A stretch of DNA of 64,000 bases from the NCBI GenBank assembly GCA_018401875.1, contig JAGYJZ010000003.1:62001-126000 (forward strand). Direction: 5' to 3'. This stretch comes from Salibacteraceae bacterium. GTDB lineage: Bacteria > Bacteroidota > Bacteroidia > Flavobacteriales_G > Salibacteraceae. Under the pieces are notes generated by a model that saw only the letters and a program-made list of their open reading frames with translations, had not been told where the DNA came from and searched no databases. Within the stretch, counting starts at the first letter, position 1; each line of letters begins with the position of its first letter. Shown here in pieces: positions 1 through 64,000 of this stretch. Position numbers and translations under genes: made by a program.

Positions 1-5
1 CTGCC

Positions 6-557
6 ATGGCAACAACCTTCAAACACAAGCGCGATTCTGAAGTAACCATTTCAGAACTCATGAGTCCATCTCACTCTAATTTTAGCGGAAAAATACACGG
101 AGGATACATCCTTTCTATGATGGATTCGGTAGCCTTTGCTTGTGCCTCAAAGCACTCAGGCAATTACTGTGTTACCGCATCGGTCAATACGGTTGACTTT
201 TTAGCCCCCATTGAGGTTGGCGAATTGGTGCCAATGAAAGCCATGGTCAATTATGTGGGCAATAGCTCAATGGTGGTAGGCATTCGCGTAGAGGCCGAAA
301 ACATCAAGACTGGCGAAGTGAAACACTGCAATTCCAGCTATTTTACGATGGTGGCCAAGGATGACGAAGGCGAGAATGCTGAAGTTCCAGGACTGATTAT
401 GGAAACGGCCGAAGATGTGCGTAGATTTCTCAGAAGCATAGAGCGTATGCGGGTAAAGAAACAACGTTCAACCGAATTCGGACACGATGGATTCGAACTG
501 AAAAAACACCTCGACAAGATTCGGAAACACAAAGTAAAGGTCGAGCTCACCGCCTAA
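6..557 (+). CDS. acyl-CoA thioesterase, hotdog fold
   Basis: ORF; N-terminal 'MSPSHSNFSGKIHGGYILSMMDSVAFACASKHS' typical of hotdog acyl-CoA thioesterases. Confidence 0.85.
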   Translation: MATTFKHKRDSEVTISELMSPSHSNFSGKIHGGYILSMMDSVAFACASKHSGNYCVTASVNTVDFLAPIEVGELVPMKAMVNYVGNSSMVVGIRVEAENIKTGEVKHCNSSYFTMVAKDDEGENAEVPGLIMETAEDVRRFLRSIERMRVKKQRSTEFGHDGFELKKHLDKIRKHKVKVELTA

Positions 558-644
558 CCTTTAGCAAAGGTGGTCTTCAATTTCTAACTTTTAACCCCCT
601 CCAATTCCATAAAACACTAATTTGGACGTCTTAAACCCAACACC

Positions 645-1517
645 ATGAAACTACTTTATATTTTACTAATAGGATGTTTTCTTTCAAGCGCGGGCCTTGC
701 CCAAACCCAAATCATCTTTTACACCACTATGGGTGAATTTACGGTTGAGATGTCTGACTCTTTGACTCCAATCACATCTGGCAATTTTATTGACCTGACA
801 GAGCAAGGTTATTATGATGGAATCATCTTTCACCGTGTGATCGATAATTTCATGATTCAAGGTGGTGACCCAACAGGCACAGGTTCTGGCGGCCCTGGAT
901 ATACCATCGAAGATGAGTTCGACTCGACAGGTACATTGAGCAACATTCAAAAAACCATATCTATGGCCAATACCGGTGCGCCAAACAGCGGTGGAAGTCA
1001 GTTCTTTATCAATTTGGTGAACAATACTTACCTCGATTTTGACAAAGCACCACTCACTTCAAAGCATCCTGTATTTGGAATGGTCATCGAGGGCTTTGAT
1101 ATCGTTCAAGACATTGGAGATGTTGCTGTAAACGCTCAAAACAGACCCATCACGCCTGTGGTTATGGACAGTTTGAGAATTGTTAGCACAGACACCGTTG
1201 ACACCCTTCCTCCGCCTGAACCTGAAGGTATTGCATCACACGATCAAGACGCTTTTAAAACAAAGGTTTTTCCTAATCCTGTTGGTGAAACGGCTGTGAT
1301 TTCTATTGAATCAGCCCAAAGTTGTGATGCTGTGATCAGCGTAATCGACATCAACGGCCGCGTTGTGCATCAGTTCAAGCAATCGCTTCGAAAAGGGATG
1401 AATCGCATCGATTCGGAGGCCATTTCAAACGACTTTCTGAGTGCTGGCATTTACACCCTTTCCATAAAGAGTTCAGATCATTCTTCGAGAATAAAGTTTG
1501 TATCAACCGGAATGTAA
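645..1517 (+). CDS. secreted cyclophilin-type peptidyl-prolyl cis-trans isomerase with C-terminal T9SS type A sorting domain
   Basis: Signal peptide; 'GIIFHRVIDNFMIQGGDPTGTGSGGPGYTIEDEF' cyclophilin motif; 'KVFPNPVGETAVISI...LSAGIYTLSIKS' T9SS C-terminal domain. Confidence 0.9.
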   Translation: MKLLYILLIGCFLSSAGLAQTQIIFYTTMGEFTVEMSDSLTPITSGNFIDLTEQGYYDGIIFHRVIDNFMIQGGDPTGTGSGGPGYTIEDEFDSTGTLSNIQKTISMANTGAPNSGGSQFFINLVNNTYLDFDKAPLTSKHPVFGMVIEGFDIVQDIGDVAVNAQNRPITPVVMDSLRIVSTDTVDTLPPPEPEGIASHDQDAFKTKVFPNPVGETAVISIESAQSCDAVISVIDINGRVVHQFKQSLRKGMNRIDSEAISNDFLSAGIYTLSIKSSDHSSRIKFVSTGM

Positions 1518-2067
1518 CAGAAACTGCGCTCAAACCATTGTGACAGCATACGAGCTTTTAAGCAATCATCCCAACATTCAAAAGCGATCAATTACCCTTA
1601 ATCGAGGTGCGTTTTTGATTCGACAAGGTGAGGTAGAACGCGAAATCTACTTTATTCATTCCGGAGCGATTCATGCGTTTTATGTTTCAGAACACGAAGA
1701 ACACACGATTCGTTTTGGCTACAAAGACTCGTTGATCACTTCGATTCCATCGTTTTACAATGGTGCGCCATCGCACCTTTATTTGCAAGCCATTCGAAAA
1801 ACAGAAGTGACGGCTTTTTCGCGTCAGTCGTTTTTTGATGAGCTGCATCAATCAGAAGAACTGATGACGTTTTACACCAATTCACTTGAGCAGTTGGCTG
1901 CCCAGCAGATGGAGCGGGAGCTTGACTTGCTCACGTCATCACCCCACGAGCGGATTCAGCGGGTGTTGAAACGCAGTCCACAGGTTTTTCAGGAAATTCC
2001 ATCAAAATACATCGCTTCCTATTTGCGCATGACTCCTGAAACACTGAGCAGGATTCTGAATTCTTGA
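1498..2067 (+). CDS. Crp/Fnr-like cyclic-nucleotide-binding-domain regulator
   Basis: 'LNRGAFLIRQGEVEREIYFIHSGAIHAFYV' cNMP-binding fold and C-terminal HTH 'IASYLRMTPETLSRIL'; true start probably downstream of 1498. Confidence 0.8.
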   Translation: MYQPECNRNCAQTIVTAYELLSNHPNIQKRSITLNRGAFLIRQGEVEREIYFIHSGAIHAFYVSEHEEHTIRFGYKDSLITSIPSFYNGAPSHLYLQAIRKTEVTAFSRQSFFDELHQSEELMTFYTNSLEQLAAQQMERELDLLTSSPHERIQRVLKRSPQVFQEIPSKYIASYLRMTPETLSRILNS

Positions 2068-2106
2068 TCTGAATCAAGGTGCAGCAAATATTCCTGTTTA
2101 AACTTT

Positions 2107-2658
2107 GTGGGTATGAAACAATCAGAACTTATTGCCGACTTAAAAGCCAGAACGAACGAAGTGATTTCGCAGGCCGAAGTATTTAAAAACCTCAGTGATG
2201 AACAACTCAACGCGAAGCCATCGCCCGTATCGTGGAGTGTATTGGAATGCTTAGAACACCTCAACCTGTACGGTGATTTCTATTTGCCAGAAATCGAAGG
2301 GCGCATTATTAACGCTAAAAAAACGAAGTCAGATCCAAACTTCAAAAGCGGATGGTTTGGCGAAAAAACCGTTCAAGACATGCTGCCCAAAAATGGTGCG
2401 GTGCGAAAAATGAAAACGTTCAAGGATAAAAATCCCATTCACTCATCATTGAATATTTCAGTGATTGATCGCTTTTTAAAGCAGCAGCAAGGCATGCTTC
2501 GGCTATTGGATTTGGCAGCTTCTGTGGATATGGGCAACGTGAAAACAAAAATTACATTGCCTTTGATAACGTTTAAGCTGGGCACAACTTTCAGGTTTGT
2601 TGTTTACCACAACCAACGCCACATTTGGCAGGCTAACAATGTGGTGAATAGAAAATAA
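2107..2658 (+). CDS. DinB-family protein
   Basis: 'PVSWSVLECLEHLNLYGDFYLPEIE' and C-terminal 'VVYHNQRHIWQANNV' DinB metal-binding His pattern. Confidence 0.75.
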   Translation: MGMKQSELIADLKARTNEVISQAEVFKNLSDEQLNAKPSPVSWSVLECLEHLNLYGDFYLPEIEGRIINAKKTKSDPNFKSGWFGEKTVQDMLPKNGAVRKMKTFKDKNPIHSSLNISVIDRFLKQQQGMLRLLDLAASVDMGNVKTKITLPLITFKLGTTFRFVVYHNQRHIWQANNVVNRK

Positions 2659-2719
2659 CTCCGATAGGTTTTAGATTTAGAATTTAGATTTATGTTCGTT
2701 TGAACTAAACCTAATAAAC

Positions 2720-3148
2720 ATGCTCAACGAATTTAAAAAGTTCATCAACAAAGGAAATGTTGTTGAAATGGCCGTAGGTCTCATTATGGCCACCTATTTT
2801 GGCGCAATTGTAAAGTCTCTTGTTAACGACATCATCATGCCGCCAATTGGTTTGCTCATGGGAGGTGTCGATTTTTCTGAACTAAAATTTGTTATTCAAT
2901 CGGCTGTAGCCGAATCGGCTGAGGGCGCAGGAGATGGAGTTGCAGAAGTGGCCATTTCGTATGGATCATTCATCAACACCATCATAACCTTTATCATTGT
3001 TGCATTCGCCATTTTCATGGTTGTGAAAGGATACAACAACATGAAAGAACGCATGGAAAAGAAAGAAGCCGAAGCACCTGCTGCGCCAGTTGCTGCGTCA
3101 AAAGAGGAAGTGCTTTTGGGTGAAATTCGCGACTTGCTGAAGAAATAA
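2720..3148 (+). CDS. mscL: large-conductance mechanosensitive channel
   Basis: 'MLNEFKKFINKGNVVEMAVGLIMATYFGAIVKSLVNDIIMPPIGLLMGGVDFSEL' MscL signature. Confidence 0.97.
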   Translation: MLNEFKKFINKGNVVEMAVGLIMATYFGAIVKSLVNDIIMPPIGLLMGGVDFSELKFVIQSAVAESAEGAGDGVAEVAISYGSFINTIITFIIVAFAIFMVVKGYNNMKERMEKKEAEAPAAPVAASKEEVLLGEIRDLLKK

Positions 3149-3179
3149 GTCACGTTTCATTTAGGTTACAAGCAGGATT

Positions 3180-3228
3180 GTATCCCTCGGCCGCCAAAGG
3201 CTTGCCGCGGGCGATGCGAGAACGACTA
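3180..3228. repeat. dispersed intergenic repeat copy 1
   Basis: 'gtatccctcggccgccaaaggcttgccgcgggcgatgcgagaacgacta'; near-identical to 25520-25565 and 25756-25805. Confidence 0.85.
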
Positions 3229-3471
3229 GAAGATTGTTCAATGTCTGTCTGCTTCTCGATACTTTTTTCTGCGCTGAAGCTTCGAAAAACACTCGAAGTG
3301 ACAGACAATTAGGAGCTTTCTGTCAGTTCGAGTGATCGCACTTGAATTAACCTTTTCAACGAAAAGCCCACCGATCGTATCGAGAACGACTAGAAGATTG
3401 TTCAATGTCTGTCTGCTTCTCGATACTTTTTTCTCCGCTGAAGCTTCGAAAAACACTCGAAGAGACAGACA
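3217..3471. repeat. 91-bp direct repeat pair (3217-3307 and 3381-3471), each with an internal inverted repeat
   Basis: 'cgagaacgactagaagattgttcaatgtctgtctgcttctcgatac...actcgaag[t/a]gacagaca' twice with 2 mismatches by eye. Confidence 0.9.
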
Positions 3472-3619
3472 GACCATGAGCATTTCAAGCATTAACTACG
3501 AAGAAGAAAAGATCACTCGAAGGACATTTCACTTCATTTCTTTTGGGCACAAAAGAATACAAGAAATACAACTTCCAAAAGAGGGGTAAACATCTCGAAG
3601 TGAGTTGGAACAGTAAATC

Positions 3620-4477
3620 CTAACTATCAGGGCTTTCTGGTTTGCCTTCCGAGAATAAATGCACATCCCTTTGCGGAAAAGGAATTTTCACTTTGTTTTT
3701 TCTGAATTCTTCATCGATTTGAAATCGCATTTCGCTTTTTACAAACTCGATTTCCCATGAGTTTCGCGCCCAAAAGAAAACCGCAAAGTCAAGACTGGAA
3801 TCGCCAAAATCTTTAAACTGCACCTTCACAGGCAGTGTTTGGTCAACGGCAGGGTGGTTTTTTGCCACGTCAGTAATTATATTCTTGACAAGATGGGTGT
3901 CTGAGCCATACGCGACTCCTGCGCTTACATGAAAGCGCGTCAAATCATCCATGGTGGTCCAGTTGATCACGTTGTCTGAAACCAATTTACTGTTAGGGAC
4001 AATGATGGTGATCCCGTCACGCGTTTTGATCTTGCTGGTTCTAAAATCAATTTCAATAATGCGCCCAACGGTATTGTTGAACTCAACAATGTCGTTGACC
4101 TTCACCGTGCCACCGAAAAGCAAGATCAATCCGCTCGTGAAGTCGTTGAATATTTGTTGAATTCCCAAACCAACACCCACCAACAACGCAGCCGAACCCG
4201 CTAAAACAATGGTCAGGTTAATGCCGATGGCTTCTAGGGCAATTGCTGTAGCGATGGTGTAAGCGAAATAGGCTGCAAGTTTTTCCAATGCATAGAGCGT
4301 ACTGCGCTCCATCCACGACCTTCGCTTTATGCTGCGATTGATAAATAAACGGAAGAGTTTGAGGAAAAACCATGTGAGAACATAGGTAGCTGCAACAACT
4401 CCAAGGTTGAATACCGTGAGCGAAAACTTCTTGTAGCTAAAAATCTCAAATTCCAGTATGCTGATCAATTCTTCCAT
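3620..4477 (-). CDS. MscS-family small mechanosensitive channel
   Basis: 'LVGVGLGIQQIFNDFTSGLILLFGGTVKVNDIVEFNNTVGRIIEIDFRTSKIKTRDGITIIVPNSKLVSD' MscS motif. Confidence 0.93.
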   Translation of the reverse strand: MEELISILEFEIFSYKKFSLTVFNLGVVAATYVLTWFFLKLFRLFINRSIKRRSWMERSTLYALEKLAAYFAYTIATAIALEAIGINLTIVLAGSAALLVGVGLGIQQIFNDFTSGLILLFGGTVKVNDIVEFNNTVGRIIEIDFRTSKIKTRDGITIIVPNSKLVSDNVINWTTMDDLTRFHVSAGVAYGSDTHLVKNIITDVAKNHPAVDQTLPVKVQFKDFGDSSLDFAVFFWARNSWEIEFVKSEMRFQIDEEFRKNKVKIPFPQRDVHLFSEGKPESPDS

Positions 4478-6459
4478 TAATGCAATACAGTTCTTCCGAG
4501 GGTTTTGTTGATTTCTCGTTTGATGGTTTCGAGTTTGATTTGGGTTTCCAAATACGGAGTGGGGTCAGCGCCTAAAGCACTCGAGTCTTTCATGGCCAAT
4601 TGGTTCTCTCTGATCATGCGTTCTACACGTTTCGATTTGTAGGCATAAATCGACTCTATGACTGCACGCCTTAGTTTTTGGTCTTCTGACACCACCATGA
4701 TTTCCATTCGCTCCCAATTATCGAGGTTGTAGGGAAACGTCATAAGATCGACAAAAAGGCTGCGGATGGTTTCCAAATCATGATGGATGAAAAAATTCTG
4801 ATCAAACTTTTCTGTTTCATCATACACCCGCGAAATTTCGTCAAACAGTTGTTTATACGCTGTCGTCTCAAACCGAAGGTCGTCTCCTTCAATTTCGTCC
4901 AGCATAAACTCAAGGATGTTTATCTCTTCTGCTTCTTCGTCCTCCAATGGATCTTCTAAGCTAAACATGCGATCGTGGTAGTTGATCATGATGCGCAAGA
5001 TGTCGCGCTCTTGGTGCTCGATGGTGTCTTCATCGAACTTCTTTTGCTCATTAAAATCCGTTTTAATGATCGGAGCTTCGGCAAAATCTTCATCCCTGCG
5101 GTTGTTGCCCCTGAAGCTCTGTTTGTGGTTTTTCCGAAGCGATTTATTCAACTCTGAAATCAGCGCACTTTCAGAAATGCTCATCAAGCGGCTGCATTCG
5201 TTCACGTAGATCGATCTGAGAATGGAGTCGGGAATCAAGGCAATGGAATTAACCATCGCGTGCACTACTTCGTTGGTTTTAATCGGGTCGCCTTGCGCGT
5301 CTTGCATCAGCAATGCAGCTTTGAACGCAATAAAATCTTGTGCGTTTTTACTCAGGTATTCTTTGATCTCTATGCGATCGTGCTCCTTGCTAAACGAGTC
5401 GGGGTCATGGTCATCCGGAAGAAGAATGACCTTCACGTTCATTCCCTGTTCTAAAATCAAGTCAATACCACGCAAACTAGCTTTTACACCAGCTTTATCG
5501 CCATCATACACCAAGGTGATGTTTTGGCTGTACCTCGAAATGAGTTTGATTTGCTCTTTGGTGAGGGCAGTGCCTGAAGAGGCTACGGTATTTTCAATGC
5601 TTTTTTGGTGAAATGAAATCACATCGGTGTAACCTTCCACCAAGAAGCAATTATCTTCTTTGGCAATGGACTGTTTGGCGAAATACAAGCCGTAGAGCGA
5701 ACTGCTTTTATCGTAAACAAGATTCTCAGGCGAGTTGATGTATTTCGGGATGTTTTTGTCGGCCTTCAAGGTGCGGCCGCCAAAGCCAATCACGCGGCCA
5801 CTTAAATTGTGGATTGGAAAAATCACGCGGCCTTTATAGCCGTCATAAAAGCGTCCGTTTTTCTCTTTTACAAGCGCTGTGGCGAGCAAGTACTCGTCTT
5901 TGTATCCGCTTGATTTGGCCGTGTTTGTAAAGGCTTGGTAGTCATCAGGATTGTAGCCCAATTGAAACTTTTGAATCGCACTTTCTTTAAAGCCGCGCTC
6001 TTTGAAATAACTTAATCCTATGTTTTGACCTTCTTCCGTTTCCCACATTTGTTGGGTAAACCAATTACGCGCAAAATCATTGATCACATAAAGGCTTTCG
6101 CGTTCGTTTCGCGCTTCTTCTTGTTCAGGAGTTGGCTTTTCTTCTTCCACCTCGATGTTATATCGCTTGGCAAGCCAGCGAAGCGCTTCGGGGTATGTGA
6201 AGTGCTCGTGTTCCATGATGAAGGTCACTACGTTGCCGCCTTTACCTGAACTGAAATCTTTAAAAATTCCCTTGGCCGGAGACACCATAAACGAGGGCGT
6301 TTTCTCATCCGACCACGGGCTCAGTCCTTTGAGGTTCGAACCCGATCGTTTCAAATTCACAAACTCACCGATCACCTCATCGATGCGCGCTGCGCCTAAT
6401 ATTTCGTCTACTTTGTGAGGAGGAATCATGGCCAACGAAAATACAATTCTGCACACCAA
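4477..6459 (-). CDS. dnaG: DNA primase (start perhaps at the internal Met of MIPPHKVDEILG)
   Basis: 'GLSPWSDEKTPSFMVSPAKGIFKDFSSGKGGNVVTFIMEHE', TOPRIM 'LVEGYTDVISFHQ'. Confidence 0.97.
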   Translation of the reverse strand: MVCRIVFSLAMIPPHKVDEILGAARIDEVIGEFVNLKRSGSNLKGLSPWSDEKTPSFMVSPAKGIFKDFSSGKGGNVVTFIMEHEHFTYPEALRWLAKRYNIEVEEEKPTPEQEEARNERESLYVINDFARNWFTQQMWETEEGQNIGLSYFKERGFKESAIQKFQLGYNPDDYQAFTNTAKSSGYKDEYLLATALVKEKNGRFYDGYKGRVIFPIHNLSGRVIGFGGRTLKADKNIPKYINSPENLVYDKSSSLYGLYFAKQSIAKEDNCFLVEGYTDVISFHQKSIENTVASSGTALTKEQIKLISRYSQNITLVYDGDKAGVKASLRGIDLILEQGMNVKVILLPDDHDPDSFSKEHDRIEIKEYLSKNAQDFIAFKAALLMQDAQGDPIKTNEVVHAMVNSIALIPDSILRSIYVNECSRLMSISESALISELNKSLRKNHKQSFRGNNRRDEDFAEAPIIKTDFNEQKKFDEDTIEHQERDILRIMINYHDRMFSLEDPLEDEEAEEINILEFMLDEIEGDDLRFETTAYKQLFDEISRVYDETEKFDQNFFIHHDLETIRSLFVDLMTFPYNLDNWERMEIMVVSEDQKLRRAVIESIYAYKSKRVERMIRENQLAMKDSSALGADPTPYLETQIKLETIKREINKTLGRTVLH

Positions 6460-6495
6460 TTCAATATCACATTTTGGAACAACGTTTGATAACGC

Positions 6496-7249
6496 TTGTT
6501 TCTCATTTCTTTGACCTACCTAATCTACCCGATTATGAAAATCATCATTCTATGCATGGCCATCGCTGCGCCATTTTTTGGAAATGCTCAATTGGTGCAA
6601 GATGCCATACAGATGGAAGAAACCAAACGCCCACAAGTCAAAGAAATTGAAAAAGAATTTCAGGTTTCTTTAGATGTTACTTCATTGACCGCAGCATTTA
6701 TGGGGGCAAATATTGGGTCTAATTTTCATGTGGGTGTGCAATTAAAACGAGTTTTTGGAAACACTGCGTTTCGCTTTACGGGCGAGTATTATCCTCAAAG
6801 CAGATTGAACTCTTTTTTTTCGAGCGTCATGGTTGAAGAGATCGCTGGCAATGAAGCCAGGTATTGGGTGTCGGAGCAGAAAAACGAAAAGCCTTTGCTT
6901 GGGGGCAAGGTTATGCAGGTGCGGATGTGATGCTGATTGGCGAAGGATTGATTTTGCCACCACAACCTATTGGGAAAATCCGAGTGATTCAACACCATCT
7001 TTACCGATGAATTGGAACTACATGCAAGTCCATTCGTTTGGGGTTGGTTTAGCACCGTTTGTAGGCTACGAATTTCAACCTTGGAAACATCTAGGATTCA
7101 ACCTTGAGGCAACACTTAATGCCATGTTGATGACAAGCGAGGGTTACAATTTTAATCGAGAAACTGCCGCGATATCACCGGGCTTAAGGCACTATTATTT
7201 TAGTTGGGGAAGTGGCTTGATCAATGCGCGCATTCACTATCGCTTTTAA
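6496..7249 (+). pseudogene. outer-membrane beta-barrel-like protein, apparently frame-disrupted
   Basis: Two overlapping ORFs (6496-6930 and 6833-7249) in different frames look like N- and C-terminal parts of one small barrel protein ending '...ARIHYRF'. Confidence 0.5.
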
Positions 7250-7734
7250 TCTTCTGACAGTGTTGTGGTAGATTTACCTTTTGTGCTGAAGTCCATTTTT
7301 TGCAGAAGACTGCCATCTTTATTGTAAAAGTTCCAGACACCGCTTTTTTCATCATTGGTATACTGCCCTTCGTAGCGTTTCATGCCATCGGGCCAATACA
7401 CTTCCTTTTTCCCGTCTTTCAATCCGTTTTTATAAAACCCAAGGCTCCACAATTGTCCTGAAGGGTAAAAATAGCGCCACTCGCCATCGCGTTCACCTTC
7501 TTTATCAAACGAACCAAAGTATTCCTGTGTTCCGTCCGTATAAAATTTCTCTTCTTTTTGTTTCCAGCGGGCTTCTCCTTCTGTGATGAAGTAGCCTACC
7601 ACCTTGGCTTGATTTGGTGTCCATTGTTCTAAAACTTCGCGCTCTTGCTCGGGTTGGCATGCGCTGAAGATAAATAGGGTGAATAGAACACATAAAAATG
7701 AAAGTCGATTCATGCCGTCAAAGTTAAAATCCAA
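7246..7734 (-). CDS. MORN/YwqK-type repeat lipoprotein
   Basis: 'GERDGEWRYFYPSGQLWSLGFYKNGLKDGKKEVYWPDGMKRYEGQYTNDEKSGVWNFYNKDG' repeats; lipobox-like 'FSACQ'. Confidence 0.8.
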   Translation of the reverse strand: MDFNFDGMNRLSFLCVLFTLFIFSACQPEQEREVLEQWTPNQAKVVGYFITEGEARWKQKEEKFYTDGTQEYFGSFDKEGERDGEWRYFYPSGQLWSLGFYKNGLKDGKKEVYWPDGMKRYEGQYTNDEKSGVWNFYNKDGSLLQKMDFSTKGKSTTTLSED

Positions 7735-7792
7735 TTCACAGGAATCAACAGTTGTTTCGTATTCGGATAAGAAACGCGCTTGATCAGAAAAC

Positions 7793-8209
7793 TCACTTCT
7801 GAAGTAAACTTTCGTAATAGGTGTTCATTCTCTCATCACCCAAGCCGAAATAAATCCCGCTCAGCATGCGCAAAACATCTTGATGCGTTTGATTTCTTCT
7901 AAAAGCCATCAATGCTGGATCTAACGCCTTGCGAAACAATTCTTCTGTTTTCTGCTGCTGAGCTTGTATGTTGGGGTCTTCATAATTGAGGCTTTCAATT
8001 TCATTGACTGCCTGATTGTAATAATGCAAGGCAAGATTGTAATTCGGCTCAAATGCTTGCGGATCTTTTTCGAGTTGTGTAATCAATTCAGATTCACTTA
8101 ACTGAACGGCTTCTAATGCAGAGTAGTTGTGCTGATTAGGTTCGTTTTGCGCTAAAGCAGAGAAACTTAGTTGTCCGAAAAGAAAAATGAAGAGGCTTAT
8201 TCGTACCAT
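7793..8209 (-). CDS. exported TPR-like hypothetical protein
   Basis: Signal peptide; 'PNYNLALHYYNQAVNEIES' helix repeat pattern. Confidence 0.5.
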   Translation of the reverse strand: MVRISLFIFLFGQLSFSALAQNEPNQHNYSALEAVQLSESELITQLEKDPQAFEPNYNLALHYYNQAVNEIESLNYEDPNIQAQQQKTEELFRKALDPALMAFRRNQTHQDVLRMLSGIYFGLGDERMNTYYESLLQK

Positions 8210-8519
8210 AATACGTTGGATTGAAAATCGAATTTACCTAAAAATTGTGGCCGACAATCGCATTCAGAAATTAAATCAAGCACCTGAGCTTGTAATAGAG
8301 TTAATGAACGCGCGGGAAAGACTATGTTTGACCTAATGTGCACCGAACTGAGCAACTTAGTCCTGCACACACATAGCCCTTCAAGGAAGAAAAAATTCTA
8401 ATGGTATAAAATACTATAAGATACTTATTAGTACATTCGAAAATCATTGTTAAATTTTTGTGCTTTAACCTGACCTTTAAATTAACCACAACACAGACCT
8501 AAAACCTACCTCACCTCGC

Positions 8520-10085
8520 ATGAAGTCAAAGAATTATATCGTCATGATGATCGCCATTATTGTGGCGCTCGGTGGCCTACTCATGGGCTTTGATGCCTCG
8601 GTTATTTCAGGAGTAGTAAAGTTTATTGAACCCGAATTTGGGCTGTCTAAATTAGAACTAGGTTGGTCGGTGGCCTCGCTCACATTAACGGCCACCCTCG
8701 CAATGATGGTGGCTGGGCCAATTAGCGATGCAGTGGGAAGAAGAACTGTGCTGCGCTATGCAGCAATTCTCTACGCGGTTTCTGCCCTTGCTTCGGCTCT
8801 GGCGCCCACCTTTTTGACCCTCGTTATCGCACGAATGATCGGTGGTTTTGGGGTTGGCGCCTCATTAATCCTCGCTCCGATGTACATCGCAGAGATGTCG
8901 CCACCCGCTTTGAGAGGACGTATGGTGTCCTTCAATCAACTGAACATTGTAATCGGTATTTCACTCGCGTTCTTCACCAATTACATGATCCTCCAATTCG
9001 CAAAATCAGACGCTTCATGGGCAATTGCCCTTAAGTTTGATCAGTACAATTGGAGGTGGATGCTCGGCTTAGAAACCATTCCGGCCGTACTTTATTTCTT
9101 CGGATTGTTCTTTGTTCCAAACAGTCCGCGTTGGCTCATTCTAAAAGGGCGGTTTGACGAAGCCACAAAGGTGATGACGAAGTTTTCATCAAAAGAAGAA
9201 GCAGAACTTGAGATCAAACGCATCAAGGAAAGCATTGACAATCAGAAAGACAAAGAGGAAGGAAAAATCAAAGACTTACTCAAGCCTAGCTTGCGCCTCG
9301 TGTTGACCATAGGCATCGTTGTAGCCGTGCTGCAGCAAATCACAGGAATCAACTCCGTGTTTTTTTACGCTCCAATGATTTTTGAGCAGTCGGGAATCGG
9401 TACCGATGCTTCGTTTATCCAAGCCATATTGGTCGGTTTAACCAACCTGGTTTTCACCATTATTGCCATTGCCTTTATTGATAAATTGGGCCGCAAACCT
9501 TTACTGGCATTTGGAGTTGCGGGAATAGCATTATGCATGTTTTTATTGGCGTATGGTTTCAGTTCAGCCACGTATTCACTCACCGCAGAAACGATTTCAG
9601 TGCTTCCCGAAACAGTAGATCAGTCGAGCCTTGAACCGCTCATTGGAACGGTTTTCAACAGCGATCTTGACTTTCAAGAAGCCATGATTTCAGCCCTCGG
9701 CTATGAAGTGTTTTCACAATTTAAATCTGACTTGGTTACGGCTGCCATTTCGATGAACCCGATGCTCATATTGATCGCAATTTTAGGCTTTGTAGCTTCC
9801 TTCGCCATTTCTATTGGGCCGGTGATGTGGGTTTTGTTTTCTGAATTGTTTCCAAACAAAATTCGAGGCATCGCCATTTCGTTTGTTGGCCTGATCAATT
9901 CAGCCGTAAGCTTTATCGTGCAGTGGATCTTTCCGTGGGAATTGGATGCGCTCGGCAATGTGCTCACCTTTACTATTTACGGTGTATTTGCAGCTCTCGG
10001 ATTAATTTTTATAATTAAGGTAATTCCTGAAACAAAAGGAAAATCGTTGGAAGAAATCGAAGCCCAATTGGTTAAGGAAGATTAA
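8520..10085 (+). CDS. MFS sugar porter (sugar:H+ symporter family)
   Basis: 'GGLLMGFDASVISG', 'GPISDAVGRRTVLRYAA', 'PNSPRWLILKGR', 'PETKGKSLEEIE' sugar-porter motifs. Confidence 0.93.
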   Translation: MKSKNYIVMMIAIIVALGGLLMGFDASVISGVVKFIEPEFGLSKLELGWSVASLTLTATLAMMVAGPISDAVGRRTVLRYAAILYAVSALASALAPTFLTLVIARMIGGFGVGASLILAPMYIAEMSPPALRGRMVSFNQLNIVIGISLAFFTNYMILQFAKSDASWAIALKFDQYNWRWMLGLETIPAVLYFFGLFFVPNSPRWLILKGRFDEATKVMTKFSSKEEAELEIKRIKESIDNQKDKEEGKIKDLLKPSLRLVLTIGIVVAVLQQITGINSVFFYAPMIFEQSGIGTDASFIQAILVGLTNLVFTIIAIAFIDKLGRKPLLAFGVAGIALCMFLLAYGFSSATYSLTAETISVLPETVDQSSLEPLIGTVFNSDLDFQEAMISALGYEVFSQFKSDLVTAAISMNPMLILIAILGFVASFAISIGPVMWVLFSELFPNKIRGIAISFVGLINSAVSFIVQWIFPWELDALGNVLTFTIYGVFAALGLIFIIKVIPETKGKSLEEIEAQLVKED

Positions 10086-10095
10086 TATTAAGACT

Positions 10096-11358
10096 ATGAT
10101 GAAACACACGTTTATTTTACCATTCTCCCTAGCAGTATTACTTTTTTCGTGCACTCCTCCGCCCGAGCAGAATGGGTCTTCGAGCAATCTTACAGATGCC
10201 ATTCAATCGGATGACTTTATTTCAGTGGAAGCCAAGAGTTTTTATGCCGCATCCTCTGAAGATATCGTAAAAGCAAAGGTGATGAGGTTGAATAATGAGC
10301 AGTGGTTGAGTTATGAAGTCACTATTCCTAAGGCAGGCAGATATAAAGTAGAAGTGGTGGGCTCCTCAACCGATGGCGGCTCTGTTTGGCTCGAAGACCA
10401 CATCGAAAATACCGATGGTCGAACCTACAATATCACCGGAACGATGCCTTTTGTAGAAGGCGCAATTTCTGCGTCAAGGGATGGCTCACCCCTGAATGCC
10501 GGACTCCATAAAATAAAGCTTCACGTGCAAGGAAGTGTGTTTGTCGATCAAATCAATTTTGCTTTGATGCAAGGCCACGTTGAGACACCACAAAGCTTCA
10601 CGCAAACCATGGAGGGCGAAGAATGGGAACTGGTTTGGTCGGATGAATTTGACGGATCGGGACTGCCGGATTCTAACAAATGGAGCTACAACGTTGGCGA
10701 TTGGGGATGGGGAAATAATGAACCACAATACTATACCAACGCTCGGTTAGAGAATGCCAGACTTGAAGACGGAAACCTCATCATTGAAGCCCGGAAAAAC
10801 GACATGGAGAAACCATGGACTTCAGCACGACTTACCACCCAAGGCAAGCAATCGTTCCTATATGGAAAAGTGGAATTCCGCGCAAAAGTGCCTGTAGGAA
10901 GAGGAACCTGGGCTGCCGGTTGGCTGCTTGGTGATGATTATAAAGACGAATTGTCTTGGCCGTATTGCGGTGAAATTGACGTGCTCGAATGCGTGGGCTA
11001 CGAAATTGATGATGAAACAGGTGATGGAATCAACCACGCCACTTGCCACACTCGTGCATATTACTTCAAACAAGGAAACCAAATCGGAAGCGAAATTGAA
11101 GTGGCAAACATGAATGGCGAGTTTCACACTTATGCCATTGAGTGGTATCCAGATGTAATTTATGGTTCGGTGGATGGCGTGCGCTATTATACCTATGATA
11201 AAAACGCCAACGAGCTAGAGTGGCCATTTTTTAAACCGCAAAACATCATCCTTAACCTTGCGGTGGGAGGCGGTTGGGGTGGTGCGCAAGGCATCGATGA
11301 GTCGTGGGATTCTCATAAATACATCCTTGATTACGTGCGTGTGTATCAATTGAAATAA
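10096..11358 (+). CDS. GH16 beta-glucanase/laminarinase with N-terminal carbohydrate-binding module, lipoprotein
   Basis: 'WELVWSDEFDGSGLPDSNKWSYNVGDWGWGNNEPQYYT'; catalytic 'GEIDVLECVG'; N-terminal CBM6-like beta-sandwich; 'LLFSCTPPP' lipobox. Confidence 0.9.
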   Translation: MMKHTFILPFSLAVLLFSCTPPPEQNGSSSNLTDAIQSDDFISVEAKSFYAASSEDIVKAKVMRLNNEQWLSYEVTIPKAGRYKVEVVGSSTDGGSVWLEDHIENTDGRTYNITGTMPFVEGAISASRDGSPLNAGLHKIKLHVQGSVFVDQINFALMQGHVETPQSFTQTMEGEEWELVWSDEFDGSGLPDSNKWSYNVGDWGWGNNEPQYYTNARLENARLEDGNLIIEARKNDMEKPWTSARLTTQGKQSFLYGKVEFRAKVPVGRGTWAAGWLLGDDYKDELSWPYCGEIDVLECVGYEIDDETGDGINHATCHTRAYYFKQGNQIGSEIEVANMNGEFHTYAIEWYPDVIYGSVDGVRYYTYDKNANELEWPFFKPQNIILNLAVGGGWGGAQGIDESWDSHKYILDYVRVYQLK

Positions 11359-11374
11359 TTGTTGAGTTTTAACG

Positions 11375-12856
11375 ATGCGTTTTGCCCTAACCTCATTCAT
11401 CTTCTTGGTTCTTATGTCCTGCACTTCGCCAAACCAACAAGCGCTTAAGCTTACAGTGCTTCAAACTTCTGCTTCTGGCCATAAGCTTACAGAATTGGAA
11501 GTGTCACCTGTAGCTGTATCGCCCATTGACACCATTGAGATTGATCCCAGTGTTCATTTTCAAACCATTGAAGGCATTGGTGGTGCGTTTACCGAATCGT
11601 CCGCATTTTTACTCAACAACATGAGTGCTGCAAAGCGAGCAGAAATAATAAACGCATACTTCAGCCCTTCAGGAGCAAACTATTCGCTTACTCGAACGCA
11701 CATGAACAGTTGCGACTTTTCTCTGGATCATTATTCCTATGCCGAAGTTGCTGGAGATACAAGCCTCGACAGTTTTTCCATCGCGCATGATTTAAACGAT
11801 TTGATCCCCATGATCAAGGACGCCCAAACGGCTTCAAAAGACGGCTTCAAAATTATCGCCTCACCGTGGACTGCTCCTCCTTGGATGAAAGACAACAACG
11901 ATTGGAATGGAGGTAAACTAAAAAAGGAATATTACTCCACATGGGCAAAATTCTTTGCCAAATACGTGCACGCATACCGTGAACAAGGAATTGAAATTTG
12001 GGGATTTACGGTCGAGAATGAGCCTTTAGGCAATGACGCCAATTGGGAAAGCATGCACTTCACACCGGAAGAAACAGCGGATTTTGTAAAAGGCTATTTA
12101 GCGCCTCAATTAACCAAGGAAAACATCGATGCTAAAATTTTAGTGTTCGATCAAAATCGCGGAGAAGACCTGCTTGAGTGGGGACAAGTGCTGCTGACAG
12201 ATGCTGAGTTATTGCCGTTAATTCACGGAACAGCCGTGCATTGGTATGCCAGCACCTACGATTGGTTTCCTGAAAACTTACAAAAAACACATGCTTTGGC
12301 ACCGGAGAAGAGCATTATCCAAACCGAAGGCTGCGTTGATGCAGAAATTCCACATTGGAACGATGATCAGTGGTATTGGTCAAAAGAGGCAACCGATTGG
12401 GGGTGGGATTGGGCGCCAGAAAAAGACAAACCGTTGCATCCTAAATACGTGCCCACGTTCCGCTATGCAAGAGACATCATCGGCTGCCTCAATAATTGGG
12501 TAGAAGGCTGGGTAGATTGGAACATGGTGCTCGACCGGCAAGGAGGCCCTAACTTGGCCGAAAATTGGTGTGTGGCACCCGTGATTGTTGACGTAGAAAA
12601 AGACGAAGTTTACTTCACACCACTCTACTACATCATGGCCCACTTTAGCAAGTATGCCAGGCCAGGAGCGAAACGCATTAAGGCCGATTGCACGGCTGAA
12701 TCATTGATGACTACCGCAGTTTTAAATCCTGATGGTTCCATCGCCATATTTGTGTTAAACACCAGCGTTGAATCGAAGCATTTTGTGGTTAAGAAAGAAG
12801 GACGAGTAAAAACCATAACTATCGAAGGGTCGGCCCTTCAAACTATAATTATTTAA
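11375..12856 (+). CDS. GH30 family glycosidase (beta-1,6-glucanase/glucosylceramidase-like), lipoprotein
   Basis: 'QTIEGIGGAFTESSAFLLNNMS', 'IIASPWTAPPWMKDNNDWNGGKL', 'GFTVENEPLG', 'IIQTEGCVD'. Confidence 0.92.
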   Translation: MRFALTSFIFLVLMSCTSPNQQALKLTVLQTSASGHKLTELEVSPVAVSPIDTIEIDPSVHFQTIEGIGGAFTESSAFLLNNMSAAKRAEIINAYFSPSGANYSLTRTHMNSCDFSLDHYSYAEVAGDTSLDSFSIAHDLNDLIPMIKDAQTASKDGFKIIASPWTAPPWMKDNNDWNGGKLKKEYYSTWAKFFAKYVHAYREQGIEIWGFTVENEPLGNDANWESMHFTPEETADFVKGYLAPQLTKENIDAKILVFDQNRGEDLLEWGQVLLTDAELLPLIHGTAVHWYASTYDWFPENLQKTHALAPEKSIIQTEGCVDAEIPHWNDDQWYWSKEATDWGWDWAPEKDKPLHPKYVPTFRYARDIIGCLNNWVEGWVDWNMVLDRQGGPNLAENWCVAPVIVDVEKDEVYFTPLYYIMAHFSKYARPGAKRIKADCTAESLMTTAVLNPDGSIAIFVLNTSVESKHFVVKKEGRVKTITIEGSALQTIII

Positions 12857-12878
12857 GAAATCCCTGTTTTTTCGAGGT

Positions 12879-15800
12879 ATGAGTGAAAAAGAGTTGTTTG
12901 TAGGTAAAACGCCAATTCGTAAACAAGATAAACGTGTTTCTGGCGCCTACGTAGAGGTGGAAGGTGAAGTGTTTTATAAGATCGAAAACGCAGATGCAAT
13001 GCGTCCGTTTTTTATGACGGTAGTGAGCAGCGCTGATCATTGGCTGTTTATTTCGAGCAATGGAGCGCTTTCGGCCGGGCGCAAAAATCCGGATAACGCG
13101 CTGTTTCCCTATTATACGGACGATAAGATTACGGATTCAGCAGATATTACGGGCAATAAGACCATTGTGCGCGTGCAGCAAGATGGAAAGACCTATTTAT
13201 GGGAACCCCATTCTGACCGCTTTGCCGGAGCGTATGCCATCCAGAGAAACATTTACAAAAATGCGATCGGAAACAAGGTGCTTTTCGAAGAAATCAATGC
13301 TGACCTCAATCTAACGCACCAATACAGATGGACATTCTCTGACGCGTTTGGCTTTGTAAAGCGTTCGAAATTGATCAACCATTCTGATACAGCGCGTGAA
13401 ATTGAACTGGTGGATGGGTTCCAGAACATTTTGCCCTATGGTGTCGATAGTGGGCTTCAAAATGCGCGAAGCACCTTGGTAGACGCCTATAAAAAGAATG
13501 AACTTGACTCGGAAACAAAGCTCGGTCTATTCACCCTAAGCGCGATGATCATTGATCGCGCTGAACCCAGCGAGGCATTGAAGGCAACCGCAGCATGGTC
13601 TGTAGGCCTCGATAATTTTAGTGTGCTTTTGTCGTCATTGCAACTCGAACATTTCAGACGCGGTTATACCATCCACGAGGAAGCTCAAATAAAGGCGGAA
13701 CGCGGTGCGTATTTTGTTCATTCTCAGTTTCAGCTAGCTGCCAATGCGGGGCTTGAATGGTATGTGGTGGCTGACATCAATCAGTCAATGATCCATTTGG
13801 CCCAGCTTAAACAAGATTTGAAGTTTAAAGACAGCCTTGTCCAAAAAATTATTGCCAGCATTAACGAAGGCACCAATGCGCTGCGCAAGAAAGTGGGGTC
13901 TGCTGATGGTATTCAAGTCTCTAACGATAAGCTTTCTGCCGGTCGTCATTTTTCGAACGTTTTGTTCAACATCATGCGTGGCGGCACTTTTGACGATCAA
14001 TACTTTATCGATATCGATGACTTAAAGAAGTATGTGCGTAACATGAACAGAAAAGTATACGATGCGCATAAAACTTTTCTCGTTTCCCTCCCCAAGTTAT
14101 TGACCTATGCTGAGTTGATGAGTAGGTCTGCCCAAGAAGCAAATGCTGATTTAGAGCGAATTTGCATTGAATATTTGCCGCTTTCGTTTAGCCGTAGGCA
14201 TGGCGATCCGAGTCGTCCGTGGAATTATTTCACCATCGACACGGAAGACGAAAAAGGAAGAAAGATTAGGAATTATGAAGGTAATTGGCGCGATATTTTC
14301 CAGAATTGGGAAGCGTTGGCATACTCGTATCCCGACTTTATCGAAGGCATGATCACCAAATTTGTGAATGCCTCTAACATTGATGGTTACAATCCTTACC
14401 GAATTACCCGTTCGGGCATTGATTGGGAAATCAACGAGCCAGACGACCCGTGGTCGTATATCGGATATTGGGGCGATCATCAAATCATTTATTTGCTCAA
14501 ACTGATGGAAGTTTCAGCGAAATTTCATCCAGAGAAACTTCGCAAGCTGCTCCAAAAACCCGTGAATGTGTACGCCAATGTACCATATCGCATCAAAGGA
14601 TACGATGCTATTTTGAGTAACCCGCGCGATACGGTTGATTATGACCACAGGCTCGCAGATGCTATCAATGAAAGGGTTTCAAGCGTTGGAGCTGATGGGA
14701 AAATGGTGTGGAATCAGCAAGGTGAAATGATTCGCGCCAACCTCACAGAAAAAATATTGGTTACGGTGCTCACCAAGCTTTACAATTTCATTCCCGATGC
14801 TGGAATTTGGCTCAATACCCAACGGCCCGAATGGAATGATGCCAATAATGCCCTTGTGGGCAACGGCACTTCTATGGTTACGCTCTATTATTTGCGCAGG
14901 TTTTTGCGCTTTGGCGTGAAGGAGTTTCAGTCGATGCACGACACAGAAATTGAAATCAATAAACCGGTAAAGGATCTTTTGGACGCCTTGTATAGAGCCA
15001 TGCACGTGAGAAAACACCTCATCGGAGAAGTGATTACTGATCATGAACGCAGGCGAATTATGGATCGTTTTGGAATTGCTGGTGAACACTATCGCACCAC
15101 AGCTTACTCAGGTTTATTCAACGAAAAACGCATGCTCAAGGCATCTGAGATCGTCTCGTTTTTTGAAATGACGCTTGGTTTTGTCGAGCAAACCATCTCA
15201 ACCAACAAACGCGAAGATGGACTCTATCACGCGTATAATTTGATTCACATTACCGATGGCGAAGCCAAGGTTGATCGCTTGTATGAAATGCTTGAAGGCC
15301 AAGTGGCAGTGCTGAGCTCTGGATTTCTTTCAGCAGATGAGGCGCTGCGCGTGATCGATGCACTAAAAATGAGCAAGATGTTCCGTCCTGATCAATACAG
15401 CTACATGCTCTACCCTGATCGCGAGTTGCCCTCGTTCGTTGAAAAGAACAACATTCCGGCTGCATTCATTGAAAAGTCGGCATTGGCGATGCAGTTATTC
15501 GAGCACAATGACCGCACGTTAATCACAAAAGACATCGAAGGAAACTACCATTTTAATGGTAATTTTCACAATGCCGCAGACGTGAAGGCGCAGCTAATTC
15601 GATTATCAAACAACGGTTATTCGGCCTTGGTAGCGCGCGAACACGATGCGTATTTAGAAATGTTTGAAAAGATGTTTAACCACAAAGCGTTCACGGGCAG
15701 ATCGGGCACATTCTTCGGCTACGAAGGTTTGGGGAGTATTTATTGGCATATGGTGTCGAAGCTCTTACTGGCAACGCAAGAGAATTTATACAAAGGCGCT

Positions 15801-16334
15801 CGCACTGGTGCAGACGATGTGGTGATGGGCAGATTAACCGAGCATTACTATGAAATCAGGGCAGGAATCGGAGTAAACAAAGCACCTGACCTTTATGGGG
15901 CTTTCCCCACTGATGCTTATTCGCACACACCGGGTAATGCAGGCGCGCAACAACCAGGCATGACCGGCCAGGTAAAAGAAGACATCATTAACCGATGGGC
16001 CGAGTTGGGCGTAGCGGTTGACGAAGGTAAACTCTCATTCAAGCCTTTCTTTTTAAGGTCAATAGAGTTTTTAGAGGCCGAAGATGAAATGGTGTATTAC
16101 GACCTCAAGGGGCAAGAGCAGCACTTGGCATTAAAAGCGGGAAGTTTTGCTTTTACCTATTGCCAGCTTCCAATCGTATATCGCAGTTCAAAACACGCAG
16201 CAATTACCATCTTTTTCAATGACGGCACATCCCAAAAGATGGACGGCAATGGGTTAGGATTGGAAATGTCGAGTGAAATTTTTACGCGTAGTGGCAGGTT
16301 AGCCCGTTTAGAGGTTGATGTAATAGTCGCCTAG
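12879..16334 (+). CDS. large glycoside-phosphorylase-like protein (GH94-clan; possibly GH149 beta-1,3-oligoglucan phosphorylase)
   Basis: 1151 aa, no signal peptide; cellobiose-phosphorylase-like N-terminus 'NHSDTAREIELVDGFQNILPYGV', C-terminal '(A)YSHTPGNAGAQQPGMTGQVKEDIINR'; adjacent to GH16/GH30/MFS. Confidence 0.65.
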   Translation: MSEKELFVGKTPIRKQDKRVSGAYVEVEGEVFYKIENADAMRPFFMTVVSSADHWLFISSNGALSAGRKNPDNALFPYYTDDKITDSADITGNKTIVRVQQDGKTYLWEPHSDRFAGAYAIQRNIYKNAIGNKVLFEEINADLNLTHQYRWTFSDAFGFVKRSKLINHSDTAREIELVDGFQNILPYGVDSGLQNARSTLVDAYKKNELDSETKLGLFTLSAMIIDRAEPSEALKATAAWSVGLDNFSVLLSSLQLEHFRRGYTIHEEAQIKAERGAYFVHSQFQLAANAGLEWYVVADINQSMIHLAQLKQDLKFKDSLVQKIIASINEGTNALRKKVGSADGIQVSNDKLSAGRHFSNVLFNIMRGGTFDDQYFIDIDDLKKYVRNMNRKVYDAHKTFLVSLPKLLTYAELMSRSAQEANADLERICIEYLPLSFSRRHGDPSRPWNYFTIDTEDEKGRKIRNYEGNWRDIFQNWEALAYSYPDFIEGMITKFVNASNIDGYNPYRITRSGIDWEINEPDDPWSYIGYWGDHQIIYLLKLMEVSAKFHPEKLRKLLQKPVNVYANVPYRIKGYDAILSNPRDTVDYDHRLADAINERVSSVGADGKMVWNQQGEMIRANLTEKILVTVLTKLYNFIPDAGIWLNTQRPEWNDANNALVGNGTSMVTLYYLRRFLRFGVKEFQSMHDTEIEINKPVKDLLDALYRAMHVRKHLIGEVITDHERRRIMDRFGIAGEHYRTTAYSGLFNEKRMLKASEIVSFFEMTLGFVEQTISTNKREDGLYHAYNLIHITDGEAKVDRLYEMLEGQVAVLSSGFLSADEALRVIDALKMSKMFRPDQYSYMLYPDRELPSFVEKNNIPAAFIEKSALAMQLFEHNDRTLITKDIEGNYHFNGNFHNAADVKAQLIRLSNNGYSALVAREHDAYLEMFEKMFNHKAFTGRSGTFFGYEGLGSIYWHMVSKLLLATQENLYKGARTGADDVVMGRLTEHYYEIRAGIGVNKAPDLYGAFPTDAYSHTPGNAGAQQPGMTGQVKEDIINRWAELGVAVDEGKLSFKPFFLRSIEFLEAEDEMVYYDLKGQEQHLALKAGSFAFTYCQLPIVYRSSKHAAITIFFNDGTSQKMDGNGLGLEMSSEIFTRSGRLARLEVDVIVA

Positions 16335-16359
16335 TTAACACATGTTATGCGTGAGCGGC

Positions 16360-17292
16360 TTAAGTTTTAGGCTTGTGCTCAAACCACTCAAAATGGCGGT
16401 GCATGATGTCGTTTTTGTTTGCTTTGATGTACTCTAAAAACGCTTTTGCTGGGGGCGAAAACTTCTTACTCTTAAGCCAAATGAGGTTCCAACTCGACTC
16501 GATGGGCATGCCTTTCACCGAAATGATGTTTAGATCGCCTTGGGCCAACTCATTCTTTATTCCTATTAGGGGCATGATCGAGTAGCCGAGACCTGCAATT
16601 ACGGCTTGCTTCACCGCCTCGTTTGAGGTGAGTTCCATCATTTTCCGCGGTTTGATGTTGTGACTCTCTAGAAAGCGTTCCATCGTTTGCCTGGTGCCCG
16701 AGCCGTTTTCACGATAAATCAACGGCAAATCGGCAATGAAGCTTGGCTGTTGTGTTTTTTTCGGTCGTTTTGCCGCTTTTCCACCCACCAAATACAAGGT
16801 GTTTTTCATGAGCTCGATGTTTTGAATGGCAAGCGCTTCAGGTAGAATGGACACCAAAGAGAAGTCAACACTATTGGCGTTCAATGATTGAATGACGGAC
16901 GATTTGTTCGTTACATCCATGGCCAATTCCACGCCCGGATTTTCATTCAAAAAGTCACTCAAAAAATACGGCATGATGTATTTGGCCGTTGAAACAATCG
17001 ATAAGGTCATCTTCCCCGTAAGATGTCCTTTGTAAGCCATCGTGGTTTCCTCAATCTTTTTGGTTTCATTCAGAATATTGATACAAGCAGCATGAATTTC
17101 TTCTCCGAAAGCAGTCACGTAGAGCTGTCTGCCAATGACTTCGGTAAGCGAAATGTCAAATTGATCTTGAAAGTTCTTCAGCTGAATCGATGCGGCAGGC
17201 TGCGTCATATGGAGCGCTTCAGCCGCTCTTGTGATGCTCTTGTGCTCACAAATTTTAGTAAAAACCTCTAGTTGACGTAAGGTGTAATTCAT
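16360..17292 (-). CDS. LysR-family transcriptional regulator (CbbR/CysB-like)
   Basis: N-terminal 'LRQLEVFTKICEHKSITRAAEALHMTQPAASIQLKNFQDQF' LysR HTH. Confidence 0.93.
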   Translation of the reverse strand: MNYTLRQLEVFTKICEHKSITRAAEALHMTQPAASIQLKNFQDQFDISLTEVIGRQLYVTAFGEEIHAACINILNETKKIEETTMAYKGHLTGKMTLSIVSTAKYIMPYFLSDFLNENPGVELAMDVTNKSSVIQSLNANSVDFSLVSILPEALAIQNIELMKNTLYLVGGKAAKRPKKTQQPSFIADLPLIYRENGSGTRQTMERFLESHNIKPRKMMELTSNEAVKQAVIAGLGYSIMPLIGIKNELAQGDLNIISVKGMPIESSWNLIWLKSKKFSPPAKAFLEYIKANKNDIMHRHFEWFEHKPKT

Positions 17293-17335
17293 AACGCAAA
17301 GCTATGAAATGTATTTAGAATATAAATAACGGTAT

Positions 17336-17680
17336 ATGTATTATTCCCCTCAATTTTGCCTCAAATTAATCAACATGAAAAATCAAAACCCAGACCTCGA
17401 TCTTCACTTAATCAACAGCACATTTGATGCGAAAGACGCCTTCGAAATTTTGATTGATCTGCTCGACCACAAAATCAATTTCCACAAATGCAAGCAACTT
17501 AGCAATGAGCTTCGACTTGTTGAAGGCGAGCAGGCCGATGCCCGTGTTGCAGCGCTTAGAGAAGAAAAAAAACGATTAATTTCTTTTTACAACAACATGG
17601 ATAAATCGCAAAAAATCTACGTCAGCAGCCTGGTTCAACTGCAAGTGATGCAACCTAAACCTGCGCAAGACGAAGCATGA
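17336..17680 (+). CDS. small hypothetical protein preceding SbtA-like permease
   Basis: ORF with 4-bp overlap to the next gene; 'FDAKDAFEILIDLLDHKINFHKCKQLSNEL'. Confidence 0.7.
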   Translation: MYYSPQFCLKLINMKNQNPDLDLHLINSTFDAKDAFEILIDLLDHKINFHKCKQLSNELRLVEGEQADARVAALREEKKRLISFYNNMDKSQKIYVSSLVQLQVMQPKPAQDEA

Positions 17681-18636
17681 ATTTAGACCTGCTTTTTGAC
17701 AATTTGTCAAATCCTGCATTGCTGTTTTTTGTTCTTGGAATTTTTGCCGTTCAGTTAAAAAGCGACTTGGCGATTCCTGATAACTCATCAAAGTTTATTT
17801 CCCTCTACCTCTTGTTTTCTATTGGTTTTAATGGTGGACAAGAGTTGTCGCACAGTGCGTATAGCACAGAAATAATTCGTGTTATTTTATTCAGCATTTT
17901 GCTGGCTGCATTGGTCCCAGTCTATGTTTTTTTCGTGATGAAGAAGAGGCTCGGAGTAGAAAATGCAGGAGCAATTGCCGCTGCATACGGCTCAGTAAGT
18001 GCAGTAACTTTTATTACGGCTATCTCATTTTTAGAGGTGCATGCTACACATTTTGACGGATATATGGTGGCTATTTTGGCATTTATGGAAGCTCCTGCCA
18101 TCATCATTGGAGTGCTTTTGGTACGCTATTTTAGTCAATCTAACCAAGACCAAATCAGCGTTGGAACATTGGTGAAGCACGCCTTAACCAACGGCAGCGT
18201 AATGCTCATCTTGGGTAGCTTGATCATCGGTTTTGTAGCGAATGACGAGCAGGCCAACGGAATCAAGCCATTTACAACAGATATTTTTAAAGGTTTCCTT
18301 GCGATCTTTCTTTTAGATATGGGCATTACCAGCGGACGAAGACTCAAAGATTTCTTTGCACACGGTTGGTTTACCCTTCTCTCAGCTGTGGCTTTTGCTC
18401 TGATAAATGGCATCGTAGTTTCTTTTGCAAGTGGTTTGGTTACACAAGAGCCCGGAAACCGTTTTTTACTGGCTGTTTTGGCGGCAAGCGCCTCATACAT
18501 CGCGGTGCCGGCAGCCATGAAAATAGCCGTACCCAAAGCAAATCCTGGGATTTATCTACCGATGGCTTTGGCAGTAACTTTTCCAGTCAACATTACACTC
18601 GGATTACCCATTTATTATTATTTGGTGCATCTATAG
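17677..18636 (+). CDS. sodium-dependent bicarbonate transporter family (SbtA-like) permease
   Basis: 'NLSNPALLFFVLGIFAVQLKSDLAIPDNSSKFISLYLLFSIGFNGGQELSHS' characteristic of the SbtA family. Confidence 0.88.
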   Translation: MNLDLLFDNLSNPALLFFVLGIFAVQLKSDLAIPDNSSKFISLYLLFSIGFNGGQELSHSAYSTEIIRVILFSILLAALVPVYVFFVMKKRLGVENAGAIAAAYGSVSAVTFITAISFLEVHATHFDGYMVAILAFMEAPAIIIGVLLVRYFSQSNQDQISVGTLVKHALTNGSVMLILGSLIIGFVANDEQANGIKPFTTDIFKGFLAIFLLDMGITSGRRLKDFFAHGWFTLLSAVAFALINGIVVSFASGLVTQEPGNRFLLAVLAASASYIAVPAAMKIAVPKANPGIYLPMALAVTFPVNITLGLPIYYYLVHL

Positions 18637-18823
18637 AATACTTTATAGTGGTTTAGGTGGTTGATTTGCAGGCTCAAGTTTTCTTGGGCCTGCTTCGTGC
18701 GTGACTAGGACTTGCGTCTTTCGCTAGGCAGTTGGCATTAAGCATTGGAGGTCATTTCTTCGCATTGGTGCTTCAACTATAGCCCGTCTTGCTACTTTTG
18801 CCGCTTCACTTTCAATCTTACGC

Positions 18824-21256
18824 ATGAAAATTTCATACAACTGGCTGTCCCAATACCTCCAATTAGAAGAATCACCTGAAGAAATCAGTGCCTTGCTCAC
18901 GAGTATTGGATTAGAGGTAGAAGGATTAGAGAAATTTGAATCGATTAAAGGTGGTTTGCAAGGATTGATCGTTGGCGAAGTGAAAGAAAAATGGCAGCAC
19001 CCTAATGCCGATAAATTGAGTTGCACAAAAGTGGATGTCGGAACGGGTGAATTGCTCTCGATTGTGTGCGGAGCACCAAATGTTGAGTCAGGGCAAAAAG
19101 TGATCGTAGCCACTGTAGGCACAAAACTCCCTTCGGAAGATGGAAGTGAATTCGAAATTAAAAAGGCGAAGATCAGAGGCGAAGCGAGCGAAGGAATGAT
19201 CTGCGCAGAAGACGAAATAGGAATTGGTGAAAGTCACGATGGCATCATGGTTCTGCCACCGGATTCTGTGATTGGAACGCCCGCTGCAAAGTTGTTTAAG
19301 GTTGAAATTGATTACGTTTTTGAGATTGGATTAACCCCAAATCGTGCTGATGCCGCCTCGCATTTTGGTGTGGCCAGAGACTTAAAAGCTGCGTTGGCGC
19401 ATCGAAAAGGACAAGATGTTCACTTAAAGAAACCACCAGTTGAGGCGTTTAAAGCCACCAATAATGAATTATTCATTCCGGTTGAAGTGGAGAATCTAGA
19501 AGCATGTCCTCGTTATGTAAGCGTCACGATTGCCAATGTTACTGTTCAGCCGTCACCTTCGTGGTTGCAGAACAGGTTGCGGGCGATAGGGGTGAGGCCA
19601 ATCAATAATGTGGTGGATGTTACCAATTACATCAACCACGCGTTTGGTCAACCGCTGCATGCCTTTGATGCCGATAAAATTGAAGGTAAAAAAGTGATCG
19701 TAAAGACATTGCCTGCAAAATCAAAGTTCACAACGTTGGATGAGGTTGAGCGTGAATTGCACGAAGACGACTTGATGATTTGCAATTCTAAAGAACCCAT
19801 GTGCATGGCAGGCGTATTTGGTGGTGCTAAATCTGGTGTTACAGAATCCACAAAAAACATTTTCCTAGAAAGCGCATACTTTAATCCTGTTTCGATTCGA
19901 AAATCAGCCAAGCGCCACGCCTTGAATACGGATGCATCGTTTCGATTTGAGCGCGGCATCGATCCGAATGTTACAGCTTATGCAGCGAAGTTAGCGGCAT
20001 TGATGATCGCTGAAGTGGCCGAGGGAACCATCAGCAGTAAAATGAGTGATACGCATCCTGAAGGTTTTCCTGATTTTTCTGTAGCATTTAGACCTGGCAA
20101 AGCCAACGCCTTGATCGGGACAAATATTCCTTCTGAAACTATGAAACGTATTTTGACTAACCTCGAAATTGGTGTGGGAGAAGGTGATGGAGAAACATGG
20201 CAATTGCGTGTACCACCGTTTAAAGTAGATGTAACGCGCGAGGCTGACGTTATTGAAGAGGTGCTCCGCATTTATGGTTACGATGAGGTGCCCGTATCGT
20301 CAAAGGTGCTATCAACCATCAAAGACTTGAAACCGACAGAGAGTGCTATGGCCAAAGAGGCCATTACAAAGCAATTGGTGAGCAATGGCTTTTTGGAGTG
20401 TATGACCAATTCTATGACGGACGGAAATTATTCAACCTTTTCGGAGGAATGGGATGAGTCAGAAATAATAGTGATCAACAATCCGTTGAGTTCTGAATTG
20501 GGAATCATGCGACCCGCGATGATTTTTTCTGGATTGGAGAATGCGGCATACAATGTGAATCGGCAACAATCCAACCTTAAGTTGTTTGAATTTGGCAATG
20601 TCTATCGGGTGAAAGGCGATGCGTTTAAAGAAGAGGAACACTTAAGTATCACGGTGAGTGGTCAAGCGATCAACGACACTTGGCGCAGTGCAAACCTTGA
20701 CGCAGATTGGTATGAATTAAAGGCGGCATTTGAGCAAATCCTAGTTCGACTTGGCATCGATAACTCAAAACTCAAGACCAATGAGACCGAAACCGACTGG
20801 TTTAAGTTTGGATTGGATTGGAAAAAGGGAGATAAAGTGATTGCCTCGGCAGGCGCAGTTTCTGACCGTTTAAAGAAAAAATTCGACCTAAAAAAGGAGG
20901 TCTTCTTTATGGAAATCAGATGGAGAGAATTGGTGAAAATGCGCCAGCGCGAAATCAGCATTGGTCAATTGCCAAAGTATCCTGAAGTTCGGAGAGACTT
21001 GGCTTTATTGGTAGATGAAGCGCTTGAATATGCCAAGCTTGAAGAATTGGCCTTTCAAACTGAACGAAAACTTCTAAAATCAGTGACACTTTTTGATGTG
21101 TATCAAGGCAAAGGAATGCCAGAGGGTAAAAAAAGCTATGGACTTGCATTTAGCCTACGTGATGACAGCAAAACCTTGACAGATCAAGAAGTTGACAAAA
21201 CGATGAAGCGTTTGTTTGAGCGTTTCAATCGCGAGGTTGGGGCGGAGTTGAGGTAA
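18824..21256 (+). CDS. pheT: phenylalanine--tRNA ligase beta subunit
   Basis: 'MKISYNWLSQYLQLEESPEEISALLTSIGLEVEG', tRNA-binding, B3/B4, B5 and anticodon-binding domains recognisable. Confidence 0.97.
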   Translation: MKISYNWLSQYLQLEESPEEISALLTSIGLEVEGLEKFESIKGGLQGLIVGEVKEKWQHPNADKLSCTKVDVGTGELLSIVCGAPNVESGQKVIVATVGTKLPSEDGSEFEIKKAKIRGEASEGMICAEDEIGIGESHDGIMVLPPDSVIGTPAAKLFKVEIDYVFEIGLTPNRADAASHFGVARDLKAALAHRKGQDVHLKKPPVEAFKATNNELFIPVEVENLEACPRYVSVTIANVTVQPSPSWLQNRLRAIGVRPINNVVDVTNYINHAFGQPLHAFDADKIEGKKVIVKTLPAKSKFTTLDEVERELHEDDLMICNSKEPMCMAGVFGGAKSGVTESTKNIFLESAYFNPVSIRKSAKRHALNTDASFRFERGIDPNVTAYAAKLAALMIAEVAEGTISSKMSDTHPEGFPDFSVAFRPGKANALIGTNIPSETMKRILTNLEIGVGEGDGETWQLRVPPFKVDVTREADVIEEVLRIYGYDEVPVSSKVLSTIKDLKPTESAMAKEAITKQLVSNGFLECMTNSMTDGNYSTFSEEWDESEIIVINNPLSSELGIMRPAMIFSGLENAAYNVNRQQSNLKLFEFGNVYRVKGDAFKEEEHLSITVSGQAINDTWRSANLDADWYELKAAFEQILVRLGIDNSKLKTNETETDWFKFGLDWKKGDKVIASAGAVSDRLKKKFDLKKEVFFMEIRWRELVKMRQREISIGQLPKYPEVRRDLALLVDEALEYAKLEELAFQTERKLLKSVTLFDVYQGKGMPEGKKSYGLAFSLRDDSKTLTDQEVDKTMKRLFERFNREVGAELR

Positions 21257-21260
21257 AATG

Positions 21261-22142
21261 CTACTCCGTAATGTCTAGTTTAATAGAGTTTTCATCGGGA
21301 GAAACACGTTTTATAATTTCCCATTCGCCATACTCATTGAGCCGTTGAATCTGATACTCTTTTACGCCTTTTTCCCATTGATTGTAATCGTTCCATTTCA
21401 ACTCTACCTCAAAGCCATCTTGGGTTTTTTGCAGTAAGATTGAACTTCCTGGCGATCCTTTTAAAGGAAGAATTTCGCAAGCGTTGCGAATTTCAATATG
21501 ATACGCAGCAAACTCTGCTTGAACGTCCGTTTCATAGTCGATAAAATCAGTTTGAAGCGGATTAAGCTCATAAATCACAGTGGGTCGTTGCTCAACCATT
21601 TTATGCAATTCAAACCGTTTTATCAGGTGCGATTCTAATTCGAGGGGCTTCCATTGAATGAGAATGCTTTCGTCTTCTAAAACCGTGGCCAACACAATGT
21701 TCACGGCTTTTCTCAATGAAGGCAAGGTGTCAACTACGATGGTTTTTACATTGCCAATCGCCTCAACGCCAAGGTCGCTCAAGTTGGTGGCAACAATGCG
21801 GTATTCCACTTTTTCAGGACAAAGGGCAGAGGTATCTCCAATGGCAGTTAACACCTCATTTCCGATGGTCCACGTCATCGATGGATTTACAGCGTATTGC
21901 GAAGCATCGCTTACCTCCACCGTTACCGGAATGCAATTCCCCAATTGCTTCGCTTTTGGTTTCGAAATAGGGGTTCTCTGTTTCATGGTGGAGTGATTTG
22001 TGTTTCTCACTTTCAACATCAAAAGTATCTGGGCTCCAGCCGGATTAGTGTGACTCACATCATGTTCGAGGTTGAGAACGCACGACTTTATTAAATGAAA
22101 TACCACTTGATAATTGAGAATATGATTGTATCTTCGCAGCAT
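21261..22142 (-). CDS. FN3-like protein resembling the middle of a gliding-motility-associated T9SS client; likely truncated (true start perhaps about 21986)
   Basis: 'IQWKPLELESHLIKRFELHKMVEQRP...YHIEIRNACEI...ELKWNDYNQWEKGVKEYQIQRLNEYGEWEIIKRV'; no C-terminal sorting domain or clear signal peptide. Confidence 0.5.
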   Translation of the reverse strand: MLRRYNHILNYQVVFHLIKSCVLNLEHDVSHTNPAGAQILLMLKVRNTNHSTMKQRTPISKPKAKQLGNCIPVTVEVSDASQYAVNPSMTWTIGNEVLTAIGDTSALCPEKVEYRIVATNLSDLGVEAIGNVKTIVVDTLPSLRKAVNIVLATVLEDESILIQWKPLELESHLIKRFELHKMVEQRPTVIYELNPLQTDFIDYETDVQAEFAAYHIEIRNACEILPLKGSPGSSILLQKTQDGFEVELKWNDYNQWEKGVKEYQIQRLNEYGEWEIIKRVSPDENSIKLDITE

Positions 22143-22146
22143 AAAT

Positions 22147-22219
<73 letters not shown>

Positions 22220-22220
22220 C

Positions 22221-22428
22221 ATAGAAGTTCAAAAGTGACTTATTGTAAGTTGTAAGGAAAGGATAGCTCGTTGGGCTCATATCCGCCAGCAGGCGGACGC
22301 AGGTTCGAGTCCTGTCCCCGCAACATAGAAGTTCAAAAGTGACTTATTGTAAGTTGTAAGGAAAGGATAGCTCGTTGGGCTCATATCCGCCAGCAGGCGG
22401 ACGCAGGTTCGAGTCCTGACCCCGCAAC
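22221..22428 (+). repeat. two tandem 104-bp units, each carrying a 3' tRNA-fMet fragment
   Basis: Units 22221-22324 and 22325-22428 differ by about 1 base; each contains 'ggatagctcgttgggctcatatccgccagcaggcggacgcaggttcgagtcctg[t/a]ccccgcaac'; degenerate continuation 22429-22580. Confidence 0.95.
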
Positions 22429-22588
22429 ATTGAAGTCCAAAAGTGACATTTTGTAAGTTATTTGAAAGGATAGCTCTTTGAGCTCGCAGGTTCGGATTTC
22501 AAGCGACTTAATTTTTTGATAGCTCTTTGGGCTCTCAGGTTTGAGTTAGCTAAAACACGACACTGAGCCCCGCAAAGGCGCTTTTTTT

Positions 22589-22834
22589 ATGTTCACAGTC
22601 TATGCATTATATTCAGAGTCGAATGACAAGATTTACATTGGTTACACCAGTGACCTTGATGCACGAATGATTTCGCACAATGAATTATCTACAAAAGGCT
22701 ACACGATGAAGTATCGGCCGTGGAAGTTGATTTATACAGAAGTTTTTGAAGATAAAAGAGCGGCAATTCAGCGCGAAAAGTCGTTGAAATCAGCCAGAGG
22801 AAGGGCATTTATTTGGTCCATTATAGGTGGTTAG
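22589..22834 (+). CDS. stand-alone GIY-YIG nuclease domain protein
   Basis: 'VYALYSESNDKIYIGYTSDLDARMISHN...RPWKLIYTEVFEDKRAAIQREKSLKSARGR' GIY-YIG/UvrC N-terminal-like. Confidence 0.93.
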   Translation: MFTVYALYSESNDKIYIGYTSDLDARMISHNELSTKGYTMKYRPWKLIYTEVFEDKRAAIQREKSLKSARGRAFIWSIIGG

Positions 22835-22920
22835 CTCAATCGGCTCCCAGGTTCGAGTCCTGTCCCCGCAACATAGAAGTTCAAAAGTGACTTAATTTTT
22901 TGATGGTAATTCGGGCTCTT
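22835..22920 (+). repeat. further tRNA-fMet 3'-end-derived fragment downstream of the GIY-YIG ORF
   Basis: 'ctcccaggttcgagtcctgtccccgcaacatagaagttcaaaagtgactta' matches the tandem array upstream. Confidence 0.9.
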
Positions 22921-22958
22921 ACGCTCGATTTAGACCTTCAAAAAGATACGATTGGGAA

Positions 22959-24467
22959 TTAAAACAAAGGTTTACCCGTCATTTCCTTCGGAGGATCAAG
23001 ACCTACTAACTTGAGGATTGAAGGCGCAACATCAGCCAATATACCATCTGCCACAGTTGTCACATTTTCGTTTACAACAATGCAAGGAACTAAGTTGGTA
23101 GTATGCGCTGTATGTGGGTTGCCGTTATCTAAGAAGGCAATGTCTGCGTTGCCGTGGTCAGCGATCACGATAAAAGAATAGCCCCGTTTCTTGCCTTCGG
23201 TTAAAACCATTCCCAAACATGCGTCTGTTGTTTCTACTGCTTTTATAATTGCATCATAAACCCCTGTATGTCCAACCATGTCAGGATTGGCAAAATTCAG
23301 GCAAACGAAATCGGGTTGATCATCGCGCATACTATGCACTGCGCGTTCGGTTACGTCATAGGCACTCATCTCGGGTTGCAAATCATAGGTAGCCACTTTT
23401 GGTGAAGACACCACGATGCGTTGCTCACCTTCAAATACTTCCTCACGCCCGCCTGAAAAGAAAAATGTGACGTGCGGATACTTTTCTGTTTCTGCAATTC
23501 TCAATTGTTTCAATCCATTCGTGGCCAGCACTTCACCTAGGGTGTTGACCAAATTATCCTTTTCGAAAATGACGTGTACGTGTTTAAACGTCTCGTCATA
23601 CTTGGTCATCGTGACATAATAAAGCGAGAGTGCTTTCATGTTAAACTCCGGAAAATCGCGTTGCGTCAATGCCTCCGTAATCTGCCTGCATCGATCGGTT
23701 CTGAAATTGAAGCAAATTACTACATCGCCTTCTTTGATGCGCCCTTCTTGTGAATGGATGACGCAAGGCTTGAAAAACTCATCGCTGAGGTCTTCCGCAT
23801 AGAATGTCGCACATTGATCGGAAAAACTATGGGTTGAGATGCCTTTGCCTCCAACCAATAAGTCGTAGGCCATTTTTATGCGCTCCCAACGCTTATCTCG
23901 ATCCATTGCATAGTATCGTCCTACCATTGATACGAGCTTCGATTTTTTTCCATCGAGGGTTTTTTCCAATTCTGAGATGGCGTCTATCGCATTTCGAGGT
24001 GCCGTATCGCGGCCATCGGTAAAGGCATGCACAAAGACATCCTTCACAGCAGTGGTTTCAAGCAGCTGAATCAAAGCCACCAAGTGGTCTTGGTTTGAAT
24101 GCACGCCTCCTCGGCTTACCAAGCCCATTAAATGTATGGCAACACCCTTGTCTTCAGCGTGTTTGATGGCCGATTTTAGGGCGCTCATTTGCGCAAATTC
24201 ACCCGATTCAACAGCCCGATTGATCTTCAATAAATCTTGATACACAATGCGTCCTGCGCCAATGTTTAAGTGACCAACTTCACTGTTTCCCATTTGGCCC
24301 GGGGGAAGTCCAACATTTTCACCAAACGTTTTTAATGTGCCGTGTGGAAAGGAATGCATCAATTCGTCAAAAACAGGTGTTTTCGCGCTGCTTATGGCGT
24401 CAGCCTTCGATCCATCGCCAATGCCCCAACCGTCTAAAATGATTAATGCTGCTTTTTTGTTTGCCAT
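22959..24467 (-). CDS. gpmI: 2,3-bisphosphoglycerate-independent phosphoglycerate mutase
   Basis: 'KKAALIILDGWGIGDGSKADAISSAKTPVFDELM', 'GQMGNSEVGHLNIGAGRIVYQDL', 'IADHGNADIAF'. Confidence 0.97.
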   Translation of the reverse strand: MANKKAALIILDGWGIGDGSKADAISSAKTPVFDELMHSFPHGTLKTFGENVGLPPGQMGNSEVGHLNIGAGRIVYQDLLKINRAVESGEFAQMSALKSAIKHAEDKGVAIHLMGLVSRGGVHSNQDHLVALIQLLETTAVKDVFVHAFTDGRDTAPRNAIDAISELEKTLDGKKSKLVSMVGRYYAMDRDKRWERIKMAYDLLVGGKGISTHSFSDQCATFYAEDLSDEFFKPCVIHSQEGRIKEGDVVICFNFRTDRCRQITEALTQRDFPEFNMKALSLYYVTMTKYDETFKHVHVIFEKDNLVNTLGEVLATNGLKQLRIAETEKYPHVTFFFSGGREEVFEGEQRIVVSSPKVATYDLQPEMSAYDVTERAVHSMRDDQPDFVCLNFANPDMVGHTGVYDAIIKAVETTDACLGMVLTEGKKRGYSFIVIADHGNADIAFLDNGNPHTAHTTNLVPCIVVNENVTTVADGILADVAPSILKLVGLDPPKEMTGKPLF

Positions 24468-24470
24468 GTC

Positions 24471-25421
24471 TTATGCATTGAATTTTATACTGACTACAGT
24501 GCCGTGAGGACTGTTATCGCGGATAGAAAGTTGTGCGCCATGGAGGTGCAACAGCGAGTGCACTAAATACAGCCCTAACCCGCTGCCTTTTTGACTGCGT
24601 GTTTCTTCGTTGCCCATGCGATAAAACTTTTTAAGCACTTGTTCGCGTTCCTCTTTGGGTATCCCACTGCCATGGTCGGCCACCTCAAGGATTATTCTTT
24701 TTCCCTCTTGTTTAGCGCTGATCTTTACCTCTGTTTTGGGAGCATATTTCAGTGCGTTTTCGATTAAATTGCTGATGATGGAATCGATGGCGCTTCGGTC
24801 TGCATGAAGTTGCACATCCTCATCGCAGGATACTTTGAATGTATTTCCCGATTTCTCGGCTAAGGATGTAAAACGATGAATTACGGTTTCGATGGTTGGT
24901 TTCAATGGAATGGTTTCTTGATACACTTCAAATTTGCCGCCATCAAGCCGTGAAGCGAGCAGAATATTGGATACAAGCAACTCAAGCCGCTGTGCTGAAC
25001 TTAATGCTCCATCGATCATTTGGTGCCGTTGGGATGCATCCATCTCTCTTTTTTCGAGGGTTTGGAGGTTGAGTTTAATCGATGCAATAGGAGAATTAAA
25101 TTCGTGGGTTGTAGCCAAGATAAAATTGCGCTCTTGCATGGCGAGACGCTGTTCGCGTAAGATGGATTTTTGAATAAAATAAGCGCCAACAATGAGCAGC
25201 GATAAGAAAACACTTCCCTCGCCAAGTATCATCCACAACTTATTGCGCAAATCAGTAGGTGCATTTTCAAGTCCTGCCACACCCAGTTGAATCAATTTTG
25301 CGTTGGCTGAAGCTATCTCTGCGTTGAGGTTGTAAATAAGATAGGCCCACCAAGAAAATTGCGCGAACACATAACCCAATAAGACATACAGCAACAAAAT
25401 GACCTTTGGCGTTTTTTTCAT
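24471..25421 (-). CDS. sensor histidine kinase
   Basis: 'FILATTHEFNSPIASIKLNLQTLEKR' H-box (HEFNSP), 'NLIENALKYAP', 'DHGSGIPKEER', 'GSGLGLYLV'. Confidence 0.95.
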   Translation of the reverse strand: MKKTPKVILLLYVLLGYVFAQFSWWAYLIYNLNAEIASANAKLIQLGVAGLENAPTDLRNKLWMILGEGSVFLSLLIVGAYFIQKSILREQRLAMQERNFILATTHEFNSPIASIKLNLQTLEKREMDASQRHQMIDGALSSAQRLELLVSNILLASRLDGGKFEVYQETIPLKPTIETVIHRFTSLAEKSGNTFKVSCDEDVQLHADRSAIDSIISNLIENALKYAPKTEVKISAKQEGKRIILEVADHGSGIPKEEREQVLKKFYRMGNEETRSQKGSGLGLYLVHSLLHLHGAQLSIRDNSPHGTVVSIKFNA

Positions 25422-25519
25422 TGGTCAAAGGTACTTCTATCCTAAAATCAAATCCTGCTTCGTTTCCATTATGACTAAAAGAGAGTGGCGCTTCAGGTGA
25501 TTTCGCCAAAGGCGGGATC

Positions 25520-25565
25520 ATACCCCTCGGCCGCAAAAGGCTTGCCGCAGGCGATGCGAGAACGA
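25520..25565. repeat. dispersed intergenic repeat copy 2
   Basis: 'atacccctcggccgcaaaaggcttgccgcaggcgatgcgagaacgag'. Confidence 0.85.
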
Positions 25566-25724
25566 GCAATATCTTTTTAAACATATTCTTTTTACTTATC
25601 CCAACAGCTAGAATGGAAACCCTAGTCGAGCCGACAGATTCAAACCATCTTAAATCCCGAAAACAAAAAACCCCGAGCATCGCTCAGGATTTATTTGCCT
25701 CCAGGCGCTTCAGTGCAGGCTGAA

Positions 25725-25805
25725 ATAACCTTTTCATCACAAAAGCCCACCGATCGTATCCCTCGGCTGCCAAAGGCTTGCCGCAGGCGATGCGAGAACG
25801 ACTAG
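25725..25805. repeat. dispersed intergenic repeat copy 3 with extended upstream module
   Basis: 'aataaccttttcatcacaaaagcccaccgatcgtatccctcggctgccaaaggcttgccgcaggcgatgcgagaacgactag'. Confidence 0.85.
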
Positions 25806-25813
25806 GAAATCCC

Positions 25814-26437
25814 CTAATACACCACCACCTTCTTAACACCAACTGGAGCACTATCCTTTAGAAAATGCACATAATACACTCCAGCACCGTGTAAGGATAA
25901 GTCGATCGCTTCGGTGGCCGATTGGGTGCTTCGTTGGAGCACCAACCTGCCATCGGCATTGTAGATTTTCAATTGTGCGTTCTTCTCCGTCAATACATCT
26001 CCATTCACTGTAAATTGCCCAAAATTCGGATTGGGATAAATCAAGATTGAACGTGCTTGAGCTGCATCTGAAATTCCCACACAAGTATCATTGGCAATGG
26101 AAATGCTATCGGTGAAGCGGCATCCTTCAGCACTTTCAACGGTGAGGATGTAGGTACCAAATGCAGTGACCGTTTCTGTGGGTTGATCGCCACCGGTTGA
26201 CCATGCGTAAACAGCTTGACCTGCTGGCCCATTTAAATCTAATCCCAACTCCAAGTCTGCGATGCAAAGGATGGTGTCGTTGCCGAGGTCAAATGCGGGT
26301 AAGTCAAATTCCACTACTTCAATAGTATCCGAACCAGAACACCCCGTTGTTTCGGTGACAAAAACTGAATAAGTTCCTGCACTTTGAATGGTGATGCTTT
26401 CAGTAGAATCGCCAGTTGACCAGTCGTATGTTGCACA
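25814..26437 (-). pseudogene. 5'-truncated SprB-repeat/T9SS type A sorting-domain protein (C-terminal remnant)
   Basis: 'TYDWSTGDSTESITIQSAGTYSVFVTE...ILIYPNPNFGQFTVNG...GAGVYYVHFLKDSAPVGVKKVVVY'; no signal peptide, homology stops abruptly at about 26435. Confidence 0.75.
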
Positions 26438-26564
26438 TGAACTCGTGCATCTAATCCACATGAATTATACATCCGAATTCTGGAACGAGTTGGATAAGAT
26501 TTTACCTAATTATGATAAACAAGTTCACTGGTTAAAGCTAAACGGTGCCGGTATGGATTTGTAA
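26427..26564 (+). pseudogene. C-terminal remnant of YgjP-like (DUF45, M48-like) metallopeptidase
   Basis: Open frame 'YVAHELVHLIHMNYTSEFWNELDKILPNYDKQVHWLKLNGAGMDL*' matches the YgjP C-terminal pattern YVVxHELxHLxxxNHSxxFWxxLxxxxPDYxxxxxWLK. Confidence 0.75.
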
Positions 26565-26582
26565 TTGATGTACTCTTTAGTT

Positions 26583-27614
26583 TTATGAAATAAAAGAATC
26601 AAACTCAATTTCGGAAGATTTAAAATTTGTTTCGAATCCAGTAAACATTTCCTTTCTCCTCAGTTGTATCATCCCCGTGGGCCCTTGTTTGTTTTTAGCC
26701 ACATCAAGATCAGTAATACATTGGGTTGAATAACCATCGGCATCTTGAACAATACTATAGTACTCTGCTCTATACATAAAAACAACCTTATCCGCGTCCT
26801 GCTCAATAGCTCCAGACTCGCGTAAATCACTCAGTTGTGGTCTTTTATCTCCACCTCTTGTTTCCACCGCTCTGCTCAATTGAGATAATGCAACCACAGC
26901 CACATTGTGCTTTCGTGCAATGTTTTTCAGATGACGGCTAATAGATCCTATCTCTGCTTCTCGGCTTCCGCTATTACGTCTAGAACTAAGCAATTGTAAA
27001 TAGTCGATTAAGATCACCTTTACACCGTGCTTTGAAATGTGCTCTTCGCACATGGATTCAAAAACAGAAATGGAATCGTTGCCACTGTCATTCAGAAACA
27101 GTTTGTGTTTCTCTTTCAAGTCAGTGTAAGCCTGATTCAGTTGCTTGCGCTCATCATCAGTCAACCGCTGCTGTAAGATTTTATCTACGGTAATATCTGT
27201 TAAATAGCTTAGCATGCGGTAGGCTTGAATATCCATGCTTTGATCGAATCCAAAGTACAATACCGGAACCTGCTGAGATACTTGCATGGCTAATTGGTTC
27301 AACCAAACACTTTTACCCATACCAGGTCTACCGCCAAAAATCAAAAGCTCACCGCACACAAGTCCACCAAACTGATCATCATAGGGTGCATAGCCTGTTG
27401 GTATGATCAAGTCTTGCCCTTGCCTCTTCTCTAGTTTATCCAAACCAGCCTTAACCAAATCTTCCATCTGTTGAGAAGGCTTAGGCGGATTTCTCGAAAA
27501 TTCAGAAGTAAAGAGCCACGCCTTTACATTCTTCAAAAGAATCTCATCTGTTTTACTTTCTATAATAGCATTTTGAAGTGCTTCTTTTTTTAGTTCTAGG
27601 TCGTTTGTTGTCAT
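26583..27614 (-). CDS. DnaB-like replicative helicase C-terminal (RecA-fold) domain protein lacking the canonical N-terminal DnaB domain
   Basis: 'IPTGYAPYDDQFGGLVCGELLIFGGRPGMGKSVWLNQLA', 'VKVILIDYLQLLSS', 'VALSQLSRAVETRGGDKRPQLSDLRESGAIEQDADKVVFMYR'. Confidence 0.92.
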   Translation of the reverse strand: MTTNDLELKKEALQNAIIESKTDEILLKNVKAWLFTSEFSRNPPKPSQQMEDLVKAGLDKLEKRQGQDLIIPTGYAPYDDQFGGLVCGELLIFGGRPGMGKSVWLNQLAMQVSQQVPVLYFGFDQSMDIQAYRMLSYLTDITVDKILQQRLTDDERKQLNQAYTDLKEKHKLFLNDSGNDSISVFESMCEEHISKHGVKVILIDYLQLLSSRRNSGSREAEIGSISRHLKNIARKHNVAVVALSQLSRAVETRGGDKRPQLSDLRESGAIEQDADKVVFMYRAEYYSIVQDADGYSTQCITDLDVAKNKQGPTGMIQLRRKEMFTGFETNFKSSEIEFDSFIS

Positions 27615-27620
27615 AGGGTT

Positions 27621-29105
27621 CTAATGTTTTTCATTACTATTAATTCTGTCCCAAAGCACACGCCAAATCTCTACCATAGCCAGTGTATCAAGCTTACAGT
27701 ATGCCTTAAGGTCTGCCAAGGTTTTTACCAGGTTGCCTTCAAACCGGTTTTCAAGCATACTCAGGTAAACTTCACTGGCCGTGTTGCCATCTTGTATATC
27801 CAAGTCATCGTATTTGAGATCTGTCAAAGCAGGCAACACCTTCTTTATGGATGCTGAGCCATTCATGGCAGGCATATAACACCAATGACTACGGAATGGT
27901 ACGATAAGGTCAACCACCCGATCATGAATGGCCATTAATTCATCCGCATAGCTAGGGAAGCTCTCAGCCAAGGCTTTGATCTTTCCTTTTTCGAAGCCCA
28001 TGTTGTAGGTTACAATGCTGCCTTCCGTTCCCAAGTCAAGCAACATTTGTTGGATCACCGTCTCCCTTGGATCGCCCAAAGGATCGGCTAATAATTCTCG
28101 ATGCTCTAACTCACCATCAGGCGTATGCAGAATATGCAAGCTGTATTGATGTGGATATTGCTGGTAAGGTCGCGTGCCATCAAAAAGCGGTATAGAAGGT
28201 CCTATGGTCTCAAAATCGAAGAAGTACAAAGGATACTGCCATTCTGATAAGAAATCACGTATCGCGTTCTTATCAAAAACCTCCTTATTATACTTCTCTC
28301 CATCTACTTGATTGCGTTGTTTAGCATTCAAGTCTAAATCATCTGGAATATCCGTAATGGCAATAATTCCTTCGTTGAATAACTGCCAACCACGTGCACC
28401 GATGCGTGAAATATTCAATACATTTTGCTCTGGCACGTCCATCCAACAAAAACTTATAAAGTCACAAGGAAACGGATCGGAACAATGGGGACCAATTGCA
28501 ACCTCTGGTGGCGATGATTGTCTCAATATGGCTGAAAAAGCTTCTATGCGATCGGGAATCCCATTTTGTAACGGCAGGATTTCTTCCAAAACAGATTGCC
28601 GGGTAAATAGCTGGTTTAAATCCAACTCACCTTGTCTTTCATATTGGTTATTGATGTACATCACTTCAATGTCCACCAAGTGAATTCCTGCTTGCCTGAA
28701 TGCATAAAACTGAACTGCAGTATCATTGATGTGATAGGCCTTTACGCTTGTGCTACTTTTCACCTCTATTGCTTGCCATCCTCCTGCTTCCTTTACTAAT
28801 ATATCCATTGCAGCATAAATACCTCCCGCAGATACTGCAGCCTCGTAAATCACCTCTGCACCCTCTTCAATCCATTGCTTTGTTTGTTGCAATCCAACAG
28901 GAATTCCATCAGGACGACTAAAGTCTGGGGTGGCATCCTTTCCTCCAGGAAATATGTGCTGAGCTAACTCACCCACAGAAGATCCCTGAGCAAACAATGC
29001 CTCTTGTGCATAGCTAAGCGCATCTCGCAGGTCTGGCTGATGCTTGTCAAGCCACAATCGTTTTTCACATTGTAAGCCCTTAATGTATTTAGATTTTGAA
29101 AGCAT
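27621..29105 (-). CDS. DUF2779-domain protein (Cas4/RecB-like plus exonuclease-like region)
   Basis: 'MLSKSKYIKGLQCEKRLWLDKHQPDL', 'AIEVKSSTSVKAYHINDTAVQFYAFR', 'YFFDFETIGPSIPLFDGTRPYQQYPHQYSLH'. Confidence 0.85.
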   Translation of the reverse strand: MLSKSKYIKGLQCEKRLWLDKHQPDLRDALSYAQEALFAQGSSVGELAQHIFPGGKDATPDFSRPDGIPVGLQQTKQWIEEGAEVIYEAAVSAGGIYAAMDILVKEAGGWQAIEVKSSTSVKAYHINDTAVQFYAFRQAGIHLVDIEVMYINNQYERQGELDLNQLFTRQSVLEEILPLQNGIPDRIEAFSAILRQSSPPEVAIGPHCSDPFPCDFISFCWMDVPEQNVLNISRIGARGWQLFNEGIIAITDIPDDLDLNAKQRNQVDGEKYNKEVFDKNAIRDFLSEWQYPLYFFDFETIGPSIPLFDGTRPYQQYPHQYSLHILHTPDGELEHRELLADPLGDPRETVIQQMLLDLGTEGSIVTYNMGFEKGKIKALAESFPSYADELMAIHDRVVDLIVPFRSHWCYMPAMNGSASIKKVLPALTDLKYDDLDIQDGNTASEVYLSMLENRFEGNLVKTLADLKAYCKLDTLAMVEIWRVLWDRINSNEKH

Positions 29106-29139
29106 ATAGTTAGTCAGTCGGTATTAATTATAATAATGA

Positions 29140-29532
29140 TTAAGCATAGTCAATGAAATCGAGCGTAAAAGCATTGGCACATAAGTTCCCTTTTAACTTC
29201 ATTTTTTTCATCCATTGATCTATTGCGTCTAATTCAGTTTGATCCGTAATCTTTCCTCGGAAATCAACATGATAAACGCTCTCTTCTCTCACGAGTAAGG
29301 CATGTCTATGGCATTCTTCTGTTCTATTCAACACCCGAAAACTAAACAAACGTCCTACACCTTCAAAGCATGGCCTCAAAAATCGGTTACCGATGATGGC
29401 GAGTCTCTCATTATCCCTATAAAACTCTGAAGGACTTATGTATTCTCTGATGACATAAATATTACTACCAGCAAGTATTACCTGGGGTTTGCTCCTTTTC
29501 TTTTTCCATGAAACCGGTGATTCAAATTCCAT
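29140..29532 (-). CDS. hypothetical protein, 130 aa, first gene of predicted island operon 2
   Basis: ORF preceded at 30 bp by the shared 27-bp motif; no family recognised. Confidence 0.7.
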   Translation of the reverse strand: MEFESPVSWKKKRSKPQVILAGSNIYVIREYISPSEFYRDNERLAIIGNRFLRPCFEGVGRLFSFRVLNRTEECHRHALLVREESVYHVDFRGKITDQTELDAIDQWMKKMKLKGNLCANAFTLDFIDYA

Positions 29533-29561
29533 TTGTTCTAATTACAAGAACAAACGTAAAG

Positions 29562-29588
29562 ACCCGGTCTGCCAAAAGCTGTCGGACT
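29562..29588 (-). promoter_or_regulatory. shared upstream motif copy 1 (AGTCCGACAnnnnTTGGCAGAnCGGGT)
   Basis: 22/27 identical to 32913-32939, both starting 30 nt upstream of a minus-strand start codon; followed by TACGTTTG, matching Bacteroidota -7 TAnnTTTG. Confidence 0.75.
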
Positions 29589-29646
29589 AAATAGATTTGG
29601 TAACAAGAAGAAAAAATTGATATTGAATCTCTAGTAAAAGAACACC

Positions 29647-30390
29647 TTATGTGCGAGTGTTTCTATTCCACAACCCTTGTCTAAACTTAGTAATATAGGA
29701 AAACTCCATTGCGCTGATTTCATCTTTTGTAGATTCATTCATACTATGAATTGCTATACCTATTTTTTTCCCAATTAGAATTTCATTATTGACTAACTGA
29801 TTAATTCTGACACTAGTAGCTTGGCCTCCTATTATACACTTCCGAGGTGTTACTTTCAAATAATTGGTCAGTCTTTCAAATGATGACTTTGCTTCGCCAA
29901 AGTATAAAGGACAAAACGATTCTAGATTATAGAAACAATAAACACCTTTTGACCTTATCAGTTCTTTGCGTGTCTCAGAATGAATATCAATAAAGCAATA
30001 TGGCCCAAAACTGCTTTCAAAAAGCAATAACTTATTTCTTCGATCGTGCTTATTAACCAGTTCCGGAAGTAATACCCTGAGAGGAGTTAAGAGCTCATCA
30101 CCATCAAAACTCATCAAAATTTCATGTTGTAATGCTTTCGAGCATTGATCATTTAGGGCGAGATCCATGGGTGTTGAGCTACTCCTGAGTAATGAAAAAT
30201 CCACATCAACATTCAATTGAATATTACGAATGGGAACTTCAGTAAATGAACTCAACCAATCTTTATCACATTTCTTTGACATTTTGTAGCTCCATGTTTG
30301 TTGGGTCTTTTTAATATTCAATGAATAATCCTTCAGATTTATAACTCTCTTCGAATTTTCATAATAATCAAACAAATCTGCATCACCCAA
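29647..30390 (-). CDS. hypothetical protein with C-terminal GIY-YIG-like domain
   Basis: 'SKGVYCFYNLESFCPLYFGEAKSSFERLTNYLK' fits G-V-Y ... Y-F-G ... R spacing of GIY-YIG. Confidence 0.6.
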   Translation of the reverse strand: MGDADLFDYYENSKRVINLKDYSLNIKKTQQTWSYKMSKKCDKDWLSSFTEVPIRNIQLNVDVDFSLLRSSSTPMDLALNDQCSKALQHEILMSFDGDELLTPLRVLLPELVNKHDRRNKLLLFESSFGPYCFIDIHSETRKELIRSKGVYCFYNLESFCPLYFGEAKSSFERLTNYLKVTPRKCIIGGQATSVRINQLVNNEILIGKKIGIAIHSMNESTKDEISAMEFSYITKFRQGLWNRNTRT

Positions 30391-30465
30391 AAGATCATCA
30401 CAAAAACTGGATAAGCAACAAGTTGATTGAACAAGATATAAATAGTATCGAAGCTCATAATTTTC

Positions 30466-30891
30466 TTAGTCTTTAATTAAAAATAAGAAGTGATGAATGC
30501 TCGCCCATTTTGCTAATATATCGAGCTCTTTTCTATGGATAGGTTTTGAAGGCCTACCTAGAACTTCGGTTATAACATTTCCCTCCGTCACGAATACAAT
30601 GTGGTTTTCAAGAAAATCGTTTTGCCAACGAGAAATATCCCAAACATGAATTCGCCCTTCCTCGCAGTCTTCAATTCTCTTATGAAGGTCATTCCTAAAT
30701 AGGAATGCCTCATTAAACAACTCGAAACCGTTCGTTAGCTCATGGAAACAATATTCCAAGCCGCGTTCAGATTTCAAGATGGTGTCTGAAATGCCTAATC
30801 CAGACCAAATCGAGATCAACAATGGCTCGGCATTCACTCTTTGAGCAGACAAGGTTCGTTGCTGCACTTCTTCAATTAGTCTGTTATTCAT
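30466..30891 (-). CDS. hypothetical protein, 141 aa, adjacent to the AAA+/M41 gene
   Basis: ORF separated by 3 bp from the upstream AAA+/M41 gene; no family recognised. Confidence 0.7.
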   Translation of the reverse strand: MNNRLIEEVQQRTLSAQRVNAEPLLISIWSGLGISDTILKSERGLEYCFHELTNGFELFNEAFLFRNDLHKRIEDCEEGRIHVWDISRWQNDFLENHIVFVTEGNVITEVLGRPSKPIHRKELDILAKWASIHHFLFLIKD

Positions 30892-30894
30892 TTC

Positions 30895-32883
30895 CTATGA
30901 TTTAGAGTGATTCAAGCTAGGATTAACCAATAGTTGGTATGTAGTCTGATCTGAATTTTCATTATCAAACAGCATACTCCTGTAATCTCCTTTTGATTCA
31001 ATTACTTCGAGTTGAAACTTATTCAATATCAATTGAAATTGCTCTCCAGTTAGTTTAGCCTCATTCGCTAATACCTTTGCTACCGTTTTCAAAACATGAA
31101 TATTCTTGTTCAATAATCCTCTTGCACGATCCGCATTATATTCAAGTAATCGTTTTACTTCGGCATTGGTATCATCGCACGGTCTTAGCGTATCGTCAAT
31201 AAAGATGCTCGACTCTGAAAACACCATTAGTTTACCCGACATACCCGAGGAATTAACCGCTGATTTTGCAAACTCCGTGGCAGCTCGCAAATCAGATTCG
31301 GCACCAAACGATATGTTGTCTTTTCCAAACACCAATTCTTCAGCGATCAATCCACCAAAGAGAATGGTGAGTTCATCCTGGAAGCGGGTTTTATTCATGA
31401 TCCGTTTTGAATACCTGCGTTCTACACATCCACTAATTGAATCGTTTGCACTTTGAGCAATGATCTGCTCTGGCACCTCATGATTCAACAAGTAATGCAG
31501 AAGTGCATGCCCCGCCTCATGCACCGCAACCAATGCCTGCATGTCGTCTTTCTTTGGCCTCTTAAGCTTTTCAATAAACGAAAACAGCTCATGCTTCAAA
31601 ACCAACTTTTCACCTCTATTGATCAACACTTTGTTTGATTCAATTTTCCAAATAAATACCTCGTCATTCTTTAGATCATGTTGTTTCGAGAAAAGCAATA
31701 AATGAGGCAATTGAGCATCCACCACACTTGAAATAGTCCCAAATAAAGGTCGCGCTCCATGGGCTGGTGTAACTCCTTCGGATATGATGTAGTCAATAAC
31801 AGAAGATTCGAATTCGCAGTTGATTCCAAACCTTACAGCAAGTTGATTGCGGGTAGACTCCAATTTCATTCCTACAATTTGTTTGAATTCTGAGGTTCCA
31901 AAAGCAGGATAAATCACGTGGTTATTGCCTAGCCTCGCCACTTGTTCGGGCCTAAACCTCTTCAATAGAGACTCCTTGATCTTACTCACCGAAATGTTTT
32001 CACTTTGTTTTCTAAGGTTATCTGCACTACTGTCGCTGCTCGTATTGCGACTCATCTGAAATGCCTCATCCAAATTTCCAACTACGAACACCAAGCACTT
32101 TGTGCAATCTATAATGATCGGGTTTAGACTGGCCTTGCACGCACGTTCCATAAGTTTCAGGCTTCCTATGTGGTCAAGGCTCAAAATTTGCTCCTTGAGC
32201 ACTGCATAGGAAGAGTATTCTCCTCTTAATTCCTCGTAAATATTTGCCCAATAATCCGTTGGGATAAACCAGTCTTTAGGCTTGCTATTTGAAGCTTCTG
32301 AAAGATTGCGAACCTCGTTTACTAGCTTCTTCCCTTTGGTGACTTTACCATTTTCAGCTTTCACTCCGCGTTCTACAAGAAAGTTCAGTTGACGCAACAG
32401 ATCATAAAGATCGTAGCGGCCAAACGACTGCTCATAGTATTGAATCTTTCCTGAATCAAATAAGTCCCAAATCGGCTGAACATCTAATAAATTTGTTTCC
32501 TTTCCGATTTCATCAATTGTTCTAGCATGTTGAAACTCATCCAGCAAAATGACATGCTCTTTTCCATTGCGCTCTTTGTAAAGGTTTTCGAGTTTTGCTA
32601 AGAAACCTGTTCTCCTGCCCCTTCCAGTATCTAGAACCGTAGAATAATCGTTGAAATCAAGAAGGGTGATGAGCTCGCGAACAAGTTGTGTTTTTCCTGA
32701 ACCGGTCAATCCCCAAAGATTTATGATTACCGGTCGAGTTTGTAAATCGGGTAAAGCATACCAAGGAGTAACAAGATGGATGACTTGATCTATGATCTCA
32801 TCTAATCCAACAAATTTTGATTTCAGCTTTTTACGAGCGTTTTCCAGGGTCTGAAGTCTCCTGTTCAGTTCTTTTGTACTCAT
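30895..32883 (-). CDS. chimeric Clp/HSP100-type AAA+ ATPase fused to C-terminal FtsH-like peptidase M41 domain
   Basis: Walker A 'GLTGSGKT', Walker B 'HVILLDEF', 'KRFRPEQVARLG', sensor-2-like 'GARPL'; then zinc motif 'HEAGH' and third-ligand region 'FGAESDLRAATEFAKSAV' as in FtsH. Confidence 0.88.
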   Translation of the reverse strand: MSTKELNRRLQTLENARKKLKSKFVGLDEIIDQVIHLVTPWYALPDLQTRPVIINLWGLTGSGKTQLVRELITLLDFNDYSTVLDTGRGRRTGFLAKLENLYKERNGKEHVILLDEFQHARTIDEIGKETNLLDVQPIWDLFDSGKIQYYEQSFGRYDLYDLLRQLNFLVERGVKAENGKVTKGKKLVNEVRNLSEASNSKPKDWFIPTDYWANIYEELRGEYSSYAVLKEQILSLDHIGSLKLMERACKASLNPIIIDCTKCLVFVVGNLDEAFQMSRNTSSDSSADNLRKQSENISVSKIKESLLKRFRPEQVARLGNNHVIYPAFGTSEFKQIVGMKLESTRNQLAVRFGINCEFESSVIDYIISEGVTPAHGARPLFGTISSVVDAQLPHLLLFSKQHDLKNDEVFIWKIESNKVLINRGEKLVLKHELFSFIEKLKRPKKDDMQALVAVHEAGHALLHYLLNHEVPEQIIAQSANDSISGCVERRYSKRIMNKTRFQDELTILFGGLIAEELVFGKDNISFGAESDLRAATEFAKSAVNSSGMSGKLMVFSESSIFIDDTLRPCDDTNAEVKRLLEYNADRARGLLNKNIHVLKTVAKVLANEAKLTGEQFQLILNKFQLEVIESKGDYRSMLFDNENSDQTTYQLLVNPSLNHSKS

Positions 32884-32912
32884 CTATTCTTAATTTGAGT
32901 ACAAAGGACTTC

Positions 32913-32939
32913 ACCCGCTCTGCCAATTTGTGTCGGACT
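32913..32939 (-). promoter_or_regulatory. shared upstream motif copy 2
   Basis: AGTCCGACACAAATTGGCAGAGCGGGT, 30 nt upstream of the AAA+/M41 start codon. Confidence 0.75.
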
Positions 32940-32969
32940 GGAAACCTATTTTAAAAAACCTCCAGTAAT

Positions 32970-33881
32970 CTATCCGTTATAAAACTCGTTCAATTGCTTA
33001 ATCCAATCCCCCATTTCTTCCCTTAGCCATTGAGGCTCTAAGATTTCCACTTCAGGGCCTTTCATGAGTATACGTTGCTTAAACTCATAGTTTGGCGCGA
33101 GGTAAAAACCGATTAATACCGAGTCTTCATTCTCTTCTAATAGCATTTGAGATATATGCAGCGGTTGAGATAATTGGTACTTAGCTTCTTTGGTGGTATA
33201 CCTCACTTTAATTTGGCACTCTTCTCCTTCTGAGTATATCAGGCCTACAATAGATCGCAACCTGTCAATGACTTTATCGCGTTCGCTTTTCTCAAACGCT
33301 TCCTCTGTAAGTTCTAAGGATTGAATTCTCTCCAATCCGAATGTTCTAATTTCTTTCCAGTGGGTCTCAAACCCAATCAAGTACCATCTTCCCAAGTATT
33401 CCTTCAGCAGGTATGGATATAAATTGTGAGGCTTAGCTTTATCTGAGCTAAATGATTTGTAATCAAACTTAACCTTCACTTTGGCTTTCATAGCTTCAAG
33501 AAGAACAGGAAAATACTCAAAACCTCCCTCTACCTCTTCATTCACATCAAAATCCACAAAATTCATCACCTGCTTTGCGTCCTTCATGGAATCAATTAGA
33601 AACGATGCTTTATCGGCTAGCTGAAATAGGTGAATGAATCGGTTGAGGTTTACTTCGCTTTCTGATTCAACATAATATCCTCGTGCGTCACGATCATAAG
33701 CAATCTCAATACTTAGATCATTTCGAATTTCATGAAACTTGCGTTCAATGGTTCTGGTGGAAAGATTCAAACCTCTATTCTCCAATATTACTTGCAGGTC
33801 ATCTAAACTGGGATAAGTTTTCGACTTTAAAGCCCGAATGATCGTATGATATTCTTTCCAAGTTTGACTGCGTTTTGACAT
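32970..33881 (-). CDS. WYL-domain transcriptional regulator
   Basis: N-terminal HTH-like region, 'YLLKEYLGRWYLIGFETHWKEIRTFGLERIQSLE' WYL motif, C-terminal WCX-like extension. Confidence 0.92.
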   Translation of the reverse strand: MSKRSQTWKEYHTIIRALKSKTYPSLDDLQVILENRGLNLSTRTIERKFHEIRNDLSIEIAYDRDARGYYVESESEVNLNRFIHLFQLADKASFLIDSMKDAKQVMNFVDFDVNEEVEGGFEYFPVLLEAMKAKVKVKFDYKSFSSDKAKPHNLYPYLLKEYLGRWYLIGFETHWKEIRTFGLERIQSLELTEEAFEKSERDKVIDRLRSIVGLIYSEGEECQIKVRYTTKEAKYQLSQPLHISQMLLEENEDSVLIGFYLAPNYEFKQRILMKGPEVEILEPQWLREEMGDWIKQLNEFYNG

Positions 33882-33980
33882 GGTTGTATAGATTAGGCCA
33901 ATTAATTTCTAATTTCTGCAGAACTTTCTTGCAAGATTATTACTTGTAGTAAGATTAAGCTATTAAAGTCAATGAGGGGT

Positions 33981-34574
33981 TTAACCTCTTTGATATTGGC
34001 CTACGTCAAATGAAAAGGTATCTTTTTGAATATTCAAGAAGGTATCGGAAAAGGTAAGTTCAAAATCTAAGGAAGACCTCAAATCAAAGGTGCTGTCTAA
34101 TGAAAAAACGTAAGAGTACTCTCCACTTCCTGCACATGACGCCAAAGTCCATCCACTGGGCCACCCAGCAAGACCGCTAGTTCCTTTCGTTTTCCAACCT
34201 GGGATAATTGCATCACCAGCGTAATCCTCTGAATTATTAATTCTATGATAACTCAATGCCCCTTCTTCGAGTACCATGCACTTTGAGTTTAAGGACCTGA
34301 GAGTTCCTTTTAACCCCAAAAGCGTATCTATTCCCACATTTTCCATAATAACCTTAATGTACACAATTGCTCCAGTGTCGATGTAACAATCTCTGGCCTC
34401 GTCACCATCATCCGGGTAAACCATCTCAATACTTGAAATAATCAACTCTATACTTGCAATATAGTCCACACTTTTTCCATCCAATGGATTATCACGATCA
34501 AGAGATAGTTTTTCACACGAAACAAAAAAAACGACTACAACTAGAAATAATATTTTGATCGAATTTGTCTTCAT
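33981..34574 (-). CDS. hypothetical lipoprotein
   Basis: 'MKTNSIKILFLVVVVFFVSCEKLS' signal peptide/lipobox. Confidence 0.7.
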   Translation of the reverse strand: MKTNSIKILFLVVVVFFVSCEKLSLDRDNPLDGKSVDYIASIELIISSIEMVYPDDGDEARDCYIDTGAIVYIKVIMENVGIDTLLGLKGTLRSLNSKCMVLEEGALSYHRINNSEDYAGDAIIPGWKTKGTSGLAGWPSGWTLASCAGSGEYSYVFSLDSTFDLRSSLDFELTFSDTFLNIQKDTFSFDVGQYQRG

Positions 34575-34576
34575 TC

Positions 34577-36331
34577 CTAATTTTTAAAATTCAAGCTTCG
34601 TTTATAAGATCGATTCCTAGAGACGTTTCTAAACCCTTGCCAGGTGGTCCATGCAATATCTGAAACCCAAAATGTGCCACCTAATCCCAAACAAACAAAG
34701 CTGGCAATTCTTTGATTATTGGCCTGTCTATAATACATATCTATATTCTCTTGGGTTGAGGCAAGATGATATAGTTCGTAAGACCCTCGCCAGGAATAAT
34801 TTAATATCAAACCGGAAGCAATCAATCCAAGAGTCATAATTGTTGTAACTACTGGTTTTACTCTTGGACCGAACATTGATCCGTTTCCATTATTTACACC
34901 TGAGTTTCCAAGACCTGGTAAAATGATTGAGGATAATGCGTTGTATGGACCATTATGAGTTCTAACAGACATTACATCCGCATTATAACTTTGTGTTTTA
35001 TTGACTTTTGCTTCAACAACTTTGAGCGTGGCCCTTCCCGAGTTAAAACCAGCCAACTCTTTTTCGAGCAACTGCTTGTTTTTGTAATAAATCGACTGAT
35101 CTCCCCGTATTAATTCGAGACCATTTTCATTCTTTTTTAATAAAATTTGATGCTCAGACCTATCAAATTTCGCTGAATAATTCGCCATTGAAAATACTTT
35201 ATAGTCGTATTCTTTGGGAACGGGGCCTTTAACTTTATTAATACACTCAACAATTTCATCATAGTCACTGATTATTTCAGGGTTATTTCGTTCGATATGT
35301 GAAGGGATGCCGAATGTGTCTAATCGAATTGCCACTTTAAATGAAAATGGATGATTGATTTCTTCTTTACCCAATAACCAAGCATTTAGATCCTGATCAA
35401 GATCAGATCTATATTCATTCATAAGGCTGGGGTACTCTGATAAATTGTATGAGGTATCCAGACGAGTTGATAAAAAGTACTCCCTTTTCTTTCTCTCAAT
35501 GTCTTCTGCTAAGAGCGCTTTGGCTTTAGCCACGCTATCCGCTTTGAGCTTTTTCACATACAGTGGATAAAACTCTTTCTTCCACATTTCATGTACCTCC
35601 GATGTATTTAAAGGCTCTATTAAATCGCCAGTGGTATTGAACTCCCTATTCAATGAAGATCTTTCTGAAACCGCAATCATCATTAAAGCACTAACAGCAT
35701 ATTCTTTTTTATCGGACTTTGAATAATACGTATTCCACAACCCAATATTCTTTACATAATATTCTATATAATCATAACGAAATCTAGGCCCATTTGACAC
35801 TTCCAGCCTCACAGCTTCATGTAATTCTCCTTCAATCATAACAGCTGCCATGCTCGCCTTGTAAGAAATTCTGCGTCCCTTATAGTATTCGGTCCATTCT
35901 ACATTTTGGTAATCTCCATTAATCAATGGTATTTTTAAAACTGCAGCGCTATGCACATCTATTGTAGTGGGCCTATAATCAAGCAAAGCATGCCTTTCGA
36001 TTCTATTGTACAACTCTACATCTGACCCTCTAAATATGTATTCATTCTGATCAATTGAAAGTCTAAGGTTATCAACCATAAAAATTTCCGTAACCTCAGC
36101 TTGGTTATTATTTATCCACTTGATAGAATGAATAGTTTCAAAATCATTAAAACTCCATATTCCATCAGGACCAGCATGCTGATAACTTCGAGCAGTAAAC
36201 CTTTTATCAGGAAGAAAATAATCTTCAGCCTTCAAACTTTGCGCTAAGCAGTCATTTAAAAAAACGGATATAAAAACCACCCATACTACAACCAGAAACA
36301 ATCTATAATTCTCGATTTTCATGCACGCCAA
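34577..36331 (-). CDS. exported hypothetical protein, 584 aa
   Basis: N-terminal signal 'YRLFLVVVWVVFISVFLNDCLAQ'; hydrophobic segment near the C-terminus; 3 bp from the next gene. Confidence 0.7.
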   Translation of the reverse strand: MACMKIENYRLFLVVVWVVFISVFLNDCLAQSLKAEDYFLPDKRFTARSYQHAGPDGIWSFNDFETIHSIKWINNNQAEVTEIFMVDNLRLSIDQNEYIFRGSDVELYNRIERHALLDYRPTTIDVHSAAVLKIPLINGDYQNVEWTEYYKGRRISYKASMAAVMIEGELHEAVRLEVSNGPRFRYDYIEYYVKNIGLWNTYYSKSDKKEYAVSALMMIAVSERSSLNREFNTTGDLIEPLNTSEVHEMWKKEFYPLYVKKLKADSVAKAKALLAEDIERKKREYFLSTRLDTSYNLSEYPSLMNEYRSDLDQDLNAWLLGKEEINHPFSFKVAIRLDTFGIPSHIERNNPEIISDYDEIVECINKVKGPVPKEYDYKVFSMANYSAKFDRSEHQILLKKNENGLELIRGDQSIYYKNKQLLEKELAGFNSGRATLKVVEAKVNKTQSYNADVMSVRTHNGPYNALSSIILPGLGNSGVNNGNGSMFGPRVKPVVTTIMTLGLIASGLILNYSWRGSYELYHLASTQENIDMYYRQANNQRIASFVCLGLGGTFWVSDIAWTTWQGFRNVSRNRSYKRSLNFKN

Positions 36332-36458
36332 ATTTCAATCAGAAAAACAATGTTCTATTTGATGGCAGTCAGTTAAGCTGTTGATTATTATCAGCTAGCA
36401 TTACAAATCAGCATTATATCCAATTAATTAACATCTCTTTTTGCGAGATTCATTGATT

Positions 36459-36572
36459 ATGAGCAAAAGTGGAAGCAGATCAGCAAGATTTATTGGCGAA
36501 CACAAAGGAAAAACTCCTAAGATTAGTTCAGGATCAAAAAGTAAATCGAAAGCAGGTGGAGTCAAGATGTAA
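36459..36572 (+). CDS. possible small basic protein (37 aa)
   Basis: ORF read by eye: MSKSGSRSARFIGEHKGKTPKISSGSKSKSKAGGVKM. Confidence 0.35.
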   Translation: MSKSGSRSARFIGEHKGKTPKISSGSKSKSKAGGVKM

Positions 36573-36632
36573 GACTCCCAAAAGAATATTTTAAAGCAAT
36601 TCCGACCCAATTTCCGACCCAACAAAAACAAA

Positions 36633-36665
36633 AAAGCCTTTAACTGTTTGATAGCTAAAGGCTTT
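36633..36665 (-). terminator. rho-independent terminator downstream of tRNA-Gln
   Basis: aaagccttta...taaaggcttt 10-bp stem; T-run on the minus strand after the stem. Confidence 0.75.
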
Positions 36666-36678
36666 AGTTTTCAATCTG

Positions 36679-36750
36679 TTGCCCCACTAGGACTCGAACC
36701 TAGACTGACGGTACCAAAAACCGCTGTCCTGCCAATTAGACGATGGGGCA
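36679..36750 (-). tRNA. tRNA-Gln (TTG)
   Basis: Minus strand TGCCCCATCGTCTAATTGGCAGGACAGCGGTTTTTGGTACCGTCAGTCTAGGTTCGAGTCCTAGTGGGGCA; 7-bp acceptor stem; anticodon loop TTTTGGT. Confidence 0.95.
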
Positions 36751-36812
36751 TCCTCGTAAAAGGAGCGCAAATGTAAAAAAGATTTCATTTTTGCAGTCAA
36801 GCAATTTTTCTT

Positions 36813-37427
36813 TTGTACTTAAAACATATTCCATCAGTCGTAAAGCCTCTGGCTAAAGATTTGGTATTCGATCTTCCCAACGATCGAAATGCCATCTACC
36901 TCACCTTTGACGATGGGCCACACCCAACACTGACCAACCAAGTGATGGACTTGCTGGCTCAATACCATGCGAAAGCAACGTTCTTCTTGGTGGGGGAAAA
37001 TGCGGTAAAACACCCCGAACTGATCCCTCACTTGACCAATGCCAACCACGCCATAGGTCTGCACGGCCACAAACACCTCAGCGGATGGAAAACGAAAAAC
37101 AAGGCTTACTTCGAAGACATTGCCTCCTCTGCTGAAGTCATCAACAGCACGCTTTTTCGTCCTCCGTATGGTGAGATCACCTTTTCACAGGCAAAAGAGT
37201 TGAAAAAGCACTATAAACTGATCATGTGGAGCCACCTTAGCGCTGATTTTGACCACAAGCTTTCCAGCGAGCAATGTGCTGCGTTCGCCACCAAAAAAGT
37301 AACACCGGGAAGCATCATCGTATTTCACGACAGCGAAAAGGCAAAACCGCGCATGATCGAAGCCTTGAAACTCAGTTTAGATGTTTACGCTGAAAAAGGT
37401 TTCTCGATGGAAGCCATTAGCTTCTAA
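36813..37427 (+). CDS. polysaccharide deacetylase (NodB homology) family protein
   Basis: 'AIYLTFDDGPHPTLTNQVMDLLAQYHAKATFFLVGENAVKHPELI', 'GLHGHKHLSG', 'FRPPYGE'. Confidence 0.95.
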   Translation: MYLKHIPSVVKPLAKDLVFDLPNDRNAIYLTFDDGPHPTLTNQVMDLLAQYHAKATFFLVGENAVKHPELIPHLTNANHAIGLHGHKHLSGWKTKNKAYFEDIASSAEVINSTLFRPPYGEITFSQAKELKKHYKLIMWSHLSADFDHKLSSEQCAAFATKKVTPGSIIVFHDSEKAKPRMIEALKLSLDVYAEKGFSMEAISF

Positions 37428-38821
37428 ACCACCTCTGATTGCACGTAAGGCACACCTGCCGCCTTCAATCCATCAAAACCTTGCTTGATGTCTGTAATGT
37501 ATTTAAATCCTTTAGAAGCGAGGATGCTCCATGCAATCACTGAGCGATAACCGCCTTTGCAATGGATGACGTAGGGCGTATTGGAATTCACTTCACTAAG
37601 GTGATCAAGCATGTAATCTAAGGTGAGCAGTTGCGCACCATCGATGTGGCAATTGTCATACTCTGATTCCTTTCTCACATCAAGCACTTGGCCTTCAGGC
37701 CGATTTTGTTTAAACGATTCTGGTGTGATGGAAGGAATCATTCGCACTTCGTTTCTTGACGATGCATAGGCGTCAAAACCACCTTCGAGGAATCCGATCA
37801 CATTGTCGTATCCAACGCGCGCCAAGCGCATAATGGCTTCTTGTTCTTTTTCTGGCTCAGCAATAATTACGATGGCTTGGTGCATGTATTCGATTAACGC
37901 GCCTGCCCATGGAGCAAACTGCCCGTGCAAGCCGATGTACCAAGCATTAGGCACGTGCCCTTGACTGAATTCGTTTTCGCGCCTCGTGTCGAGCACCAAG
38001 GCACCCTGTTGCTGCGCAGCCAGCATTTGATCAACCGAAAGAGCTGTCATCGAGTTTTTGAAAACCTCATCGATGGATTTATACCCTTTTTTGTTTTGCG
38101 CTGCGGCCTTTGCGAAGTATTGAGGTGCGGGAAGAATACCTGTGGTTAATTCTTTCACAAACTCTTCCTTCGTTAAATCGCCCAACGCATAGTTCGTCTT
38201 TTTTTGATCGCCCAATAAAGCCGATGTTTCACTCGACATATTTTTTCCACAAGCCGAACCTGCACCGTGTGCTGGATAAACAATTATGTGATCGGGCAAT
38301 GGAAGAATCTTTTCGCGCAGCGAATCATACAACGTAGCCGCCATGTCTTCGGCAGTCATGTCGCCACCTTTTTGCGCTAAGTCGGGCCTGCCAACATCAC
38401 CGATGAATAATGTATCACCCGTGTAGATCGAATGCTCTTTGCCGTTTTCGTCAAACAAGAGGTAGCAGCTCGATTCGGGCGTGTGGCCGGGCGTATGCAA
38501 TAATTTTATATTTAAATCGCCCACTGAAAACACCTGTCCGTCAGTAGCTCGAATGATTTCAAAATTGGTTTCTGCCGTTGGACCGAACACAATGGGTGCT
38601 CCTGTTTTGGCGGAAAGATCGAGGTGACCGCTCACAAAGTCAGCGTGAAAATGCGTTTCGAAAATGTACTTGATTTTTGCTCTGCGCTCGCGTGCTAATT
38701 GAATGTAGGGTTCGGTCTCGCGCAAGGGATCGATGATGGCTGCTTCACCGTTTGATTCTATATAATAGGTAGCTTCAGCTAAACAGCCGGTATAAATCTG
38801 TTCTACGTACATGGCCTTCAT
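37424..38821 (-). CDS. MBL-fold hydrolase with two rhodanese domains (persulfide dioxygenase-like)
   Basis: 'FETHFHADFVSGHLDLSAKTGA', 'HTPGHTPESSCYLL', 'VLDTRRENEFSQGHVPNAWYIGLHGQ', 'VLDVRKESEYDNCHIDGAQ'. Confidence 0.93.
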   Translation of the reverse strand: MKAMYVEQIYTGCLAEATYYIESNGEAAIIDPLRETEPYIQLARERRAKIKYIFETHFHADFVSGHLDLSAKTGAPIVFGPTAETNFEIIRATDGQVFSVGDLNIKLLHTPGHTPESSCYLLFDENGKEHSIYTGDTLFIGDVGRPDLAQKGGDMTAEDMAATLYDSLREKILPLPDHIIVYPAHGAGSACGKNMSSETSALLGDQKKTNYALGDLTKEEFVKELTTGILPAPQYFAKAAAQNKKGYKSIDEVFKNSMTALSVDQMLAAQQQGALVLDTRRENEFSQGHVPNAWYIGLHGQFAPWAGALIEYMHQAIVIIAEPEKEQEAIMRLARVGYDNVIGFLEGGFDAYASSRNEVRMIPSITPESFKQNRPEGQVLDVRKESEYDNCHIDGAQLLTLDYMLDHLSEVNSNTPYVIHCKGGYRSVIAWSILASKGFKYITDIKQGFDGLKAAGVPYVQSEVV

Positions 38822-38877
38822 TTGATTAATGACGACAAAAATAGAAAGTAAAAACCCCGCATGAGCGGGGTTAGTTT

Positions 38878-39831
38878 TTATTGTGCTTGAATCATTGGAG
38901 CATCATTCCGTTTATTGAACCGAATGCCCAGCACTACTTCATGCGAGCCCGAAGTGGCAGCGCCAATTCTTCCCACGTTGAGGTCGTAGGCGTAACCAAT
39001 GCTCAAGTTGTTTTCAAACTGATAGCCTGTCATAAACCCTATGGCTTGCACAGAAGCGCCCGACACCACTGCATAGCGCACTGATGATCCTAACCAAACC
39101 ATGTCTCTGTAAATTCCTCTCACTTGTGTGTCGTAGATATCAATCGATCCCACAATCTTGCCCAAGAAATTAGCTTCTATCGCCCATGTGTCGTCAAAAT
39201 CATAGCGGTAACCACCATTGATGTAATAGTGGCGCGCGAGCACATTTTCTGTCTCAGAATAGTCGTTAAAAAACTGCGCTTTCAGTCCTGCTATTTGAGG
39301 AACATAAAAACCTGCATGCCAATTCTTAGCCGCGAAACGAACTCCCGAACCAAAGTCAACCGACCACAGCGACATCAATCCGCTGCTCAGCGCGATGTCA
39401 TTGTTCTGATCTAAATCGATCTTGCTTCCATCTACAGCAAATTGAAGCATCCCTGTTGAAAGGGCAAAACTCAATTTATAACCTTCAGCTACTTTGAGGT
39501 GGTAGGCGTACGATGCTTGAAAACCGTTTCTTCGGGTTTGGCCCACTACATCACTGAATAAGGTTCCGCCAATTCCCATGGTTTGCTTCAAAATAGGGCC
39601 TTGCACACTCATATAATATGTGCGAGGTGCGTCTTGAATTCCCACCCACTGATCGCGGTAGAGGGCATTGGCTTGAAAGTAATTCTCAGCTCCGGCAACA
39701 GCTGGATTTACCATGTATTCGTTCATGTAGAACTGTGTCCACTGTTCGAGCTGTTGCGCTTTCAGTTGAAAGAAGGCAACGAACAATATCGATATGGCGA
39801 TGAGCTTTTTCATAGGTCTCATAGGTTTCAA
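38878..39831 (-). CDS. PorP/SprF-family T9SS membrane protein
   Basis: 'QLEQWTQFYMNEYMVNPAVAGAENYFQANALYRDQWVGIQDAPRTYYMSVQGPI' PorP/SprF signature. Confidence 0.95.
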   Translation of the reverse strand: MKPMRPMKKLIAISILFVAFFQLKAQQLEQWTQFYMNEYMVNPAVAGAENYFQANALYRDQWVGIQDAPRTYYMSVQGPILKQTMGIGGTLFSDVVGQTRRNGFQASYAYHLKVAEGYKLSFALSTGMLQFAVDGSKIDLDQNNDIALSSGLMSLWSVDFGSGVRFAAKNWHAGFYVPQIAGLKAQFFNDYSETENVLARHYYINGGYRYDFDDTWAIEANFLGKIVGSIDIYDTQVRGIYRDMVWLGSSVRYAVVSGASVQAIGFMTGYQFENNLSIGYAYDLNVGRIGAATSGSHEVVLGIRFNKRNDAPMIQAQ

Positions 39832-42800
39832 TTATTTAAGAATCGTAACTGGTCCAGTAATTAAGTTTTTCACTTGATCGTCCTTCAGATCAATTACGTA
39901 GTAGTAAGTACCCACGGTAAGTTCTTTACCATTGTGTTTGCCGTTCCAAGGATTCGTGTACCCAGCAGAAGACTCATAGATTAGGTTACCCCAACGGTTG
40001 AATATCTGAACAATCGCATTTGGGTATCGGTCAATGCGATCGATCAAGAAGAATTCATTCACTCCGTCACCGTTTGGTGAGAATCCTCCAACTGGGTCGA
40101 CCAAGTCTTCAACAGTTACCGTCATGCTATCCACGCCAAAACAACCGTCAGCATCTGTAGCGCTTACATAGTAAGTAATGGTTTCCAATGGATTCGCTTG
40201 AGGATTGTACTCTGTTACACTGGTCAAATCACGTGCTGGTGTCCACACAACATCTACACCTGAATTGGCCGTTGGCGCTCCACCGATGGATGTAATTCCG
40301 CCCGGCTCGATGGTTTTATCAGGGCCAGCGTCAACACCCGGACCTGGAGTCCACGAGATTCTCAAGGTGTCGCGAGCAACACACACATTATTGATTCCTT
40401 CGTAAATGATGGTAGTAGTTTGCTCGGTCGTATTTACTACGGTTGAGTTTCCACTGCCAATCACCACACCATTTGATCTCAACCATCGGGCCGATGATGC
40501 ACCTGAGTTTGTGCCGGTAACAGTTATTTCATTGCTAAACGGACACACCTCAAAATCATCCATTACCGTTACATCTACAAAGAACTCTGTGTCAATCGTG
40601 AATGAATCAGTGATGATACAACCCGATGCATCGGTAACGATCAAGGTATAGTCGCCTGCAATAACTCCGGTTAAATCAGACGCAGTCAGAATTGAAACTG
40701 AATCGCTGATCCAATTGTAGGTGTATGGCGCGGTGCCGCCTGTTACAGTGATTTGCACTTCTCCGTCACCCGTATTGGTGCAGGTGGCATTGTTGATAGA
40801 ATCAAGCGTAATCACCATCGGTGATGGTCCGCCCGCGGTTTGAGTAGTAATAAATGTACATCCGTTGGCATCCGTTACAGTGAGCGTATATGCTCCTGCG
40901 CACAATCCTGCGATGGTGCTATCAGTTTCGCCATTGCTCCAAGCGAATGAGTAAGGAGTTGTTCCGCCAGTGATGCTTACATCTATCGTTCCATCACAAT
41001 CAGCACCGCACGTCACGTCTGTAATTTCTACAGACTGCAGGTTGATCTCTGTTGGTTCACTGATGGTATAGATATCAAACGAAGCACAAAGGTTCGCATC
41101 TAAAACCGCAATCGTGTCATTGCCCGCACAAAGCGAGTCGATGTCATCTGTGGTGTCTCCGTTCGACCAAAGGATGGTGTATGGTGCTGTTCCTCCAGAG
41201 ATGGTAGTGTTTATTTCACCATCGCACTCGCCAAAACAACTCACATCCACCAAAAGATCGAGGTCGATCACTGGCGCATTAGCATTGTTTAAGATGAATC
41301 CAGAGGTATCTGTACAACCGTTTGCATCAACAATCTTCAAGGCATAGATTCCAGCGAACAAGTTTGTAGCTACACTATCGGTTTGCGCGGGAATCAAAGG
41401 CGTTCCAAAAGCATCGAGCCATTCGTAGGTGTATGGTCCGCCATTTCCACCGGCTGCGGATACCGTGATTGAACCATTATTCACCTGACAATCAGGATTC
41501 ACTTGAGAAATCAAGTTTCCTACTATTGGCGCAGGATCATCGATCACAAATTCTAGGCTATCAGAGCATCCGGCAGTATCTGTAATGGTAACACTGTAGG
41601 TTCCACCGCACAAATCTGTGATTGCAAGGGTGGTGTCGCCTGTATTCCAAAGAATGCTGTACGGTGGATTTCCACCGGCCACGTTGATGGCTATGTTTCC
41701 ATCACATTCGCCCGGACAAGTGACATCATTCACCACAGAAGTGATGGTGAATGGTTGTGGGTCAGCCAACTCAACAGAGTCGATGATGGTTGCTCCGTTG
41801 TCATCGGTCAGCGTTAAAACGTATGTACCTGAACAAAGACCAGTGATCAATGATGCAGTGGCACCGTTTGACCAGGCAAAATTGTATGGAGGAACTCCGC
41901 CTGTTGCAACAGCATCAATTTCACCATCGCAGCCGTTGCCAGCGCATGAAATCTCGATCACGTCAAACGTTACATCCAATACATCTGGTTCAGTAATGGT
42001 AATGGTATCAATGGTTGAACATCCGCTGCCATCAGTTACTGTAACAATGTAAAATCCTGCACACAAGTTAGAGGCCGTTTGCGTGGTTTGTCCATCAGAC
42101 CATAAGTAGGTGAGGGGAGTAACCAAGGAGTTTACCGTGGCTGTTCCGTCACACACACCACTCGCTGAAGTGTTTGTTGATGTCAATAAAATACCAGGGC
42201 CGTTTATTTCAGATACGGGATAACCAAACACTTCAAAGCAACCTGAAGCATCTGTTACCGTGAGGTCATAAAAGCCTAGGCAAAGTGACCCTAAGGTATC
42301 TGATGCAGCGCCCGTTGACCATGCATAGGTGAAACCACCTGCTCCACCCGCGATTGTTGGGATGATAGATCCATCGCACACGCCACATGTGGCATCGTTT
42401 ACTATTACAGCAGTTTGAACAATTGCTGCTGGTTCAGTGATAGTGAATGTATCGAGCGTTGTACAGCCATTAATGTCGGTCACCGTTAGGAAATACGTTC
42501 CAGCACACAGTCCGCTTGCGAGCGATAATCCATTGCCATTTCCAGGCACTGGACTCCAATTGAATGAGTAGTTTCCTGCACCTCCTGAGGCAGTGATCGA
42601 AATAGAGCCGTCACATACTCCGTTGCACGAGGCATCTGAGATGGTGCTTGCAAGAACGATTTCTGTAGGTTGGTCAATGACGAACGTGGCGATTGAATCG
42701 CAGCCCGCACCATCACTAATTGTAACGGTATAACTGCCTGCACAAAGTCCTGCATTCGTTGCGGAGGTTGATCCGTTGCTCCACGCAAAGGTGAATACTC

Positions 42801-45800
42801 CAGAACCACCCGTTGGTGCCAAGGCAATAGACCCGTCACATGCGCCAAAGCATGAGGCGTCAGTAATCGTTTCATTCGGGTCGATGAGGTCGGGAACATT
42901 CACAGAAACGATGTCTGAGCTTATACAACCTGCACCATTTGTCAACTCAACACTGTATGTTCCAGCGCAAAGGTTTGAGATGGTATCAGTTGTTCCGATC
43001 ACCAATCCGGTGCCAAGGTCAGTCCATTCAATCGTGCAAAGCGGACTTGTGCACGTGTATGAAGCAAATACTTGACCATCGCAATTTCCGCAAGAGGCAT
43101 CAACACTGTCGGCTGTTACAAGATCAGCACCATTGGCGTTGATGGCAGCATTCGCTACCAAAGTACAACCATTAGCATCGGTGATCGTAACTTGGTTCAA
43201 TCCGGCACAAAGTGCGTTATTGGTCGCTGTGGTTTGACCATTGTCCCATGCGAATGAATACGGTGCACCTGCAGCGGGAAGTGGGTTAGCCGTGGCTGTT
43301 CCGTCACACACGATGCAACTTGAATTTGTTATTCCTGAGAAGGTGTTTGTGATTGGAGCAGGGTCAACCAGTAAAATACAGAACTGCTCTATACACCCGT
43401 TGGCATCGGTAATATCAACACAATGATTTCCTGCGGGAAGTCCAGTTTCTGTTTGGGCAGTGTTACCAGAAGCCCATAGATAGGTGTACGGACCAGTGCC
43501 TCCTCCGCCAGTGATTGTTGCTGAGCCATTTGCATCACCAGCACACAATGGGTTGGTTACCCCTGAGAATACTCCTGTAATGGCTGCAGGGTCGGTCAAT
43601 ATCACCGTATCAAGTGCGGTACATCCACCAGCGTCTGTGACTTCTACAATGTACGATCCTGCAGAAAGTGAGTTCAATGTATCAGTGACGAACACTCCGT
43701 TCCAGATGAACGAGTACGGTGCAGTGCCTCCAGTGGCTGCAGCTGCAACCGATCCATTGTTGTCGCCATTACAAAGCAAGGTGTTGATTGCAAAGGCATT
43801 TACCGATACGCCATTGGCAGGCTCATCGATGATCACGCATGCCGTGTCTGTACAACCCAATGCGTCCGTTACCGTTACGCAATGCACACCAGCGCTGAGC
43901 GAAATGGCAGTGGTAGTTGTTTCTCCATTATCCCAAAGAACAGTGTAACCAGGTGTTCCTCCTGTAGCTGAAACAGATGCTGATCCATCAGCACCGCCAG
44001 GGCAAGACACATTGGAAATGAATACCGTTGAAGCCACAACAGCTGTTGGCTCTGTAATTGAAATCGTATCGAGGCTAACGCAACCTGAGTCGTTCGTCAA
44101 TTGGGCATAATATGTTCCTGCACTCAGACCCGTGGCTAAATCTAGATTACTGACAACCGCTCCTGAGGCAGAATCGATCCAAGCGATGGTGCACGGAGCA
44201 ACGTTACAGTTGTATGTTGCCAAGGCAGAGCCATCGTTTCCACCATTGCAGGTAGCGTCAGTTACTACAGCAGCGAAAACAGTATCAGCACCGAGGCTTC
44301 CAATGTTTACAAAGAAGGTATCAACGCAACCATTAAAATCGGTTACTGTCACTGCATTGGTTCCAGCGCAGAGGCTGGTTCCGTTGGCTGTTGTTGATCC
44401 ACTCGCCCAAGCAAATGTGTAAGGCGCTGTGCCATTGGTAATGGTTACTGTGGCTGTTCCGTTGCACGTGCCACATGCTGAAACCGTAGTTCCAGAGAAC
44501 GAAGCAGTCATTGCAGCTGGATTCACCACATTCACAGTGCTGTTTCCTGAACATCCGCTTGCGTCTGTTACGGTGTAAGCGTAAGTGCCTGCAGAAAGAT
44601 TTGTTCGTGTGGCGTTTGTAGATGCATCATCCCAAAGGAAGGTATAAGGTCCTCCGTCTCCGCCTGCTCCCGTGAGCGTTACCGAACCATCATTGCCATT
44701 CGGACACGTTGGCAATGCAACGGCTGTGGTGGCGGTCACTGGCAATGGGTCAACAATAGTTACGCATGCGGTATCCTCACACACCCCACCGTCACTTACC
44801 GTTACACAGTAAGAGCCGGCTGGCAATAATACCGTGGCTGTTGTTTGACCATTTGGCCATAAGAAAGTGTACGTTCCACTTCCACCTGCTCCAGAAGCGG
44901 TGATGGAAGCGCTGTCTCCAGTGCATGAAGGTTGTGAATTAACCACCAATGAAGCACTTAACCCCGTAGCGGGTTGATTGATCATGATGTTGTCTGTTGC
45001 AATACATCCATTCGCATCTGTTACGGTAAGGATTACCATTCCTGCGGGCAGCGAATCAGCGGTTGCGCCAACATCGCCATTTGACCATGTCAATGTATAA
45101 GGTGCGGTGCCGCCACTTCCTGCTCCAGTTGCCGAACCGTCAGTTCCATTGAAACAAAGGTTGTCTACGCTGCCAGTAATTGTAGCAACAAGTAAAGTGG
45201 GTTCATCAATCGTTACCGAAGCTGAATCAACACATAATGTGGTAAGGTCGGTTACAGTTACGGTGTGGAGTCCTGCTGTTAGGTTGGAAACAATAGCGGT
45301 TGTAGAACCATTATCCCACGCAAAAGAATAGGCTCCCGAACCGCCTGTTATTACTTGTACTTCGGCCTCACCATTGGTGTTTCCATTACAATCAATGTCT
45401 GTGCTATCAACAATAGCCACGGTAAAGTTTCCTGGAGGATTCAAGAAGTAGGAAGCATTGTTTTGACATCCATTTGCATCCGTAGCGGTAACGCTGTAGG
45501 TGCCGGTAGTTAAACCAGTGATCGAATTTCCTGTGGAACCTGTATTCCATAAATACGTGTGGGCGCCTGTTCCACCGATGGAAGCCACGATAATCGCTCC
45601 GTCATTTCCAGGGCCAACGCATGAAATGGGCGTTTCCGTAAAGGTGAAGGTAATTGCATCAGGGTCAGAGATACTTACACACGCTGTATCGGTGCATCCA
45701 AGTGCATCCGTAACGGTAACACAATGTATACCTGAATCGAGAGCAATGGCTAATGCGTTGGTTTCACCGTTATCCCACACAAATGTGTAGGGTGCTGTGC

Positions 45801-48800
45801 CGTTTGTTCCCTGCGCAAGGGCAGAGCCATCGCTTGAGCCGTCACACAATGCGTTGATCGGATTACTGATTGATGCAACAAGGTTAGAAGGGGCATTTAC
45901 CGTTACTTGAGCGGTGTCGGTGCATCCGTTATTGTCTGTTACAGTAACAATGTAGGTTCCAGCATTTAAATTTGAAATGGTGTCGGTGGTTCCGCCATTA
46001 CTCCAAGCATAGGTATATGCTGGCGCTCCGCCTGAAACGGTTACACTGGCGACTCCATTGGCTACACCGCATGCAGCATCAGTAGAATCCATAACAAGAT
46101 TCAGTGGAGAAGGCGCGTTGATAATAATAGTATCATAACCATCACATCCAAAGTTCGTGGTTAATCTTCCTAAATAAGTTCCAGGACAAAGACCTGTAAT
46201 AAGATCTCCAGTCCCTATAAGGTTCGTAGTATCCAGTCCACTATACCATCTGTATGGTTGACAACCAAAGAAACACGTATAATTTGCATCTGCAGTTCCA
46301 TCGCAAGTATTGGCGCAACTAGCTGCGGTTGCTGTAATAGTAACGTTAGGAACAAAATTATCACTGACATTAACGGCATTTGAGTCCACACAACCATTGG
46401 CATCAGTAACCGTAATACCATAAGGGCCAGAACATAAAGCTGTAAGTTGATTTGTTGTGGTTGCAACACTATTAACCACACCATTACTCCAACTGTATGT
46501 GAATGGAGCCAATGCCCCAGTAACAGTAGCTGTTGCTGTCCCCGTGCAAACAAAACAGAAGCTATTTGTCGATGCAATTCCAACATTAATTGCCGCACCA
46601 TTTGGTAAGGTAGTGCTCGCAGTAACTGTACATCCATTGGCATCGGTTACCGTTACTGTATTTAAACCTGCGCTTAAGCCAACGGCAGCTGCTGTTGTCT
46701 CACCGCTGGTCCATAAGAATGTATATGGTGCATCGCCACCGGATGGCGCTACCGTTGCTTGTCCGTCATTGCCACCAAAACATGTTGGCGCTGCACTAGA
46801 CACTATTGAGGCCAACACTGGAGCTGGTTCACCGATCGTGAAATTCACCACATCGCTGCACGTTCCATCTGCAGCGGTAACGGTATAATTGCCTGCCGGT
46901 AAAACGCTAGATGACGCTCCCGAACCAACGCTTGACCAAGTATATGTGAAGTTTTGAGTAGTCGGAATGAAGGCTACATAATCATTGGTAGCACTGAAGT
47001 TGGTCAAGTTTCTTCCTGGCACTGCATACGCTTCAGTACCAGCAAAATTTTCAATTCCTTGCACCAATGGACTGCCATTAGGATTCAGCGCTTCAGAGTG
47101 GATCTGAATAATGTTTGACGTTTCGTATAAAACGATTTGGAATGTAGAAAGAATATTTGGAGACGGTGCTGCGAAATGATCAATATCGATGTAGTTGACG
47201 ACACGAACACGGTTTGGCGCAGTTCCAATCAAATATGTTTCCAAAGTTGTTACCCCCGTTGAAGGGTCTAAGTCGTCCCAATAAGCAGCGATAAAATCTC
47301 TTGGAGTGTTAGGTGCCGCACTTGGAATAGCTGTTGGAACTGAAAACTGACCATTCACCTGACCACTGTTCGGATTGGATAAATCAAAGGTGATGAACCC
47401 TTGAGAGTTCATGATAAAATGCGTGTGGTTGACGCCAAAGAAGCTAAAGTTTGCACCTCCGAAAATGTTGATGGTATCAGAAGTAGCGTCATCATCCAAG
47501 GTGATTGACTTATAGTTATGTGCATTCCACGGACGTCCTTGTGGATAGGGCTCGTATTCGCCTTCTGTTTGGTCGATGACGTATTCAGCGGTGCTTGTTG
47601 GGGCAACAGTTCCTCCATAAGCCGATAAAAATGCCGCTCCATCGGCAACTCCGTTGCAGCTCGCGCTATCCGTACTATCCACAACGGCATAAATTGAAGG
47701 TGGCTCAACCAAAGCCAGGGTTTCAACAATTTGACATCCATTGGCATCCGTCATGGTTACAGTATGTCCGCCACCGCAAAGACCTGTGGCCGAAGCTGCG
47801 GTAGAACCTGAACTCCATGCAAAAGTAATTGGGCTCGTTCCACCTGAAATGGTTGCTGAAGCTGCTCCATCGCAGGCGTCATCGCAACCTGGGTTTGTTA
47901 TTCCTGTAAACCCTCCAAACACCAAAGTATCTGGCTCAGTAATAATTGCTGTATCAACAGCTGAACAGCCGTTAGCATCCGTAATCGTTCCGATGTATGT
48001 GCCTGCTACAAGGCCAGCAATCGTATCCGTAGTTTGTCCATTGCTCCATGCGTATGTGTAAGGTAGTGTTCCACCAGCGCCCGTGATTACTGCAGAACCG
48101 TCATTGCCTCCATTGCATGTAACGTTGGTTAAGTTTAACGAAGATTTATCGAGGACCATACCAAAGGGTCGTACTTGAAAAGCTGCAAGGTCATTCCAGA
48201 AGTAACTGGCGCCAACGAATTCAATATAGTCTTCGTCACCACCAAAGTTGTTTGGCTCACCGGCATTCCAATTGAAATAAGTGGCTACCGTGCCATCAAC
48301 CCAAACATAAGTTCCTTCTACAACTTCATCCGTAAGACCAATCCAGCTATTGCCTGGTAAAACAGAACTGTAATACGCTTGATCAGTTGCATCGCTAATT
48401 ACTATAAGATCTCCCCCCGCAGCCAAAGCTGTCGCGCGAGCAGCGGTCCATGTTTGACTTGCCGCGTGATAGTATATAAACTCATTGCCATTCTCACCGA
48501 TATAAGTAAACCCGGGGATAACTGGCGGAGAATAAACTGTAGCAGAAAGAACGGTTGGCTCATCGATTACGACAGATGCCGTATCGGTGCAACCATTCGC
48601 ATCGGTAAGGGTAACCGTGTACGTTCCTGCTGGCACATTGACCAGTGAGTCGTTTGTGCTTCCGTTTGACCATGCATAAGTAATTGGTGCTGTGGCTCCA
48701 GTATTTGAAACAGTAGCTGTTCCGGTATTATCACCGTTGCACAATACATCGTTGACAAGAACGCCCGAGGCGGTCCAATTACAAGAGCATGAATCTGCCA

Positions 48801-51800
48801 CAATCACCTGAGCAGTGTCAGAACAGTTATTGACGTCAGTAACCGTAGCGATGTATGTACCAGCATCTAAGTTAGAAATCGTTTGTGTTGTTCCACCGCC
48901 TGTCCATGCAAATGTGAGAGGTGCTGTTCCGCCAACAACTGTCACTGAGGCTGAGCCATCATTTGTAACACAGCTTTCGTTGGTTATGAGCACGCCAGTT
49001 GCAGTGAGTGTTGGCGCAGCATCAAGTATTACTGATGCACTATCTGTACAGCCGTTGCCATCTGTAGTTGTAACGATATACGTTCCTGCGGGAAGTGCGG
49101 TAATCAGCGCTGATGTCCCTCCATTGCTCCAAGCATAGCTCAATACTCCTGTTCCACCTGTGGCTAATGCTTCTGTAGAACCGTCATTATTTGCGCATGT
49201 TGGGTTTATTGAATCAATGATAGAAACATTTAGCGCGGTAGGATCAACTAAGGTAAAGGTTGTATCATCTTGGCAACCAGCACCATCAGTAACGGTGAGT
49301 GTGTATGTTCCCGCGGGGATTCCATTTAGGAACTGGAACGTAGCTCCTGTTGACCATGCATAACTAAACGGTAACGTTCCTGTTCCGCCCACTACGCCTC
49401 CAATTGCTGAACCTGAACTTTCTCCCGCACATGTGGGGTCAAAAACAGAAACAGAAGCCACTACACCAACGCCATCAGTGATTACCACACTGTCTATCGC
49501 TTGGCATGAATTATTGTCTGTAACGGTTACTAGATAAGTACCCGCTGCAAGATTAGATATGGTATCTATTGTTGCACCCGTTGACCAAGAAAAAGTATAA
49601 GGACTCGTGCCTCCGGTTGGAGTTACTGAAGCACCACCATTATTGACACCAGCACACGAAGTATTGGTTGAATTGAATGTGAGTGAAATAGCCGTAGGTG
49701 CTGTCATGTTCTCCGTCTCAGTATCCGTGCATCCGTTAGCATCAGTCAATGTAACGGTATAAATGCCTACTCCTAATCCCGTGATTGAGGATGTTGTTGC
49801 ACCTGTGCTCCAAAGGAAGGTGTAAGGTGGAGTTCCGCTGCCTGGAAATCCAATGGCAGAAATGCTGCCGTCAGTTGCACCAAAGCAGGAGATTTGGGTT
49901 GTATTCGTAAATACTAAAGGAATGCTTGTTGGCGAATTTACGGTTCCACTTCCCGTTCCAGAGCATCCATTGGCATCGGTAACGGTTACATCGTAAACAC
50001 CACCCGCCAATCCTGTGATGTTAGCTGTCGTTCCGCCATTGCTCCAGGCGAACGTCAGTGGCGCAGTTCCACCGGTAAGCGATGCAGTTGCTGTCCCGTC
50101 AGAAAGGCCAAAACATGATACTCCGGTAGTTGTAACCGTTGCTGCTAATCCAGTAGCAGGCTGGTCAATAACCACCGTTTCATCATCGGTGCAACCGTTG
50201 GCATCCGTTGCCGTAACTGTATAACTTCCAGCTATTAAGCCATTGATTGACTGCGTGGTTGCTCCTGTAGTCCATAGATAAGTGTAGCCGGGCGTGCCTC
50301 CAGTGGCATTGTTCGCAGTAGCTGTTCCATCATTTCCTCCAATACAGCTCACATCTGTTGATGATGCCGTAACGCTCACTGCACTCAGCGGCTGGGCAAC
50401 AGCTTGTGAAGCCACATCATCACAGCCATTTACGTCCGTTACGGTAACGGTGTAATTACCAGCAATGAGCGAAGAGATGGTTTGGTTTGTAGAGCCTGTG
50501 CTCCAAAGAAAAGTATATCCTGGCGAGCCGCCTGCACCGTTTGCAGTAAGCTGACCGTCAGAACCAAGAAAACAACTTACATCACTGTCTAAGTTGATCG
50601 ATGCCACCACCGCTGCTGGATCAGTGAGGGTAATGGATATATTGTTGGTACATCCTGAAGCATCTGTTGCTGTAACAGAATATACTCCTGCCGTGAGGTT
50701 CGTAATTGTGGGGGTTGTAGCTCCAGTGCTCCACAGAAAAGTAAAAGGCCCGCCATTAGAACCCGATGCAGATGCTGTGATTGAACCATCAGCATCTCCT
50801 GCACACGATGGCTGAGTGAGCACTGTGTCAATTACGATTGGTGTAGGCTCTGCGATGGTAAACTGCACCGTATCTGAGCAGCTTCGCGCATCGCTGATGG
50901 TTACTGTATAGTTTCCTGCTGTAAGGTTCGTAGCTGATGTACCTGAACCAATTGCTGACCAACTGAGTGTGAAGTTTTGGGTTTCTGGAATGAATGCGAT
51001 GTAGTCGTTCGTTGCCGACCAGTTTGCGGCTGTTCTTCCGGGTGCCGCAAATGCGATTGTTCCAGTACTATTCTCAATGCCTTGGGTGTGATTGCCTCCA
51101 TCAGAAGGAAGGTTTGAACCAAAGATTTCAATGATGTTTGAAGTTTCATGGAGCACGATTTGAAAAGTTACTTCATTTGCACTGCCAAAATGAGGTACTT
51201 CTATAAAATTGACGACCAAGGCTCGATTAGCGCCTGCACCGATGGTATAAAATTCAATTTCACCGCCAACTGCAGGGTTGAGGTCTTCCCAATATGCAGC
51301 AATTAAATCATTGGGTAATCCCGCGGCAGGGATATTCTGTCCGCTGCAACATCCATTTGCTGCGCTTCCAGAAAACGTGATAAATCCGTTAGACGAAATC
51401 CTGAAATTAGTGTAGGTATTGCCAAAAAACTCAAAACTGAAACCAATCGGTAAAACTGGCGATACTTGATCATCGCCTAACGCTACAGATGTGCCACCTG
51501 CAAAAGATGTGTCATACGGCTCGAATGTACCTTCGGTTTGGTCGATGATATAGCCTGCAGTAGAAGTAGACGGGCCGTATCCCCCGTGAGGCGAAAAATA
51601 GGCTTGACCGTCATTTCCACCATTGCAGGTTGCATCAAACGTAGAATCCACTGTGGCGAATATTGCAGGACCATCGGGTATGACTACTTGATCGACCACT
51701 TGACAACCGCCAGCTTCAGTAACCGTTACTGTTCTTACCCCGCCACATAGTGCACTATTTGTAGGACCCACCGTAGAACCGTCATCCCATAAATAGGTTC

Positions 51801-53454
51801 GAGGATTTGTACCTCCAAAGGTCAATGCTCTGGCACGGCCATTACACACGGTATCGCAAGCAGCTAAAATGCTGTTAAAACCAGCGGAAATGAAGTTTGT
51901 GCCTTGGATGACGACCACTGAAGTTACAGAGTCTTTTGTAAGGTCGTTGCTATCGACCACATGTGCGTCATAGTTGGTTGCTTCGAGGTTGGTAAAGACA
52001 TTGTTGGTTTGTGTTATGGTGTCAAGAGACACGCCATTAAAAAACACTAAGTAGAAACCAAATGGGCCCGTGCCGCCAGCTCTATTGATGGTAATTTGCC
52101 CATCTTCTAGTCCAGCGCATGTTTCATGCACTACATCAACGCTCGTAATGCTCACTGGAACAGCTGATTCCTGAACATTAACTCTAATTTTTTGCGCGCC
52201 TTTTCCAGAGATATCACATGCATTATCTTCTGCACTGATGGTGATAAAATGGGTTCCTACATCAGCACCTGTGGGTGTCCAGTTAATGGTCATGGTGGTG
52301 GTGGTTCCTGCTGTTGAAACCGAAGTAGAGCTTCCACCTAAGAACGAAGTAGCTGTAGTTTGCAATGAAACCGTTTCGCCAGCCGTGCCTGTAAACGCAA
52401 AATCAAAACTTGCCGCTTGCCCGGTATCGATCGTAACTTCATAGTTTGAAATGAGTGCTGCGTTGGTCACATTGGTGATTGTTGCTACAGCAACCGGACC
52501 ATCATTGGTGCATGCATTGTCTACATGGATCTGAAAATCTCTAAACACCCTACTTTTTTGTAAACCAGTGGCGCGGTCATATTCATCCACTCGTATGGAA
52601 ATTTGATAGTGACCCGAAGCCGGTGAGGTAAAATCAAGAATTCCTGTTTCAGAGTCAATGGTGATTCCATTTCCCATGGGGTCGGCTAATGAAAAACCAG
52701 GGGCATAAGGAATGGGCGTTGAAGAAAGAGCACCGGCACCGGTTAGCGGCTGACTAAACGAAAACACCAAGCTATCGCCTTCTGTTTCGGTTACTTGAGG
52801 GTCAAATTTTGTGGTCGATCCACTACAAACAAAAGGATGCCCATTGGCGCCAAAAACAGGCGTTGCGTTAGAAGCAAAATTCACGAGAAATAAGTCCATA
52901 TTCACCCTCATTAGGTCTGATGAAGGCGTAGCGCTGTTGGCTAAATTATCAGTGTTGGTTCGCTGCTCGGGGTAAATTCGAAAGGTTATTGGATTACACG
53001 CAGCAAAGGGAGCTAGAGCTACGGGGCCTTCATAAACGACTCTTCGTTCGCCAACTCCACCACCCAATCCACAGATCGGGAAAGTAGCGGGACATACGTC
53101 AGAAATTTCTTCATCCAACACCAAGGGCAAGTCAGCATCTATGAATACACAATTACTTTTTAAGGTAACAATGCCCGGAAAAGCAACAGCTGTTGGGCAA
53201 TCGTAAAACACTTCGAGCGTTAAGATCAAACTGTCTTGCGTGGCATTCATTCGGCTCGACATACTTGCGCCTGAATAAATATCACCAGAATTTAAAACAC
53301 TTTGTGCTGCGGCATCACTTATGGTAAGGAAAAAACCAAACAAGCTGATTGCAACGATTGCGCAAAATCGAGTAAATAGGTACATAGTAAGTTTCATTTC
53401 GAACTCAAATTTAAATGGAAAATGCACTGGTTCCGCATAATCAAAATGATTCAC
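39832..53454 (-). CDS. giant SprB-like adhesin with tandem SprB repeats and gliding-motility-associated C-terminal domain (likely start near 53397)
   Basis: 4540-aa ORF; dozens of 'GGTAPYTFAWSNGxTTxxIxxLxAGTYTVTVTDANGC' repeats; C-terminus 'GGFSPNGDGVNEFFLIDRIDRYPNAIVQIFNRWGNLIYES...'; adjacent SprF. Confidence 0.96.
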   Translation of the reverse strand: MNHFDYAEPVHFPFKFEFEMKLTMYLFTRFCAIVAISLFGFFLTISDAAAQSVLNSGDIYSGASMSSRMNATQDSLILTLEVFYDCPTAVAFPGIVTLKSNCVFIDADLPLVLDEEISDVCPATFPICGLGGGVGERRVVYEGPVALAPFAACNPITFRIYPEQRTNTDNLANSATPSSDLMRVNMDLFLVNFASNATPVFGANGHPFVCSGSTTKFDPQVTETEGDSLVFSFSQPLTGAGALSSTPIPYAPGFSLADPMGNGITIDSETGILDFTSPASGHYQISIRVDEYDRATGLQKSRVFRDFQIHVDNACTNDGPVAVATITNVTNAALISNYEVTIDTGQAASFDFAFTGTAGETVSLQTTATSFLGGSSTSVSTAGTTTTMTINWTPTGADVGTHFITISAEDNACDISGKGAQKIRVNVQESAVPVSITSVDVVHETCAGLEDGQITINRAGGTGPFGFYLVFFNGVSLDTITQTNNVFTNLEATNYDAHVVDSNDLTKDSVTSVVVIQGTNFISAGFNSILAACDTVCNGRARALTFGGTNPRTYLWDDGSTVGPTNSALCGGVRTVTVTEAGGCQVVDQVVIPDGPAIFATVDSTFDATCNGGNDGQAYFSPHGGYGPSTSTAGYIIDQTEGTFEPYDTSFAGGTSVALGDDQVSPVLPIGFSFEFFGNTYTNFRISSNGFITFSGSAANGCCSGQNIPAAGLPNDLIAAYWEDLNPAVGGEIEFYTIGAGANRALVVNFIEVPHFGSANEVTFQIVLHETSNIIEIFGSNLPSDGGNHTQGIENSTGTIAFAAPGRTAANWSATNDYIAFIPETQNFTLSWSAIGSGTSATNLTAGNYTVTISDARSCSDTVQFTIAEPTPIVIDTVLTQPSCAGDADGSITASASGSNGGPFTFLWSTGATTPTITNLTAGVYSVTATDASGCTNNISITLTDPAAVVASINLDSDVSCFLGSDGQLTANGAGGSPGYTFLWSTGSTNQTISSLIAGNYTVTVTDVNGCDDVASQAVAQPLSAVSVTASSTDVSCIGGNDGTATANNATGGTPGYTYLWTTGATTQSINGLIAGSYTVTATDANGCTDDETVVIDQPATGLAATVTTTGVSCFGLSDGTATASLTGGTAPLTFAWSNGGTTANITGLAGGVYDVTVTDANGCSGTGSGTVNSPTSIPLVFTNTTQISCFGATDGSISAIGFPGSGTPPYTFLWSTGATTSSITGLGVGIYTVTLTDANGCTDTETENMTAPTAISLTFNSTNTSCAGVNNGGASVTPTGGTSPYTFSWSTGATIDTISNLAAGTYLVTVTDNNSCQAIDSVVITDGVGVVASVSVFDPTCAGESSGSAIGGVVGGTGTLPFSYAWSTGATFQFLNGIPAGTYTLTVTDGAGCQDDTTFTLVDPTALNVSIIDSINPTCANNDGSTEALATGGTGVLSYAWSNGGTSALITALPAGTYIVTTTDGNGCTDSASVILDAAPTLTATGVLITNESCVTNDGSASVTVVGGTAPLTFAWTGGGTTQTISNLDAGTYIATVTDVNNCSDTAQVIVADSCSCNWTASGVLVNDVLCNGDNTGTATVSNTGATAPITYAWSNGSTNDSLVNVPAGTYTVTLTDANGCTDTASVVIDEPTVLSATVYSPPVIPGFTYIGENGNEFIYYHAASQTWTAARATALAAGGDLIVISDATDQAYYSSVLPGNSWIGLTDEVVEGTYVWVDGTVATYFNWNAGEPNNFGGDEDYIEFVGASYFWNDLAAFQVRPFGMVLDKSSLNLTNVTCNGGNDGSAVITGAGGTLPYTYAWSNGQTTDTIAGLVAGTYIGTITDANGCSAVDTAIITEPDTLVFGGFTGITNPGCDDACDGAASATISGGTSPITFAWSSGSTAASATGLCGGGHTVTMTDANGCQIVETLALVEPPSIYAVVDSTDSASCNGVADGAAFLSAYGGTVAPTSTAEYVIDQTEGEYEPYPQGRPWNAHNYKSITLDDDATSDTINIFGGANFSFFGVNHTHFIMNSQGFITFDLSNPNSGQVNGQFSVPTAIPSAAPNTPRDFIAAYWDDLDPSTGVTTLETYLIGTAPNRVRVVNYIDIDHFAAPSPNILSTFQIVLYETSNIIQIHSEALNPNGSPLVQGIENFAGTEAYAVPGRNLTNFSATNDYVAFIPTTQNFTYTWSSVGSGASSSVLPAGNYTVTAADGTCSDVVNFTIGEPAPVLASIVSSAAPTCFGGNDGQATVAPSGGDAPYTFLWTSGETTAAAVGLSAGLNTVTVTDANGCTVTASTTLPNGAAINVGIASTNSFCFVCTGTATATVTGALAPFTYSWSNGVVNSVATTTNQLTALCSGPYGITVTDANGCVDSNAVNVSDNFVPNVTITATAASCANTCDGTADANYTCFFGCQPYRWYSGLDTTNLIGTGDLITGLCPGTYLGRLTTNFGCDGYDTIIINAPSPLNLVMDSTDAACGVANGVASVTVSGGAPAYTYAWSNGGTTDTISNLNAGTYIVTVTDNNGCTDTAQVTVNAPSNLVASISNPINALCDGSSDGSALAQGTNGTAPYTFVWDNGETNALAIALDSGIHCVTVTDALGCTDTACVSISDPDAITFTFTETPISCVGPGNDGAIIVASIGGTGAHTYLWNTGSTGNSITGLTTGTYSVTATDANGCQNNASYFLNPPGNFTVAIVDSTDIDCNGNTNGEAEVQVITGGSGAYSFAWDNGSTTAIVSNLTAGLHTVTVTDLTTLCVDSASVTIDEPTLLVATITGSVDNLCFNGTDGSATGAGSGGTAPYTLTWSNGDVGATADSLPAGMVILTVTDANGCIATDNIMINQPATGLSASLVVNSQPSCTGDSASITASGAGGSGTYTFLWPNGQTTATVLLPAGSYCVTVSDGGVCEDTACVTIVDPLPVTATTAVALPTCPNGNDGSVTLTGAGGDGGPYTFLWDDASTNATRTNLSAGTYAYTVTDASGCSGNSTVNVVNPAAMTASFSGTTVSACGTCNGTATVTITNGTAPYTFAWASGSTTANGTSLCAGTNAVTVTDFNGCVDTFFVNIGSLGADTVFAAVVTDATCNGGNDGSALATYNCNVAPCTIAWIDSASGAVVSNLDLATGLSAGTYYAQLTNDSGCVSLDTISITEPTAVVASTVFISNVSCPGGADGSASVSATGGTPGYTVLWDNGETTTTAISLSAGVHCVTVTDALGCTDTACVIIDEPANGVSVNAFAINTLLCNGDNNGSVAAAATGGTAPYSFIWNGVFVTDTLNSLSAGSYIVEVTDAGGCTALDTVILTDPAAITGVFSGVTNPLCAGDANGSATITGGGGTGPYTYLWASGNTAQTETGLPAGNHCVDITDANGCIEQFCILLVDPAPITNTFSGITNSSCIVCDGTATANPLPAAGAPYSFAWDNGQTTATNNALCAGLNQVTITDANGCTLVANAAINANGADLVTADSVDASCGNCDGQVFASYTCTSPLCTIEWTDLGTGLVIGTTDTISNLCAGTYSVELTNGAGCISSDIVSVNVPDLIDPNETITDASCFGACDGSIALAPTGGSGVFTFAWSNGSTSATNAGLCAGSYTVTISDGAGCDSIATFVIDQPTEIVLASTISDASCNGVCDGSISITASGGAGNYSFNWSPVPGNGNGLSLASGLCAGTYFLTVTDINGCTTLDTFTITEPAAIVQTAVIVNDATCGVCDGSIIPTIAGGAGGFTYAWSTGAASDTLGSLCLGFYDLTVTDASGCFEVFGYPVSEINGPGILLTSTNTSASGVCDGTATVNSLVTPLTYLWSDGQTTQTASNLCAGFYIVTVTDGSGCSTIDTITITEPDVLDVTFDVIEISCAGNGCDGEIDAVATGGVPPYNFAWSNGATASLITGLCSGTYVLTLTDDNGATIIDSVELADPQPFTITSVVNDVTCPGECDGNIAINVAGGNPPYSILWNTGDTTLAITDLCGGTYSVTITDTAGCSDSLEFVIDDPAPIVGNLISQVNPDCQVNNGSITVSAAGGNGGPYTYEWLDAFGTPLIPAQTDSVATNLFAGIYALKIVDANGCTDTSGFILNNANAPVIDLDLLVDVSCFGECDGEINTTISGGTAPYTILWSNGDTTDDIDSLCAGNDTIAVLDANLCASFDIYTISEPTEINLQSVEITDVTCGADCDGTIDVSITGGTTPYSFAWSNGETDSTIAGLCAGAYTLTVTDANGCTFITTQTAGGPSPMVITLDSINNATCTNTGDGEVQITVTGGTAPYTYNWISDSVSILTASDLTGVIAGDYTLIVTDASGCIITDSFTIDTEFFVDVTVMDDFEVCPFSNEITVTGTNSGASSARWLRSNGVVIGSGNSTVVNTTEQTTTIIYEGINNVCVARDTLRISWTPGPGVDAGPDKTIEPGGITSIGGAPTANSGVDVVWTPARDLTSVTEYNPQANPLETITYYVSATDADGCFGVDSMTVTVEDLVDPVGGFSPNGDGVNEFFLIDRIDRYPNAIVQIFNRWGNLIYESSAGYTNPWNGKHNGKELTVGTYYYVIDLKDDQVKNLITGPVTILK
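46960..47630 (-). other. nidogen-like inserted domain copy 2 within the adhesin
   Basis: 'GANFSFFGVNHTHFIMNSQGFITFD...FIAAYWDDLDP...NRVRVVNYIDIDHFAA...FQIVLYETSNIIQIHS' paralogous to copy 1. Confidence 0.6.
48157..48517 (-). other. C-type-lectin-like domain inside the giant adhesin
   Basis: 'QTWTAARATALAAGGDLIVISDATDQAYYSSVLPGNSWIGLTDEVVEGTYVWVDGTVATYFNWNAGEPNNFGGDEDYIEFVGASYFWND' with EPN and WND motifs. Confidence 0.85.
50980..51595 (-). other. nidogen-like inserted domain copy 1 within the adhesin
   Basis: 'IGFSFEFFGNTYTNFRISSNGFITFSG...LIAAYWEDLNP...NRALVVNFIEVPHFGS...FQIVLHETSNIIEIFG'. Confidence 0.6.
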
Positions 53455-53548
53455 GTAGAATTTGCGGTAAAGGTTGGGTTCAGTAAAAATTTATTCTTGT
53501 AAAAAGAGGGTTTGAAAAAAAAGTGAAAGCCCGCGGTTGGTTAAACAG

Positions 53549-55336
53549 CTAGTCTAACTTTAACACAGCTAAAAAGGCCTGTTGTGGAATTTCCACATTG
53601 CCAATTTGTTTCATTTTTTTCTTTCCCTTTTTCTGCTTCTCTAGAAGTTTACGTTTTCTGCTGATATCACCACCGTAGCATTTCGCAGTCACATCTTTTC
53701 GCAAGGCTTTCACTGTTTCGCGCGCAACAATTTTTGCTCCGATTCCCGCCTGAATAGCAATTTCAAATTGCTGTCTTGGTATCAGCTCTTTCAGCTTAAT
53801 GCAAATCTTTTTCCCGAGGTTGAAAGCGTTGTCTTTGTGAATCAAAGCACTCAAAGCGTCCACTTGATCGCCATTCAAAAGAATGTCCATTTTAACCAAA
53901 TTAGACACCTGATAGCCAATAGGGTGGTAGTCAAACGAAGCATAGCCTTTGGAAATTGACTTTAATCGGTCGTAAAAGTCAAACACTATTTCGGCTAGGG
54001 GCATGTCGAATGACATTTCTACGCGATCGGAAGTCAAATACACTTGATTTTTGAGTGCGCCACGCTTCTCGATGCATAAATTCATAACGGCACCAACGTA
54101 TTCTGATTTCGTGATGATTTGCGCATTGATGAAAGGCTCTTCCACCGTTTCTAATCGCGATGGATCGGGAAAATCGGATGGATTGTTAACCACCAAACGC
54201 TGCTGATCTGTGGTGGTGGCGAAGTATGATACGTTTGGCACGGTGGTGATTACGGTCATGTCAAATTCGCGCTCCAATCGCTCTTGAATGATTTCCATGT
54301 GGAGCATTCCTAAAAATCCGCAGCGGAATCCGAATCCCAGAGCAGCTGAAGATTCGGGTTCAAAAGTTAGCGAAGCATCATTCAGTTGAAGCTTGTCCAT
54401 TGCGTCTCTCAGCTCTTCGTAGTCGTCCGTTTCAACAGGGTAAATACCCGCAAAAACCATCGGTTTCACATTCTCGAATCCATCGATGGCCTCGTTACAC
54501 ATTCTTTCAAAATGCGTTAGCGTATCACCCACTTTGATCTCTTTTGCCTGTTTGATTCCTGAAATAATGTATCCCACATTACCGGCCGAAATTTCTTTCC
54601 GCTTTTCTGGTTTCATGCGAAGCACACCAATTTCTTCAGCGATATATTTCTTGTTCGTGTGGTAAAACTTCACTAAATCCTTCTCGCGCAGGGTGCCGTT
54701 CATCACTCTGTAATATGCAATAACTCCCCTAAAAGGGTTAAACACACTGTCAAAAATGAGTGCTTGCAAAGGTGCGTTGGGGTCGCCTTGTGGTGAGGGA
54801 ATTCGGGCAATGACGGCTGCGAGCAATTCGGCAACACCTTCTCCGGTTTTTCCGCTAGCACTAATAATATCTTCCCGCTCACAGCCCAAAAGCTCAACCA
54901 TTTGGTCTTTCACCTCCTCTGGCATGGCAGAAGGAAGGTCCATTTTATTCAACACTGGAATGATCACTAGATCGTGTTCCATGGCTAAATACAGGTTGGA
55001 AATTGTTTGCGCCTCAATACCTTGGGTGGCATCTACAAGCAGCAAAGCGCCTTCACACGCGGCAATTGCGCGCGACACTTCGTAGGAAAAATCCACGTGC
55101 CCGGGGGTGTCGATAAGGTTCAACACATACTGCTCACCATTCAGTGGATAATCCATCTGAATGGCATGACTTTTTATCGTAATGCCACGTTCTCTTTCGA
55201 GGTCCATATCATCGAGCGTTTGCTCTTTCAAGTCGCGCTCGCTAACGGTGCCCGTAATTTGCAATAAACGATCAGCAAGGGTGCTCTTGCCATGATCGAT
55301 GTGGGCTATTATACAGAAGTTTCGAATGTGCTTCAT
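53549..55336 (-). CDS. lepA: elongation factor 4
   Basis: '[61 protein letters not shown]' LepA. Confidence 0.98.
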
Positions 55337-55417
55337 GCACTAAAAAAATTGGCTGCGAAAATACATGAATTTTAAGGCTGTGGATGAGAAACTATCCTTC
55401 CACAAATTGACTTGAGA

Positions 55418-56011
55418 TTATACCTGCATGCGCCTTTGAGCCTCGAGTACATATTTACCGAGAATATCGAACTCGATATTGACACGATCGCCCACTTTTA
55501 GGTGTTTAAATGTGGTGTGCTCGTAGGTAAAAGGAATGATTGACACCGAGCAAAATTGCTGTGATGCTTCCACTACAGTTAGGCTTACTCCGTTAATAGA
55601 AATACTTCCTTTTGAGACTACCAGTGCGTTTTCGGGTTGATCAAATTCAAGACGGAAGTTCCAAGAACCTCCAACTTCCTCAATAGATTCCACCTTCGCT
55701 GTTTGGTCAACATGGCCTTGCACAATATGTCCATCAAACCTTCCCGAGGCCGACAAGCACCGTTCGAGGTTTACGTAGGCTCCTTCTACCCATTCATTTA
55801 AACTCGTTTTTTTCAATGTTTCGTCAATCGCGGTGACTTTGTGCAGGCCATTTACAAGATCGACTACCGTCAGACAAACGCCATTATGTGCCACGCTTTG
55901 GTCAATTTTTAACTCGCTGAAAAAAGGCGCTGAGACCCAATAGTGCTTATTCGTTTCTTCTTCTTCTATGCGTTCTATTCGCCCGAGGGCTTCAATGATT
56001 CCTGTAAACAT
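55418..56011 (-). CDS. ribE: riboflavin synthase alpha chain
   Basis: 'MFTGIIEALGRIERIE', 'SVAHNGVCLTVVDL', 'SISINGVSLTVVEA'. Confidence 0.96.
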   Translation of the reverse strand: MFTGIIEALGRIERIEEEETNKHYWVSAPFFSELKIDQSVAHNGVCLTVVDLVNGLHKVTAIDETLKKTSLNEWVEGAYVNLERCLSASGRFDGHIVQGHVDQTAKVESIEEVGGSWNFRLEFDQPENALVVSKGSISINGVSLTVVEASQQFCSVSIIPFTYEHTTFKHLKVGDRVNIEFDILGKYVLEAQRRMQV

Positions 56012-56020
56012 GCAATATTT

Positions 56021-58825
56021 TTAAGGTGCTAAGGGCTGGTCTTCGCCCTCTCGAAGAAGGTGAAGTGTGCCTTTTAATTCACGCGTCTCGATGCCGGTGA
56101 GGCGAATTTCGTTGACTTGACACACGTAAAAGTAAACTCCTGAAGGAAGGTCTTTTCCTGATCGCTGCTCGGTTCCATCCCAATTAATGGCGGGGTCTTG
56201 GGTTGAAAAAACTTCTACGCCCCAGCGGTTGTAAATGATCAAATCAATGCTCTCAACAAATTTGTAAGGAAATGGGATAAAAAAGTCGTTGATGTTATCG
56301 TTGCCTGGAGTAAAAATATTAGGCAGCTCATACAATGGGCAATTATCAACACACAACGCTTGGTCCATTGCACTCTCATTGTTGAAGCTATCAACAGCTA
56401 TCAACGCGTAGCAACCCGCAATCGAGCCTTCGCTTTCCTTAATAAAGCTGGTTTGATTTGGGTCTGAGATTTCTTCCAATAATTCAAGCGGTTGACCTAA
56501 AAATGGAGCGAAATAAACCCTATAACCGATCACATCGTCTGTATCCTCGCAGTTTTCATTTGGATTAGACCAAGAGATGGACGTTTGCTCCAAGTCGCAA
56601 TCGCCCTCGATCAATAAATCTGGCGGGTTGCAAGGAGGCTCATTATCAATTGGAATGCCTGTGTGAATTTGCGATTTGTTCATTAAAACTCCGTCTAAGT
56701 CAGCCGCTGTATACTCACCGATAGATTTTACAAAATACCTGTATTCATATGTGTTTGCCAATCGTTGATCGATGTATGAGGTCGTGGAAACCGTGTCTAA
56801 CGCAAAGAAACGATCAAGAGAATCGGGTTGGTTTGAGAACCGATATACGACATATTCAGAATTCTTCCAGGGCACATCTACGCTCCAATTTAGTGTTAAC
56901 GTATTGTCACTGGGTTCAGAAGTTAGGTAAATCGAAGCCGCTGAAACTGATTTCCCGATCGATACTTTTTCTGCACCGCTCAGCATTTCGATGGAATAGT
57001 AATATTGCTTTTCGAGCGTATTAAGCCCCTGATCTTCAAACACAGTGTCAAGCGTAAACGGATCGTTTGATTCTTGACTGAGATAAACCTCTTCGTAGAT
57101 TCCATTTTTACTTTCTGACCTTGAAAGCTTGTATTGGTATGGCGGGCCAAAAACATCAAGTTTCATCTCAATGGGCTTAAACCATGCGATGCTATCACTG
57201 CCATTTTGGGCATCGGTGCTATTCACCGACACCATATTAATAATCGGTACGTCTCGAATTAATTTTCCGCAGACTTCTTCTGATGGATAACTTTCTGACC
57301 CATCGCCAAACGTAGTTACGATCATGTAGCAATACCGCTGGCCGTGAATCAATCCTTTCCCGCCATTGTTATCAATGAATGATGTTTCATTGATGTTTTT
57401 CAATTGACCGATACCTTCATAACCCAATTCACTAGGAACTCCTGTGATGCATTCTGCCGCTGTGTATCCCAAGCTATCGTTGTATCTGTAAATATCATAA
57501 CCTGTGGCATGTTCGCATTGAGCGCGTGTCCATGAAACAGCCAGAGAGGTGCCTGTTGGTTCGACTGAAGTAATGGTTACTGCCGGTGATTTTACCTCCA
57601 TTTCAAGGGTTTTAAAAAACACCAGATCTGACGAAAGACCGCGGTCTTCCTTCACTTTAAAGTAGACCCAATAAGGCGCTTGCCTGACATGAACGCAGGA
57701 GGTTTGCCATCTGAAGGTAAAGTTTACAGGTGGATTGCCAGCCGAACTATCAGCGGGCGTTAATGTGCCGCCATTGCCTTCGTCTAAAGGAAATCCAACA
57801 GCTGATAGGCTGATTTTGTCTCCATCTATGTCGTCAGCAACTACTGATCGTAAAAGCACATTGCCTGCCGTAATGCATGCGCGGTCATCAAGTATAATCG
57901 TTGGAGGATTGTTTGGTGGGCAGTTTCCAATGTCTATTTGCATGTCTCTCATGATGGAGCCGACTTTAAATACTACTCCACTGTTTGGATTCTTTCTGTA
58001 TTCCTCTATTAAAATGGCAACGTTATATTCACCTGCAGTTTGTGGTGAGATCCAAGACATAGTGCCTGTATTTGGATCTATGGTCATCACATTATCAAGT
58101 CCAGCTTCGATGGCATCTGGAAACTGATATCCTGAAATTTGTTGGCCGCTGAATGAACGGCTTTGAACAATTGAATATACTAAGCTATCGCCATCAACGT
58201 CTACTGCCCCTGGATTGTGGTAAAACGGCACTCCAACACAGCCATTATCAATCGGTGGGTTTTGAAGAATGGGCGCTCTGTTTCCACCTGTCGTAATATC
58301 AATAGTAAGAAAGCTTTCGAGGTAAAAAGGCACATTGTCAGAGTTTGGAATGTTGAGAACTCCACCATTTCTCATCGGGTCTTCCATGCTCAGTTTGTAA
58401 GTGCCTGCGCCTGGATATTCGTGCGTTGTGGTATAAACGTTGTATTTCGTTTGATTCGCAATGATTTCACCGATGCCAACTCCGGGGTCGCAGCCTTGAG
58501 TTAACGGGCCATTTACCCTGCTCACTACAGCGCTTGAATTGTCACCAAAAAAAAGCTCCAACTCACAGCGGTCAGCTGCATCGCTTTGGCCGCCTGTTTT
58601 AGTATATGTGATGATTGAAATTTCGTAGAGGAAGGGATTGGTAGAATTGACGCGTGAGTATATAATTTCCCCAGCTCGATTATGCGTAGCAAAGGCTGCC
58701 GAGCCGATGAGCGTTAAAAGCAACAAAATGAAAATGTAAAGGCCTTTCGTTTTCACAAATGTCAAGACGTTAAAATCATGCGTTTCGTTGCAATAGCTAT
58801 TCATACCTTTGATCACCGAATTCAA
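56021..58825 (-). CDS. gliding-motility-associated C-terminal domain protein (T9SS client, FN3-containing)
   Basis: N-terminal signal; FN3-like repeats; C-terminus 'LPNIFTPGNDNINDFFIPFPYKFVESIDLIIYNRWGVEVFSTQDPAINWDG'. Confidence 0.93.
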   Translation of the reverse strand: MNSVIKGMNSYCNETHDFNVLTFVKTKGLYIFILLLLTLIGSAAFATHNRAGEIIYSRVNSTNPFLYEISIITYTKTGGQSDAADRCELELFFGDNSSAVVSRVNGPLTQGCDPGVGIGEIIANQTKYNVYTTTHEYPGAGTYKLSMEDPMRNGGVLNIPNSDNVPFYLESFLTIDITTGGNRAPILQNPPIDNGCVGVPFYHNPGAVDVDGDSLVYSIVQSRSFSGQQISGYQFPDAIEAGLDNVMTIDPNTGTMSWISPQTAGEYNVAILIEEYRKNPNSGVVFKVGSIMRDMQIDIGNCPPNNPPTIILDDRACITAGNVLLRSVVADDIDGDKISLSAVGFPLDEGNGGTLTPADSSAGNPPVNFTFRWQTSCVHVRQAPYWVYFKVKEDRGLSSDLVFFKTLEMEVKSPAVTITSVEPTGTSLAVSWTRAQCEHATGYDIYRYNDSLGYTAAECITGVPSELGYEGIGQLKNINETSFIDNNGGKGLIHGQRYCYMIVTTFGDGSESYPSEEVCGKLIRDVPIINMVSVNSTDAQNGSDSIAWFKPIEMKLDVFGPPYQYKLSRSESKNGIYEEVYLSQESNDPFTLDTVFEDQGLNTLEKQYYYSIEMLSGAEKVSIGKSVSAASIYLTSEPSDNTLTLNWSVDVPWKNSEYVVYRFSNQPDSLDRFFALDTVSTTSYIDQRLANTYEYRYFVKSIGEYTAADLDGVLMNKSQIHTGIPIDNEPPCNPPDLLIEGDCDLEQTSISWSNPNENCEDTDDVIGYRVYFAPFLGQPLELLEEISDPNQTSFIKESEGSIAGCYALIAVDSFNNESAMDQALCVDNCPLYELPNIFTPGNDNINDFFIPFPYKFVESIDLIIYNRWGVEVFSTQDPAINWDGTEQRSGKDLPSGVYFYVCQVNEIRLTGIETRELKGTLHLLREGEDQPLAP

Positions 58826-58887
58826 AGTAAGACATTTTGAAACAACAAATGTTGATAGATTAGGAATACGGTTTAATAATTTAACGA

Positions 58888-59931
58888 ATGAGTAAGCACA
58901 AGAAGCTTAAGGTTGGAATAACGTGTGGAGATATCAACGGCATTGGGATCGAGATAATTCTTAAGGCGCTTTCCGATTCGCGCGTTTACGAGCACTGCAC
59001 TCCGATCATTTATGCATCTTCAGACCTTATTAAGCAACAGAAGCACGAACTAAAGTTGGAAGGGTTTCATTTTCATGTGATTGAAAGCGCTGAAAAGGCA
59101 GATGCTACCAAGGTAAATGTGTTAAATGTGTGGAGTGAAAAGGTGGAAATAGAATTCGGTCAATCCACTGCTAAAGGAGGTGAGTATGCATTCAAATCAT
59201 TGAAAGCCGCTGTTGAAGACATTGCCTCTACCAAGATTGATGTGTTGGTTACTGCACCGATCAACAAGAAAAATATTCAGTCTGAAGAATTCAATTTCCC
59301 AGGCCACACTGAATTTTTAGCAGCGTATGCCAACGAAGAAAATCCATTGATGATCCTTGTGCACAACAACCTTCGAGTAGCAGTGGCCACGGGGCATATT
59401 GCGGTTGAGGACATTAAATCACATATTTCAAAAGACCTTATCGTTTCAAAACTCAGCGTTTTTGCAAAATCGTTGACGCAAGATTTTGGAATACACCGCC
59501 CAAAGATTGCGGTATTAGGATTGAATCCACACAACGGTGATGAAGGACTAATGGGCGACCAAGAGTCAAAAATTATAGTTCCCGCGATTGAAAAGGCAAA
59601 AGATGAGGGCGCTCTTGTGTTTGGCCCATTTGCCGCTGATGGGTTTTTTGGGTCGCCACATCGGAATAATTTTGACGGAGTATTAGCGATGTATCACGAT
59701 CAAGGCTTGGCGCCTTTTAAGGCGTTGGCATTTGAAGAAGGAGTGAATTTTACAGCAGGACTCCCCATCGTGAGAACTTCCCCAGACCACGGTGTAGCCT
59801 ATGATATCGCTGGCCAAGGCATTGCTTCTGAGGTGTCTTTCAGACAGGCCATTTTAGCCGCTTGCGACATCGCCAATGAACGGAGACACTACCGAGAAAT
59901 TTCGTCAAATCCATTGCCCATTTCGAAATAA
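58888..59931 (+). CDS. pdxA: 4-hydroxythreonine-4-phosphate dehydrogenase
   Basis: 'KVGITCGDINGIGIEIILKAL', 'GHTEFLA', 'LNPHNGDEGLMGDQE', 'AMYHDQGLAPFKAL'. Confidence 0.97.
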   Translation: MSKHKKLKVGITCGDINGIGIEIILKALSDSRVYEHCTPIIYASSDLIKQQKHELKLEGFHFHVIESAEKADATKVNVLNVWSEKVEIEFGQSTAKGGEYAFKSLKAAVEDIASTKIDVLVTAPINKKNIQSEEFNFPGHTEFLAAYANEENPLMILVHNNLRVAVATGHIAVEDIKSHISKDLIVSKLSVFAKSLTQDFGIHRPKIAVLGLNPHNGDEGLMGDQESKIIVPAIEKAKDEGALVFGPFAADGFFGSPHRNNFDGVLAMYHDQGLAPFKALAFEEGVNFTAGLPIVRTSPDHGVAYDIAGQGIASEVSFRQAILAACDIANERRHYREISSNPLPISK

Positions 59932-60003
59932 AATTCAAATTAATAATACTCGCTTGTTTTTCAAGCGATTCATTACATTTGCAACCCTTTTTTAGATAGC
60001 TCT

Positions 60004-60477
60004 TTGAAACCAAAATATTCATACGAACTCAATTTTGTAAGTCTAGCACTAGGCAAGCACGAATTCAACTACAAGGTTGATTCATCGCTTTTCGAAGCGC
60101 AAGATGTAAGCGAATTTGAAGATGTTAATTGCTCTGTTATTGTTTACTTAGAGAAACAGGAACGGCTGATGAAGCTCGATTTTGAAATCGATGGATTTGT
60201 AAAAACACTTTGTGATCGCTGTGGCGAAAGCCTTCAAATAATGGTGAGTACAGAAAATAATTTGGTCGTTAGATTTGCAGAAGAATCAGATTTCACTGAT
60301 GACGAAGTAGTTTTTTTAAGCGAAACTGCGTCAGTGATAGATCTAGGTCAGTTCATTTATGAATACGTTATGGTAGGCTTGCCCACCAGAAGGGTTCATG
60401 AGGAAGGAAAATGCGATCCAGCTGTGCTGCAGTACTTAGAAGAAGTATCTGAAAAAGAAGAAGACGCAGATAATTAG
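60004..60477 (+). CDS. DUF177 (YceD-like) protein, TTG start
   Basis: '[25 protein letters not shown]', position immediately before rpmF. Confidence 0.9.
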
Positions 60478-60529
60478 TTGGACCCGTGATGGGAAGCACT
60501 CAAAAAATTTAAAAACTAAAGCTTGTAAA

Positions 60530-60721
60530 ATGGCACATCCTAAACGAAAAATCTCGAAAACGAGAAGAGACAAGAGAAGAACTCACTACAAAGCTGAGTT
60601 ACCAACAATCGCGACTTGTCCGACTACTGGTCAGCCTCACTTGTTTCACAGAGCTCATTGGTATGAAGGAAAACTTTACTACAAAGGTAGAGTGGTGATG
60701 GAGAAAGAATCAATGGCTTAA
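60530..60721 (+). CDS. rpmF: 50S ribosomal protein L32
   Basis: '[56 protein letters not shown]'. Confidence 0.98.
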
Positions 60722-60727
60722 CATCAG

Positions 60728-61672
60728 ATGGCCAAGAAGGTAGGCCTTGATGTTTTAGGCGGAGATTTCGCCCCTGACGCGAATGTTCTTGGTGCAATTG
60801 CAGCCCAAGAAGATCTTGGCGAAAGGGCTTCTATTGTCCTATATGGAGATGGCTCAGTCATTGAATCTATTTTATTGGCCAACGGCAAATCAAAAGACTC
60901 CTTTGAGATCGTTCACACCACCGAAAATATTTCGATGAGTGAGCACCCTGCTAAAGCGTTTCTAAAAAAACCGAATTCTTCGATTGGATTAGGATTCAAA
61001 GCGTTGCAAGACGACACAATTCAAGCGTTTTCAAGTACGGGCAACACGGGTGCTATGCTCGTGGCGGCCATGTACACCATCCGCACAATACCGGGCGTCA
61101 TCAGACCTTGTATTACAACAGCACTGCCTGTGTTGGAAGGCGGGATGAGCGTTTTGCTCGATGTTGGAATTAATTCTGACTGCAAAGCGGACGTACTCTA
61201 CCAATTTGGTGTGTTAGGAAGCATTCTTGCCGAACAGGTTTATAACATCGAACAACCAAAAGTTGGTTTGATTAATATCGGTGAAGAAGAAGAAAAAGGC
61301 AACATGCTTACCCAAGCCGCCCACCAACTGATGAAAGACTCACAAGAGTATAATTTCATTGGAAATATAGAAGGTCGCGATCTTTTTAGCGGAAAGGCTG
61401 ATGTTGTAGTTTGCGATGGTTTCACGGGTAATGTCATACTGAAGCAAGCAGAAGCGTTGTACACGCTGATCCGAAAGAGAGGCATCAAAGACGAGTACTT
61501 TGAACGTTTCAATTATGAAATTTACGGTGGCACCCCGGTTCTTGGTGTCAATGGAAATGTTATCATTGGGCATGGTATTTCAAACGCGAATGCCGTTAAG
61601 AATATGATTAAACTTTCAGTGGATACTGCTGAGGCAAATTTGGCAGATCGCATTAGAAAGGTCTTTAAGTAG
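60728..61672 (+). CDS. plsX: phosphate acyltransferase
   Basis: 'KVGLDVLGGDFAPDANVLGAIAA', 'AFSSTGNTGAMLVAA', 'VCDGFTGNVILK'. Confidence 0.97.
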   Translation: MAKKVGLDVLGGDFAPDANVLGAIAAQEDLGERASIVLYGDGSVIESILLANGKSKDSFEIVHTTENISMSEHPAKAFLKKPNSSIGLGFKALQDDTIQAFSSTGNTGAMLVAAMYTIRTIPGVIRPCITTALPVLEGGMSVLLDVGINSDCKADVLYQFGVLGSILAEQVYNIEQPKVGLINIGEEEEKGNMLTQAAHQLMKDSQEYNFIGNIEGRDLFSGKADVVVCDGFTGNVILKQAEALYTLIRKRGIKDEYFERFNYEIYGGTPVLGVNGNVIIGHGISNANAVKNMIKLSVDTAEANLADRIRKVFK

Positions 61673-61678
61673 AAACCT

Positions 61679-62677
61679 ATGGCAAAAATTAACGCTGCTA
61701 TCACTGCGGTTGCATCGTATGTTCCTGATTATGTTTTAACCAATAAGGAACTTGAAAAATTAGTGGACACCAATGACGAGTGGATCACCTCTCGAACAGG
61801 AATTAAAGAACGAAGAATACTCAAAGGCGAAGATCAAGGCGTGACCGAAATGGCCAAAGTTGCCGTTCAAAGATTGCTCGAAAAGAGGGGTATCGGTCCC
61901 GAGGAAATCGACTTGGTTATCTTTTGCACCGTCACCCCCGATAAAGTTTTTCCCGCATCCGCGAATATCGTAAGCCGAAAAGTTGGGATGAATAACGCAT
62001 TTGGTTTTGACCTCAATGCCGCGTGTTCGGGGTTCATCTATGGACTCATTACAGGATCAAAATTTGTGGAGAGCGGCACCCATAAAAAGGTGGTGGTCAT
62101 TGGAGCAGATAAAATGTCCTCTATTCTAGATTACACTGACCGCGCCACGTGCATTATTTTCGGTGATGGAGCAGGTGTGGTTTTGCTCGAAGCAGATGAA
62201 AACGGCAATGGAATTCAGGACTCTATTTTAAAGAGTGATGGCAGTGGCGAGGAATTCTTACACCAAAAAGCCGGAGGATCAGAGCGACCTGCTACGCATG
62301 GCACGGTGGATAGAAAAGAACACTTCGTATACCAAGAAGGGAAAACGGTGTTCAAATTTGCTGTTTCAAATATGGCTGATGTGAGTTATCAAATCATGCA
62401 ACGAAATAATTTAACAGCCAATGAAATCGCCTGGCTCGTTCCACATCAAGCTAACTTGCGTATCATTGATGCCACGGCACACAGAATGGGTGTCGGAAAA
62501 GAAAAAGTAATGATCAATATTGACCGTTATGGAAATACAACAAATGGCACTATACCTTTATGCCTTTCTGACTGGGAAAGCCAGCTTCACAAAGGTGACA
62601 ACATAATTCTTTCAGCATTTGGAGGAGGATTTACCTGGGGGTCAGTTTACCTCAAATGGGCGTATGATCCTTCTTAA
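61679..62677 (+). CDS. fabH: 3-oxoacyl-ACP synthase III
   Basis: 'ITAVASYVPDYVLTNKELEKLVDTNDEWITSRTGIKERR', 'FDLNAACSGFIYGL', 'WLVPHQANLRIIDAT'. Confidence 0.98.
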   Translation: MAKINAAITAVASYVPDYVLTNKELEKLVDTNDEWITSRTGIKERRILKGEDQGVTEMAKVAVQRLLEKRGIGPEEIDLVIFCTVTPDKVFPASANIVSRKVGMNNAFGFDLNAACSGFIYGLITGSKFVESGTHKKVVVIGADKMSSILDYTDRATCIIFGDGAGVVLLEADENGNGIQDSILKSDGSGEEFLHQKAGGSERPATHGTVDRKEHFVYQEGKTVFKFAVSNMADVSYQIMQRNNLTANEIAWLVPHQANLRIIDATAHRMGVGKEKVMINIDRYGNTTNGTIPLCLSDWESQLHKGDNIILSAFGGGFTWGSVYLKWAYDPS

Positions 62678-62732
62678 TATTGCCGATCATTCATATTAAA
62701 TTACTTTAGTATCCCCTTATAAAATAAACCAT

Positions 62733-63230
62733 ATGGATATTAGTCAAATACAATCGTTAATCAAGTTCGTATCTAAATCAGGTGTGAACGAAGTAGAACT
62801 TGAGACCAAAGATTTCAAGATCAATATCAAAACCAATAAAGCCGGAGATGCAACCACTCAAATGATGGCTGTGCCTCAGCAGAATTACGCTCCACAGCAA
62901 GCTCCAGCTGCGCCAGTGGCAGCGCCTGCGCCAGCGCCTTCTGCAGATGGTGGTAGCCAAAACAACGAATCGAAAAGCGATGACAATAAGTATGTAACTG
63001 TGAAGTCTCCAATGATTGGTACTTTTTATCGTTCTGCTAATCCTGAATCAGATTCTTTTGTGAATGTTGGTGATGATATCAGTGCAGGAAAGGTAATTTG
63101 CATCATTGAGGCTATGAAACTTTTCAATGAAATAGAAGCAGAAATTTCTGGTAAGATTGTGAAAGTGTTGGCAGATGATGCTACACCCGTTGAATACGAT
63201 CAACCACTATTCCTTGTTGATCCTTCATAA
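62733..63230 (+). CDS. accB: biotin carboxyl carrier protein of acetyl-CoA carboxylase
   Basis: 'KSPMIGTFYRSANPESDSFVNVGDDISAGKVICIIEAMKLFNEIEAEISG' with biotinylation EAMK. Confidence 0.98.
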   Translation: MDISQIQSLIKFVSKSGVNEVELETKDFKINIKTNKAGDATTQMMAVPQQNYAPQQAPAAPVAAPAPAPSADGGSQNNESKSDDNKYVTVKSPMIGTFYRSANPESDSFVNVGDDISAGKVICIIEAMKLFNEIEAEISGKIVKVLADDATPVEYDQPLFLVDPS

Positions 63231-63263
63231 GACAACGCCAGGAGATATTTAAAATCAAATCAT

Positions 63264-64000
63264 ATGTTCAACAAAATACTAATCGCAAATCGCGGTGAGA
63301 TAGCATTGCGTATTATCCGCACTTGCCGAGAGATGGGAATTAAAACCGTGGCGGTCTATTCGAAAGCCGATGCAGATAGTTTGCATGTGCGCTTTGCCGA
63401 TGAGGCGGTTTGTATTGGCCCAGCAGTCAGTAGCGAATCTTACCTAAAAATCCCGAATATTATTGCCGCTGCTGAAATCACAAACTCTGATGCCATCCAT
63501 CCGGGTTATGGTTTCCTCTCAGAAAACGCCAAATTCTCTAAAATTTGCCAGGAAAACGGCATCAAGTTTATAGGGGCTTTGCCTGAGCAGATCGAAGGAA
63601 TGGGCGACAAGTCGAGCGCAAAGAAAACCATGATTGACGCAGGGGTTCCAACAATTCCAGGTTCTGCAGGTCTTTTGAAATCACAGGAAGACGCCCTTAA
63701 AGTGGCCAAACAAATTGGCTATCCGGTGATCATGAAGGCTACTGCAGGAGGTGGCGGAAAAGGCATGCGCATGTGCACCAATGATGAAGAGGTTACTACA
63801 GCTTGGGGTTCGGCCCGAAAAGAAGCACTCGCAGCTTTTGGAAATGACGGCATGTACATGGAGAAATTCATCGTGGAGCCTCGTCACATAGAAATTCAAA
63901 TTGCAGGCGATCAACAAGGTAAAGTTTGCCATTTATCTGAACGTGATTGTTCGGTGCAGCGAAGGCATCAAAAACTGGTAGAAGAAACACCTTCTCCATT
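63264..64000 (+). CDS. accC: acetyl-CoA carboxylase biotin carboxylase subunit, truncated by window end
   Basis: Translation read by eye from 63264: [52 protein letters not shown]... Confidence 0.97.

What the first reader, a model, noticed from the sequence alone, without database searches (positions are those of the whole stretch)
29562..32939. A 27-bp motif shared by two promoters at identical distance from the start codon
Reading on the minus strand: AGTCCGACAGCTTTTGGCAGACCGGGT (29588-29562) and AGTCCGACACAAATTGGCAGAGCGGGT (32939-32913). By eye 22/27 positions match. Each copy starts 30 nt upstream of an ATG (29532 and 32883). The core is an imperfect inverted repeat with an 8-5-8 layout (GTCyGACA-N5-TGGCAGAs). 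A TTTG sits at the same offset downstream in both, within TACGTTTG for site 1, which fits the Bacteroidota -7 consensus TAnnTTTG. This suggests joint control of both operons, plausibly by the adjacent WYL protein.
Basis: partly seen in the sequence, partly recalled or inferred. Interest (0 to 1): 0.8.

Follow-up and report, generated by a model that had tools for sequence, protein, structure and literature searches.

The report
Shared WYL-regulator promoter box
Two neighbouring operons of a probable anti-virus gene cluster carry the same control box, and comparison with dozens of other bacteria of the same group shows that this box, at a fixed distance from the promoter core, goes with genes for one type of regulator (WYL proteins), so it can be used to find such gene clusters.

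Summary
In detail: 22/27 identity, both copies ending 29 nt before an ATG. Chance gives about 6.6 such pairs somewhere in 64 kb, but only about 3e-4 at equal offset before two of 60 genes. The motif occurs nowhere else in the genome (<=3 mismatches). Orthologous WYL/AAA-M41 modules elsewhere carry the same box before the AAA-M41 gene; some also before the DnaB-like or DUF2779 gene. Consensus: CTACGACA-N5-TGKCGTAG, then TAnnTTTG at near-invariant spacing. Searched by pattern alone in 395 genomes, it gives 44 sites against 3 for the reversed control; in 21 of 27 new genomes a site lies within 8.5 kb of a WYL gene (chance about 0.5% each). The box matches the target of the Caulobacter WYL activator DriD in sequence and place. 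Best reading: operator of the adjacent WYL protein, giving joint control, more likely activation than repression. Binding, sign and ligand are untested; one of two ssDNA-binding arginines of known WYL activators is Gly or Ala in all 17 aligned homologs.

The parts
29562..29588 (-). Site 1: AGTCCGACAGCTTTTGGCAGACCGGGT; core CGACA (29584-29580), N5, TGGCA (29574-29570)
   Evidence: matrix from other genomes 25.5 bits, top of 64 kb
29551..29558 (-). -7 element TACGTTTG of the site 1 promoter; predicted start of transcription near 29546
   Evidence: fits TAnnTTTG; same spacing to the core as in relatives; transcription start inferred from published -12 to -5 numbering
32913..32939 (-). Site 2: AGTCCGACACAAATTGGCAGAGCGGGT; core CGACA (32935-32931), N5, TGGCA (32925-32921)
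   Evidence: 22/27 to site 1; in the position where orthologous AAA-M41 genes carry the box
32902..32909 (-). Degenerate -7 element GTCCTTTG of the site 2 promoter
   Evidence: same offset as in site 1; lacks the TA of TAnnTTTG
32970..33881 (-). WYL-WCX regulator, 303 aa, proposed binder of both sites; helix LSTRTIERK with R43 and R47
   Evidence: Pfam WYL 1e-14 and WCX 5e-8; model closest to DriD, PafBC, BrxR and CapW
30895..32883 (-). AAA ATPase (ClpB D2-small type) fused to an M41 peptidase, 662 aa; first gene behind site 2
   Evidence: Pfam M41 2e-21, ClpB_D2-small 1e-9; WYL neighbour in 19 of 23 loci
30466..30891 (-). 141-aa protein of unknown family, same operon
   Evidence: no family match; a gene of similar size lies here in L044
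29647..30390 (-). 247-aa protein, GIY-YIG-like by eye (GVYCFYN..LYFGEAKSS)
   Evidence: no Pfam hit; UvrC N-domain only at E 0.13
29140..29532 (-). 130-aa protein of unknown family, first gene behind site 1
   Evidence: no convincing family match
27621..29105 (-). DUF2779 / Cas4-like (PD-(D/E)XK) protein, 494 aa, operon of site 1
   Evidence: Pfam DUF2779 2e-40; also near AAA-M41 in L044, L123, L130, L135
26583..27614 (-). DnaB_C-type helicase, 343 aa, end of the site 1 operon
   Evidence: Pfam DnaB_C 1e-68; the relative in L122 has its own copy of the box

Best explanation
The two 27-bp copies are operators of the adjacent WYL protein (32970-33881), built into two sigma-A-type promoters. One drives the AAA-M41 operon, the other the 130 aa / DUF2779 / DnaB-like operon, so that the parts of one probable defence module are switched together. 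The box (CTACGACA-N5-TGKCGTAG in the family) covers about -38 to -24 (core) at a fixed distance from the -7 element TAnnTTTG. Proposed mechanism: a WYL dimer, its two winged helices reading the CGAC/GKCG half-sites around the place of sigma region 4, holds RNA polymerase on promoters that are weak without it, after a signal (single-stranded DNA or another nucleic acid made by infection or damage) binds the WYL/WCX domains. Shown here: the sites, their conservation, fixed spacing, restriction to WYL-linked loci, and fold similarity. Inferred: binding by this WYL protein, activation rather than repression, the ligand, and the defence role.
For: Conserved box before AAA-M41 genes in other WYL-linked modules from several families. 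Three copies in L122, including before the DnaB-like gene, and one 33 nt before DUF2779 in L123. Leave-locus-out matrix finds them. Core-only scan: among hits of 11 bits or more TTTG ends 18 nt behind the core in 14 and 17 nt in 4, other offsets 1-2 each. WYL gene beside AAA-M41 in 19 of 23 loci. Loci without WYL (L046, L129, L130) or with R43 lost (L106, L135) lack the CGAC form, p = 8e-4; L106 uses GTCTATCA-N5-TGATAGAC before both its WYL gene and its operon instead. Pattern-only search: 44 sites vs 3 control, 21 of 27 new genomes have WYL within 8.5 kb. In 14 module genomes every hit with <=1 mismatch lies in the module. DriD: consensus ATACGAC-N7-GTCGTAT, site centred on the -35 element, constant distance to the -10. 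SiwR and PafBC also act at -26. Model best matches DriD.
Against: No binding or expression data. Site 2 is off consensus (GTCCTTTG; 13.8 bits, below the simulated maximum of 16.9). No box was recognised before the window's own WYL gene, nor in WYL-linked L126, L135 and L047. Of the two arginines needed for ssDNA binding in PafBC and SiwR (R-x-x-R), the second is Gly in the window and Gly or Ala in all 17 aligned homologs, so the ligand may differ. BrxR and CapW, also WYL regulators of defence loci, are close in fold (Z 12.6 and 11.7 against 14.0 for DriD), and BrxR is a repressor. A site over -38 to -24 would also suit a repressor. In Flavobacterium the -33 element is weak anyway, so its absence says little.
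Confidence: 0.66

Rival explanations
1. The box is the operator of a WYL repressor (BrxR/CapW manner): the dimer blocks the promoter until a phage signal releases it.
For: BrxR binds two 27-bp boxes (11-bp arms, 5-bp spacer, only one arm well conserved) in a defence island and represses; fold close; the known ssDNA arginine pair is not kept.
Against: The BrxR box lies downstream of the -10 element, whereas here the box lies upstream of -7 at a near-invariant distance, as in DriD.
Confidence: 0.27
2. The box is read by something other than the adjacent WYL protein, for example a SOS/LexA-like repressor or an alternative sigma factor.
For: No binding data exist; some sites (most in G071 and G152; L187, L192, L194, L196) have no WYL gene within the fetched stretch.
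Against: The Bacteroidota SOS boxes are GGA-N5-TCC and CTAA-N5-TTAG, which do not fit; the -7 part is the sigma-A type; strong linkage to WYL genes and link to the WYL recognition helix.
Confidence: 0.05
3. Chance or recent duplication of a piece of DNA, without function.
For: About 6.6 pairs of this quality are expected somewhere in 64 kb.
Against: Same offset before two starts (3e-4), and the same box at the same place in distant genomes.
Confidence: 0.01

Closest known systems
DriD of Caulobacter crescentus and its promoters (didA, bapE, CCNA_03891)
   Same: HTH-WYL-WCX regulator; target ATACGAC-N7-GTCGTAT, natural didA site ACGTCCGTTTCTGGCG; site covers the -35 place at fixed distance from the -10; best fold match
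   Different: Other phylum and promoter type (-7 TAnnTTTG); regulator sits beside its targets; ssDNA arginine pair not kept; DriD serves DNA-damage genes, here probable defence modules; sequence identity only about 18%
SiwR and PafBC of mycobacteria
   Same: WYL activators acting at the -26 region; SiwR controls the neighbouring operon through a 19-bp imperfect palindrome upstream of -10
   Different: PafBC is a heterodimer acting by sigma adaptation; other targets; R-x-x-R pair in WYL kept there, R-x-x-G here
BrxR / CapW regulators of defence loci
   Same: WYL protein in a defence-like locus; 27-bp imperfect inverted repeat with 5-bp spacer; two sites in one island
   Different: BrxR box lies between promoter and gene and represses; here the box lies upstream of -7 at fixed spacing

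Membership tests
DriD-type WYL activators | HTH, WYL and WCX domains in one ~300-aa chain | tested here: met
   Pfam WYL and WCX; AF2 model pLDDT 86.9; DriD best, Z 14.0 C-domain and 12.9 full length
DriD-type WYL activators | Target ATACGAC-N7-GTCGTAT | tested here: met
   Family consensus CTACGACA-N5-TGKCGTAG; the window copies keep CGAC-N7-GGCA only
DriD-type WYL activators | Site over the -35 place at constant distance from the -10 | tested here: met
   TTTG 18 nt (14) or 17 nt (4) behind the core; DriD geometry from the paper
DriD-type WYL activators | Two WYL arginines (R-x-x-R) for ssDNA binding | tested here: not met
   Window R-T-F-G; second position Gly or Ala in all 17; essential in PafBC and SiwR. 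Hence described as working like DriD, not filed as a member
DriD-type WYL activators | Activates transcription on ssDNA binding | not testable with these tools
   needs protein and reporters
BrxR/CapW repressors | Operator downstream of the -10 box | tested here: not met
   box lies upstream of the -7 element in the aligned sites; BrxR layout
BrxR/CapW repressors | Represses | not testable with these tools
   needs expression data
Bacteroidota LexA-like SOS boxes | GGA-N5-TCC or CTAA-N5-TTAG | tested here: not met
   half-sites CGACA/TGKCG differ
Bacteroidota sigma-A promoter | -7 element TAnnTTTG | tested here: met
   site 1 TACGTTTG and most relatives; site 2 only TTTG

The most novel reading that the evidence does not exclude
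Bacteroidota have a widespread promoter class in which a WYL activator of the DriD manner takes the place of -33 recognition, marking modular, probably anti-phage gene cassettes (AAA-M41, other AAA ATPases, DEDDh exonucleases, GmrSD, DUF2779, DnaB-like). A single 34-bp pattern finds them, and the clade senses a ligand with an altered WYL pocket.
Probability: 0.5. Interest if true: 0.75.

Novelty: new variant of a known kind. Interest (0 to 1): 0.6.

Why it matters
WYL proteins stand beside many defence systems, but operators and sign of control are known for few, and the papers found here give none in Bacteroidota. A box with fixed promoter spacing lets one assign regulons, find modules from DNA alone (21 of 27 new genomes led to a WYL gene), and test directly whether WYL control of defence is activation or repression. 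The resemblance to DriD over a phylum border suggests one conserved recognition code of WYL winged helices.

Tried and rejected
The 27-bp pattern, even with up to 6 mismatches, found no convincing site in the loci of the AAA-M41 relatives; only reading the upstream regions showed the conserved core. The genome-contig search mostly returned a Chryseobacterium/Saprospiraceae AAA-M41 subfamily; no WYL was found in the eight of these checked. Two viral contigs match the short core; not followed, chance is likely. Recombination or mobile-element ends: rejected because the box points at a gene with a -7 element and a start codon. RNA element: rejected because the box lies upstream of the predicted transcription start. 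PADLOC, Pfam and NCBIfam name no system for the window module.

Full report
1. Observation. By base composition a pair this good is expected about 6.6 times somewhere in a 64-kb window but about 3e-4 times at equal offset before two of 60 genes. A pattern from both copies, with up to 3 mismatches, matches only these two places in the 2.62-Mb genome (82% complete) and nothing in 34 other genomes of the family.

2. Surroundings. Minus strand, in order of transcription: WYL-WCX regulator, [site 2], AAA-M41 fusion, 141 aa, 247 aa (GIY-YIG-like by eye), [site 1], 130 aa, DUF2779/Cas4-like, DnaB_C helicase. PADLOC does not name a system. Relatives of the AAA-M41 protein are sporadic (5 of 395 phylum genomes, 19 of 395 class genomes, the window's own included), as is usual for defence genes, and 19 of 23 loci have a WYL gene close by. 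Neighbours in other loci are DUF2779, DnaB-like, PD-(D/E)XK, UDG-fold and GmrSD proteins. A defence role is therefore likely but inferred.

3. The box in relatives. Reading upstream of the orthologous AAA-M41 genes shows the same element: e.g. L104 CTCCGACATACTTTGGCG, L043 CTCCGACATGTTTTGGCG, L045 CTACGACATATTTTGGCG, L124 CTTCGACATGCTTTGGCG. L122 has three copies, before a 175-aa gene, AAA-M41 and the DnaB-like gene. L123 has them before AAA-M41, a 210-aa gene and, weaker, DUF2779. L105 has three, one towards its divergent WYL gene. In L125 the true AAA-M41 start reveals CGCCA-N5-TGGCG with the same spacing. A matrix trained without the tested locus puts these sites top in nearly all cases; in the window it puts site 1 first at 25.5 bits and site 2 third at 13.8 bits against a simulated maximum of 16.9. 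So site 2 is a degenerate copy, supported by its place and by its likeness to site 1 rather than by its own score. The strict pattern CGNCA-N5-TGNCG occurs upstream of 12 of 22 non-window AAA-M41 genes where 0.28 is expected; some of these loci had helped to define the motif, so this is descriptive.

4. Fixed spacing. A matrix of the core alone, without the -7 element, still finds TTTG ending 18 nt behind the core in 14 hits and 17 nt in 4, with 1-2 at any other offset. In a further genus the last bases are CTTG at the same distance. With the published numbering of the -7 box (-12 to -5), the core covers -38 to -24.

5. Who reads it. Three AAA-M41 loci without WYL (L046, L129, L130) lack the box. 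Two loci whose WYL has lost the first helix arginine (L106 Ala, L135 Ser) lack the CGAC form, and L106 has its own palindrome GTCTATCA-N5-TGATAGAC before both its WYL gene and its operon (Fisher p = 8e-4 on my own scoring of the loci). In 14 module genomes every match with <=1 mismatch lies in the module, while matches with up to 3 mismatches are no more common than the reversed control. Finally, the pattern CGACANNNTTTGGCG-N11-TANNTTTG (<=1 mismatch), searched without any protein, gives 44 sites in 32 of 395 class genomes against 3 reversed controls. Of 27 genomes not chosen by AAA-M41, 21 have a site within about 8.5 kb of a WYL gene; a random point has a chance of about 0.5%. These modules have other effectors: AAA ATPases, DEDDh exonucleases, GmrSD. 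Positions left free in the pattern are also biased, which with the upstream bases seen gives about CTACGACAtryTTTGGCGTAG.

6. Mechanism. DriD of Caulobacter binds ATACGAC-N7-GTCGTAT; its sites cover the -35 place at constant distance from the -10 on promoters with poor elements; it is an activator switched by ssDNA. SiwR and PafBC act at -26. The box here has the same core, length and place. The AF2 model of the WYL protein matches DriD best (Z 14.0), with BrxR 12.6, PafBC 12.3 and CapW 11.7 close, so fold alone does not settle the sign. BrxR represses from a box downstream of the -10. I therefore favour activation, about 0.66 against 0.27 for repression. Against a simple transfer from DriD: the second arginine of the ssDNA pair is Gly or Ala in all 17 homologs, so the ligand is open.

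7. Known or new. WYL operators and activators are known; a WYL box in Bacteroidota with fixed promoter spacing and this breadth was not found in the papers searched (open-access library only). I call it a new variant of a known kind.

Noticed in passing
L190-L191, L202-L208 (genomes G071, G152): Two genomes of one genus have 4-5 DriD-like palindromes (CGACAMGTTTTGTCG type) each with -7 element, mostly not beside a WYL gene; in G152 three stand before near-identical 557-562 aa proteins (MKKFYTGAFFLCAVLSMSAQ...).
   Followed up: no
L185, L195, L197, L199, L200, L215, L216, L188: The box recurs before a family of 358-395 aa proteins with an AAA domain in the C-terminal half and, in several, a motif like YLNEFTxFxAHFNxIPN; possibly an unnamed WYL-controlled system.
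   Followed up: partly
L183, L163, L166: DEDDh (RNase_T) exonucleases, PADLOC candidate PDC-S48 in L183, stand beside the box; in L183 the exonuclease gene starts right behind it.
   Followed up: partly
L048-L097: A second AAA-M41 subfamily in Chryseobacterium and Saprospiraceae, about 28% identical; no WYL gene in the eight loci checked.
   Followed up: no
29647-30390 (-): 247-aa protein looks like a GIY-YIG nuclease by eye (weak UvrC match, E 0.13).
   Followed up: partly
39832-53454 (-): 4540-aa repeat-rich secreted protein with gliding/T9SS-type C-terminus (NGKELTVGTYYYVIDL), SprB-like.
   Followed up: no
L187:8421 (+): A strong box (32.7 bits) stands before what looks like an IS1595-type transposase gene, with no WYL gene found in 17 kb.
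   Followed up: no

Follow-up and report, generated by a model that had tools for sequence, protein, structure and literature searches.

A predicted soluble protease that joins an HSP100-type AAA+ module to an M41 zinc peptidase in one chain

The window, a 64,000-nucleotide stretch of DNA from a Salibacteraceae bacterium, encodes a 662-residue protein (P0001) in which an ATPase half of the HSP100 D2 type is followed, in the same chain, by an M41 zinc peptidase. The domain class, the zinc ligands and the lack of transmembrane segments support what a sequence-only reading of this DNA had proposed, namely a soluble single-chain HSP100-M41 chimera, with proteolysis itself as the predicted activity. 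We consider it probable that P0001 acts as a soluble hexameric ATP- and zinc-dependent protease and that, in the group of related loci called clade I below, it is controlled by a WYL-domain regulator.

Results and Discussion

One chain with two predicted enzymatic halves

The interval from 30895 to 32883 does encode the chimera, as had been proposed, but the strand needed correction: the open reading frame runs on the minus strand, from 32883 to 30895, and the plus strand is stop-rich there. All motifs quoted in the sequence-only reading were located in P0001, among them KRFRPEQVARLG...IYPAF at residues 308-328 and ESDLRAATEFAKSAV at residues 529-543 (Table 1). Peptidase_M41 and ClpB_D2-small both exceed their curated Pfam cut-offs. 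Generic AAA models gave only sub-threshold Pfam matches over the P-loop region, with PF00004 below its cut-off, and AAA_lid_3 (PF17862) is absent, the D2-small lid being found instead. The protein has a single AAA module, with Walker A already at residue 58, and neither an N-domain nor a D1 ring; AlphaFold modelled the whole chain with a pLDDT of 90.1 and a pTM of 0.86. Since the same genome also encodes FtsH, two two-ring HSP100 proteins and ClpX, the chimera is an addition to the standard set. Full-length homologues (24-38% identity) in over 100 loci, together with catalytic residues that do not vary in any of the 72 aligned members, argue that it is not a chance open reading frame.

Table 1. 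The chimera gene, its domains and motifs, and neighbouring features, in window coordinates
Feature	Position	Strand	Basis
HSP100-type AAA+ / M41 peptidase chimera, 662 aa (P0001)	30895..32883	-	ORF, Pfam, alignment of 72, AlphaFold
AAA+ large subdomain, HSP100 D2 type, residues 1-329	31897..32883	-	hhalign to ClpA/B/C D2, score 131, E 6.3e-18; Foldseek of residues 1-409
Walker A GLTGSGKT, residues 58-65	32689..32712	-	G58, G61, K64 invariant in 72
Walker B ILLDE, residues 112-116 (LLDEF = 113-117)	32536..32550	-	D115, E116 invariant in 72
Insert at HSP100 pore-loop-2 position, residues 147-258	32110..32445	-	Length 86-183 residues in every member; mostly helical by prediction
Sensor 1 Asn270 (VGNLDEA)	32074..32076	-	Invariant in 72
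Arg finger R317 (FRPEQVAR, aligned with ClpB FRPEFLNR)	31933..31935	-	Invariant in 72; alignment to ClpB
ClpB_D2-small lid, residues 331-403, with sensor 2 GARPL (376-380; R378)	31675..31893	-	PF10431 E 1.1e-9; R378 invariant in 72
Peptidase M41 domain, residues 448-617	31033..31542	-	PF01434 E 1.9e-21; PDB FtsH matches
Zinc motif HEAGH, residues 455-459	31507..31521	-	H455, E456, H459 invariant in 72
Third zinc ligand Asp531 (ESDLR)	31291..31293	-	Invariant in 72
WYL/WCX-domain transcription factor, next gene upstream on the same strand, 87 bp from the protease gene	32970..33881	-	PF13280 E 1.1e-14
141-aa orphan ORF, starts 4 bp after protease gene	30466..30891	-	Position
DUF2779 protein, weak Cas4-like match; recurrent island neighbour	27621..29105	-	PF11074 E 2.3e-40
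DnaB_C-type RecA-fold ATPase; recurrent neighbour (4/45 clade-I loci)	26583..27614	-	Pfam, locus counts
tRNA-Gln at conserved edge of low-GC variable region	36678..36750	-	Comparison with congeners

The ATPase half is of the HSP100 D2 type

The HSP100-like character ascribed to the ATPase half was borne out by HMM scores, profile alignment, structure search and phylogeny. An HMM built from the AAA part of the family gave 68.2 and 68.1 bits to the D2 modules of the two ClpB/ClpC-type two-ring HSP100 proteins encoded in this genome, 64.7 bits to E. coli ClpB D2 and 37.5 bits to ClpA D2, with about 21 bits to ClpX and Lon, 10.7 to HslU and 7 to FtsH. By hhalign the AAA part was collinear with the D2 modules of ClpA, ClpB and ClpC over its whole length, including FRPE..R and GARPL, and scored 131 versus 41 for FtsH. 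When residues 1-409 were modelled on their own with AlphaFold and searched with Foldseek, the first 50 PDB matches were all HSP100 D2 modules (ClpB NBD2, ClpC, ClpA, Hsp104 and Skd3), with no FtsH among them. The NCBIfam models for ClpB and ClpA align to residues about 277-403, and PDB sequence matches fall to ClpC/ClpB D2 over residues 282-403 and to FtsH over 450-647. In a tree of AAA modules, a branch with support 88/81 places the family together with HSP100 D2 and apart from D1, ClpX/HslU, FtsH and Lon; as the branches are long, the tree is used as supporting evidence only. Taken together, the ATPase half of P0001 is an HSP100 D2-type AAA+ module, and the HMM scores and the search with the isolated half rule out an FtsH origin for it.

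Intact catalytic residues and no membrane anchor

The assignment of the second half to the M41 zinc peptidases was confirmed by Pfam (PF01434), and the zinc site is intact throughout the family, with HExxH and the distal Asp that provides the third ligand present in all 72 members. The catalytic residues are invariant in the whole alignment at a mean column identity of 25%, as are P51, D272, L306, E313, G319, G376, P471, G511 and E515; the Arg finger and sensor labels are taken from the alignment to ClpB and from established HSP100 knowledge. Invariance of the ATPase and zinc residues in members as diverse as these points to both activities being under selection.

Hydropathy agreed with the earlier claim that N-terminal transmembrane segments are absent. 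The maximum 19-residue window of P0001 is 1.52, and that of its first 120 residues 0.76, as compared to 2.32 for E. coli FtsH, and by the same comparison no transmembrane segment was seen in any of the 72 relatives.

A widespread family, also on large viral contigs

Among genomes of the family Salibacteraceae, full-length homologues with 34-37% identity were found in 3 of 34 others, and none in the 12 other genomes of the same genus; at the level of the class, 19 of 395 genomes carry the family. A profile search of bacterial genomes yielded at least 117 loci, and the 80 that were kept are almost all from Bacteroidota, the exceptions being a small number of Methylophaga, cyanobacterial and actinobacterial MAG contigs. 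Viral contigs queried with a single sequence gave nothing, whereas the alignment as query found 24 IMG/VR loci on contigs of 25-548 kb. The viral members represent 20 distinct loci and are located in at least three places of the family tree. Family members on the large viral contigs (up to 548 kb; L086-L109) have intact catalytic residues, and one of them (L094) lies beside a clamp-loader-like gene.

In plasmid and phage collections only the M41 part of FtsH proteins was matched. Three plasmid matches named 'AAA family ATPase' turned out, when checked, to be conventional membrane FtsH homologues. No whole-protein family corresponding to the chimera was found in Pfam, NCBIfam, PHROGs or PADLOC, nor was an HSP100-M41 fusion found described in the open-access literature, which is weak evidence of absence; the family is widespread and apparently undescribed.

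Genomic settings and a possible role in defence

Based on the tree and the neighbourhoods the family occurs in three settings: WYL islands (clade I), a chromosomal lineage (clade II) and large phage contigs. Clade I, which includes the window, is a grouping based on neighbourhood and similarity; the tree does not show it as a single supported branch. A WYL-domain regulator is encoded within 5 kb in 31 of the 45 clade-I loci, usually directly upstream, against an expectation of 0.07 based on how densely WYL genes occur in 119 genomes of the class. A DUF2779 protein accompanies 11 of the 45 (0.03 expected), and PDDEXK_4 nucleases (PADLOC candidate PDC-S26) were found in 8 of the 80 scanned neighbours, with 0.01 expected; because the loci are related, these counts are not fully independent. 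GmrSD, HEC-06, PD-Lambda-2 and a methyl-directed REase occur as single clade-I neighbours, as do UmuD-like S24 and SRAP proteins, and PDC-M21 is also among the clade-I neighbours. Enrichment of defence genes beside the chimera was observed in clade I only. A search for a shared downstream partner showed that, in most loci, a different gene follows that of the protease. Small neighbours that by eye resembled uracil-DNA glycosylases had no Pfam match, and this identification was dropped.

Clade II comprises 51 chromosomal loci, none with WYL. Here, a DUF4407 membrane protein is encoded immediately upstream of the chimera in 20 Chryseobacterium loci, and 5 loci of Saprospiraceae type carry an SPFH/Band_7 protein instead (L034, L038-L040, L042-L043 and L045 are among the loci with such partners). 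A soluble protease with a separate membrane partner recalls HflKC-FtsH and prohibitin-m-AAA. As a separate observation, 2-3 kb separate WYL from PDDEXK_4 genes in G077, G087, G126, G133, G138 and G147, genomes in which the chimera was not detected, hinting at a separate WYL-PDDEXK_4 (PDC-S26) system, and WYL and DUF2779 genes lie within 3 kb of each other, with no chimera detected there, in two more (G116 and G132).

In the window, the 141-residue open reading frame that follows the protease gene is a probable operon partner; it had no match in Pfam, PHROGs, PADLOC or NCBIfam, and a search for relatives found none. The GC content is 0.36-0.43 over 26-36.8 kb, as compared to 0.44-0.50 on most of the flanks, and this low-GC region ends at the tRNA-Gln gene. 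Beyond the tRNA, each of three congeners (L141-L143) carries different genes, in one case with IS3-like transposase genes; an empty site could not be shown cleanly in the congeners, where the left flank is located elsewhere. The island further contains a small orphan frame (29140-29532, minus strand) without a convincing family match, and a 247-residue frame (29647-30390, minus strand) whose GVYCFYN...LYFGEA resembles a GIY-YIG nuclease by eye, with no Pfam match at E<=1. At 39832-53454 (minus strand) the window encodes a repeat protein of 4540 residues whose C-terminal segment is of a kind typical for Bacteroidota adhesins and looks SprB-like by eye.

These surroundings raise the tentative possibility, plausible for clade I and based on neighbourhood, that the chimera serves as an effector of anti-phage defence: a protease, repressed or induced by the WYL factor, which would degrade phage or host proteins on infection. 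The nuclease and other defence-type neighbours of clade I, the patchy occurrence within family and genus, and a low-GC region beside tRNA-Gln that is different in each congener are consistent with this, and WYL regulators are known to control CBASS (PMC9122588) and BREX (PMC9122589). However, the clade-II loci are chromosomal, with DUF4407 or SPFH partners and without WYL, phages carry family members too, and no PADLOC model covers the chimera protein, to which only weak P-loop matches were obtained. The UmuD-like S24 and SRAP neighbours suggest DNA-damage control instead. PafBC, a WYL regulator of the ssDNA-triggered DNA-damage response (PMC11804915), is encoded beside the pupylation gene pafA and so links a WYL regulator to a system of ATP-dependent proteolysis (PMC5656591). 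As WYL factors are known from CBASS, BREX and PafBC alike, DNA-damage control would account for the WYL link just as reasonably. A role in defence would be compatible with either of the enzymatic modes considered below, processive or switched.

Pore loops and proposed mechanism

The stretch from the strand after Walker A to Walker B is about 33 residues long in the family, versus 46 in ClpB/ClpA and 43 in ClpX, and the corresponding hhalign gap removes GAPPGYVGYEEGG, the aromatic GYVG pore loop 1 of HSP100 proteins. The short replacement loop has an aromatic residue somewhere in 51 of 72 members, but not in one fixed column. At the site of HSP100 D2 pore loop 2 every member carries 86-183 residues between LLDSGK and the sensor-1 strand, and in the AlphaFold model of P0001 this insert is predicted as helices and a small sheet. 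Since the canonical pore loop 1 is deleted and its replacement offers no aromatic in a fixed column, processive threading is not assured, and the missing loop together with the large insert leaves processive unfolding of the ClpB or FtsH kind in doubt.

The same features would suit the main rival reading, in which the protein is not a processive unfoldase but a site-specific protease switched by nucleotide. The HSP100 ring would then only open or close access to M41 or position one insert-bound substrate, for example a repressor or an antitoxin, and a WYL neighbour with variable orphan cargo genes would fit such a dedicated target. We nevertheless regard this as rather unlikely, as all residues for ATP hydrolysis, including those for sensing between subunits, are invariant as in a cycling motor, and most members retain an aromatic in the short loop.

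In the mechanism that we favour, the HSP100 D2-type motor and the M41 domain in one chain would form a soluble self-compartmentalised protease. The subunits would assemble as a hexamer, with R317 of each subunit completing its neighbour's ATP site, and the ATPase ring would be stacked on an M41 ring where HExxH and Asp531 carry out the cutting. Hydrolysis of ATP would push or gate substrates into the peptidase chamber and, as there is neither an N-domain nor a membrane anchor, the pore-loop-2 insert probably recognises substrates or adaptors. In clade I, expression would be controlled by the adjacent WYL regulator.

Relation to known AAA+ proteases

It is highly improbable that P0001 is an ordinary FtsH that has diverged and no longer has its membrane anchor: M41 and the AAA-M41 domain order are the same, which explains why FtsH ranks first in whole-chain Foldseek, but at 11-15 A rmsd as compared to about 5-6 A for ClpB NBD2, whereas the NCBIfam FtsH equivalog (TIGR01241) gives 72.6 bits against a cut-off of 600 and aligns over the peptidase part only, ClpB_D2-small replaces AAA_lid_3, the AAA half alone matches HSP100 D2 only, and the plasmid FtsH proteins, as controls, have PF00004, AAA_lid_3 and transmembrane segments. 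With FtsH, m-AAA and i-AAA the chimera shares a single chain of ATPase followed by M41, and HExxH plus Asp; from FtsH it differs by its AAA class, its lid, the lack of transmembrane and periplasmic domains, and the large insert. With the D2 modules of ClpB, ClpC and ClpA and with the single-ring Skd3 it has in common the AAA+ fold, the FRPE..R box, the GARPL sensor 2 and the D2-small lid, although it differs from HSP100 proteins in having a single ring, no N-domain or D1, no GYVG loop and an insert at pore loop 2. Moreover, rather than dock ClpP, the chimera has a metallopeptidase of its own covalently attached. Lon is likewise a soluble single-chain AAA+ protease, with a partial profile match in the P-loop part, but has a serine-lysine peptidase and another lid and N-domain. 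CapW-CBASS, BrxR-BREX and PafBC-pafA similarly place a WYL factor beside a conflict or stress operon, and we know of no HSP100-M41 protein in these systems.

With the full set of ATPase and peptidase catalytic residues in one chain, P0001 would belong to the functional class of ATP-dependent AAA+ proteases and would work like one of them, but by the features that define FtsH and HSP100 it fully belongs to neither. We think it unlikely that the family is a distinct class of soluble AAA+ proteases that moves substrates by the pore-loop-2 insert without a GYVG loop, and that bacteria use it within anti-phage islands under WYL control, with large phages having copies of their own.

Textbook AAA+ proteases form a short list: ClpXP/AP/CP, HslUV, Lon, FtsH and the proteasome-type enzymes. 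An HSP100 motor and an FtsH peptidase in one soluble chain would be an independent solution to the same problem. As the canonical pore loop is missing, the family would provide a natural test of which parts of the motor protein unfolding requires, and, given its WYL and nuclease neighbours and its phage copies, a role in phage-host conflict can be tested directly.
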